From Tubiluchus corallicola (taxonomy: Eukaryota; Priapulida; Priapulimorpha; Priapulimorphida; Tubiluchidae), in contig JAQGDQ010000505.1 of the NCBI GenBank assembly GCA_030141605.1, positions 1-64,000 on the forward strand: 64,000 nucleotides of DNA. The letters run 5' to 3'. The notes under the pieces are model-generated. The model made no database searches. It was not told the DNA's origin and was given only the letters and a program-made list of their open reading frames with translations. The translations under genes were made by a program, and so were the position numbers. Below, piece by piece: positions 1-64,000 of the stretch (the stretch's first letter is position 1; the number at the start of each line of letters is the position of its first letter).

Positions 1-191
1 GATAAGTAAAAACTTTCGTAAATTTATAATATGAAGTGTCCAAAAAGTCTAAAAGCCCACATGCAGCTGTATTTATCATTTGTTATATATATTCTCCTGA
101 CACATATTAATTAAAAAAGGAAGTCAGGTGTTTTATTCGGAATTTAAATAAATTCTAATTTTACTTATTTCAATTTATTTCAACTCGTCAA

Positions 192-397
192 TGAAAATAA
201 CCCAAATTTAAAAAAAAATTATTGGAAAATTATCGATCAAGTGTGAAATAACTCAAATTTAAAAAAAATTTTTGGAAAATTATCGATCAAGTATGAAAAT
301 AACTCAAATTTAAACAAATTTTATTGGAAAATTATCGATCAAGTATGAAAATAACACATATTTAAGCAAATTTTATTGGAAAATTATCGATCAAGTA
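192..397. repeat. Tandem repeat, four copies of about 52 bp
   Basis: Four consecutive AT-rich units run from 192 to 397. Each contains the block ttggaaaattatcgatcaag and begins with a tgaaaataac-like stretch. The copies differ by a few substitutions and small A-run indels, so this is an older local tandem expansion. It lies upstream of the first recognisable receptor exon, probably in an intron or 5' flank. Confidence 0.9.
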
Positions 398-1343
398 TCC
401 CGCGTGTTTTGTTACAATCTCCGAGTTAATCTAATAACTCTTTGCCGACACTTATAATCGCATTTCACTGTAATAAGGCTAAGTTACACAACAGCTCTCG
501 ATTTTTTTTTTTTTTCAACGAGGAGAAATGAAGCCTCTAAATTCTCCACATTGTTTACCCTTCTGATTTGAACGATTTCCAGGCTACACAGCAATAAACG
601 TGAAAAGGTTTTCGTTTGTTTTGGCTGTGTTTTGCCACTTTAGGTATCCAATAATTCTGTTTGCTTGCTTTTAAAGCGCCGTAAAACGGTAAATAAAACT
701 TAACCCCAATTATTATTAGTCCCAGTCTAAAAGCTTTTTTGCTTGAATAGTTTGTTTTCCGAATGCGCAAAAAAGTAAACCGAAGCTTAACGTTGATTAT
801 CGCGTTATTCGGAAATGGTTCGCCTTGCTAAAATTTTAAAACAATTTTAATGCGTATAAAAGATGCTGGCACACATGATCGTATTGGCTTTAAAGTTTAT
901 TATTACCTACAGGTAATAAGACATAATACAAGGTGTATAATAAAACGTTATGAAAATATTAAACTGTGTAGATTAAAGGCCCATTTAAAATGGGCTACAA
1001 AGCAAAAACAAGTAAGAATCGTGCAAGTATTAACACAATAAGTAAAGCATGGGTGAAGTGCCTCTTGATTTTAAAACAAAAAATTACCTGACTAAACAGT
1101 GAAACTTAATTAAAGCGTCTATATCAGTCGAAAAATTATATCATTGCTAAGAACAAGCAGTTATTTTCCTGGGGTGCATTAGGCTGATCGAATGTAATGA
1201 GCTGGGAAAATCATAAATGAGGTGCTAAAAGAACATGAAATACCTCAATACTTTTAGTACCTACTTTTTTGTATTTACTCCAATATTTCACTTGCTTCTC
1301 GCTTTATTGTAACATTTATATTTTTTCGATACGGGAATTTTTT
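398..1343. other. No gene recognised; upstream or intronic DNA of the receptor gene
   Basis: I looked on both strands for the missing receptor 5' exons (signal peptide and the first part of the ligand-binding domain, including the usual short exon just before the visible one) and found none. The short reading frames here have no recognisable domain and no convincing splice context. The 5' part of the receptor gene is therefore probably outside the window. Confidence 0.5.
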
Positions 1344-1359
1344 GTTGCTGCTGCTGGTA

Positions 1360-1394
<35 letters not shown>

Positions 1395-1407
1395 CCTGCT
1401 GCTGCTG

Positions 1408-1466
<59 letters not shown>

Positions 1467-1668
1467 ACGCCTACCGCTACTTACTCTACAGCTACCACCA
1501 CCTCCACGCCACCTCCCCTACCATACCGCCCACCACCACCACCACCACTACCACTACTACTACTACTACCACTACCACTAAGACTACTACCACCACCACT
1601 ACTACTGCTACTGCTACTGCTACGGCTACGGCTACGGCTACGGCTACTACTACTACTACTACTACTAT

Positions 1669-1703
<35 letters not shown>

Positions 1704-1704
1704 A
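1344..1704. repeat. Compound trinucleotide repeat (CTG, CTA/ACT, CCA)
   Basis: About 360 bp of trinucleotide runs: CTG blocks, CTA/ACT blocks, a CCA/CCT-rich middle and a GCTACG block. The array ends only about 25 bp before the receptor exon acceptor at 1727-1728, so it occupies the usual branch-point and polypyrimidine region. The long low-complexity reading frames across it are products of the repeat and not genes. Confidence 0.95.
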
Positions 1705-1728
1705 TTTAATTGCTTTATTTTCTATTAG

Positions 1729-5073
<3,345 letters not shown>

Positions 5074-5416
5074 TAAAAAGCATGTCTTGAGCCAACTTGA
5101 GCGAGGTCGGTATGCTGCTCCCAAACAAGAGATGCGCCGAGGAGTAGGACGTGCCGCAATTTTTGTACTTAGTATGTGGGAACAACATTGTAAATGCGCT
5201 TAATGAACACGTCCTAAAGTGGGTGCGTAAACTTACACTTATGGCGGAGAAAATATCAAGACTCTCGCTGACTCCCAGAAATTAGCAGCTTTTCTATGTA
5301 GTACCTGATTTGAAATGACGATGACATCTGTAAAAGTTGTCAACTTTTTTAATGTATCTTTCCACGTCTTATGGTTGTGAGTTTGTTAGTTGTCTGAGTT
5401 ATGTAAATATCGCTGC

Positions 5417-5422
5417 AATAAA
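5417..5422 (+). terminator. Candidate poly(A) signal of the receptor gene
   Basis: AATAAA lies 344 bp downstream of the receptor stop codon, on the same strand, in AT-rich sequence with no other gene between. It is the first good signal after the stop and implies a 3' UTR of about 360 bp. Confidence 0.6.
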
Positions 5423-5439
5423 TAGTTCCATTTTACAAA

Positions 5440-6456
5440 CTGACATACGGGCTTGTTTTGAAAAAAACTATAAAAATTAGCTAGTGAAGATTGTATGCGC
5501 AAGTAGGCCGATCGTGCGACTGAAACTAACAGAACGAATCATGATTTCAAATAACTAGACCTACTACACCCACAATCGAAAGAGCTATCTGCCCACAACC
5601 AACTTGGTGGCGTTCCAGTAACGGGCAGTTCTCTTGAAGGAGCACAAGTCTTGCAAAAACGCCAAGACAATGGATCGACAGCCGAGAATGGTGCAGCCGC
5701 TACAACTGTATCCACTCAGATACATACCACCAAAATTAATATACTAGTTGGCGCAAAAAATTCTTTGAAGTTTTGATTATGATTTTATTTTTAAACCATC
5801 GCAAATTCTAGGATAGGATTCTTGGCTCTCAGATTTTGCCAAGGATACAGAAGTTTAAATAAACAAGTCAGAAAATTAAACCCCGTAAAAAATTTCGTGT
5901 CAGTACTGTTAAAATTTGCAGCAAGTGTTCTGTGTCCACGCATTTTCAATGCAAATTAGACAAACAGGTTTCTTCCAACTGCTGATCTCTTTTGACTTAT
6001 TGACGATTATGTAGCTAACATTGTTTTGGCATTCAATTTTTGTAACAAGCAAAAACATTTCGTGCATAACTTTTAAAGACCCCGAAACTATAAACTTGGA
6101 ACACTCACACCAATAACCCAATGTATTGCAATTCCACACTGTAAAATTTCAATTAGGTAGGACACTTGTTTTTAATAGTTTTTAATGTCAACTTCGGCTT
6201 GTTTTTTCTTTACCACCCTATACTAAATTACAAGTACAATGAATGTATAAAAATCAGTACTATGAATAGGTTTTTAAATTAGGCCTCTGTACATGTACAC
6301 GCTTATGAAAACCATGCATATGTCTTACTCTATATTATGTTATGTTAAATACCTTATGTTACGATTCACAAAACTCAACAAATTAATTTAGGATCGCTAA
6401 TTATTACACGTTAATTTCAATGATTACAAGCAGGTACACAGCATTAACGATTAGAG
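5440..6456. other. Intergenic DNA, no gene recognised
   Basis: AT-rich sequence between the receptor 3' end and the stop of the minus-strand membrane-protein gene. A short stretch near 5555-5600 (ctactacacccac, gagctatc) resembles the end of the dispersed repeat at 23328 and 60753, but the match is too short to call a copy. The 3' UTR of the minus-strand gene must start here. Confidence 0.5.
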
Positions 6457-6963
6457 CTAATTGTTCTTTAAGATTGATTGTCTGAATTTGCATCCGCAAC
6501 ACGCTAATTTACAACACGCGGCAATGGCAGTAATGGCGGCTAGAAACTCAAGCAAATATAATCCAACAAACGTGAAATGAACTCTTCTAGCGGTGACAGT
6601 TTTACCGTAATCTCCATAAACATATTCAAAGGTCACAACTAACGTCAAAGCAAGCAAATTTATGATGGTCAGAAGAAGGCTTGTCATACCAGCCACTATG
6701 GAAGAGACCATAAAGCTGATGATTAATCTCCTACTGGGTTTTTTCTCAGCAGCTGAACCTGCTCCAAGGAATCCCAGTACTCCTGTTGTCGCAAACACAG
6801 CGCCTCCCCAACAGCCGGGTGAAAACGGAAAGGGAAAGCTGAAGTTGACGAAGAAAAGAATCACTTCCAGAACAACAGCAGTTAAGCCAAAGCATAACTG
6901 AATGACTGATATGATGAATACCACAGACCACCCAATATCATCATCTAAACCTGAAGATGGCAT
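6457..6963 (-). CDS. Four-pass membrane protein, CD20/MS4A-like
   Basis: An uninterrupted 168-residue frame on the minus strand, ATG at 6963 and TAG at 6457. It has four strongly hydrophobic segments: about residues 11-40, 49-69 (with GCWGGAVFATTGVLGFLGAG), 79-112 and 129-150. The N-terminus is short and polar. The fourth segment runs into a Cys-rich end (ACCKLACCGC) suited to palmitoylation. The Gly-Gly motif in helix 2, followed by a short polar loop and a Ser-rich helix 3, is the pattern of the CD20/MS4A/TMEM176 group. A claudin-like or MARVEL-like small tetraspan protein is the alternative. No intron is needed to close the frame. The hydrophobic pattern is seen; the family name is inference. 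Confidence 0.6.
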   Translation of the reverse strand: MPSSGLDDDIGWSVVFIISVIQLCFGLTAVVLEVILFFVNFSFPFPFSPGCWGGAVFATTGVLGFLGAGSAAEKKPSRRLIISFMVSSIVAGMTSLLLTIINLLALTLVVTFEYVYGDYGKTVTARRVHFTFVGLYLLEFLAAITAIAACCKLACCGCKFRQSILKNN

Positions 6964-8799
6964 GGCTGGGTTTTACAATTTGCACCTGCATCAGGATGCG
7001 TGGATGTCCAAGCTTTTTAGTTCTCTTTTCTTAGGCGTGACGGTTGAGCTGAAATTACCAATATATCTTAAGATATGAGAAATCTATCTAGGTTTGCCAC
7101 AATTTTATAATTCTATACTTCTGAATCACGTCCTATGCAATTTCAAAGATAAAAACATCATAAAGAACAATATAAACATTATAATGTCAACATATATCAC
7201 AATATCACACACTTTATTACTAGATTAGTTTGCAGATAAGTTTGTATTTTCTATACGCCATAACTGCCATTTCTCTAGATTCTACTTTTACAAAAGTATG
7301 TATAAAACGACAAAATTGACAGTCCTACCTCTACACATGCATTTAGCAAGTCTGAACATGATCATGCGCCTATTTCGGCAAAATATTGGACCTACAGCAA
7401 AACGCTATTGCATTTTACAAAGGTATGCAGAATAGGCTTAAATGAAGCGGCGAGTGAGCCACGTCATAGTATTATGATGGATTCTTGTAGCTTTCTATGG
7501 CAACAGTAGTGGAAGCCACTTGTGAGTAGAAGCAAGACATGGGTATCTGTTCCTGTAAGCAGAAGTTCTACCTGAACCAAGAAAGTGCATAGAAGAGCAA
7601 ACGTTACTGTTCCCGGAATGTGGCCTTTCAATTTTTTCTTTGGTACCCTCTTCATCTTTTCTTCTTATCAACTTTCGATTCTTTCTAGTGTTTTCGTCTT
7701 TAGCAAATGTGAGGACTTTTCCTTTTATTAAAGTTTTTAAGGCGCTTTTGATACCATTTCATAATAATTTGTATAGAAATTAAAAATCAGAGACCAAGAA
7801 AATGCTGTCCTTCTATATACTTGCAATTTGGCCATTCGTCTGTCTCCCAAGTAGTACGTAAAAGGGAAACGTCTATACCTCCTAGTGGATTATTCATTTC
7901 GAGATCCTCTTTACCTAACATTAATGTAGAAATTAACGGTTGAGTATCAGCGTCACATCGACTGTATCCCATATTGTGCAATTTCCATTGTACCATTTCA
8001 ATTTATACATACAGTTGAGTTTAATTTACAGTTGCCAATTTCTTGCGCTAATTGCTTTTCACTAATCCGTTCGAAGCACAAACGACAAATTTCGTATATA
8101 TCATTTGCAGTATATATGACCAACAAAGATGTCTATGCCTATGTCTGTGACTATGTCTAATTGCCTATATCTATGTCTATATCTATGTCTATGACTATGA
8201 CTATGTCTATGTTTATGTCTATTGGTAATGAAATAAAAGGTCGAAGCAAAAACCACAGTCTGTAAGTAGCATACAGAAAACTAACCCACTCACGAGGTTT
8301 CTCCTTTCAAGGTCTTCTCTACCTGGCATGTTAATAAGACATAAAAGATCAATTGGTGGGGTTATAGTTTGAAGGGTTTTTCGTTACATCTTACTGAAAT
8401 TAATTGGCATAGGTCTCCATTTCTTTCTCCTGTGTCTTTATCTAACGACCACCTGCAAATATTTGCTAAAAACTTTGCCTTTTCCTACAATACTTGAACT
8501 TGCATCATTTTGTACATTAATAAACGATAACGATATACAAAACTAGTTGACGCCAAAATGAATGAACTTGCACGTGGATACATAGTCAGTTCATCGCACT
8601 CTACAGGTGTTTAATCTGCGTTCAGCTAAACTTTGTCTTGTTTTGGGGACTTTGATTTGTGTCTGTAGGACTGTAGGTACTGTGGATAATGTGACATTAC
8701 TTCATTTACTTGCCTTTACTTGCGATCTTGTCAGCATTTGTCGTAAACTTAGGTTCTATAATTATTATAAAGGATCTTACAAAAGCTTTAATCAAAAAA
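6964..8799. other. Intergenic DNA between divergent genes, with a TATGTC-rich tract
   Basis: This stretch separates the start of the minus-strand membrane-protein gene from the transporter start. It should hold both promoters, but I see no clear core promoter motif. At about 8128-8222 there is a degenerate run of tatgtc/tatatc hexamers. A 63-codon minus-strand frame at 7464-7655 has a hydrophobic run but no recognisable domain, so I do not call it a gene. Confidence 0.5.
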
Positions 8800-11700
8800 A
8801 TGGAACAGTTTGGTGTTCGAAACGAGCATGGAGAACATGGCAATAGCGCAGTTGAGCCTAACCAATCGAGTGAACATGTCCTGATAAAGGTAGGAATTAC
8901 GATGTTGTGTGTTTCTCAATTCAAGAGCTTTTCAAGTTTCTGTGTCTCTCCAGGTCCATGTATCTGAACGTGTGTGTCTGTGACACCTAATCATCCGTTA
9001 AAGGACAAGAAAAGTGGCACCTAACTACGTTTTAGAAAAATCGCCTTAAAAATTATATTACTTTACAGCAATTTTTTGCATTTATCGTACTCGCATTAAA
9101 AGGAATTGTTGTTTGCTTTCATTTTAAATCTCTCGCAATACTGTAACTACGGCGCCATTACATGACGTCACTATGCAAACATGAATCAGAGGAAGAAAAG
9201 GAAATGCTAAGTTGTGTCACAAAAAACTTTCCATAAAAATCTATATTACTTAGCATTTCGCTTACTTGCTGGAAAGACTTATGTAACTAGAAATAATATT
9301 TTAAAATGTTCGTGCCAATTAGTAAAATGTCGCTGGCTCACCCCCCCCCCCAGGGTGTGCCACTCACTAACCAAGAACGTATTTTTGATCTTATTGACAA
9401 TAATTTAAAATGTTACTTAATTAGTAGCATGTGTGCTACGAATGCTCAGATTATTTTTTCAAATTTCAAATGTTATCTAAACTTGTGTCAAATGGCCTCA
9501 TTAAAATGGCTGCGCCTAACGGGCATCGAGGGAGTTTAAAGTTACAAGTTTTATACACCATTACTGCCGATGCAAGCCCTGTATGCAAAAAGGCAGTAAA
9601 TGGTATAAAATTTCAAGTGAATTTTTGAAGCTTTTTGTACGTGGAGGGTTTTCTTGTGTTAATGTTTAATACGATGGAGTGTTCAGTATTAGGCTCACAA
9701 ATTTGGGCTTTATAGTTTACTGAGCGCAGTACACGACACAGAACTTATTTACGATATAGTACATACAAAAAACATTGATCCTACACAAAGGATGGAACGA
9801 TTCAAACGTAGTAGAAATTATGACAACAGAAACACAATAATCACAAAAGCACAATAATAACGAAAATAGTAAAAATACAAAATTACAAGTTCCTAACAGT
9901 TAAAACTTTTCAGAAGCTGTCGTCTTTTGCAGCTTCGTTTTCCTCAGGTCTGTATACCACTACAAAAATTTGGTTTTTGTAATTCATGTTCGTCTCTGGG
10001 AAGTCGCTACGTTTAACTGACGGCTCATGTGGTCAACATATAAGATTGTTTCAAACCGGATTAAGTGCAGGAAGTTTGCACTTCACGTATCGCATTTGTA
10101 ATACTCAAAGGTGGGAATGTTTTCGATGCCTCGAGAGGGCGTTCGAGAGACAATCACCGATTTTTGCGAAAGTTGTGTATTTTTTCTTGTCCTAAGAGCA
10201 GCTAAAATTGAGAAAGGTCGTGGACACCACCAAACTGGGGTTATTTCGGCTAAGAAAGCGTGACAGATTAAAGCCAAAATGTAAAATATGGAATCCCTCC
10301 ATCAGCGGGCCGCTGATTAGGGCACGGGACAGTCAGAGGCAGCGGCACGGGACAGTCAGTGGTATATTTAACCTTTAGCATTCGATGACTTGACGAACAC
10401 ATATGTCATCGAAAAACTTCAGACAGCAGAGATCATGTTGCAGTGGGAAAAAAAGCAGAGCAAAAAATAGCAAAATGGTGATTTGAAGAACCACCTATTA
10501 AATACAGACTTTAACTTACCGCAATGCCAGTGGTGAGACTTGCACATGCAGTGTGTTGCAACACGAACGGGTTATATAAGATTTTAATCGCACATATTAT
10601 GTATTATAACAGTGTAATTCATTAATGTTTGTTAGTAATAATTTACAAGAATATTTACATTAGTTAGTTGTCATATAATACAAAATCTGACGAATTTCAT
10701 CATACGAAAAGCCAGGTAGGTGGCTTTCTCCTTCAGTAAGCCAGTACAACTCATAAGCAAATGTATCACGATTACTAGAAGCATTAAAATTGGCAATATT
10801 TCGTACGATAAATATCTTATTCACTCTTACGGTTGTATAAGCAGAATTCATGTTTAAAAGCGACAATGTTTTTAATACAGTACTTCTTGACCGATTTACA
10901 CATGCCAACGTTTAAACGTTCTCTTAGCTATTAAAAATTCAAAGGAGGAAGTTTCAGCAATCTTCATCGTCATTGTAGAATGAGAGTTATATGGTATGCC
11001 AAGTCAAGTGTTTTTCAAATTTTAACAATCATCAATTTTACACTTCAGTCAGTTGAATTAAAAATTCAACTGTCATAGAATGCACAGCAATTGAACAATT
11101 TAAGCAATACACGTTTGTTACTCGCAGATCTGAAAAAACACAGAGCTTTAATGAGATCATACATGCGCATTACTACTTTGGGAGACTGAGACAGATTATA
11201 TGTAAGCTGGTGGCAACACTATAATGCTTTTTATGAGGTCTATTAATTGCTAGGATTTCTTGTAAGTGATTTAATTTCTTTTCTAGATCGACCCTGAAGC
11301 CTGTGATGTTACGTTTGCCAAGCAACCCTCAAGATTAACAACCTTAAAAATTCAACTTGCATTTTGTTTGCGTCATTGTCTTCGTCGCACAAAGATCATT
11401 GCCAGAACGTCATGTTACATTTTGTTAATACTGTGTTATATTGTATATCTCATCTTTGCTGTGTGGTACAATCTCACGAAACACCAAAGCTTAAGCAAGA
11501 TCCGTGCACTTATTGCAATTTCCGCGGTAGGTTTTGTGGTTGGATTTTATGTATTTCTTAAGCATCGTTTGCGTGCATCAAACATTGAGGTATGTCCACC
11601 TTGCCGTTTATCGTCCTGGTCAAATCGTTGCAAACATATGAGCAATTACTGGAGTTGGTTAAAATGGTAATACTAATACTAAAATTTTTAGCACAAAGTC

Positions 11701-14700
11701 TTTTATAATGATTACTGTAAAAATGTTATCGAACCTGCTTACTCTGCAGTGTTTTAAAGTGTATAGTTTTTTCATGTGATTCGCAAGTTACTTCCTCATT
11801 AGGTAACAGAAATTACAGAAAACCAGTTTATTTTAAAGGTCAAATCTAATTTGAGTCAAAACTACTTTGTTACAGTTAAATTTTGCATTGATTTATCCTT
11901 TCTAGGATAGTCTGCTTGTTTATACTGATTGGAATCTCACTCATCATCTTGCAAGATCTAACTGTCCAAGAAATACCGAAAAATTTAATGTCCGGTGCAG
12001 GCCTCATGTTATGCGTTTTGTTCTCTTACGCATTTTCCAAACACCGTACTCAGGTAAGCTTTTTAAAAATGAGATTTGCAAAATCAGCAATTGTGTATTG
12101 CTTGACAGAAGAGATGCCAGTTATACAAAGCATGTCATTCATCACAACAATAGCAAAGTGTTTTCACCCCTCAAAAGTAATGACGTAGATACCAGCACCA
12201 AAAAGAAACCAGTGAGAATTGTGAGGTGACAAACTGTTAATAGCAGTACTCTTGGATGAAAGAACCAAAAATGGGCCTTGAGGCGCAGAAACCTTGGGAA
12301 ACGAAAAAAGCCGGCACAGCAATTACAAAGCTGACTTGAAGGAGCCTGTCAGTCTCTCAACGCAACGACATCTTAAACGTTTGAGGGAAACTAACTCGAA
12401 CACTTAAACTACGTATATGTAATAGTATGAGTGACACGTGAAATCATCAACCTTACGAAGTCTGACTAAAGTGTGCATTAAAGATATGGTGAAAAGACAG
12501 AAGGAAATGGCAACCTGTTCTCTGTTAACAATGTAGACCATTAATTTTGTTAAGTCGTTCATCTCAAAAACAATGTATTGTTACTCAATTACACAATTAG
12601 CGTTGTTACAAATCCTGTCTACAGCTGTCTTGTACATAATATTGATATACTGACATAAATGACGCCACACAAATTGTAAAAAAATTAACAAATACGAAAT
12701 GTTTATAACGTTCTTGCAGTAAGTTTCACATTTTTTGCAAATAAAAATTGTTTGCTTATTTGTACCATTATAGGTAAAATGGAGGCCAGTGTTTTGGGGT
12801 TTGGGAATCCAGTTTCTGCTAGCGTTGTTCATACTGCGAAGTAAAGTTGGATATGCCATCTTTAACTGGATAGGAGGCATTATTACGATCTTCCTGGAAT
12901 TCTCTACTGCTGGGTCAAAGTTTTTGTTTGGTGACCCGGGATTTCTGGATCACATGTTTGCCTTTAAGGTAACACTTAGCACAGTTTGGACTTTACGATA
13001 ATGACCATGGAAGTTTTGACAGACAAAAGCGTACAAAATTCATGACTACAATGACAGCAATAATTATGATAATTATAACGATAATATCGAAGCAGGGAAG
13101 AAGTTCACAATTTCCCACAGTATTTAAATACCCTAACCCTAATCCGCTTCACGGACTAATTTCTTGTGTGTAGGAATTGTAAATTTTAGCCCGAATGACA
13201 GCGTGATGACGATGATGATGACGACAATGATTGAGAACAAAGCGAAGACAAAGAAGCCCAACGATATTCGTCAAACAAAATTGACTTATAATAATACTTT
13301 GTGTCACAGGTGCTCCCAACTTTGGTCTTTTTCTCTGCCACTATCTCGGTTTTGTATTATCTGGGATACATCCAAGCAATTGTGAGGAAGCTGGCATGGC
13401 TCATGTCATTTACGATGCAGACAACAGCAGCAGAGTCAATGAATGCAGCAGCGAATATCTTCGTTGGTTTGGTAATATCTTTCATGAAGTGACATCAATA
13501 TGTTTTTAAATCACTTTGTCTTGCATCAGCAATGAGCAATGAATGTTAATACGTGACTGTATTTGTGATTTTTTAAATAGCCCCGAATATAGCTCGCAGG
13601 AATTCGCTGGTATTTTATGATATTTACTTATTTATTTTAGCCATAACAGAATGACATGCTAATAAAAAGATACAACACAATAAATTGACTAGGGAGACCT
13701 GTACAAGGTGAAAAGACCACCGCATAAGGTACAGGCCATCCAGAGTAAAGTGCCCCATTGCAGAGTTATACAGTAAATATAAATAGTAATGAAATGTGAG
13801 ATCATGGCACTATCTTACATGTGTTATCACACAAAGAAAAAACACGTCAATTATGTCTATTACAAAAACTGATTACTCAACTAAAAAAATTACATTTACA
13901 ATTATAATATTTCAAGAGTATAGTTCACACACATAACAATCACCAATATTACAAGAGAAGGAATTTGCGTCGATATTGTTTCACAAAAATCACAAGAGCC
14001 AAAAATAAGACTTGAGTCTCCCAAGAACTTTTGATGAGACTGAATTAGGCGAATACAGCGCAGAGATATTGATAGATTAATTTGCTGAACTTGCACAAAC
14101 TACAGACCTTCAAAGCTGTATAAAACGTTTATTTTTAAGCAGTGTGTCTTACCTAAAATTATCTCTTGTATCCACGATTTCTAAAGCTGAATACGTTACT
14201 ATACATGCTTGTTCCTAGTGGTGTCACGAAAAGTCAACTGCGTCTTTGTTAGGCTAGAAAACCTGTGAAACAGGTGCTGTAGTCAAGCCTTCCTAAGTCG
14301 AGTCGAGTCCTAAGTCTATGGGATTCATGTCTGAGTCAAGTCTCAAATTACTCTGGCTAAAGTCCAAGACAGCGACGTGTAAGTCCGAGTTGAGACCGAG
14401 TCCAAAGCAAATTGCGACTCAAGGCTTAGACTCGGAGCGTCGAGTAGTTCAACACTGCTACGTAGCCGACAAGATATGTACTTATAAAGTATATAGAATT
14501 ACCTCCATTGAGGCTTTACCATCAAACAGCTGTCTCGTATCAAAAATAACAAAGATAACTTTTTTTCAAAGACAGAAGCACCTTTAGTGATCAAACCCTA
14601 TGTCGCCTTACTGACTCAATCAGAGTTGCACGCGGTGATAACAGGAGGATTTGCTAGTGTTGCTGGATCCATGATAGGACCTTACAGTGCAATGGGGGTA

Positions 14701-17700
14701 AGTTTTTCATCTGAAACGGTGATTGTGCTCCTGAAAGAGAAAATTTTCGATGTTTATGCAGGCGTGGATAGTGGTGGGGGTTCTTACAGCAAGTGCTGGT
14801 GCTAGTGGTAATGCTAATCAGTTGTAACACTGCCTCTTTTAACGCGCTATTGTGATGATTGAAGGAAAATGGTTGTACTTTGTGATCGACAGTAACCGAA
14901 AGTAGTAATTCAAACCCCAGTCCTCTAGGTTAGTTGTAGCTCATTCGCACATGAATCAACTTCCCAGCTTCTTTACGACAAAACATGTATAGGAACGGTT
15001 GTTGAATCGATGCTGCTAACATATAAAGTTCTTTATTAACTAGTACCGGCTTCATTTTGAGCAATTCGCTTACAACCACAAATGACACTCCAAATCAAGT
15101 TGAGTGTTCAAGTCATGTATTGAGCCAACACAACTAAATACGTCAACAGTCCAAGAGTTCTAATTAAAACGTTGTGCAGTTCACATTTTTGGAGTTTGCA
15201 TACACTAGGCCAGTGATTCTTTCTTTATTGCAAATGGTTCGTAAATTAAATTAATTAACGATTACTCGCCTGCTTCTTTATTTGCAGATTAGTCCAATGC
15301 ATCTGGTGTCAGCAGCGGTAATGTCGGCTCCTGCGGCTCTAGCGATCTCCAAGCTTTCATACCCGGAAACGGAAGTGTCAAAAACAAAAGAGATTGCTGA
15401 CATTGCTACTTCAGATCAGTAAGAGTATTAACATTCAGACTCAAAGAATAAGCAAAAAACAGATTGTATTTACTCCAAAACATGCCCTTGGCTACTGAAT
15501 TAAATAACTGAATCAGTTCCCGAAGACTGAAGAAGAAATTCATCCATGGCTAGCTAAACAAGACAATCTTACTGCCACTAATGCAAGCTATATCCAATAT
15601 CTAAAAAATATCTAAAAATACCGTACAATAGTTCTTTGAAGGCATAAACAAAAAACACTATGAAGATGTGATACAAGCTTATATAATTAGCATTACCAGT
15701 TGTATAAGCGCAGATAAAATGCAATATTCAGTGAACAGTATTGTGCACTTTCGTACTAGCGAACGTAATCACGAAACTAATTTAACTTTTCAGGTCTGAA
15801 AGAAACATAGTGGAAGCTTTGTCAAATGGAGCATCAAATTCTGTTAAGATCGTGGCAAATATTTCGGTCAATTTAATCGCGTTTATTTCATTCCTAAAGA
15901 TGGTAAATTTTGCTCTCGGGTGGCTTGGAGGAATGGTTGGATATGACCAATTTTCCTTCGAGGTAAAAACTGATGAAGTGATGAAGTCATCTACCTACAT
16001 TGTAAAATGAAGGTGGCACTCACAAGAACATTGACTGAATAGTTAACCTGACAAGTTGTAGTAGCATATGAATACCCAATAATCTTGTAAATTAGCAGAT
16101 TTTTTACTGATTTTCACAAATCAACAACACACTGTCACTGTATAACAAATAGTACTAAATTTAGTTTTAAGCAGTCCACAATCACATTGCATTATTGCTG
16201 GGAAGATGTTTGCACTAACACTGCTACATACGTCTCAATTCAATGTCATTGCAAGTCAATTTCTACATAAAATTTCAAAACGAGTGTACAGAACATGCAA
16301 AAATCACAATGTGCTTTCAACTTACTCTGGCAGGGAACAAACTTCTATGTGTTGTGCCGAAATACAGTAGGCGCCGCTTAATAGACTCACGTTGATAGAC
16401 ACAATCGCTTAATTGACTCAAAAACACCTGGAAAGGGCCGCTTCTATTCAAATATACTTAAAAACTATCGGTAATTGAGTCAAATAACTCCGCATAATTG
16501 ACTGAATATTTTTTCTTCACCTACTTAAAATGAAATATTTGTAGGTGCCAAAACAGCCTTTCCTACTTTTATGTCATTTTTACTTTCCCTTTGTGCACTA
16601 TGTATGCAGAAACAATCATGTTAAGTACCGTTTTGTTTGTAAGCAGGTACGTTTATCATGCGCTAATACGCTAGCGTAGCGGTTTTGCTTTTCTGGAAGC
16701 TAAACATTTAATCACTTGCCTAGCGGGTTCCTTTTGATGCTCTCGTTGCAAATCAGGCTTTCAAGCTTAACGAGTTAACAGTCAAAGGTGCAGACGATTC
16801 AGAACTGTTTTCGTCACGCACAACAACAGATTTTCAACGTTTTTTAACTACGAGTACTTTGCGGGCCAACTTCTTCGCGAGAAAATGAAGCAGCCGACTT
16901 TGAAAGAATTTTTGCAAATAAGCAGACTTAGAAGGCTGTGATTTAGAAAAGTATGCTTTTTAATTTATTGCTAGTTCACTTATGTAAATTAATATTTTTT
17001 CTAATTTTTAACTGCTCAAAGGAATTTAGGCAATACTTCGTTTCTAAAATTCATTAAAAACCTTTGCAGTGCATAGTAAGCTAGTGACTCATACACGCCC
17101 TATACCAGTAATAATACACCCATTGGTTAATAGGTTCAGTCGGTTAATTGGATCAAAACATATCGGTCCCAAAGTGAGTCTATTAAGCGGCGCCAGTAGT
17201 CAAAGAACGTTAAATGTACCGAAATTATATTTCAGCACAGCTGATATTGTGTTTGTTAGAAACTCTGTGCACTTCATTTCTTAAACGCCAATAGAACAAA
17301 CTAGTATTTAGCTACTAAATATCATATGGTGCATGTGGTTCCATCATTTTTGCAGATAATCTGCTCATACGTGCTTAAGCCAGTGCCCTTTCTCATGGGA
17401 GTCGACTGGAAAGACTGCCAAATCGTGGCCGAACTCATTGGATTGAAAACCTTCTTAAATGAGTTCATAGCATACCAAAAGCTATCTTACTACGTGGAAG
17501 CAAAGCAGTTGTCGGTAAAACTAGCATAACTGTAATATAATCTAATAGGTACTTGTAAGTCCTCTATGGAAAGAATTAGATGCGACACATTTCCAAGATA
17601 ATAAGTAATGCCTTTAACAGGGTGCTAGACACTCGATTAACTTTCATTTCAGCAGCATTTCAAGTATTGTACAGTAAACTGAATCATTAAACTGGCATTT

Positions 17701-19509
17701 AGATATTCCACTACACCAGTCTAAAATCTTTTATTCAAGTGACAAAGTAGGGAAAAAACACAAATATCTACTCAGACATATCCTTCTTAACTTTGGCCCA
17801 AAACAAAGAATGAATCGTGAATTTAAGGCTCTAAGCTAACGAGTTCTACAGACACTTGCACGGTCCAGATGGCGTGGGATGTGGGCAAGTCTAGGTGAGC
17901 AGAGCTGCATGCATTTCCTTTACATACCCATATTGTTTTACATCCTCACACGCATCACGGTCAGGTAATATATATCACGCCCAAAACTGAATAAGCTGTG
18001 TCACATCCCTTCAGCTTCAATTCAAAACTGTGTCTCTGCAATGGCTTTCTACTGGTATCCCATTTATAATAAATCTCGATCTGGCAGTTTAAAAGGAAAG
18101 GCAATAGATCCTAACACCATCACTTAACAATGCATTGTGCTTTGTCATTTGAAAGATGTGCCATTTATCTTCTGTAAAATTGATAAACTTCTGATTTGAG
18201 CTTACCACATTGCCACAGCGTGTTGTAGCTTGATAAGAAGACAGCACCTGTGACCAGCAGGCAGCAAAAAACATCAGCATGATAAATTCTAAGCAGTTAC
18301 TTGACCTGTGGGCATTAGTTTACTAGATTTGCCAAGAGACGGCCAAAGTTTCATCGAGAACATAGTAAGAATAGGGCAACACTGTTCTGCAGGCAAAACA
18401 CAGCTGTAAGGATGCTTAATGTAGAGGATGCAGGATTGTTGAAGGTGTCATCTTTTATAACTTAAAAATGCTTCATATTACTTGGTGGTTATGTGATTAA
18501 AGTTATGACATTGCAGTCTAAACTTGCTACATACAATCACCAAACTACTAGTATTAATCTTGTATTTCAGCACAGGTCGACAGTAATTGCCACTTATGCT
18601 CTATGTGGATTCTCAAACATTGCAGCTATAGGAGTATCACTGGGATGTCTAGGCAGCATTGCACCAGAAAGAAAAGGTGATGTGGCCGATCTGGGTGCGA
18701 GAGCCCTAGTATCGGGAACATTAGCATGTTTCATGACTGCAACAATTGCAGGTATTAAACATACTACAGGGTGTCCATAAAGTCTGGGTACATAGGGGAT
18801 TTTACTATTTATTTATTTGTTGGATTTTACTATTTATTTATTTGTTTTTATTTTTTCTCCTCAGAAAGAAAATGGCTTTATCTAAGGAGGAAAGAATCGT
18901 TTTGGTACTCTTAAGTGGACGAAAAGGATGGTCTTATCGTAAAATTGCGGAAGAATTTAACCTTCGACACCCTAATCGTCAGCCTATTTGTTTTACTGCC
19001 ATCGGGAAATTGGTCAAGAAGTTTAAAGAAACAGGCAGTATTACATCGAGTTCACATGAATTTCGTAAAACGCATCAAATTATGCATTGAAAATGATGGA
19101 AATTCCATCATTTATCAACATCAAAATTGAATAAAACTGTTTTATAAAAAGTATTTGTTTTTACTAAGTACCCACACTTTATGGACACCCTGTATAATAG
19201 TAAAGTTTGTACAATAGCACTCTGACTCCAGTATCTGCAATAGTGCCACATAACCCATAAGGTGGCAGTGGAAGCCTAATTCCATCTATTCTTGTACATG
19301 GAAAAGACCAAACCTCGACTAACTGCTATTTCCTTTTTCTCAGTGTTGTTATACCTATGTAAATTCTTCTCAATGGTGACTGTGTTTAACTGTTTCAGTT
19401 TGCTATTTTCTGTAATTTCTAAAGTTATTATAGCAATTGTAACACTCACATTTCAGTTATTTTTGTGAATGTTCCAGGCCTTCTGATCACATCCGAATCA
19501 CAAGCATAG
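8800..19509 (+). CDS. Concentrative (sodium-coupled) nucleoside transporter, SLC28/CNT family
   Basis: Plasma-membrane carrier that imports nucleosides using an ion gradient. Eleven coding exons join without any phase conflict: 8800-8889, 11287-11666, 11906-12053, 12774-12968, 13310-13471, 14572-14697, 15288-15418, 15794-15962, 17356-17514, 18571-18751 and 19478-19509, giving 590 residues plus TAG. Family signatures include [33 protein letters not shown]-x-TEAP (320-329), [10 protein letters not shown] (349-358), [26 protein letters not shown] (in exon 9) and [18 protein letters not shown]. The ATG at 8800 has A at -3 and is the only Met that leads in frame to the first donor. In the pocket, Gly324-Leu325 and Ser358-Met359 stand at the positions that set purine or pyrimidine preference in human CNT1/CNT2. 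The C-terminus stops about 10 residues after the last helix, much shorter than in vertebrate CNTs. A transposon sits just past the exon 10 donor. Confidence 0.95.
8968..11286. other. Transporter intron 1, no gene recognised
   Basis: The 2.4-kb first intron (8890-11286). It holds a C-run at about 9342-9351, two adjacent copies of a cggcacgggacagtcag-like block near 10320-10362, and a stretch at about 10590-10670 that resembles 39925-40010 and may be the end of a shared retroelement. No coding exon of the transporter is needed here, because the phases of exons 1 and 2 already agree. Confidence 0.5.
13100..13168 (-). repeat. Dispersed repeat with a TTAGGG-type core, copy 2 (inverted)
   Basis: Read on the minus strand, this gives gtgaagcggattagggttag, then gggtatttaaat, then aattgtgaacttcttccc. 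These are the same ordered blocks as at 3350-3450, with a two-unit core instead of about six. It lies in the transporter intron between 12968 and 13310. Confidence 0.8.
14287..14450. repeat. Degenerate gagtc/aagtc pentamer repeat
   Basis: Dense, imperfect reiteration of agtc, gagtc and cgagtc motifs over about 160 bp of transporter intron, 120 bp upstream of the acceptor at 14571. It looks like a decayed pentanucleotide satellite. No coding or RNA signal is seen in it. Confidence 0.7.
16363..17198. mobile_element. Non-autonomous pogo/Tigger-like DNA transposon
   Basis: The left end, ggcgccgcttaatagactca, is repeated inverted at the right end (about 17176-17196). A TA dinucleotide occurs beside both ends, as expected for Tc1/mariner/pogo insertion. 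The interior of about 800 bp carries no intact transposase. The CAGT-start, GC-rich inverted terminus followed by an ATTGACTC-type stretch recalls pogo/Tigger ends, but that subfamily name is inference. It lies between transporter exons 8 and 9. Confidence 0.7.
18767..19192 (+). mobile_element. Deleted mariner/Tc1-like transposon with remnant DNA-binding domain
   Basis: Inverted ends cagggtgtccataaagt and actttatggacaccctg flank a 426-bp element, with TA on both sides as target duplication. An ATG at 18872 opens a 72-residue frame: [16 protein letters not shown], then [11 protein letters not shown] and [15 protein letters not shown]. This is the N-terminal helix-turn-helix of a mariner/Tc1-group transposase. 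The catalytic DDE/D part is gone and the frame ends at 19090, so this is an internal-deletion derivative. It begins 15 bp after the transporter exon 10 donor at 18751/18752. Confidence 0.9.
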
Positions 19510-20038
19510 TCTCGATGGCTAAAGAGAAAGGCACAAAATTCAACCAGTATTGTAACAATGGATATTACTGGTAATTATTATCATTAATGTACTGCGTATA
19601 GCACATATCTAACTAATTTATGTATATATACATATATATATCTGCATTGCAAGTCGACCTCCAGACAGGAGCTTAGCTCATTATTAAACACAATCCTCTA
19701 TAAAGCTCTATAAAGAGACAGTGAACCACCACCAGGTGTGAATTAGCCATTTATGCATGTATATACATCGTCACTCAGGGCGAAGCAGTATGGCAGATGG
19801 TACCACTCAGAACAAATTTTCTTGGCGATTGTCCATCCATTAACTAGTCAAGTCTAGTATAGCTTCAACTGACATCACCATCATTACAGGTACTTGACTA
19901 GTGCACTTGGTACCCTCCAAGCAAAAACAAATGATGTAGATTTTATTAAAAGGGACGAAGCACCAAGGTTAAGAGCATTAAGGCAACTCCTTACTGAATG
20001 TTTTGTTCTTTATACAAGGCAAAAATTATATTATGACT

Positions 20039-20044
20039 AATAAA
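20039..20044 (+). terminator. Candidate poly(A) signal of the transporter gene
   Basis: AATAAA lies 530 bp downstream of the transporter stop codon on the same strand. The laminin gene ends on the other strand about 80 bp further on, so the two 3' ends abut or overlap. Confidence 0.5.
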
Positions 20045-20117
20045 CAATTCTGCCTAAATTTGCCTTCATGTGGTATTATTATTGAGACTCCAGTGTACCA
20101 TATTATTGGAATCCAGT

Positions 20118-20123
20118 TTTATT
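20118..20123 (-). terminator. Candidate poly(A) signal of the laminin gene
   Basis: TTTATT on the plus strand gives AATAAA on the minus strand, 617 bp past the laminin stop at 20740. With the transporter signal at 20039 this makes the two genes converge within about 100 bp. Other variant signals nearer the stop cannot be excluded. Confidence 0.4.
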
Positions 20124-20739
20124 GTCAGTATGATTCAAATGATGCAATAATGAAAAAACCATAAGACTTTTTTTCAAGTCTTACATCGGTGCAGTTACAC
20201 ATATTTCTCATGCTATCTAATGGTAAATGATAATACGACTTGCAAATAGAATATCGGATAAACAAAAAAACATCTATTAACAGAAAATGTTCTCAAATGG
20301 TGTACAATGGTTTGGAAAGTCTCCGATAACTTATAACAGGCAGCCCACTAACATAAGTGAAAGAAAATGCTTTCTAAGTTAACAAAAAATGAAGGAATAT
20401 CTTAATTGATCAATTGCTTTTCATGCGAAAATGCACTGCAGCTGCACGAACAAAAATAAACAAACAAGATAAAAATACATATTTATCTATGCTCAGATCT
20501 ATACTGTATCTGTTCACCGGGAAATGGCTGACTGACTGAATCATTGAACGCAAAACAACAAACAAACAGAACGTTCTGTGTATTAACTAAAAATGTAAAA
20601 CATTTGCTCAGCCATGTCACCTAGTAGAGCTGTGTGTTCATACTTGTCAAAAGATGAAAACTGGGAATAATTCGACATTGTACCAATCCAAACACAATCC
20701 ACCTGCGCATGGTGACGTTTTTCTTCATACAGATCATGT

Positions 20740-23700
20740 TCAATTCATATCACATGACTGTGTTGGAGCTTCCAAGGAGCATCTGCTGGTCTTATACAAA
20801 GACATGGCAGTTATGTCATACAATCTGAAAAAGAGGCATGCCAATCATATTATCGAAAACAGTACACATTATGATCAATACTAAATTATATTTGCTTAGC
20901 TACAATCAAGTTCTACTTACTCGTTGTTGACAAATATGTGCCTGATATCACCTACAAAAGCATTACTCATTGTGGATGATCCGACATCTGCATCACCGAA
21001 TATCAGGTAATGACCAGATTCAAATGTTGGCTGCTCCAACGTGGGTAAATCTACTGGTTGTACCATGTTATCCAAGTTAAGACGAACAGTGAAACTACAA
21101 GAACAATAAATATGTTTTAAAATGAAACATATTTATCGCCGAGTTGTTGCAACTTCAAAGTCAGAAACAATTTTTGGTCAAAACTGACTTTGTGTGTGCC
21201 GGTTTTATAGATTAAATTCAATTACTGACATTTTTGATTGAAAATAAATGCTTTTTTATTCTTCACATTTTTCAGATACATGTAATGCTTTTTGTAAACA
21301 TTACTATTTAAAAATGCCTTATGGTCTTAATATACCTTAATATATCTTTGTCAAACAGAAACAGTTTTCAAACATTTTGGCAGCCAAAAAATTGTAGCGT
21401 AAAGCCTGTCTGAGTATTTATGGCAAAGAAATGGTGAGTTCACAATTTGGGTAGACAGGGTATGCATTGATTCTCTATTGCTTCATCTGCATTATTGCTG
21501 GGATCATTTTTCTCGTTTAAACCATCACTTATTGCGGAAAGTCATCACTCATTGTGCAACAATCTTCAATGAGAAAATAAGCTTCTCTCGTCAGCATCCC
21601 TCAATGAGAAAAAGGCTCTCTTGTAAACTGATGAGTCACTTATTTTGATTCGTAACAGTTTCGTTCACACAGGTTATTTCTCTTGTTGAAGGACGGCGTG
21701 TCACCAAGGCCATTTAGTGCCTTTTATCAGAGAAGTATCCTTGATAATGAATTAGTTTTCAGCACAATCAGAACTATCAAAATTAGGTAGGCCTTGTTGC
21801 CGAATGGTTGATACCACATCACAAAGCATCAAACTGCTTTTAAAAAGAAAACATTTGAATTATACATTCTTTAAATATAAATAAAGTTCCAATAAAAATC
21901 CCTAAAGGCCATTCACAGTGTGTTCTAACTTTAAAGCTGTAATGACGAACATTTTCTGTTATTTGACAGTCGCGTGTTCATAGCGAAGCGTTAACGCCAT
22001 AAATATATTTTTGCACAAGCTAAGCTACACATAGTGTCAGAACATATCTTTTTAGTGCCGGTACATACTTAAACAGAAGTGGCAGTCAATCAGTAATGCC
22101 ACACAACCTTACGAATACATTGGTTGTTACAAATGGCAAAATATCAGCAGCATAAATTGGCTGATAACTGTGTTTTCAAAAGCATGCCTATCAACTTACT
22201 TCTTAGCATGATCAATTTCAAGAAGCAACGTGTGCCATTCTACGTCTGACAGTCGCGGATAACTTGGGATGTCAACTGAAATTCTATGACCATGCCAAAC
22301 GAGCAGTACTACACGACTATCCTGCAGAACCACTCTAATGCTCAAATCCTGAATATGGAATAGGACAAAATGTGTGTTAATATTATGCAGAGTTTATATA
22401 AATAGATCGATAGACTGACAGATATCTAGACATACGTTCCCACTGTTAAAGCTCCAGTGATTTCACTGTTCTTGATAATAAGCCTTTTCACAGTTCCAGC
22501 GATTAATGACGATCATGAAAGGTCAAAGGCTAACTGTACCAGACAAAGCATTTGTGTACACTTGACAAGGCCTCACAGCCCATGGTGTTGTAATAGTAAC
22601 ACTTTTAACAGCTAGCTAGAACTTTACCTAGTTCATTTTTTTGCTCCCATGCAAGATCCTGCTAGTAAATCACACTACGCACAGACTAATGCATAACTAA
22701 GCAAAGTCCACGTAAAACAACTAAAGCTGCTGAGCTGATACGGCAGACGGCTTTGCCTTACACACATCACGTGACGATTGTAATCAAGACGTGATGTTGT
22801 GGTACACTTAACCTTTGACCTACAACAACTGTGCGTGCGCACAACGAAACTGTGAAAAGGCTTATTGTTTTAACAAACAAAAGATCGCAGTCTAGTGCCG
22901 AATCATATTTACGCTAGTAGAAATAATGTTAAATGTTAGATACTCCTAGCATCAGTACAAACCCACAATCACTACAGTCCTCATGAATTTAGAAAAATGT
23001 AAATCCAAAGACTGTGGTCGTGTGAATTAGAGCAAGAATATTTCGGATACAAGCATTAGTTTGTCGGACGAACTAAGCCGACTGGCCATTTGGGTTTAGC
23101 TAATACGAAAAAATTATACATAAATTATTTATAGAAATGTTTAAACAAAAACAGTTTTTTGTCTTTATGCTGCTTGTGCCTTGACTTTGCCATTATATCT
23201 TCATTTTACTACTTTTTTCATGCTGTGGCGCCAGCTGTCACAGCTGCTGATTGAGTTTTGCATTTTATCTTTTTTTAATTTTAAACTGTGATTAAATTTT
23301 TCCAAATATCGTGGACATTAATTTAAACTAGTAAAGGCCTTACAAAAAATTTTGCATGTAAATCCACTTACAATAAATAATGTGGGAACATCTTGCTTAG
23401 TGTTCATTTATTTATCTAACGCAAAGCCAGCAGCTTTCACTGAATTAAAGTTATACGCAGAGTACAATGGAATGACATCAGAACAATGCAAGTTTTCTAA
23501 GCGTATATCGCCTGAAATGGAACCTCCAATCAACTCGTAGGTGCTCCTTCTGGTGAACAAAACAGACATGCATCATCATGTAGCCCTGTTCCTGCTCCTC
23601 TTTGTAAAGAGTGGTCTAGCTTCTTCTGAGAGCCCAACCATGCACAGCCATAATGTTTTTTCTACAGGGTGTTTGGTCAAAATATCAAAAAAATCGATAG

Positions 23701-26700
23701 GAGTTTGGTCCGGGAAAACGCCTGTTGCGGGAAGCCGTCGCCCTCCCGCAAATTCTAAATACTCCTACTACACCCATCGTTGAATGGCCTATTCAACTAT
23801 TATAGGCACCATGTCTGGCACATTCCCATGCTCTAGAAATAAGAGGCATAAATTTCGCGAAAAACGGGCAAAAAAGGGCCTTGGAGGTTTTTCGCCCTCT
23901 CGTTCCTCGATTTTAAATTAGCTTGTTTTAAATACTGTAATACACTACTAACTAGTAGCTATAGAGAATGGTAACCGAGAACTTTTAAAAAATACTATAA
24001 TACATAATACTGACATGTCAGTTTTAACTCTTCGTACAGCTCACAAACCTTTTTAATTGCATAGAACAGTAAGAACCCATTCTTCTGACACGTCCGAAAT
24101 GAAAATGCTACAGAGGAAATCAAAGTCCTTGAGTTGATATCCACTTTAAAGGATCGCTTCAATGAGTGATGTCGCCAGCCATGAAGTCGCAATGGAAGAC
24201 TTATGCAAGCTGCCTGAGCTGAATAAAGAGCCTAGAAATTTGATTTTTCTTATTAGCGATGAAAATTTCACAGTTTTTCCAAGAAAATAATAATGTGTTT
24301 TATCAAAATAACAAAATCTGCATAACGGTTTGCCTATTAGTCACTCTGATTAAGTGTTTTCATCTTAGTCTGAATACTTGCTTACAGCTATTTTGATGTA
24401 TTACAAAAATTTTTTGGCAATTATAAGGCAAAAAAGTTAAATTCAAAAATTTGAAAGTTTTGCTCATGTTGGTCATTTCACATTAATGAGTAACCGAAAA
24501 AAGCTTTAGTTAAATCAAACCAACTCAGAATAAAAATTACACTTAAATCATTCTAGAAAGCGAAAATGAATTTACAAAATATAACAAGGAAACAAATATA
24601 AAAAGTTATTACTGCTCTCTAGTAAAATAATACCTCTGCACATGTTCTAAAATCAACATTTGCAGCACTGATATAATTGACCAGATCAATAGTTTCCTCT
24701 CCAAAACCAACTTTTGCGATGCAACCTTCAAAACTGGAGCTGTTCGAAATACCACTGCAAATAAAAAATGGCAAAAGAGTGACCAAACACTTGACACTCT
24801 TAACACATTTTAATCTAATTTTGAACCATTATAATCAAATGCAACTTGTTAATTAATAATTCGAAATGACGCAGAGAAAAATGAAATGAAATAAAGTTAC
24901 GTATATTAAAGAAGATTATATTTAACATCCTTAAGCTTTAACGCCTATCCACATTTGAGATACCAAAGATGCTTCAGATTTGTTGAAAACCATTGTTAAC
25001 ACATTTGAACTACTTAAGTCCACATTTGAGTTACCAAGACACATTTGAGTTACCTAAATCTACATCTGAGTTAACGCAGGTCTATATAAGTACAAGTACA
25101 AGTACAAGTACAAGTACAAGTACAAGTACAAGTACAAGTATAAGTATAAGTATAAGTATAAGTATAAGTATAAGTATATTTATTTCCACTCTGCATCTAA
25201 CAATAGTAATAAAAATACAGATAATTTCACTGAAGTAAATATAAATATAAATGCAGTATTATCCAGAAATTACAAAATGCAGCATATATATGTGCAAATT
25301 ACATTACAGAATAATTTTGATGCATACAGTTTGAGCCTAAAAGCATAGTTTGACAGGCCAAACTGTATGTGGAAATCTTAAAAAAAAGATTAATAATTGA
25401 AATAATGAAATAATGATAATATATACATAAAAGTGGGGGGGGGAGTAGTGAATGAAAGATGAAATGGAGCGAGAACTATGATTATAAAGTGTTCAGTAAC
25501 CTGTTGAGCATAGTCACGTTTTATTAAGATTACTGTGGAAAAAGAATGCAGGTTATTACCATTATCAAATGGTGTTACTCTCAATACTTTTGAAATATTT
25601 CTTTTCTGACGGTTTTTTTAAAAATTGAAAGGGAGTGACTACATTTTGAATTGCGGCTTAGTCTATTCCATAGGACTGGTCCCATATAGCTAATGAAATG
25701 TTTTGCCATATTTGTTCTACAACGTCTTGGTATATTTTCATTATGTCTGGTATTGTATTTTTTACATTTAGCTTGACTGGATTTTCAAAAAAAGTTGGAA
25801 ATAAGTTGTTGTTGGTTCTATACATGTATATACATCCATTAAAATTAATAACATCATCCAGAACATGTAACACATATACAACGCAACATAATGGTCCAAC
25901 GGCATACTGCAGAAGTAGGCAAATGAAGCCAAACATTTATGGCTTCAAAAACACAAAAGTTAGTAAAATCGATATACACTGCAACAACCAGCCAGGATTT
26001 TTAACCAAGAGCTTGAACACACATTGCCTTTCTTGGCAAAAATAGTTACTTCCCATAAAAGGCTTGAAAATAAAAATTATTGACAAAGTTACCATCGCTG
26101 CACGAATTTGTGCTAAAGCAAAAGTATAAAAAGCGTGCAAATAATGTTTGCAATATTCCTAACTAAATCATGATCTGTAAAATAAAACTGTGCAAAACTA
26201 AAGGCAAAACAAATGTGTAAACTTACTGGACATTATAATCATAGGCTACTCCACCAACGAACAACCTGTCTAGAGACACATCAGTCGCATTTGGAGTGAT
26301 GACAGCACTAAATGCCCTTTCATCTAACTTTGCACTAGCAATGAGCTTGTACCTCATGATCTGTGAACAAACAAAATATATTATTAAATACAAGTGTGTT
26401 TCACACAATATATAAAGGGGAAAAGATATTAAGAAAAAAAGCACGAATTGTCAATGTAATCTAAAAAAATAAAAAATTTTCAAGTTCAGTTACTAGATTC
26501 ACTATCAAAATGCTCTGATAAGAGAAAATACTTATGCAAAATAATCACACAAAAATAGAACTGTTATCCAGGTTTTGTGTATCTTTTGTGCAAATCATGA
26601 ATATATATATATATTATTAAGTATGTAAACATGTTCCGCACTATACATTAACCAGGTGAACAAACTTCGTTTCTTTAAGTTTCACATCTCCACTAAATTC

Positions 26701-26883
26701 ACTTTTATAATTCACGTTTGTTACTTATCCTCGAGCTTTGAAATTGTCCTACAATAAATTACGTCAGTTTTAATACCTAGTTTTTTATCTGACCTCATTG
26801 CTTTTGTCGTATTTGGTTTCGCGACATTGATTTGTTTTCAAATTACAATTTCACAAAAAGTAAAATTATTATTACTACTACTA

Positions 26884-26934
<51 letters not shown>

Positions 26935-29900
26935 ACTACTACTACTACTACTACTACTATTATTGATATTATTATTATTACTGTTATTATCATCATCATC
27001 ATTACCATCGCTGTCATCAATATCGTTGACATCATCGTTATTATCGTGATCACCATCATCAACACGGTAATCAGTACCAATATCATAACCATTATCATAG
27101 TTATTTGCAATGATTTCCAGAACTGAATTGTCTATTCATACTTACAGGCACAACCACAATAACAGGAGAGCCAACCATTGCAAATTTACCAAATTTAACT
27201 CTACCTACTTTACATCAGTCATCACCAAATCACATAAGACTTAACAACCTTCAACTCACTGGTTTCAAAACAACTACTATATAACGAAATCTGCTCCAAA
27301 AAGACCAGATTCTCTTTCCATCGTAATATCCGATATTTCTTTCCATTATATCATAATATTAAGACAAAATAATCATCAAAATAATCAAAAGTCCATCTCT
27401 GTCTATCGTGGACAGAAAAAACACAAAATTACGCCTTGTAATAACTGGCGAAATGCACAACTTTACTGTTACATATTTGTCGCAACAATTTGTCAACACT
27501 TTGAAGCACTCTCCTTGTTCAAATTTAGATTGAGTTACAACTTTTTTTACATTTCTTGACTTTCAAGTCTGGTATAAAAAATTTAATACATCATAACTGG
27601 CCAGGATACTTTAAATCTAGCACATTCAGCTTCTGACTTTAAACACTTTACCTGTAATGTATGAAATTTGCCATCATCGATTCTGCTTCGACTTTTCATT
27701 TCTCGTTGCGTTCCAGAAGATGAGATAACAATAATAACAAAACCATTATGCAACTCAACCAGCACATAATCCATCTAGAATAAACAAATTAACAATGTGG
27801 TTTTTTCTATTAGCATCGAGTTTTTCATGCATCTATAAAAGAAATGCTGCCATACATTTCGCATTCGTTCTGTAACATGTGGACTTCTTAATCCTCAAAG
27901 AGTCGTAGAAAAAAATTAGGAATTTCACTTCATTCTAATGAAAAATGCAGAGCTATCTAAAACGTTGACAAAGAAAACAGTGCTGTATGATATCTGACCC
28001 CTGCATGATCTCTGACCCCTGTATGATCTGTGACCACTGCAGCTAGATGTGCAGGAAAAAATATGGAACTTAAAAGCTTGTTAACATGACCATAGATTAC
28101 CAGTCAAGCATAAGGGATTTCTTAAGACTGCAATAGTATTTTATAATTATGCTGCTGTCCCTGTCGGAATCCATTGCGTTGTTGGCTATGTCAATTTTTA
28201 CATTTCTATAGTTCACGTTACTTCATACAGATACTATCACATCTTTCTCCTCTTTTTATTCTCTATTAACCTTTCTTTCTACTCCTTTACTGCTCTTTTC
28301 TGTTACACTCAGTCCACATTCATTCGGGGTGCTCTAAACAAGTATTACTTCTTGAGTACCCGCGGGTCATTTGCGGCTTGGCATCTTCTGTACATAATAA
28401 TAAATATGTTATTAAATACTTTTATGTACAATGCTGTAATGATCGTTGTGGATATATTTAATAAATAAATAAATAAAAAATAAATAAACATATACTTGTA
28501 TATGTAAACTAATTATACTTGTATGTGTAAACTGATTATCTACAGGTTAGCATTATAGCAAAAGCATATTTTACCTGACTGTAACTTGCTGCAAGAAAAA
28601 TCAGGCCATTTTTCTGCAGAGATTTAACCACTATGGTCACGTTTAGTTCAATTAAACTTCCAAGTTTAAATGTTGACAGCTCCACGAAAGAGCCAGAGCC
28701 AGAGCCAGAAAATGCAACATTCCTGCCTATTTTGTTTCTTTCCACAGGAACAACTTTGCTGCAACTGAAACATATGCTGGTCATAGCATTACAAATGTTT
28801 CACTCATGAATGTTTGGTACGATTACAGGTTTTAATATTGCATATATTTGTAATAAATGCAATGTTACTGTTGATAATTTTACTAAGAAATGCAAAGCTA
28901 CTAACATAATTATTTTGAGTAAATCTGCACTAAATGAAAACGATTATCTAATAAAAGAATTTGTAATGGAGATCTTAAAATGCGTGGATGATAGAGAGTT
29001 TTTCTTTCTGAGCAATAATGAATTGAATACCAAGCTTAAGCATATTGTCTCGATGTAACTTTTTGTTAAAGTTGCATCATAATTATGCCTATTAATAAAT
29101 TGTACTTGTTACTAACCTGTAGACATTTACTTATTCTTTTAACTCCTTATGTATTAACCTTTTTTATGGTGATCGCATTGACGTACATATCGTGTTGATC
29201 GAAAAATAAATTATAATAATAATAATTAATTTAAAAAATCTTTAAATTAATTGTATCAAAAAATTATCAATTGACTTCAACAATTATTTTTCTACATTTA
29301 AATTTTATTATCATATTAAATATAGTCAATTTACCTTTTCAATGTTTTAGCCACACCGGTTTGCATCATTGCCTTCCACACATTAACAGATTCGTCATTA
29401 AAAATCACGTCATCAATGCAACCCTTAAAACTGACAAAGCGTGCCAGCTTCAGTCTGCTCGGCAGTCCCCCAATATATAATGGGTTGGACAGTGGAAGCA
29501 ACAATGCAGTATTATTAAGAGCAGAATTGACGCTAAGAGAATCCACGGTCAACTCTAGAGCCTTTCCAATCCTAGAATGTACAAACGGATATGTTATGGT
29601 ACATGCATTTAATACATAACATGAAGTTCATGGAATATTTATAAAGAAAGCAATGTAACGTGATGTAATTTATTTTGATATCAGTACAATAGAACAGAAC
29701 ACAAACATGTACAAAAATAAAATTATAACCAAAATAACAAAATAATTAACATCATATGAGAAAATAGGTCGTACATATTGTACTGCAGAAAGCTGAAGAA
29801 GCTGAGAGCTTGTAAAAGCTTTCAGAACAACTGAAAAAAAGAGAAGAAAACAAGGTTAATAGTAATAAAGTTTGGGAAAAAACTAGTGTGAAGAATGGAG

Positions 29901-32900
29901 AGAGATGGAGGGTATATAATTTATGTTATACTTATTAAGAATGTAGTGTGTATTGTGATAAAAACTACATTCTTAATAAGTATAACATAAATTATATACC
30001 GATATTACTCAATGTGATAGTAAGTGATAGCCAGAGCTACAACAGATATTTCAGGGAGAATTACTGTCTTTATTGAAAATGTTAGCTTTGTATTTATTTT
30101 TAAATTGATGAGAGGATTTTTTAGTTCATCACCCAATTCATTCCAATGCCTTGGTCCTGCATTGGCAATGAACTGGCGTACGCGTCTGTTCTGCAGAAAT
30201 TAATAACAAACGCATTTCTTCTTGCATCAAGATATCGAACATTCAACCCAAACTGGATTATTAGAAAAAGCGGGAAACAATTACTGTTGATCGTATGCAT
30301 ATATACAGCAGTGTTCAATTCGATAACTAAAATTTTATTGGCTTTAAAGTTAAAGTTAAATTTAAATATTCTCATTTTTTTAAGGTTGATGATAGAGTCC
30401 AGAGCAGCACTGTTTTAGCTAAGCTCCAGACGGTTTATTTCTACTGTCGACATAGCCGATAAGAAACCTAGCTTTAGTCGCGCCAGCCGTTCAGTGATGT
30501 GAATCGAGCTAGACGACATTTTTGCCGACTGCGAAGACTTTCGCTCTTGCAATAATGACGTGACACTGCAAAGCACTGATTTATGGCAAACGCATTGTGG
30601 ATTCGCAGTCAGATTGTGCGCATGCTAGCAGAGATACTAAGCTTCAGAAATTTTTGAACGAGAAAGGTGATCAATTCAAAATTAAATACACAAAATATGC
30701 AACACGTATGGGATCTTTTGGGTGTTGTGATTCGTTGGTAATCAAGATGAGCCTCGCCAAGAGTTGGATTTAAATTATAGTTGCAATAAATCCATTGCTT
30801 TTTTTATAATAATAACAAAATTGATTTACTGCGTGAGTCAGCTGATGTAGTAGCAATTGACATCTAACATATCGTCAATCATTTTCGTTAATTGCCCAAT
30901 CAGCGTGCAAGTTGTTTCACACAGCCCTGCAGCAGGTACGTTCGGGACATTTAGCTACAGTTCCGTTTAACACTGTTATGAAAAATGATCAACTTTTCAT
31001 TAGTTAGCGGGAGAAATATCTTCCTTGTTCTAGATTTTATTATTGTCAAACGAACTTGCAAGTGAATTAGTGGAAATATATAGTCTAGTTCAGTTTATAG
31101 GAAGAAATGCACAACGCTTACGACTATAAGTTGCTGATTAAACCATTTTGCAAGATACCATTGGGACTTATGTGACTCGGGCATTCAATATAAGGGTCGT
31201 CTATGGAATGGAACAGTCAAATTTATTTCATTTCCAAAGCCTGACAAATGGAAAAATACAGAAACTGAATAAATCTTGCAGACGAGCACATGATGAATTA
31301 ATATAGAAAATACATCGCAGGCTTGATGTTCGTATGTTTAAAGGCAAGAGAGACTTAATATTTTTGATGTTCATTTACTGTAAAGCAAGGCTAACGGGCT
31401 TAGTTTTTTTATTATATTTATGGCTCTGTATTTTGTAGTGCTTTAAAACTTCGTCTCTACATTCTGTTTAAATTGAAAAGTCATTTTTTGTCTACTTGAA
31501 GTGTTAACTTCATTTAAAAATAGCTGCTGCTCTGCAAATTTGTGTTGATGAAAAAGTGCAATCAGTTTATCTGCAGATTAGACATTACTTGTGACTGTCA
31601 TGCTGTTTAGTTTAGTTTAGCTGAGACAGTTGTTGTCCCGAATGCTGCTGAGCGTGCTTACGTGCTTATATGTGTGCACCCAAAGAAGGTAATCGTATGT
31701 CAAATATGGCAAAGTTAGGCTGTTATACAGGGTTAATAAATGAGGTTTAGTAAAACAAAAGCAAAAAATATAAGTGAGACTGAGACGACCATGGTCTTAA
31801 CTTTGAAAACTCAGAATCGATAGAACTGTGGTTGAGAAAGAACAGAGTACAGGGCAAGAAAAAGGAGATTAAAAAAATAATGATAGCAAAAATGCTGATC
31901 CACCTTGCAAAATCGACCTTGTGCCACTGTCCATCATTCACTTTCTTTGGGTGAGAAATGTGATCAGCTTCGTACACCGTTGCCAAAGTCACTACTGCTA
32001 CAATTTTACCTTTGTCAGTGATTATCTTTATGCTGTTCTTCTAGAAAAGAGTGAACCGTAGAATTAAGAGCAACTAACTACTTGCAAAACTGGATTAAAA
32101 TGATTAATTCATGAATTAGCTTAATCATAAAATAAAAAAGCTGCTTGTACATAAAGGAACAATGTTTTAACTGTCGCTTGTAGCAAGCAAATAACTAACT
32201 TTACCATTACATTAACATTATGGTTAATTACAGTGATTAACATAGCTAAAAAACATAACATTGATAATAATTTAGTTTTACGTGTGTGAATCATTTTTAT
32301 TTTTCCAACTATTAATAGTTTAGAGACTAGTACTATTCTCATTACTTATGGTTGCAGACAAAGTGTAGAGCGAAAGTGCTTGCTTGTTGCCAAACTAAAT
32401 ATAGTGTATAGACACACTGACACTATTGTCTCTTGAATGAAGTGTATTTCAGCAGGAATGCTAATTAAAAAAGAAATAAAACAAATCCACAGCGGCTGAA
32501 TCTCAATTTATCCATACCAAATCAGTTGAGCTGGCGTACATGATCACGGCTCGGTCTTCCTGAAGAAACTTAATTCTAGCAGAAAAAGTATGAATTAAAC
32601 TCGACTCAATTGCAGAAGCGCCAACAGAAACTGGCAATGATCTTCCTGATCCCCCAACAAAGGCAGGAGTAAGCTAAAAAATGATGTACAAAAGTATAAA
32701 AATTAATGTTACTGAGATTCCAGATGAAAGCATGCAACAAGTATTGAAGACTGCAACAAAAAAGCTGTTATTAACACATTGTAGTCTGCGCAAAACTAAT
32801 AAAGACAAAGTTTGCAGATAGGGGCGTAGCCAGGTTCTAAAGTTAGGGGGAGGAAGCACATAAAAAAGGTGCCGTGACACTGACCAAACAATTTTTAATG

Positions 32901-35900
32901 CTTTGATTATACATTTCAAATTTGCATTTAAAATCAAAGTGCAAGGAAGATGCAGTTTTAAAGGAAGCACAAACTTGTTATTTTTTTGTAAAAATAAGAC
33001 ATTATGAAAAGTTTTACAGTAACCTCATAAATCTCAAAACATAATAAAAACATGCGTGTTATTTCAATTTTAAACGCAAAATGCAAACAAAATGAACGAA
33101 TTTTGGCGCCGTCGAAAAGATGACAATTTTAAAAAATGTGCTTGGGGGAACGGTTGCTCCCTTTCCTTCCCTATTAGCTATGCACTGTTTGTAGACACAT
33201 ACAGTACATTGTACATTATTAGATTGGCAGGCAAATTACTATTTCTTTTAGTATATTTTCACAAATGCAGCAGATGCAGAAATTGTGTAATTTCACTTTT
33301 GGCAGCAATACATTGTGTGAAGCTTACTTTTAACTTTTCTAGTTTGGCATAGGCGGCCTTTACAGCTGCCCGAAGATTCAGTAACCTCGCATCTAGTTTT
33401 TCCTTTGCAGCAGCAACATTCGATGCTTTCTGATCAACTCTTGACAGCAAGTTTGACACCTTACGTGAATTCTCTGACAATCGACTGGCTGAAATATTGA
33501 ATAAAACAGCTAGACCTGAAGAACTAATTGCTTTGTACACATAATAACAGTACAAGATAACATATTAATAATAATAATAATAATAACATATTAATAATAA
33601 CACTTGATAATAACAATAAGAAGTAATAAAGCCATTGTTATTACAATGAGGTTAACGACGATAATGACAATCAATGCTGGTAATGGAGACACTAATTATG
33701 GACAATGGTAATGAAATGATGAGACAATGAGGATGACTATGACAAGGACAACAAAGAATGATGATGGCAATAACGAAGATAAACAAATGATGATAAGATG
33801 ACCTTTCCAAAATCTAGAAACAGATAGCTACTGTAACAGCAAGCAAGAATGCAGCCGCCTATGCAAAAATTTAGCACCAAACTGTTACTGTTTATTGTTG
33901 TACAAAAGGACAAAAATACCTTTGATCTTTATCCTTTTGATGAGATTGGCTCGATGTATAGCCTCTTGCTCCACAATCAACGCTGTCCTATTGCAGGCAG
34001 CTCTTTCGTTGGAAACCTTGTAATAGACAACTTCTATTTGTTAGGATTACACAATGACCATGAACCGAATAAACCTTATTATTTTAAATTAAACAAACAA
34101 ACTACAATTATGTCCAATCTGTACATGATGTGGATCTAAGTCTACAATACTAACTCCTCGTAATAGACAAATTTTCACTTTCCTGAGATTTGAATGATTA
34201 AAATCGATGTAAACATTACGCTAGTAAGATAATATTTGAATTCCTGAACCATAGCATTTTTATTCTTGTCAGTTAGCTTACCCTTTCCTCCAGGTAAGCT
34301 GCTTCTTTAACTTGAGTGATTCCTCTAGCTTCAATGGCTTTCAGGGAGTTGTACGTATCGAACAACTGTTTTGAAATTTCAGAAGCACTGTGAATATAGT
34401 TTCTGACAATTGTAAAATTTTGTCCTATCGTTTCAATCAAAATTGGCAGCACGTGTTTTCCCTTCATATCAGTCATAACAATACTTGTATCTAAAAACAG
34501 TAAAACTATTTTAAGTTTGAGATAGATAGTGAGTAAAAGAATGAGTGAAATTTGGTTTGCAATTGCAAAAAAATAGCATATCTTTCTAATTGTGATATCC
34601 ACTAAACCACACCATACGCAAATAGATAGCTCACCTTTTACAAAATCGATAATCTTTCTCGAGGTGGCAAAAGCTCTTTTTTCAAGAGCTATGCTGGAAT
34701 TGTTTGCGGTCATAATCAGTAAGTTCATTTGTCCTGCAAAAATTGAGAACAACTAAAATTCTTGGTAGGATACAGGTAAACAATAATCAGAGACGTGTAC
34801 ACAGATATGACTAGCAGTAAAAAAACAACTATATATTCTGAAATCTTTGCCTGCTCAGTCAAAAGCAAAATCAAAATTTAATCTTAAATTGTCCAACGTC
34901 CACTGCCAAAGAAACTCTTTATATGAAATCATGTTGTGCACCCCAGTCAGATAAGAGGAATTTTGCAGAACGAAAAAACAACAAGTGGCTTACTTGCCCT
35001 GTCTATCAGATTTCCACATAAGTCCTTCAGCCATTTGCCTTCTCGCAACAAATAATTTAGAATTCTTGCAATGTACATAGCTATTAAGGATTCACTATGC
35101 CCAACGTCTTCATTGATAACTTTATACATTTCATGCACAATGTCGTCAGTCCAATCGTCTTCAAAAATATCATCAAAATCGTCACCAGAACCAAAATCGA
35201 TGAAATCATCGTCATCATCCGTGAATTTCTCAGCGACATCACCACATTCGCAATGTTTGCTATTATCGACAGTTTCAACTGTCAACTGTAAAGCACCTGT
35301 TGGCTTGGCTTTGCTATTACACTTGCAAGGCTTTGCTGTCTCCCCCGGAGGAAACACATAATCAAATTTCTTGTCAACTGGTTGCCGAATTATCTGAAAT
35401 GATGGAGAAACTGGTTCAGTAATGGCTACTGAAGTAGCAGTGGCCTCCATAGATTCAATGTTGAACTCAGGTTCCTCATCAGCATCTGATTCAAAATAAA
35501 AATCTTCCGTGTTTTCCTTTTCAGGTAATTCCGGAGGAGGACCTGGAATAATGGGTGGCATAATAGTTGCTTCAGCTGCAAAAGAACTTTCAAATGTTTT
35601 GTCACCTCCAACAGAAGTTACACTGATGTCTTCAAAAGAAGTCACATCTGGTACAGTGTGATATTTAGCGGTAGATGACATTGTGCTAGTAACAAGATAG
35701 GACTCGGTAGCAACTTTTACCACATGCTTGCTACCGGATGGGTCGGTATGACTTAGGTCTGGAAGAACTGCACTAATAAGTGTGTTGTCAGTGTCGTAGA
35801 AATTACTTTCTGAAAAATCCATCAAAACGGTTTCAGTGGATGAATCCGCATAAGACAATTCAGTTGTTTTCAATTCTGTTGTAGACTCTGTAGTAGCATT

Positions 35901-38900
35901 ATCCTCTGAAAAGTTGTAATATTATTTACGTTTTATTTAGAAAGTTAAAACAGCTTGAGAAACGTTAAAGCTGCATAGTACCTAAAATCACAGCAGCAGC
36001 CACACTTTCTGATTGCTCATCAATACTCAAGCTTGTTAATTTTAATGATTACCTCCTTAGCTAAACACAGTCATGCATCTTGAGCAACCAAATAATTTAA
36101 ATTATCGTAACTTAGCTGCACCCTATATATATTTTATTACTAACAAGTTAATATCTGCAAGCATACATACATAAAATGATATGTCAAGATTACATTATAA
36201 TATTTATATATATATATATATATATATATTTACAAGTACATAATAAATTTTACAATAAATGTGTTGCACACATCGCATATGACGACTTTATATATGCACC
36301 TATTACAGAATGACCTGAAGACAAGCAAATGTACAGAAAATGCATGTTTCATTAATGAAATTAATACCACTTTACCTCCTCCCCATAACCAGTCCCATAC
36401 TGGAAATGCACCACGCTTTATTCTTGGTGAATGATCTAGAACTGCTGCTTTTGCGCAAAACTGCAAAAAGTAAGCATAATGAACAAATGCTTATCTATAC
36501 AAAACATTTCTGAGCTCACTTGTGAAAAAAGCTGTAACTGTGTCTAGTAAATAGTTGTCATCATATTTTTATATCAAAAATTAAATTAACATTTTTTTGT
36601 GAAAGATATAATTTAGCATCATTTTGCTAACTATGATAAATGTCCTACCTGTTCAATGTAGTCGCGCACTCGTTTCACAGATAGAAATGCACGATGCATT
36701 GCATTGTACACATCCACCATTACCCACCTCCTTTCTATGATTCGTGTCATCACATCAGTAGTACTTTCACATGTTAGTGAACTGTAAATAAATCAAGCTG
36801 TTTTCTGTTCTACAGCCTATATTTAAATAATAGTGCACATCACATTCATTTTTCTTAATAAGGCCATGTCACAGTTGAATACTGAAAGTTGAAAGAAAAC
36901 GGAGACAATAGTAATAAGCAACGTCAATAGAAATGATTAGACTGTTAAATGATCTTCAAAATTTTAGACAAATTGAACATATGTCACAAACCTTTGTAAG
37001 TTCTTAAGGCTTTCTCGTTGCTGACTAAGTGATCGTATAAACCCAATAATTTCAGTTTTAGCAGTAGCCAGAGATGCAGTTTTTTGCAACGCATGCATAT
37101 TCTTTATCTCCTCATGCAACACTTTCTTAAATAGTTTCATTTCAGTAAATGCTACAGCAAGATCCTGTGCAATAAAACAAAAAAAACAGCTGACGATGAT
37201 ACAACTAACATATTAAACAGAAGTAAGATTCATAGCTGACGATGATACAACTAACATATCAAACAGAAGTAAGTTTCATAGCCGACGATGATACAACTAA
37301 AATATCAAACAGAAGTAAGATTCATAGCTGACGATGCTACAACTAACATATTAAACAGAAGTAAGATTCATAGCTGACGATGATACAACTAACATATTAA
37401 ACAGAAGTAAGATTGATAGCTGACGATGATACAACTAAAATATCAAACAGAAATAAGATTCATAGCTGACGATGATAAAACTAACATATCAAACAGAAAT
37501 AAGATTCATAGCTGACGATGATACAACTAACATATCAAACAGAAGAAAGTTTCATAGCTGACGATGATATAACTAACATATCAAACAGAAGTAAGTTTCA
37601 TAGCCGACGATGCTACAACTAACATATTAAACAGAAGTAAGATTCATAGCTGACGATGATACAACTAACATATTAAACAGAAGTAAGATTCATAGCTGAC
37701 GATGATACAACTAAAATATCAAACAGAAATAAGATTCATAGCTGACGATGATACAACTAACATATCAAACAGAAATAAGATTCATAGCTGACGATGATAC
37801 AACTAACATATTAAACAGAAGTAAGATTCCTAGCCGACGATGATACAACTAAAATATCAAACAGAAGTAAGTTTCATAGCCGACGATGATACAACTAAAA
37901 TATCAAACAGAAGTAAGATTCATAGCTGACGATGCTACAACTAACATATTAAACAGAAGTAAGATTCATAGCTGACGATGATACAACTAACATATTAAAC
38001 AGAAGTAAGATTGATAGCTGACGATGATACAACTAAAATATCAAACAGAAATAAGATTACATAGCTGACGATGATACAACTAACATATCAAACAGAAGAA
38101 AGTTTCATAGCTGACGATGATATAACTAACATATCAAACAGAAGAAAGTTTCATAGCTGACAATGATATAACTAATATATCAAACAGAAGTAAGATTCAT
38201 AGCTGGCGATGATACAACTAAAATATCAAACAGAAGTAAGATTCATAGCTGACGATGATATCAACTAACATATCAAACAGAAGTAAGATTCATAGCTAAC
38301 GATGGTACAACTAATATATCAAACAGAAGTAAGTTTCATAGCTGGCGATGATAGTACTTCATGTCACCAACATATAAAACCAGTTATTTAAAATGCACTA
38401 CTAGCTAACCAATGAAATGACAGTATATAACAGGTACTGGTTCCTATCACCAAGTACATAGCAAAAAACTAAACAGTTTTAAAATAATTACAAAATACTG
38501 CAAAAAAGGAAAAGTATCATTAAAGGTAGACCACCAAGTAAAAATAAGAAAGACTAAAAATTGTCCTTACCTTGAGTCTGCTTTTTGCGTCATCCAAAAA
38601 CGATTTTGCTCTAAAATACATTTTCTCGTACCCTCTGATAGTGCCCAAAATCTTCAAATTGTCCTGATATTTAACAAAAATTTCAAACAAAATTTGGAAA
38701 ACAGTATATTTTAATTCACTCATAAAGCAAGCTGAAATGACCACACAGAGTAATGTGCGTGAAAAACAAAAAATGCAAAATATAAGAGAAAGAAAACAAA
38801 GGAACTAACAAAGGAAACTTTAAGCCAGTAAAAAATGCATTCAGCAGCCGACATATGTAGCTGTATGTATCCAGCTTATCAAAAAATAAGTACTGGTAAT

Positions 38901-41900
38901 ACCATAGCATATAAAAGCCTAATGATACAAAAAATAATTCAGTCCATGTAATAGCTAGTATATGCATAGAAATGTCTATGTACCTATAATAAAAATAAAT
39001 GCAACAAATCAAATAAACATAAGCTAGGAAAATCAAAATATTTTCAACATCAAAATATTCAAAAAACACTTTACGCAGTCTTTAACAATGACTTCAAATA
39101 TTTAGCTTGCTAAGTATGACAGAGTGCTGCTCTGCCAGTGAAAACTCACAACTGCCTTGTTGTAACAGTGAATTTTACTCATCAATTCACGTGTGATTTC
39201 AGTTTTTTCTGTAGTGATGGCTTTTTTGCTACAGGTGAGATTAAGACTATTCGTTTGAAATTTGTATGGTATTAATCTGGCAGCAAGTGGAAATTTTCTG
39301 TTTATTGTATTCGGATTCGCTTGCCATTGCCTGCAATTAGGTCAGCTTGATACTGCCATGGCCATTTTAGCTTTGTTTTAAATTAAATCCTTTGCAACAC
39401 ATACTTCACACAGCAGTCTCGGAAACTACAGGCATACTTGCACGTCTACATATTTTGGCAAATTGGTTGAACGTCTGATCGAGAAACAACTGACAAAGTT
39501 CTTTCAAGAATGTCACCTAACTGACACAGCACAAGAAGGCTTCATCCCAGGATGGAACTCAGTCAGATATTTATTACGATTAATAACGACTTTCAAAAAC
39601 CACTGAACTTAAGGAGTGAAATATTTGCAATATGCTGTACTTTTGAAAGAGCTTTTGATAGCAAATGGTATGAAGTGCAACTCTACAAGCTGCTGGACAT
39701 GAATGTTAAGGAAACCTACTTGATGTAATCAGAGATTTTTTGAGCAATGCAAAAATGAATTTTAAAATTAGTAATCATATATCAACAACTTATGAATGCA
39801 GTATAGTATCTCCAAGAATCTGTTCTTCCTCCATTACTATTTAGTAAGTTTGAAAACGTAAACGTCAAACTGATTAGTGATAACATAAATACGATGATGA
39901 TGGCACTATATATATATTAATATATTCGCACATTTTAATTATTATAACAGTGCAATTTATAAATACTTGCTACTAACAATTTACAAGAATATATATTCAC
40001 TTAGTTGTATAGCCATAGGAGAAGAAACAAATAATAGCAATAATAGGTGTTACAACATTGCTCAAGAGTTTAGTAATAGTTGCTGTTGTAGGTGGAGGAC
40101 AAATATAAATTCTGCTGCAAATAAGAAAGATGTACTTCCTGTAGGATGGAAAGAGAATGACTGGCAAAATATTGGCACAGACTCAAAATGGATGATAAAG
40201 AAATAATTTACGTGAACGATCAACTTGTTAGAGTAAGAACTGACTAAGCATGCACGTATTATTATGCTTTTGATTAGTTATTCAGAAATGATGTTATCAA
40301 GCCTAACTAATAGATGTTGTATTGAGTCGTGTATTTTCATTAACAACTTCAAGTTAAATTGTGCCTGCAAACAGAGGTAAATGAAGAATTAAATAATAAT
40401 AATAATAATAATAACACATTATTATTCGTGTACATGAATTGTGAAAAAGGCTTTTGTCAATATATGTAGCAACATAAACCAAATGCGTTTAGTGGCACAA
40501 ACACTTTATTATTGACTGTCTTTTCTGTACACTACGTTGTGACTACTAGATTAAAACTGTAAAAGCTCAAATCAGTTGAAACTTATTAACCTTGGGTAAT
40601 GCATATCAGAAACCAGTCAGGTGAGAAAATGATTCACTGTAGTCTAACTTGCTGTAAAGTTGTAAAGTTGCTGAAATTTATAAAGTTCATAAATCAAACA
40701 CGTGAATCAGTTCATGACATGAATACATAAACATGTCCCTAAGAAGAAAGCCCAATATCTGCTTACCATCAATTGCACCTGTACATTCTCGGCTCTGAAA
40801 ACAGACCTCCTAGTTTCTTGGACCTCACCCCAGGCTTTCATTGAATACAGTTGAAGATGAGCAAGGGCTTCATTCACGCGAAGAAGTTTCACGTTTGTCA
40901 CGTTCACTTTTGTATCCATCGGCTTACAACAACTGAAAACAAACAATCCATGAAAGAGGCAGCTTCTTGTGACATTAAAAAAAGTCGCATCCTCTTTGGG
41001 ATGCATTGCAACTTCAACAAACAGATGAACATAATAAAAAGCTATAATTCTTATTAGAAAGCACTTTCCATTTCTCAGTATTTTGAATTCACTGATATTG
41101 TACCATTGAAACATCGTAAAGTCTACTGTTGATAATATGGTTTAATTTTATTTCTGGTTTTCTTTATTTTTTGAATTTGCACATAAAACAAAATTAACTT
41201 TTAACATAGCACTTTTGAAAGATGCAATAGTTTTTATGAACTAACATTAAGAAATTGCACATGGTGAGAAGTGGTGTGTTAATTTTTTGCATATCTAGAA
41301 ACAGCCCAATTTTTAATTTTTTAACATGAAAAGTGTAGATATCAAGCATAATTATGTATTATTGTGTATAATTAATAAGTACATAATTATGTGTTTATGC
41401 ATAGAAGAGAACTTCTACAGTTTAGCATAAATAATTTTAATCCTCATAAATCTGCATTTGCATAAATAGTAGTTACACAATACCAGTTTTCTTATTAAGT
41501 TTTCTGACAACAAACTTGCAGACAAACACTCTTATCAGGCTAACTTGAATGTTCTCTATAAACAAAATGTGATCACTTATCAGCTTTCATCTTTCTATTA
41601 AGAAAAGATTCGTCTGTACGACAGTTTAATGATAATGTTAAACAAATAACGGCCATACAAATGATGACTACATCATTAACAACATTCATTCCAGTTCAAA
41701 TGTTGAACTATTTTAAAGCACAAAAGATTCTCAACTTATAGTTTAGCACTGTATTTAAGCATTGCAACTACTTCGTAAAGTTGGTTGCTTGTCCGCGTTT
41801 TTCATTTCTGATAAGTTTGGTTTTAAAAGTTTTATAATATTAGGCAAGTAACATTGTGTGTTTATTAACATTTGACAGATAGAAACTTTAGAAATGAAAG

Positions 41901-43181
41901 TGACATCAAAGATTACAATAGTTAAATTTACTAGCAAATTTCAGTTATTGTGGTTTGCTTCACATACATTCTTGTAGAACTTAAAGTCAAGCTCAGCTTC
42001 AAGTTTATTTCGATTAAGAGTCATTACAAAAAAGGCAAATTTATTGATAGAACAGATAAATGAGTTTTTGTAAGGAATGTTCGTGAGCATGCGCGCCAGT
42101 GTCGCGCGCATTGTTTCTAGCCGACTAATCAACGAATCACATCCGTCATCTTCTTGAAAATCACCCATTTGCTTCCGGTGAAACCCCACCCTCTCTCCAC
42201 CCACTACTAAAGTAGGAATGTAATTTTTGTGTGAACATTAGGTTTAGGTACTTTTAACATTGCAGTGTTTTTTTGGAGTGGATTTTTTATATATAATTGT
42301 TCAAACTACTTTACTAGGCATTTGGTATGATTTTGTAATGTATTGAAATATTGCAAACAATGCTTTATTGCGCTAACATCATAGATGCAAGCAATACTGT
42401 GATTAGTATAGTCACGTATTGAGTGGGGCGGTATTTATATGTCTCCCACCTTTTTTTGTCTTGCCACCTCGAATGTATTGTCATTTTAGCAAATGACCTC
42501 ATTTTCTCAACGAAATTTCATTCTTGGTGCTTTTGCAAAAAACTAACCAAGTTCAACCAATTTTACCTTTAGGTCGGTTTTATGAACATTAGTTATCAAA
42601 AACGTGCTTTTAGACATATAATTATATAGTGTTTCTCTAGTCTCTACTCTCGTTACACCCGCGCAAAGTTATCGACTAGTTTGATGGACTAGTTCCGGAG
42701 GTTTATAATGTTTATTCCTCGCCCATCGTGAAGCCATGTCTGGCATCTTGAGGATCAGCTGGCAGAAGACAGATACAACATCTGTGCTGTCTGGAGATGA
42801 ACGAAACTTCGGATTCTTACTACCGGTTTTTGTGCGCGGCTGACGTATGCAATCGATATCTAGTAATTATTTCATGTTGCGAATAAAAATTAGAATATAA
42901 AGTGAGTAGAATGAAATTTATTGAAAATAAACTATTTATAATAAGAAATCAAGTAAGATAAGATGAGGCGACAAATTAAAATTTCATTGATTCATTCCCT
43001 TTTCCACTTGAAGAGTCAGCTATGCTGTTTTTGTTTTCTAATATCTTGTTCAAAATTGTTTTATCAAAGACCTTGTTTTGTTTTCCAATGTTCCAAATAA
43101 CGCTTAAAATCCTTGGAACATGAATAAATTCAAATGGTGGTCGTCCCCTATCTCTTTCTCTCTCTCTTTTTCTCTATCTAC

Positions 43182-43263
<82 letters not shown>

Positions 43264-46200
43264 CCTTCTCTCTGTCTCTCTTTCTCCAAAATTGTTTCTA
43301 TATATAAATTACAAATCATTTATAAGTACAGAAAATAATTTATAAATCACAATGCTGGTCATACAACTCATCTAAAAACGAAAAAAATCTAAAATCCAAA
43401 AAATTAGTTCTAAATCTTCAGAAGATAAAACAATTATACAGCTTAATGCATTCAAAATATTACCTTACCCCCTTAATGGATTCAAAGCCAATTGGGTTGC
43501 TAATAGTTCAAAAAAGGAAGCCTTTTTATCAAATTTCCTCCTCTCTACGTCATCCAGAATTTCCTTTGCAAAGTGGGTGTACTGATCTAGCATTCTAAAG
43601 TTTTTTCGCCGGGAAAGTACGCTGTAGAAGTCACTGACCACGGAACGTACAGCTGAAGAAAACGTATACGGTCATTATTGTGAAAGTAGTAACATTAGTC
43701 ACGTGTATCTTTAGCAGTTTATTAAACATTTATTTACATAGTAAATGTAAAACATACATTTCACTATTGTAAACTGTAACATGAATGGTTTCACATTTTC
43801 CTCACTAATCTTAAAACAATTTCATCTTTCATTGTCTTCACATTGTACAGTCAGTGAATGTTGTCAGAAGTTTAAAAACTCACCATCTGTTCTTGTATAA
43901 ACATCTTTAGCTATTTGAACAAAAGATGCCAAGCTGCTGTAGTAGTGTTTCCTTTCTTCTTCAAGTTTCTCGTAATCTTTTATTTTCTTACAAGATATAA
44001 GATGTAATTTCTTTTGTAAATATATTACTAAAAAGTGCAAAACAAAGTCAAAGAAGAAGACTGATATAACAATAAAATAATGGAAAAATGCAGGAGAAGA
44101 AAAGAAATTCATAACAAATTATATCTAGTGACTTCAAGAGAATGCACAGGCGGAGTGGTATTTATCCAGTTAAAGTGGTTATTAAATCTAAGCTTGCATA
44201 ACAAAATCATCCGTAAGTCGGCAATTAAGTTTTTGTAGAAATTCACATATTCTGAATCTCTATTTCATGAGGATCATTTTGATACCAAACTCATTGCTCT
44301 AAGCTGTTATTTCTAAGTGAGATAATCCACAATGAAGTTGCAGGCTATGCACTGAAAAACATAACCTTGAGAAAATCGCTATTAACGTTAGCCATTGTTT
44401 TTTGTCGCGTTTCTACAAAACACTTAGCAACCGCACAAATTTTGGTTGCTACGGACTTTGCAAGAACACATTGAAGTTATGTCTAAATCCAGTACGTAGC
44501 TCTTCCTGACGAAGGTCTGGACTTGGCAGCAAAAAAACCCTAAGCAAAATGACTGCTTCCACGACCTACTATAGGAGTCTGAACATACGAGTTTTTGACA
44601 ATTGTAGTACTAGTTTCTAGTCAGAATAGTGGGTAGGGGGTTAAAAAATTAAATTTTTAGTATTTTTTGAAAATTTTCTTATAATTTGAAGCTAGAATAT
44701 AAAAGCCTAATACATTTACCATTTGCTTTTATAAAAACCAAAATTTTCATGCATTTTACATTGAGACATCATAACATAGTTTTCACTACGCTGACTTGCG
44801 GAAGGTTTTGGTTTGCAAGCACACAAATACAAAATATATCTTTTTTTTGCCTAACCATAAAATAAATGATACACAAAATTACTTCACAACAGAAAAAAGA
44901 ATAAGCATGAAACTATATAGCTCATACACAATTTTATATGCACCAAAAAAATTTAACGTGAGAAGTCTTCAAAAATCGAGTAACTCTTAGTCCAAAAAAC
45001 TCACTATTTCAGCCCTCTGTTCAATTCCAATCAGTTTTGGTTCTGTATTTGAGGCATCCAACATCACAGACAGCAACATTCTCGAAACCTCTTCAGTTCC
45101 TGTGTCACGTTTCACCTTATAAGCAAAAAACACATTTACGGAATATTTTCAGCAAGAATAAAAAGTAGAAGTGGTATGTATACACATCTCAGTGTAAATA
45201 GTTATTATGCTTCATATAAAAAGAAACATTTACTATAAAAGTCATTGTAGATGCTTAGCAAATTTAATTAAACGTGACAACTGACAGAGCTAAAAATCTA
45301 CTAAATTAAATCAAATTAAATCAAATCAAATCTACCAATTTTATACTAGCAGCAATCAAATATTCAGTCAATATTTTCGTACTTCCTTCAAAAAATTTAT
45401 AAAAACCTTTAGTCCACAACATTTGTAGAATTATTTGAAATTTCTCAAGCGATTTTGTATATCTGTTATGATCTGTGCTTTTTTTCTGCAATAACAACAG
45501 TCTGCTGATTACAATATGAAGACAGTGATACATGGAAGAAGTTTACCAAGAGCAAAATCTGCAGGCATGGTACCGTGTGTTCAGACTAACGTGTTTGATT
45601 AATTAAGTGGCAGGTAAAAATATTCAAATTTGATTTCATTATTTTTCTTCTTCCCAAATAAATGGTTTTAACAAGCAAATAGAGTGACTGGGCTTTCAAT
45701 TTAACAAATACATCGTTATATGTGTGCTTGCATAACAAAACCGTCCATAAGACTACGTTAAAACTGCATTATGATGCTTCAAAGTAGAATGACCCAAAAA
45801 TTTGGTCAACTGTCAATTTTTCGTATTTTGCAAAAACCAACTCTAAATATATTGGACTTTCATATTCTAGCATCAAATTATCAAGAAAGTGTTCAAAAAC
45901 ACTCAAAATTTAATTTTATAACTCCTTACTCACTTTTCTGTCTAGAAACTAGTACTGCAATTCTAAAAAACTCATTTTCAAACTCTGATAGTACCACGTG
46001 GGAGCACTCATTTTGTTTCATTTTTTTGTGTTGACAAACCCAAACCTTCCGTCAGGAAGAGCCACCTAAACATAACTTCAAGGTGCTTTTGTGAAGTCCA
46101 TAACAACCATACTTTCGTATAGTTGCTAAGTATTTTGTAGAGACGCGACGAAAAACAATGACGGACTTTAACAACTATTTTCTCAAGATTATGTTCTTCA

Positions 46201-49200
46201 CTGCATAGTCTGCACCTCAACTTCAACGTGGATTATCTCAGATGAGAAATAACATAGAGCGATGAGCTTGGTATCAAAATGATCCTCATGAAATGAAAAT
46301 TCAGGACATGTGAATAACTAGAAAAGCTTAATTGCCGACTTATGGACGATTTTGTTATGCAAGCACACATATAAACTATTTTACCTGGTAAAATTACAGC
46401 AAGTTTCGTGAAGAGGTATCATACGATCATTTTTAAGCATATTAATTAAATGGTACTTTGAAAATACGACGGCAAATAGCACTGCAAACGAAAGTCCCTA
46501 ATACAAGTTTCTTACACAGATTTAACTGTCAACGTGATCTCCAACTTCTGAATAACACAATTGTCAATAATCTTAACGAACTTTAATGGTGCAAGATGAC
46601 AAGTCGTGATAGCGCTTTCACTATACAAATTAGCAACAGCAAAAGAATATGATGATAGTAAGTAGCAACCTCACACTTGTCTGAAAAATGACTCAACAAA
46701 GATGCAAACACTAAACTAATACATACTGCTTTTCTCCTAGCATTCCTCCCAGGCAACACCCCAACAATGATTGCCTGTCTCTATGGCAACAAACAAAACA
46801 AAGCACATTAAAACAAAAAATATTATTATGAGTCACAAAACAAAAATGCATATGATTTTAACATGCCAGTACAGAGTCTCTCATAGAAGCTTTAACTTTT
46901 GGGGGCTCTGCAACATGCCACATATAATTACGACTAATGGAATAAGCTGCAGTATTCTTCCACCAAATAATTTATTAACGTTTGTCTGACTATTGTTGAC
47001 ATATTGTAAAATTATTTTGTTATTATATTTAACAGTATTGTAAACTGTAAGTTTAATTTGCTTGACTATAATTATGTCATGTTTTGGTGAAGCAGTTTGG
47101 TTTGAGGCAGTCTAACTAGCTCAAAGATTGCGAGCATTATATGTGTTTACTGTAGTAAGAGTTGGACGCCTTGCTAGTCTGCTTGTCAAACCACGAAAAA
47201 GTTCTTGCTAACAATATATTCATTAAAATGTTTGAAATTTCCAAGCATGCCAATATGAAATATCATCCCTGTAAAAATTGTTTCAGAGGCATTCTAATAA
47301 TGTTATGGAGTTCAACAAATAATCTTATTACACAAAGATTCGTTCATCATCACTATCTTTGTATGCATGATGATTTGCATAGCTCAAACCTATGCAAAAA
47401 ATACAAATACGTGTATAGCAAAACAATATCAGGTTTCATTGAATGATAACATAATAACTATCTCTACATATTATAAACCCAAATTTCCACTTTTTTCAAA
47501 CAATCTATTAAAAACTTGAAGCTGTACATATACCTTTAGCTGTTCAATTTGCCTTATTATAGCCTTTAGATAAGCCCCAAGTAACTGAGGCCAATCAGCT
47601 AGGATATTCTGTGTATCTTCACCAATGCTTCTTAACACGTCCAGATCTCCTAGCAATGACTCTTCGCACGAAGTGCATTCTGCGAAATACATTTGAAAGT
47701 TAGAAAATGCACACTTTGCCTAGTGATGACTTTGAAAGAAATGTTTAAACGGAATGTAAATGCTGACTTACCAACACCGAAACATTCAACCGATGGGGAA
47801 GTATTCGTGGCATAAAACGACGAGCAGTAATCGCATCGCCTGCCAAATGTATTAGGCTTACAATCACAATGACCCGTCTGTGCATCACAAGACTTGCCAA
47901 GAGAACCTTCCGGATCACAACCACATACTACAGGAATAAAAGATATTTTAAACAGCTTATGATTATATCTTCTTGCCATTGTTTTTGCTGTGTAGAGAAT
48001 ACTGGAATGGGAGCAATGGGACAACAATGACACTGGTCACACCATAGATCTTCCATTTTTAAATAACATAATAATTATTGAAGATGCACAATCAAACAAC
48101 CTTTGAAATGTATTTTCACAACAACACAACAAAAATAGTAAAATATATAAATGCCCAACAACAATTATCACAACAGGCAAAATTTTATCATAAAAGGCAA
48201 AAAAATCAACAATTTAAAGAGTTGAAAGATTTTAGATAATTTTAAGTACTATGGTAATGCCAATGATAAAATTTTCTGACGGACCTTGTTTTTAATAAGC
48301 ATAATAATAATCATGAAATCTCCTAGTCACTGAGCATTAAAATTCATATGATAACTATGCAATCTTGTCAGTCAGAGAGTACTGAATTGCAGAATGCAAA
48401 AAACGCAAGTTTTAACCATGCATAGACATGAATACATGAAAGAGCCAGTTTCTAGGAATCACCACATTTATTGAGCGACGGTAGTTTTGACTGTATAGCC
48501 TTTATCAAACTAAAATCAAATTGATTTATAACTTGATGATGGCTATAGTAGCCGAGACTCGATAAACATGGTCATACATAGACAATTTGGAAAGTTCCAG
48601 TAGCCAGCAGCACAACGATCACATCTTCGTCCATTGACATGGACCAAGCAGGGACACTGTCCTCCATCAGATTCACAGATATGACTTGACGAACCATCCA
48701 GATCACAATCACACACTGAAAAATGGATCACAATAAAAAAATCATTTAATACATATATTTAATACATATATAATACACATATCATACAATACATATCATT
48801 TAAACTTTGCTAAGCTTGTACTTAACAATTTTCAAGAATGTAAATCACACATTTACCAGCTTACTCGAGTTTACTATGAATTTTGCAAATTTGAAACACA
48901 TGCAGAAAAAGTTCATATTCATCACCTAACAATGACCACACAAAAATATTAAAACAACAGCTATGTAACTAGAAAGACAACTTAATGGCAATTTGCCATT
49001 GTTGTCAAACTTAGCTCATTACAGATGTTTAACAACACTTAGTGTGTCAATTCGCACTGTGTACAAAATGTTATGAGAAGTTTCTTTGGCTGACTAACTA
49101 ACAAACACTGATGACACATATCCTTACCATACTTATTATTCATCCCAATTTACTTAAAACAGTCGAAGATTTTTAAGCCTTATTTTGGCAATCCTGTCAC

Positions 49201-52200
49201 TCCACAGTTTATTTTTCTTAATTTTATAATTATGTATATTTTTAAAGGATATAGAGGGAACACTTCAAGTTATTCAACAAAACAACTGGCAATACAACAG
49301 CTAATCAACCTGCATAGACAGCAACTACAGCAGAAACAAGCCAGGAGCAGGGCCGGATTATCTTATAGGCTAGTATAGGTTGTAGCCCAGGGCCCCTCAA
49401 GCTTGGGTGCCCTAAACATTTAACATTTGATAACAATTCGATTTTTCACTACGGTTGTGTTGAAATGTGTGCTAATTTCGTTTGCAATAAACAGTAAAAT
49501 AGTGGCATTTTAAAAAAAAAAATTTTACCGACAAACAAAAGATAGGCAGTCTAGTTTATTTAAAGAATTCGTAATAAGTTTACTTCGAGCTATGTAAATG
49601 TCGATAAAATATTAGTAAACAAAAATCAATGTGGATACAGACGAGTTAGAGGGTGGCTCCGTCTGATGGGCCCCATAATTTCATTAGGCTAGAGGCCCCA
49701 ATAGGTCATAATCCGGCCCTGGCTCGGAGGCTATAATAATAATTAATTTTGAAAGAACATCGTTGTTTGTGTCGTACAAGCGTTATGATTTAAAAACCAT
49801 GAGTGTAAAGTTAACTATTAAACTTAGTTAACATAGACTTTAAAATAAAGTGAAATACTTGACGTGCAGCACTGCAGGTCAGTCTGTGATATGTTCTCTG
49901 GTCTGTAATAACCCTCAGCACAGGCTTCACAATGTGGACCTACTGTGTTATCCTAACAAAAAAAGGAGTTTTGTGTAACAACATTATCTAATTAAACAGT
50001 CCATACCATAAGTTTAAAACTCTTGAGATTTGCTTAAAAAATACAGATTTGGATTAATTATAAATTGACAATCTAAGATTGTAACATTATTAACCCGAGA
50101 AAAATGTCTAAAATGCAAGACAAGCCAAAGAAAATATGATTATTCAAAACCTGCTGCCCAGAACTTCATAAAAAATGAGCAAAACCCCTCACCTCGCATT
50201 TTAAACACACTCCCGTGTCATTGTCATCACCATCATCTGGGTCCGACCACTGTTTCATCACAAATGTTTCGGGTGTGATGCTACGTGTTATAAACTCACT
50301 AACTGAGGAAGACGTAGTTACAGTTGATGACCATGGTTTCATTGTAAAGGTCTGAGGCTTCGTACTACGTGTCACAAACTCATTAGCTGAGGAAGACATG
50401 GTTTCCACTGACGACCAGGTAGTAGCAGCTGTGGTATCATATTCCATGGGTACTCCAACGCATTCCATTGAGTGATTGTTACAGTTGCACTCTAGATTAT
50501 AATTTTGCAACGTTGAATTTATCTTTAAGTGATATACCGGTATGATATACATCAGCTAGATGTGGTTCTAACAAAATGTACTGCTAATAAGTTCACAACG
50601 ACAATAATTCAATTGTCTTCATTGAAAACAGGCAACAATGCTCTTATACACCAATAAGTAACTTAAATATTTGATTCCCCAAAGCAACAAAACTTTTAGC
50701 AAAGAATCTGTCCTTTCCATTAGACATGCTGTGAGAAAAATGGACAGACTACAATTAAAATCTCACGCATTAAAGATTTTGTGTAATACAAAGTACACAG
50801 TTGATTACAGCGTGTTTTACTGCCTCTCTCACTGGCAATGCTGTTATTACATTATTATCTTCTAGCACACACCGAAGCATTTTGATTGCTTGACTGCACA
50901 CAATTGATTTTTCAGTGTGGCAAATTTTTGTCATGTGTTATATGCCTATCACTTTCTATAGGGATTAAACTATATAAATTTTCTCTATACATAATTTGTG
51001 TGCTCGCATAGCAAAATCGTCTATAAGTTGGCAATTAAGTTTTTCTAGTTATTCACATATCCTGAATCTCCACTTCATGAGGATCATTTTTATAGCAAGC
51101 TCATCACTCTATGTTATTTCTAAGAAGAGATAATCCACGTTGAAGTTGATGTGCAGGTTATGCACTGAAAAACATAACCTTGAGAAAATCACTGTTAAAG
51201 TTAACCATTGTTTTTTTCGCATCTCTGAAAAACACTTAGCAACCATACGAAAGTGTGGTTGCTATGGACTTTACAAGAGCATGCTGAAGCTACGTTTAAA
51301 TCCAGTAGATGGCTCTTCCTGACAAAGATTTGGCCTTGCAAAAGAAAAAACCCAAAACAAAATGACAACTTCCTGGAGCTACAATTGTATTTGAAAATAG
51401 GATTTTTTTACAATTGCATTACTAGTTTCTAGACACAAAAATGGGTAAGGAGTTATTTGAACACTTTCTTGATAATTTGATGCCAGAATATGAAAACCCA
51501 ATATATTTAGCATTTGTTTTCATAAAAAATGAAAAATCGACATTTGACCACATTTTTGGTGCTTTCTACTTGGAAGCATCATATCGTAGTTTTAACTATG
51601 CCAACTTATGGTCGGTCTTGGTTTGCAAGCACACATATATTTCTGTGTAATTGAGTTATTTATATTATACATGCATATATAATGTGCTACCATAGTCATA
51701 TTAAGTATGCTAGCCTAGCAATATTGGAACCTGAACACTGGAACGGCTGCTGTTTGGAACCAGTCTGCATGTAATATCCACGACAACATCCTCCGCAATT
51801 GATGCCACAAGCATTGTTCTCGCATACGCATTGGTACTGTTCCAAAGTCGAATTCCATTCACAGTCTTTGCCGTGCCCATTGCAAATGCAACGTCCGCCA
51901 ATTTCAATTTCGCGAATACTGTAATAATACTGCAAAAGCGAGTTGTAAGTATTAAGGCAGTCTTAACTGCGCTTCTTGGCAATATTGCAAGATACAATTT
52001 ATGAGATACCAATATTTATAATTATTAAAGCATAATCGTGAATCTTCTGTTTATGTTATGTGATTACCACATTTGGTTATATTTGTGCTGCTTGATGATG
52101 CCTGCCGTTTTACAAACAAATCGTTCTGATTTTATTAGCTTCAGCCATAGCAATGAAAGTAATTTCGCACGAGATAAGTAGCATGCAAATATAATTTACG

Positions 52201-55200
52201 CACTTGCATGATTAAGTCTGTGTTATAAGTATCCTCTAGTCACAAATTATATAGAAGTGAGATTAACATAGCATGGGATTTTTTATAATCTTCATCATAA
52301 AAAAAGCAAATCAAATGGCATGATCGTGAAAAGGTCAAAGGTTAAATGCACCAGACAACGCACTTGTGTACACATGACAATGCCTCGCAGCCCATGCTAT
52401 TGTAATTGTAACAGTTTTAACAGCTAGCTAGAACCCTAACTAGTTCCTTTTTTCTTGTTCCAAGCAAGATACTGCTAGTATATCACTCTACATATAGACC
52501 AGCGCATAATTAAGTAAAGTGCATGTAAAACAATTCGAGTTACTAAACTGATGTGGCAACCGGCTTTGCTTTACCCACATGTCACGTGACTGTTGTAGTT
52601 AAGAAGTGTTGCTGTGGTACACTTAAGCTTTGATCTAAAGCAACTGCACGTGCACACATAGAAACTGTGAAAAGGCATATTAAACAGCATCTACATTCTC
52701 ACCCTGTTCCTAACATCGCTAGCTTCTCGTGGTCCAATTTTATCACCACCCAAAGTGTGAAGTTCATGAAAGCGAAAACGAACATTAGTAGCCTTCGTCC
52801 ATTCCTACAGTTATAATATTTGCAAACATTTTACATCAATAAACTCTACATAGTGGTACCACTCTTTAAACTTTGGTATAGTACAGTGAGGAATTGACCT
52901 CCTCCTCATGCAGGGAGTATGCTACTCCTTGGCTATTTTTCTTACTTACGAACACAATTCATCAGACTTTGGCACATTTCAACGCGAGAACGCATGGCAA
53001 AATTCCTCATAAGTAATTCTGCTGCAAGCTAGGAGCTATGCATCCTCCTCGTGAGGAATTTTGTTCCATTTTCATGAGGAATCCACAAGGAATTCAGTCT
53101 TAATTTAACTACATAATTACTTCTTTCTTACTTGACAAACAACAACACATTTCAGTACAAAATTCTAAAATTAAATTTCTCCTTTAACAGACTGACAATT
53201 TTATTAATACAACATCAATGGCTATATTCGTGAAAAAATCACGCATACATTTGTTTTATATATGTATATTTTCAAATTTTGAACTTAAAGGAAAACAGGA
53301 GATTGTGTAAACATTGGTTCAGAATAAAGAATGCTCTAAAATATTGAAAACTACAATAGTTTTTCTTAAATCAAAGCTTACATTAAATAAAAATTACCAA
53401 ATTTTGTTAAATTTTTAAAGCTGTGCACGGCTCAGTGATACCAAGATTGGCACCTTTTGACACATTCGCGTGGCCAACAAATAGAAGGCAGTACCATGAT
53501 AACCATGATCACGAAACGTTAGTTTCTGACGTCATGTGACGTAGAGAGTATTTTCGTGACATCACGTGTTTAAGCAGTAAGAACTTACGCAAGTGTGTTT
53601 GAGTGTTTGACGCACAAGGGAAGATGCATGCCATTGCACAAACTGTGGTTAGTTTCTGATGTAAGCAATAGCTGTGTTCGGTTACCATTAATTAACTTTC
53701 TAAGCTAATTATAAGAAGCTAATTGCTAACATTTAAAAAATGTATGTTCTGGGGAGTAAATTAAAATGAGACTGAGTCTAACGAATCGATTGATTTTCCT
53801 TTAACAGGTCTGACATTACATTGACTAACATTATTAATTGTGCTTTGTATATGAGAAATACAGCAAATATAACTTAATTTTAAACATTGTTATACAGCAT
53901 AAAACTCGCAAAGCAGCTGCAGCTAACTGAACTTTCTTGCTGCATGGAATTTTGAGAAAAATCGGAAGTTATGAGAAAATTTTCTGATTTTCTGACAGCA
54001 ATTCCTTGTGCCTTTTTCCTTTGCGTCCTCACTGTGAAATGAGCCTTACTTTAAAAAAAACTGTGGAAGGCCGAAAACAAGTAGTTACTACACATTTGCA
54101 AGTAGTTGCTACACAATAAATATTGCATGCCACAATCTTGGTGCATAATTAATTTTAAAAGGATTCTAAAATTTATATTCTAAATATGTCTAAAACTGTA
54201 GGAGTGTTTACCTGCAACTGAACACTCCAGTCAAAGTATAATGAGCTTGGCCGTCCATTTATCAAGCTAATAATGATCTGTAAAAAAACATTTGTAATTG
54301 GTTGTCTGTAGTGGACTCACAACAAATGCAGCCATGAAGTGTTCAATTTACAGAAAAATCGGACGATTGTTAGTTTAAAATAAAGTATGCCCTAAAATAT
54401 TGAAAACTACAACAGTTTTTTTTAAATCAAAGCTTACATTAAACAATAATTACATCGGATAGTAAAATTTTGTTAAACTTTCAAAACTACACGTGGCTCA
54501 GCGAATCAACTAAGACTGGCAATGGCGCCTTTTTGTCACATTCAAGTGGCTGACAAATAGGCGAGGTACAGCGATAAGCAAGATGGTGAACTGCAGTGTT
54601 CATCTGCTCACTATGACGTCAGTGTGATGTAGAGCTCATTTTCTTGACATCACATCAGTGTCTTATAGCAATCTTTGCTTACGCAAATGTGCTTGATGCG
54701 CAGGGAAAAGGCCTAACATTGCACAAGCTCTTTTTAGTTTGTGACTTCAGCGATAACTCTGTTTGGTTGCCGTTAATTAATGTTCTGAGGTAATTATTCA
54801 AATATTAGAAACAATTGCTAACTTTATAAGCAAGAAAATGTATATTTTGCACCGTAAATTAAAATGACATTAAGTCTAAACAATAGTCCAGTTTTCTTTT
54901 AAATAGCAAACCACTGTACTTTCAGTAAAAATGCTTCATCAAAAACAGCTTCTTGGCAGATTAAAATCCTGTAAGCATTTTCAGCAACTACCAACTATTT
55001 AATTTTGTCTTATAGATAAGGTCTTGATGGCTAAAGCCTCAAAAGCTATTTGTCCATACAACACTTGTAAACATTTGCTGAGCACAAATAAAAAACTTTT
55101 TCCGTCAAAATATGTAAAATAATTATGATCACATTTCTAAAGCAAAAAACTTTAAGCTACCTTAAAGTAACTTAGGTACAGATGAGCAACATAGGCTCAA

Positions 55201-58200
55201 AGTGCACTATAGGATATATGAAATGATGTCAAAATGTGCACTGGATAGAGTGGCAAGATAACAAAAAAAAATTTGCACATGTATTTTACTTTTTAAATTA
55301 CACTTCAAGGGTATACACAGAGTAAAACAAGTAGCAAATTATAATATTTCGACTAAGAAGGCATACCTCACTATCTTCAAATGGAACAATACTTGAAAAC
55401 TGTGTTGTGCACAAAACATCATTATTATGTGCAGGAAACTCCTTTGGCTCAACTCCATATATCCATGGGCAGTCCACATCTTTTTTAACAAAATACTGCC
55501 ATGAAGAATAAGTCCTCCCATGGTCCACAGACTTTTCTAATACCCAAGTCTTTGGTTTGGGAGAATTTGCCATGCTAATTTTTATGTATGCAACATAAAA
55601 TGCCTATACAATACAGACAGATAATAAATTCTAATTGAATGACACAGCAGTGATGGGGTTAAAAATCGCCATGTATTTTGTAGCTTGAATATGTTTTGGT
55701 CAAAACAGCATAAGTTTGTGTAAAAGTGTTTGTATATGTTTAAAGTTAGTGCAAATCCAGCACAATTTGAATCAGTATTGCCACGCAAAATGAAAATTAA
55801 TGTTTTAGTGTAGACTAAGGTTTGAACACAAAACATTTAGCTGGTAACATAAAACAAAGCTGATCTTTAAGGTCAAGGTCAAAGTCAATATAATATGTAC
55901 TACAGTTATTTTGTCCCCGCTTGCACTAACTATGTGCTGAGTTTTATTGGTGTGATATCAGTGAACTTTTCAGGTATAATGCAAAATGTTCTGCACCTAA
56001 CGTGAAACCACCTCACTAATCTTCAGTCAACTACCAGACTAAAGGCAATACCACTGCAACCAAATTTAGCCATAAAAATTTAATGAGAAACAGTGTACTC
56101 AAAATGTAAACCTAAACAGTTCACATACCTGATTTAAGTTAAAAGTTATGTTAACCTCCTGAATGCCCACTTGTGATTGCCACCAGTTATTTGTACCATC
56201 TACTATATTCTCAACAGGATAAGATGCAGTTGTCACATTACTATCACAAATACCACATTTCTGTCCCTGTTTTACAAATGCAAGAAACTTAGTCATCACA
56301 GATTTATTAACACTCTTACACTCTATAAAATGGAATCCAAAAAGCTTAAAAAAAAATTACCAAAAAATTAAAAACCCCTACTCGGCCCGAACTTTCACGC
56401 CTAATCAAAAACTGTGCTCAGTATTGTCAACACACATTCAGCTGATTAGTAAAATCCCCCAACACCTCTCCCTCCACCATTTCATCTTATTTCACCTCAC
56501 TTTCTATCTTTCTATCCTATCTTTCCAATCCTATCTTTCATGCTATCCTATCTATATTTAAAGAGAAGTTGCAGTAAATATGTCACAAATGATAATTAAA
56601 ATAAGTAACAAATATTTATATGCATGTATTTACTATTTGTAGAAAGACATGAAAAAGAAGGTCCTGGACAGTGCTTTATTGGCTGGCGTCTTTTACAACG
56701 TTGAAACCTGGAACTCCAATTTGAGGTATACTATAGTACAAGCAACGTATCTAGAACTGTTGAAGTCTGTTTTATCAGTGAGAGCAAGCACGTGCAACAA
56801 ACTAGTCCAAATAGAAAGTGGATATTCTTCATTTAAAGTATGGCTAACAACACGCCAGATTAATATGTAGTTAAACTGTCTTCTGAACCGGAGAAACATG
56901 AGCCTCTAACGACTGCATTGAATATTAACAGAGCTGTTAACGGGAAGTTATCGAAATGTTTGGAAGAATTACCGAGCAACAAAGCTATTTTTCTAGAAAG
57001 GAGTAAGCAAGAGTTAATTGCATCTATAGAAAGAAGTGATTCCACTAAGCGCGTGACGTATAGATTGCTAAACACAGAATTAAAGACTCCTACAATTCCT
57101 TACGGAACTCTTGATCGGCATCGTATTGCTTTTACAAGGCTTCGTCTGCAGTCACATAACCTTCGAACAGAAGCTAGACGGTGGAGCCGAGAACGTAGAG
57201 AGCACAGATTGTGTGACTCTGGTGCAATACAAACAGAAATCCATATTATTAGTGAATGCCCACTAACAGAACAAGTTATGAATAATTATCGTAACACAAA
57301 CTTCTCAGACTGTGCAGAATTCTTTGAAAATGAGCTATCTTGTATCATTTGTTATGAACTATTACGCAAAGTAGACAGTGATTAACATCGTCTCACTTTC
57401 TTGCTTGACACAGTGGATCTATGTCACTGTACCCGCAAACATTTTGGACCGAAATTTGTTACCTTGCTGGTTGTTACCCGACTAATATAATGTTTATTTG
57501 AGAAAATTTTGGTCAAATCTACTACTACTAGATCTCCAAGAAATTATAAATATAATGTAAAAAATTCAGTGTCACCTTTAAATGAGAAACATTTCAAAAA
57601 AGGCCACAAAAATTACTAGAATCCAAGTGCGCCAATTCTGATGCTGTCCCTCATTTAGCAGGAATATGTAGTTAAAATAGTGTACATTAGAGATACTGGG
57701 TAATATGGTAGGAAGAAGCTACTCGCTCAGGCAAAGCACCATTTCTCATTCCTTGCCAACAGCTGGCGCCACAAGTTCTGTTCTATGCAGCTTTGATATC
57801 CACATTATACAGCTGCTGTATTGCCACGTACCAAAACTATTGTATCTGTGTATTAATAGCAGCTAGGTTAACAGAAAAACGTTGAGGGTTTAAAGGGATA
57901 ACAAGCAAAGTTAATCCTGTAATTAGAAATAGTTTTGATCGCCTCTACAACTCTCCTAATACTGCAGCTAAGAAATTTATTATGAAAGCTAGCCCTACAC
58001 AGAGCAAAATTACAGATAAGGTCAGAAATTAGTAATAGGAAGAACAAGTCATAACTTTAAACAAGATTAACTGCACAAAAGTTACTTCTTTCACTCAGTC
58101 ATTATCAGAATACATTAAACGAGCAGACATCAGTGAATATTTCACGTACCCTGAATAAACCACTGGCAGTCATAAGGCAATACTGTTCGCGTGCCTTCAT

Positions 58201-58371
58201 TCCACAGGTAGAAGTAGCCTCAACTGTTCCATGTGAAGCGACATTGAACGTTCCCCGGGCAAGATAATCACCAGGTAGTTTCAATACACCTGAAGTAGTC
58301 TTTCCGCTGATTACAAACAATAACAACAGCAAAAACTGTTTACAGATAGTACGGGAGTATTTACGCAACAT
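20740..58371 (-). CDS. Laminin alpha-type chain, short and unusual architecture (35 coding exons)
   Basis: Secreted basement-membrane glycoprotein chain that should assemble by coiled coil with beta and gamma chains and bind cell receptors through its LG end. Exons, in order (high to low): 58371-58150, 56266-56129, 55603-55367, 54277-54212, 52804-52703, 51929-51731, 50491-50193, 49952-49859, 48715-48578, 47927-47772, 47679-47534, 45115-45005, 43986-43884, 43652-43469, 40932-40767, 38663-38571, 37164-36992, 36781-36649, 36460-36376, 35905-34994, 34733-34635, 34490-34282, 34016-33920, 33488-33328, 32673-32518, 32040-31904, 29571-29335, 28764-28575, 27774-27652, 26360-26227, 24754-24634, 24213-24049, 22348-22200, 21094-20921, 20824-20740. 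All phases agree, giving 1,997 residues. The LN motif DGTNNWWQS and C-terminal LG modules mark an alpha chain. The Met at 58371 is preferred over an in-frame one at 58455 because a signal peptide follows it directly. Usual LN-bearing alpha chains exceed 3,000 residues. Confidence 0.93.
22489..22864. mobile_element. Inverted-repeat element of about 375 bp, copy 1
   Basis: The ends are taagccttttcacagtt and its inverse aactgtgaaaaggctta, about 17 bp, with no coding capacity between. A second, diverged copy in the same orientation is at about 52318-52682. Both lie in laminin introns. TTA/TAA at the borders may be the target duplication. Superfamily is not clear. Confidence 0.75.
23328..23866 (+). 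repeat. Dispersed repeat of about 540 bp, copy 1
   Basis: This begins actagtaaaggcc and ends ataagaggcataa. It shares ordered blocks with 60753-61305 (aacgcaaagccagcag, gaattaaagttata, ctactacaccca). The two copies are roughly three-quarters identical by eye and in the same orientation. Several short frames occur but none is conserved between copies, so it is probably a non-coding transposable element. Confidence 0.75.
25084..25178. repeat. Hexanucleotide repeat (ACAAGT)n(ATAAGT)n
   Basis: About eight ACAAGT units are followed directly by about seven ATAAGT units in a laminin intron. The sharp switch from one unit to the other indicates one substitution that then spread along half the array. 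Confidence 0.95.
26868..26959. repeat. Compound triplet repeat with (CTG)16
   Basis: A short ACT run, then about 16 CTG units (26885-26934), then about seven ACT units and an ATT run, in the laminin intron between exons 29 and 30. The same CTG-to-CTA succession is seen at 1344-1704. On the laminin sense strand the core reads CAG. Confidence 0.95.
29335..32673 (-). other. Laminin alpha: LG1 module (exons 25-27)
   Basis: Residues about 1442-1620. The laminin-G pattern is clear: a strand-rich start (FSARIKFLQEDRAVIMYASS), the VNDGQWHKVDFAR turn, and an end with PLYIGGLPSRL followed by FKGCIDDVIFN. The 2.3-kb intron between exons 26 and 27 contains a perfect 90-bp hairpin at 29911-30000. Confidence 0.93.
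29911..30000. repeat. Perfect 90-bp inverted repeat (hairpin)
   Basis: Two 37-bp arms, beginning ggtatataatttatgttata and ending tataacataaattatatacc, are exactly complementary around a 16-nt loop. It is in the laminin intron between exons 26 and 27. The absence of any mismatch means it is very young or constrained. In the pre-mRNA it would fold into a 37-bp stem. Confidence 0.95.
32818..33187. mobile_element. Probable short DNA transposon with GGGGCGTAGCCAGG end
   Basis: The left end reads aggggcgtagccaggttct. The right end, near 33160-33187, is a mutated inverse (ccctattagctatgcactg). GGGGCGTAGCCAGG-type termini are common on non-autonomous elements of animals. The right end is diverged, so the boundary is approximate. 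It lies in the intron between laminin exons 24 and 25. Confidence 0.5.
33328..34733 (-). other. Laminin alpha: second part of coiled coil (exons 21-24)
   Basis: About 190 residues (1253-1441) of helical sequence: IALEKRAFATSRKIIDFVK, ISKQLFDTYNSLKAIEARG, NRTALIVEQEAIHRANLIK and SRLSENSRKVSNLLSRVDQ with AKEKLDARLLNLRAAVKAAY. Exon 23 (34016-33920) is needed: its 97 nt convert phase 0 to phase 1, and exon 24 cannot be joined without it. It leads straight into LG1, as in all alpha chains. Confidence 0.87.
34994..36460 (-). other. Laminin alpha: non-coil insertion with RIKR site and acidic Ser-Gly segment (exons 19-20)
   Basis: Exon 19 (36460-36376) leaves helical sequence and encodes SPRIKRGAFPVWDWLWGG; RIKR at 933-936 fits the furin consensus. 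Exon 20 (35905-34994) is a single 912-nt exon, residues 949-1252. It is rich in Ser/Thr up to about 1060, then has MPPIIPGPPPELPEK, an acidic stretch, CKC at 1142-1144, CEC at 1167-1169, and FTDDDDDFIDFGSGDDFDD with Ser-Gly at 1188-1189. The end (about 1204-1252) becomes helical again. The exon is phase 1 at both ends, so it could be skipped without frame change. No such segment is part of the standard laminin coiled coil. Confidence 0.85.
37187..38352. repeat. 46-bp minisatellite, about 25 units
   Basis: The consensus unit includes tagctgacgatgatacaact, then aacatatcaaacagaagtaa and gattca. Variant units (gctgac or gccgac, gatgat or gatgct, aacata or aaaata) recur in the same order about 598 bp apart, equal to 13 units, so a block of units was duplicated as a whole. 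It fills most of the laminin intron between exons 16 and 17 and starts 23 bp upstream of the exon 17 acceptor. Confidence 0.97.
39450..39850 (+). pseudogene. Decayed non-LTR retrotransposon reverse-transcriptase fragment
   Basis: Conceptual translation with several stops and frame shifts shows typical motifs: GFIPGWNS, CTFERAFDSKWYEVQLYKLL (like the AFDxVWH region), then a DFLSN-like stretch and a VSP motif. Orientation is plus, that is antisense to the laminin gene. The stretch after it, about 39925-40010, is also seen near 10590-10670 and may be the element's 3' region. Confidence 0.75.
41941..42204 (-). CDS. Unrecognised 87-codon frame inside a laminin intron
   Basis: An open frame on the laminin strand with two candidate starts (42204, and an internal Met in MGDFQEDDGCDSLISRLET). 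The first part is polar and helical (RATLARMLTN) and is encoded in locally CpG-rich DNA (gcgcgccagtgtcgcgcgca at 42093-42112), which is odd for this intron. I recognise no family. It could be the first exon of a nested gene or a retrocopy, or a chance frame. It cannot be a laminin exon, since exons 14 and 15 already join in phase. Confidence 0.25.
   Translation of the reverse strand: MGGERVGFHRKQMGDFQEDDGCDSLISRLETMRATLARMLTNIPYKNSFICSINKFAFFVMTLNRNKLEAELDFKFYKNVCEANHNN
43184..43254. repeat. (CT)n microsatellite
   Basis: About 35 uninterrupted CT units, with imperfect CT-rich flanks from 43141 to 43288. In the laminin transcript it reads as a (GA) run, 215 bp after the exon 14 donor. The Ser/Leu and Arg/Glu frames across it are spurious. 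Confidence 0.97.
44190..44826 (+). mobile_element. About 640-bp inverted-repeat element, copy A
   Basis: Starts agcttgcataacaaaatc and ends gttttggtttgcaagcacac. It contains blocks shared with the copies at 45721 and 50997: ttcatgaggatcatttt, tgcactgaaaaacataacc, ggttgctac, gctcttcctgac. No transposase frame. It lies in the intron between laminin exons 12 and 13. Confidence 0.9.
45719..46374 (-). mobile_element. About 650-bp inverted-repeat element, copy B
   Basis: The best-preserved copy. The left end tgtgtgcttgcataacaaaa and the right end ttttgttatgcaagcacaca are inverse, with one mismatch over 31 bp. It is flanked by TATA on both sides, consistent with a TA-type target duplication. It is inverted relative to copies A and C. 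No coding capacity. It lies in the intron between laminin exons 11 and 12. Confidence 0.93.
49348..49721. mobile_element. hAT-like non-autonomous element
   Basis: The ends cagggccggattat and ataatccggccctg are perfect inverses. They are flanked by 8-bp target duplications with two differences (gccaggag and gctcggag). The CAGGG...CCCTG termini and 8-bp duplication are diagnostic of hAT elements. Of 374 bp, none encodes transposase. It is in the intron between laminin exons 8 and 9, where LE and L4 modules appear to be missing. Confidence 0.9.
50997..51636 (+). mobile_element. About 640-bp inverted-repeat element, copy C
   Basis: Starts tgtgtgctcgcatagcaaaa and ends ggtttgcaagcacaca. Internal blocks match copies A and B, and the orientation is the same as A. 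It lies in the intron between laminin exons 6 and 7. Confidence 0.9.
52318..52682. mobile_element. Inverted-repeat element of about 375 bp, copy 2
   Basis: Matches 22489-22864 over most of its length (ggtcaaagg, cagctagctagaac, cacgtgac, gaaactgtgaaaaggc) in the same orientation. The left terminus is diverged and not clearly recognisable. It ends about 20 bp downstream of the laminin exon 5 donor. Confidence 0.75.
53321..53805. repeat. About 500-bp repeat, left copy
   Basis: Shares ordered blocks with 54377-54901: aaatattgaaaactacaa, tcaaagcttacattaaa, aaattttgttaaa, ctgacaaatag-like, gacatcac, ggttacc/ggttgcc attaatta and taaattaaaatga. Same orientation, 1.06 kb apart, on either side of laminin exon 4. 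Either a tandem insertion pair or a local duplication. Confidence 0.8.
54377..54901. repeat. About 500-bp repeat, right copy
   Basis: Second copy of the block at 53321-53805, diverged by substitutions and indels. Exon 4 (54212-54277) lies between the copies and is itself present only once. Confidence 0.8.
56649..57385 (+). pseudogene. Non-LTR retrotransposon C-terminal fragment
   Basis: Two adjacent frames, 56649-56870 and 56918-57385, give the region after the reverse-transcriptase palm: KVLDSALLAGVFYNVETW, YLELLKSVLSVR, then TLDRHRIAFTRLRLQSHNLR, RREHRLCDSGA and a Cys-x9-His-x4-Cys zinc-type motif followed by Pro. The N-terminal endonuclease and the palm are missing, and a stop and frame shift separate the two parts. 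Antisense to the laminin gene, in the intron between exons 1 and 2. Confidence 0.85.
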
Positions 58372-58455
58372 CACAGCAAACCGTAATGTATAACTGTAAC
58401 TTGAAAGGGCTGCTCGGTCAGTAGACCTGACCCAATACAGCAGATTGATTTTCAA

Positions 58456-60752
58456 AAAAAGAAGCCATTTATCAAGGTCAAGAAATTAAGCAGGTGAACA
58501 TTTTGAGAGAAAATTTATCCTCTGAAAAACTATTAGCTCTAAATTTAAGAACACCTAGAATAAAAATAATATAAAAATTCAAATTATTCAACGAGTAGTA
58601 ATATTTTTTCTAAGACGTCTAATTAGTTTATAAATTGGAAATGCATTACAGCTATATATTATATATAACTTACCAATAACATTTCAAGCGTTATAAGATT
58701 AAATGGTTCCGAAATCGGCAAATTCGCCATCCATTAGGTACGGATGTAGCTCTGTACATGTATTGGCAATCCACCAAAAATGACACTGATTCTCCTAACG
58801 CCTTTTCTCACTTTTCACACACTTCTGTTCACACTGAGCCAGTTTTTGACCTGCCCTGCGCATTCTGAGTGATGACCTTCGAATCATATCTGAACTTGAT
58901 CACAATCCGACGTTTTCTTCAATTTCATGGTACTTATTTGATATAACTTTTAAGTTAAAGTCTTCGACTTCAAGTAAGTTTCGCCATAGTGAAGGTTCTA
59001 TGATTAGAATTCGATATTGTTTATGAAGAATTATTTTCCAATTTTAATGTCTTAAATTTTACGTTTCTTATGAATTTTAAATGTATTTCACTGTTCAAGG
59101 TGCTGAGATTTTAAATGATATAGTGCGCTATGTAAATAAATTTTACATAACATTACATTATAAAGGTTAATTTTTGACGGAAAAAGATTTCAAACGTGTC
59201 CGACTTACAATGCGCGTGGGTTGAAAACTGAAAATGTCCATAAGTCCACAGTAAATGCAATACGATACAGTATATTTCTGATTTGCAATTTTAAATAATA
59301 CGATACAGTATATTTCTGATTTCAATTTTAAATAATACTAAGTCTTTGTGACAAACAGGTACCTTTATAGCCACCATCATATCATCTGGGTTACTAGTTA
59401 AAACATAGGTTAAAACATGTGTTACTGATGGTATCTGATATCTTGCTTAGCTAATCTGTCAGCATTCGTTTGGCTGTATAGGCGCATTGTAGCCTGAGTA
59501 ATAAGAATCTTTAAAAAATGTAAAAAATCCAAATCTGCTCCCATTCACCAGAAAGTAAATGCGTTCCGAGTCTGGACCATGTCCTTGCCGTACGCCAAGT
59601 ATCAATTTCCTACATTACTCCACAACCAAGAAAACGTGGCAACAAACGGACAGACAGAAGGACGGACAGTAAGACAGAAACGATAATTCTACAGTTGTCC
59701 ACTTCACAGGGGTGATTATAATAGCCTTGCTACCTGAATAGTGTACTGCGCGGTGAGGCATGGGTTGCAAAATAAAAATTTATTTATTATAAACCCCTTG
59801 CCTTTAAAATAAAAAAGTCACGAAAGTTTGGGCCAAAATCGCAAAAGCGTTTTAAAATGAGATACCTCGATCTATAAAATGAGCTGAGATCATCACATTC
59901 ACGTTACTTCTGCAGACATTGGGCAGGCAGAATTCTATAACAAAAGAACTCTGCCCTCAAGACAGGTAAACCCAGCAGTAATCCAGCTAAAAAACTAGAC
60001 ATTGCTAAGCCAGTGGCTTGTCAGCACCTCTTCCGACTAAAATAAGTGAACACACTTGTGAAGTCACATTGCTGATAAATAAGGAATAAATAACAGTGGA
60101 AGCCATTAGAAAGCAAATCAAAAGCTCATAGAAATAGTTCATATATTGATTCTGGGAAGAGATAAATGTTTTTTATTCATGTGCTCAAGCAAATAACGTT
60201 TCAAAGGGTCAGATTCAGTGAGCCAGTGAGTGACCAGTCATATATAATCTATAAAAGACGCGAGCATATTATACTGCATGTGTTTGACCAACGGTTACTT
60301 TACATCGATAAAGGTAACATAATCCCTACTCGTGATAGTGGCGGATATCCAGCTACCCGATAAAACACATAATATATATTGAACTGTTTATTCTACTTAG
60401 CGAACAAAAACAAATAATCCAGCCTGCTTCACAGGAAGCATAATTAATTATACAATAATCATCCATTCAAGATACGGTAACATCGCGGCTGCCGTCCCAC
60501 GCTACAGCTGAAAATACGATCGAAAACATTAGTTCAGAGACGTACTTTAAATGTCAAGTACGTAATTCTTGTATAAAGTTGCTAGTAGTATCTGCTACGA
60601 CGGTGCAAGTTGCTGCAAGGTAGTATTTCAGGAGCCGCTGTGGGCCAGAAGAAATCATAAAAAATCAGAGAGCCCAGTTTAAATGTCACAGTTGAACATA
60701 CCACATCAGCTTACCATTATGTAAATGTATATAAATTAATATATATATATAT
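58456..60752. other. 5' flank of the laminin gene, no gene recognised
   Basis: This region should contain the laminin promoter and perhaps non-coding first exon(s). I see a TATA-rich stretch near 58653-58670 but no convincing core promoter. At 59260-59338 a ~38-bp block (acgatacagtatatttctga) is tandemly duplicated. Short frames here have no recognisable domain. Confidence 0.5.
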
Positions 60753-61305
60753 AACTAGCAAAGGCCCCGCAAAAAATTGCTGATAAATACACTTGTATAT
60801 AATCAAAAATACGCGAACATCCTACATATTCCTCATTTATAACGCAAAGCCAGCAGCAGCAGCTTTTACTGAATTAAAGTTATAAGGTTATAGACAGAGT
60901 GTAATGGATGACGTCAGAACAATGGCTTGCGTCAGCAGTTTTCCATGCGAAAATTGCCTAAAATAGAACATCAAATCAACTCGTCGGCACTGCTCTTGGT
61001 GGACGTGTACTAAAATATAGCCCACATCATGGCGTAGCCCTGTTCTTTCTCTTTCTAAAGAGCCATATATCTCCTTTCGAGAGTTCCAACAGGCGCCGCT
61101 AGAACGTTTTTTCTACAGGCCGTTTGACCAAAATTTTTAAAAAATCGCGAGTTGAGTCAGAAAAAACGTCCGTTACGGGGCGCCGTGGTCGTCTCGCGAA
61201 TTATAAATAGGCCTACTACACCCACCGCTGAACGGGCTATCTATTCATAGCCAGCTCCACCCATGTGGCCCATTCCCGTTCTGCAGAAATAAGAGGTATA
61301 AGTTT
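60753..61305 (+). repeat. Dispersed repeat of about 550 bp, copy 2
   Basis: The counterpart of 23328-23866: starts actagcaaaggcccc and ends ataagaggtataag, with a ctactacacccaccgctgaa block near 61214. It lies upstream of the laminin gene. Confidence 0.75.
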
Positions 61306-62494
61306 TTAAGCCCATACCAGCGAAATTAATATATACGATTTATATAAAATTAGTAGTAAAGTCGGTAAACTTTCCCTGTTTGCACTAATCCCCTGCTCTT
61401 ACACATACGTCACCTTACGCACGCGTTACACATCGTCAATAACAATTATGAACTTGTTGAAAGTTTAATTAGACGCAAACAAGAAACACATGCAGTCAGA
61501 AGTCACGTGATGTGCCATATGGTGCAGAAAATAATTAACGCCTGCAGCAGGTAAGACCTCATGAAAGAGCAGCCTAGACATCTAGTTTATTAAATCATAT
61601 TGCCTGCAGAGTCAGACATTTCGTTTATTAAATTATAAGTAACGTAGTGCAATACCGACGCAAAGACTTAGTGAATGTGTTCGTGTGAAAAGCAGCCGCT
61701 TTTTCTGCTCATTGATTCTGTATTATGTGGAATTTTAGCTGCAGTAAGTATTGTGGTAGACAAGAGACGGTATATAATCACATTAGAGCCATTTGAAAAA
61801 TTACAACGTAAATTCATTAGCACATTTTTTTTGGTGTCGGTTAATTTGCTACTGTTTCTTGCTTTAATTTCAAATTTAAAAATAGTACAAGCTTCGTGAC
61901 GTAGCCTATGTTTACGTACAAATCTAAGAACAAACTGCTTCAAAATTTTTACGTAATGCAATTTTTGATATTATTAAAAAATTAATTTCTGCAGAGCTTC
62001 TACAGCTTCACAATTTATTACATTCTCAGGACACATTGCCTCATAACATTAAATGTGTAGCAAATTTCCATAGATTAAAAAATAAACATCACAGTTATAT
62101 AATTTAAATTCAGAGTGAATCTAGCTAGCTGGAATGGTATATGAAAATGCCATTAATTTGCTACTCTATTTTGATATAGTGTTGGTGACTGGAAACTTAA
62201 CCACTCATCATCTATTTCAGTCATTCATTTTTGTCACTCATTCTTTGCTTTTCCATTTTCTCTCTTTCCTTCTTTTTTCTTATTTTCAATAGTTTTTTAA
62301 CCACACTTAGTTTACACCTTAGTAGTTAGTAATACACCATTTCACGAAGTAGCAAGTTCACAAACTCTGTCTTCCTTGTGCTCCTCAGTACATAGGCCTA
62401 CATGTACTTAGGCTTACTTATTCTGTAATTACACTACACTATTACTGTATCATTGTATTGTTAAAATATTACCTTGTACTGTATGGCTGGTATC

Positions 62495-63675
62495 ACAATA
62501 AACAACAAACAAAAAAGTTTACATATTTCTTTACTAATTTCTTTGGGGATTGTTGTGTATCTCGTCATACACCAACATCATAACCACAACTTCTTTTATA
62601 ATGCATTCTTGTGTTTTTGCTCACATAGGCATCAAATCTGTAGTTTTCACAATGTGTTCAAGAAGAAACGGTGCAGTAGAAATATTTTGTTTACATAAGC
62701 ATCAAATCTGTAGTTTTCATAATGTATTCAAGAAAAACAGTGCAGTAGAAATGATGAAATGTGCTTGCAAAATTACAATGAAATGTGAATGACTGTTAAG
62801 TAATTTAGTAAATGATTATACTACACTAGATGCTAAAATTGTGAAGGTACTACGAAAAGCAATGCTGTTATGAAAAACACGTTCAATTTCTACAGAATGG
62901 ATACTTTGAATAACACTTGTTATTTTGTCAAAAAACGAACTACTGCATTACGACATAAGAATTTAAGAACACGTGTAATTGGATACAATTAACATAAAAC
63001 TATACTCGGGTGTAAAATACTACTAATGTTACGTTATGAATGTCACATTTCGACATTGTATTTGCCTATTCATAGATGCTTATCTCTTCATGTTAGCTGC
63101 CATCTTTAGTGTATAGCACATTTCAGCACATCACCATATTACTACTGCACCGTTTCTTCTTGAACACATTGTGAAAACTACAGATTTGATGCCTACGTTA
63201 ACACCATATTACTACTGCACCGTTTCTTCTGGAACACATTGTGAAAACTACAGATTTGATGCCTACGTGAACACCATATTACTACTGCACCGTTTCTTCT
63301 TGAACACATTGTGAAAACTACAGATTTGATGCCTACGTGAACACCATATTACTACTGCACCGTTTCTTCTGGAACACAATGTGAAAACTACAGATTTGAT
63401 GCCTACGTGAACACCATATTACTACTGCACCATTTCTTCTTGAACACATTGTGAAAACTACAGATTTGATGCCTACGTGAACACCATATTACTACTGCAC
63501 CATTTCTTCTTGAACACATTGTGAAAACTACAAATTTGATCTTACGTAAACAAAAACACAAGGAAGTATTATAAAAGAACTTGTGCTTATGCTATTGGTG
63601 TATCACGCGATACACAACAATCCCCAAGGACATTAGTAAAGAAATATGTAAATTTTATTGCCTGTTGTTTATTGT
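62495..63675. mobile_element. Fold-back element with 70-bp tandem units in its arms
   Basis: Outer inverted ends (acaataaacaac and gttgtttattgt, then tttacatatttcttt and its inverse) enclose longer arms. The left arm (to about 62757) contains two units of a tandem sequence. The right arm (from 63131) contains six units of exactly 70 bp in inverse orientation. The unit includes ccgtttcttcttgaacaca and gaaaactacagatttgatgc. The spacer, about 62758-63130, is AT-rich and non-coding. Long inverted arms built of tandem units are the hallmark of fold-back type transposons. Confidence 0.88.
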
Positions 63676-63829
63676 ACAGAGCATTTATGTCTTACTCTAA
63701 TTATATCAAAGGATTTATGCGAGGTGACTAGAAGGAAAAGTTTAACAAAAACACATTTTTAAACTTACGTATCTCTCAATCCATCACCTAAACAGCACCG
63801 GGTATACACTACTAATATGGCTGATTCGT

Positions 63830-63980
63830 TAAGTATTAATTTTAGCTGGTTTGTTTTATCTGCACATCACTTGAAAGTTGAAACGGGGAGATGGGTAAGA
63901 CCCCAGGTATCACACCATGGGAGACTGTGTAATATTTGCGAAGATGAAGTGCAAGATGAACAAGATGTAGAGTAATGGAA
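63830..63980 (+). pseudogene. Small non-LTR retrotransposon C-terminal fragment
   Basis: One frame reads LSAHHLKVETGRWVRPQVS, then HHGRLCNICEDEVQDEQDV and a stop, then WKEC. This matches the pattern of the fragment at 56649-57385 (LRLQSHNLRTEARRWSR, RLC), with a better kept Cys-x2-Cys. It is probably from a related LINE family, and only about 50 codons remain. Confidence 0.65.
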
Positions 63981-64000
63981 GGAGTGCGAACAAAATACAA

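What the first reader, a model, noticed from the sequence alone, without database searches (positions are those of the whole stretch)
34994..35905. A 912-nt phase 1-1 exon inserts a proteoglycan-like segment into a laminin coiled coil
The exon encodes 304 residues that are Ser/Thr-rich, then Pro-rich, then very acidic. It has CKC and CEC pairs and a Ser-Gly at 1188-1189 inside DFGSGDDFDD, the acidic context favoured for glycosaminoglycan attachment. Both ends are phase 1, so it can be included or skipped in frame. Laminin coils are not known to be broken by such a domain. This is the best candidate for an undescribed system here: a laminin that may be a part-time proteoglycan.
Basis: partly seen in the sequence, partly recalled or inferred. 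Interest (0 to 1): 0.88.

Follow-up and report, generated by a model that had tools for sequence, protein, structure and literature searches.

The report
Acidic disordered insert in laminin alpha
A second, fast-changing laminin alpha gene in an unnamed animal carries a large exon that puts a floppy, negatively charged, possibly sugar-chain-bearing loop into its rod; sugar-bearing laminins and laminins with a broken rod are already known, but this combination looks new.

Summary
The exon is real: exon 20 of a minus-strand laminin alpha gene (LN, 4 LE, coil, LG), 912 nt, GT-AG, phase 1-1, open, with coding-like codon use. The non-coil stretch is residues ~931-1200. It starts in exon 19 and ends inside exon 20, whose last ~50 residues are helical and in register with exon 21, so exon 20 looks built into the rod rather than a clean cassette. 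Against that, the coil length fits canonical laminins better without exon 20. Ser1188-Gly has 13 acidic residues among 20 flanking; of 1433 Ser-Gly pairs in 120 laminins two reach 8 and none more. The strict worm motif [ED][GA]SG is not met. No homologue was found. The same genome holds a canonical long-armed alpha gene, in which no such exon was seen. [quoted passage not shown] Most likely: a constitutive, disordered, anionic loop in a specialised alpha paralogue, at about even odds (0.45) bearing a glycosaminoglycan. RNA and protein data are needed.

The parts
34994..35905 (-). Exon 20 (residues 949-1252): disordered S/T-rich, Pro-rich and acidic segment, then ~50 helical residues
35151..35905 (-). 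Non-coil part of exon 20 (residues 949-1200)
34994..35150 (-). Helical tail of exon 20 (residues 1201-1252), in heptad register with exon 21
35184..35189 (-). Ser1188-Gly1189, candidate glycosaminoglycan attachment site
35319..35327 (-). CKC (residues 1142-1144)
35244..35252 (-). CEC (residues 1167-1169)
36376..36460 (-). Exon 19: end of the first coil part and start of the loop (from about residue 931)
36413..36424 (-). RIKR (residues 933-936), the only RX[KR]R in the 1441-residue model; furin-like by recalled consensus
34635..34733 (-). Exon 21, coil resumed
34282..34490 (-). Exon 22, coil
33920..34016 (-). Exon 23, coil (weak splice sites)
33328..33488 (-). Exon 24, end of coil
36649..36781 (-). 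Exon 18, coil
36992..47679 (-). Exons 11-17, first coil part (exons 12, 13, 16 less certain)
47772..58371 (-). Exons 1-10: signal peptide (by reading), LN domain and four LE domains
50193..50491 (-). Exon 7: LE2 with an enlarged S/T-rich then acidic loop (residues 337-412)
20921..32673 (-). Downstream LG-domain exons (set incomplete)

Best explanation
Exon 20 is an ordinary coding exon of a second, short-armed, fast-evolving laminin alpha paralogue. With the end of exon 19 it makes a ~270-residue disordered, anionic loop (residues ~931-1200) that bulges out of the alpha strand of the three-chain rod, after which the alpha helix resumes. Shown: exon structure and phases, composition, predicted coil on both sides, no such exon seen in the genome's canonical alpha gene. 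Inferred: the exon is used constitutively; the loop is O-glycosylated; Ser1188 is xylosylated and carries a chondroitin or heparan chain (about 0.45); the loop works as a flexible, charged, possibly sugar-bearing side branch in mid-rod, comparable in kind to the alpha-4 and gamma-2 chondroitin sulfate sites and to the beta-chain knob. The confidence given is for the constitutive disordered anionic loop, not for the sugar chain.
For: 24 exons, all 23 introns GT-AG, phases matching, no stop, 1441 aa; LN 6.1e-61, four LE stretches, LG on three exon groups; alpha-type LN (PDB best alpha-5, 1.5e-78; groups with the alpha rows in a 61-row tree). Codon use and open frame of exon 20. Coil to ~930, none to ~1200, coil from ~1203; helices only from exon residue 251 on. 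Exon 20 tail and exon 21 share the best heptad register (1 in 7 by chance). Five non-helical runs of 24-59 residues in the insert against 23 at most in six alpha coils. Acidic SG outlier. Laminin proteoglycans exist.
Against: Coil length without exon 20 fits canonical alphas better (586 against 570-586; ~620 with it), which would suit a skipped or late-added exon; exon 12 (37 aa) makes this loose. Strict C. elegans motif [ED][GA]SG not met (FGSG). Coil exons match no Laminin_I or Laminin_II Pfam model, and no local alignment to the 120 laminins at E <= 1e-3 passes residue 937. The AlphaFold model is from one sequence, mean pLDDT 38. No homologue, so no conservation of Ser1188 can be shown. No RNA, no protein data. 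Whether the genome has a xylosyltransferase could not be asked (tool busy).
Confidence: 0.6

Rival explanations
1. Regulated cassette: exon 20 is included in some tissues and skipped in others, so that the laminin is a part-time proteoglycan.
For: Phase 1-1, and the skipped form stays open (1137 aa). Its coil length, 586, is close to six alpha coils of 570-586.
Against: Symmetric phase alone is common; skipping removes ~50 helical residues that are in register with exon 21; the loop begins in exon 19, so the skipped form still has a Pro/Gly break (SPRIKRGAFPVWDWLWGGG).
Confidence: 0.2
2. Neutral spacer: the loop grew under relaxed constraint in a degenerating or fast-evolving paralogue and carries no glycosaminoglycan; acidity and Ser/Thr content are by-products of disorder.
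For: No homologue; exon 7's LE2 loop has also grown, by a tandem repeat with 19 of 30 residues identical; the LN branch is the longest of the tree at 1.76; strict [ED][GA]SG not met.
Against: 13 acidic residues around one Ser-Gly is far outside 1433 control pairs.
Confidence: 0.45
3. Exon 20 belongs to a separate nested transcript.
For: No sequence similarity ties it to laminin.
Against: Both splice phases fit exons 19 and 21; heptad register continues into exon 21; codon use resembles that of the laminin exons.
Confidence: 0.05
4. Processing hinge: RIKR at 933-936 is cut by a proprotein convertase, so that the alpha chain is nicked in mid-rod and the loop is the exposed linker.
For: The only RX[KR]R in 1441 residues lies in the loop. 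That furin cuts RX[KR]R and that laminin alpha chains can be processed is recalled, from no call.
Against: Motif only; no data on cleavage.
Confidence: 0.2

Closest known systems
Laminin alpha-4 with chondroitin sulfate near its N-terminus (site 40 in the table of PMC8418075; Sasaki, Mann and Timpl 2001 seen only as a reference)
   Same: Laminin alpha chain carrying a chondroitin sulfate chain; reduced short arm (PMC6744579)
   Different: Site is at the N-terminus, not in the coil; alpha-4 lacks the LN domain, which is present here
Laminin gamma-2 with chondroitin sulfate at site 803 (PMC8418075 table)
   Same: Proteoglycan laminin; that site 803 lies in the coil region is recalled, from no call
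   Different: Gamma chain; no large disordered insert compared here
L-beta knob of laminin beta chains
   Same: Cysteine-containing interruption of the heptads of one chain inside the rod (PMC6744579)
   Different: Short, with CGG..C in 60 of 60 beta-size chains and no CGG in exon 20; present across beta chains, whereas exon 20 has no homologue found
Canonical laminin alpha of the same genome (contig C162)
   Same: Laminin alpha with LN, LE and coil
   Different: Long short arm; nearest to Priapulus caudatus of nine proteins compared; no exon like exon 20 seen in its coil region

Membership tests
Laminin alpha chain | LN domain of alpha type | tested here: met
   Pfam 6.1e-61; best PDB match alpha-5, 1.5e-78; groups with alpha rows, on a long branch
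Laminin alpha chain | LE domains | tested here: met
   Four LE stretches
Laminin alpha chain | Long coiled coil opened by a Cys pair | tested here: inconclusive
   Heptad pattern and CTSCEESLLGDL start, but no Laminin_I or Laminin_II Pfam match
Laminin alpha chain | C-terminal LG domains | tested here: met
   Pfam LG hits on three exon groups downstream; full set of five not shown
Chondroitin/heparan sulfate proteoglycan | Ser-Gly with acidic residues nearby | tested here: met
   13 of 20 flanking residues acidic; control 2 of 1433 reach 8
Chondroitin/heparan sulfate proteoglycan | C. elegans strict motif [ED][GA]SG | tested here: not met
   FGSG; motif from PMC8418075
Chondroitin/heparan sulfate proteoglycan | Glycosaminoglycan chain on the protein | not testable with these tools
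   needs glycoproteomics or enzyme digestion
Chondroitin/heparan sulfate proteoglycan | Xylosyltransferase gene in the genome | not tested
   PF12529 request did not complete
L-beta knob | CGG..C cysteine pattern | tested here: not met
   60 of 60 beta-size chains have it in the last 600 residues, exon 20 has no CGG
Cassette exon | Same phase on both sides, frame kept on skipping | tested here: met
Cassette exon | Both included and skipped transcripts | not testable with these tools
   no RNA data

The most novel reading that the evidence does not exclude
A lineage-specific laminin alpha paralogue whose rod is opened by a ~270-residue glycosaminoglycan-bearing, convertase-cleavable loop and is used as a switchable mid-rod proteoglycan, through inclusion of exon 20 or cleavage at RIKR.
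Probability: 0.15. Interest if true: 0.68.

Novelty: new variant of a known kind. Interest (0 to 1): 0.42.

Why it matters
Laminin rods are built from three chains wound together (recalled). An alpha chain that tolerates a ~270-residue charged loop in mid-rod would show that the rod is a place where new functions (charge, sugar chains, cleavage) can be added, in an animal that also keeps a canonical alpha gene. It gives one precise residue, Ser1188, to test.

Tried and rejected
Homology of exon 20: no match with residues 840-1441 of the model (7987 candidates scored, E <= 0.001) or with the exon alone (862 candidates, E up to 10), both limited to proteins of 0.55-1.75 times the query length; no Pfam match; PDB only E 0.77; none in plasmids, a collection unlikely to hold animal genes; one copy, itself, in its genome.

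Exon 7's loop and exon 20 as copies of one element: local score 30 against a shuffled mean of 32, maximum 50; rejected.

Canonical coil profile against this coil: gave no usable hmmsearch report, and the MAFFT alignment did not place the insert sharply; no conclusion. Coil lengths: six of 34 alpha proteins gave start and LG1 and are used; a seventh, P0021, gave 273 and was dropped as gapped; in the others one end or both failed to map. Place of the gene among alphas on the LN tree: branch too long.

No RNA family and no tRNA in the window.

Papers: ten searches. 'laminin, glycosaminoglycan attachment, coiled coil, insertion': 0 papers. 'laminin alpha, disordered, coiled-coil domain, acidic, insertion, serine-rich', at least 5 of 6 terms: 7 papers, none about an alpha-coil insert by title or shown abstract. 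Xylosyltransferase terms: 0 papers. This does not prove that none is in print. PMC11260871 (2024 laminin review, passages) does not contain 'chondroitin'.

Full report
The gene. The minus strand from 58371 to 33328 gives 24 exons, all 23 introns GT-AG, phases matching, no stop, 1441 residues. Exons were found by anchors, splice scores and codon log-odds. The first-stage residue number S1188 agrees with this model. Pfam finds the LN domain (6.1e-61), four LE stretches and, downstream, LG domains on three exon groups. The LN is of alpha type. The short arm is reduced to LN plus four LE; no L4 domain was found. Weak points: exon 6 (donor outside consensus), exon 8 (weak donor), exon 12 (optional by phase), the exon 13 acceptor, exon 16 (codon score near zero), exon 23, and the incomplete LG set.

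The exon. Exon 20 is as described: 912 nt, phase 1-1, open. Its codon score (0.29 per codon, trained without it) is in line with the other exons, and the stop-free run of 324 codons exceeds the longest (199) in 100 simulated 64-kb windows. In the 343.5-Mb genome the search returned one match, itself, out of 3 candidates scored.

Where the coil breaks. A heptad and helix-propensity scan shows coil to about residue 930, none to about 1200, and coil again from about 1203, inside exon 20. Single-sequence AlphaFold agrees: exon residues 1-250 below pLDDT 50 without helix, helices at 251-264, 271-287 and 290-302 (mean pLDDT 38, weak evidence by itself). The exon 20 tail (1225-1252) and exon 21 (1253-1280) have the same best register, a 1-in-7 coincidence otherwise. 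So the loop is ~270 residues from exons 19 and 20 together, and skipping exon 20 would remove coil too. Against this, the length from the first coil Cys to LG1 without exon 20 is 586 residues, against 570, 576, 577, 580, 585 and 586 in six alpha chains (in most of these the start was taken some ten residues early), while with exon 20 but without the disordered part it is ~620. Exon 12's 37 residues make this comparison loose.

Controls for the break. Runs of non-helical composition in six alpha coils reach 23 residues at most; in the insert there are five such runs of 24-59 residues. In 60 chains of beta size the longest run in the last 600 residues is 18-69 (the 69 is LE sequence); in 14 of the 14 printed, one of the two runs shown holds the CGG-type knob, and 60 of 60 have CGG..C there. 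So the scan sees the known break.

The Ser-Gly. Five SG pairs lie in the model; 1188 has 13 acidic residues among 20 flanking, the others 0-3. Of 1433 SG pairs in 120 laminins, two have 8 and none more. The 120 are related sequences, so these are not 1433 independent draws. PMC8418075 (passages) states that xylosylated Ser is typically followed by Gly with acidic residues nearby, that C. elegans sites follow [ED][GA]SG, and that motifs alone are ambiguous. FGSG misses the strict form. I put occupancy at about 0.45.

What is known already. PMC8418075 lists laminin alpha-4 (site 40) and gamma-2 (site 803) among human chondroitin sulfate proteoglycans. PMC4195691 (passage) says that laminin-411 has a chondroitin sulfate chain. 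PMC6744579 (passages) describes L-beta as a cysteine-rich interruption of the heptads and says that deviations from a regular coil are common in the long arm. So neither a laminin proteoglycan nor a broken laminin coil is new; a large acidic loop in an alpha coil is not in anything I saw.

Which animal, and is it the only alpha? The LN family search of the genome gave 19 matches on 12 contigs. C162 encodes a canonical long-armed alpha: of nine alpha-type proteins compared, Priapulus caudatus (P0003) is best in 36 of 49 exon bins, with 59 percent mean identity against 52 or less for the other eight. The animal is therefore perhaps a priapulid or a relative; nine references are few. In C162 the coil starts within 172173-172505 and seems to end near 181582; the plus-strand frames of 110 codons or more there read as helical or LE, none like exon 20. 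An insert split over shorter exons would have been missed. C2320 is a conserved beta chain (63-75 percent to its best matches). The window gene is a divergent alpha: 41-47 percent to seven of the references over its 4-5 matched bins. The insert thus appears to be its own.

Mechanism (inference throughout). The most economical reading is growth of a disordered loop in a specialised alpha paralogue, as in exon 7, where the LE2 loop holds a tandem ~30-residue repeat (19 of 30 identical). In the trimer the loop would bulge from the rod while beta and gamma continue; CKC and CEC may close a small ring; acidic, O-glycosylated and perhaps glycosaminoglycan-bearing sequence would keep it extended. RIKR at 933-936, the only such motif in the model, may allow cleavage.

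Noticed in passing
window 50193-50491 (-): Exon 7: the LE2 loop is enlarged by a tandem S/T-rich repeat (19 of 30 identical) followed by SDPDDGDDNDTG; not similar to exon 20.
   Followed up: partly
window 36413-36424 (-): RIKR, the only RX[KR]R in the laminin model, lies at the start of the loop.
   Followed up: partly
window 37188-38353: 46-bp tandem repeat, 25 copies, in the intron between exons 16 and 17.
   Followed up: no
window 3509-4516 (+): Exon of a neurotransmitter-gated ion channel (Pfam Neur_chan_memb 1.1e-62).
   Followed up: no
window 2577-2856 and 43151-43286: Long simple repeats: (AAT)n, 93 copies, and (TC)n, 68 copies.
   Followed up: no
window 63132-63552: 70-bp tandem repeat, 6 copies.
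   Followed up: no
L007, L008, L009 (contigs C1787, C2138, C2264): LN-like exons with the same translation on three contigs; L007 and L009 are identical DNA: uncollapsed haplotypes or duplication.
   Followed up: partly
L014-L023 (contig C162): Canonical long-armed laminin alpha gene, nearest to Priapulus caudatus of nine proteins compared.
   Followed up: partly
window 18466-18780 (+): Frame that reads like part of a concentrative nucleoside transporter (my reading, from recall; no family search done).
   Followed up: no
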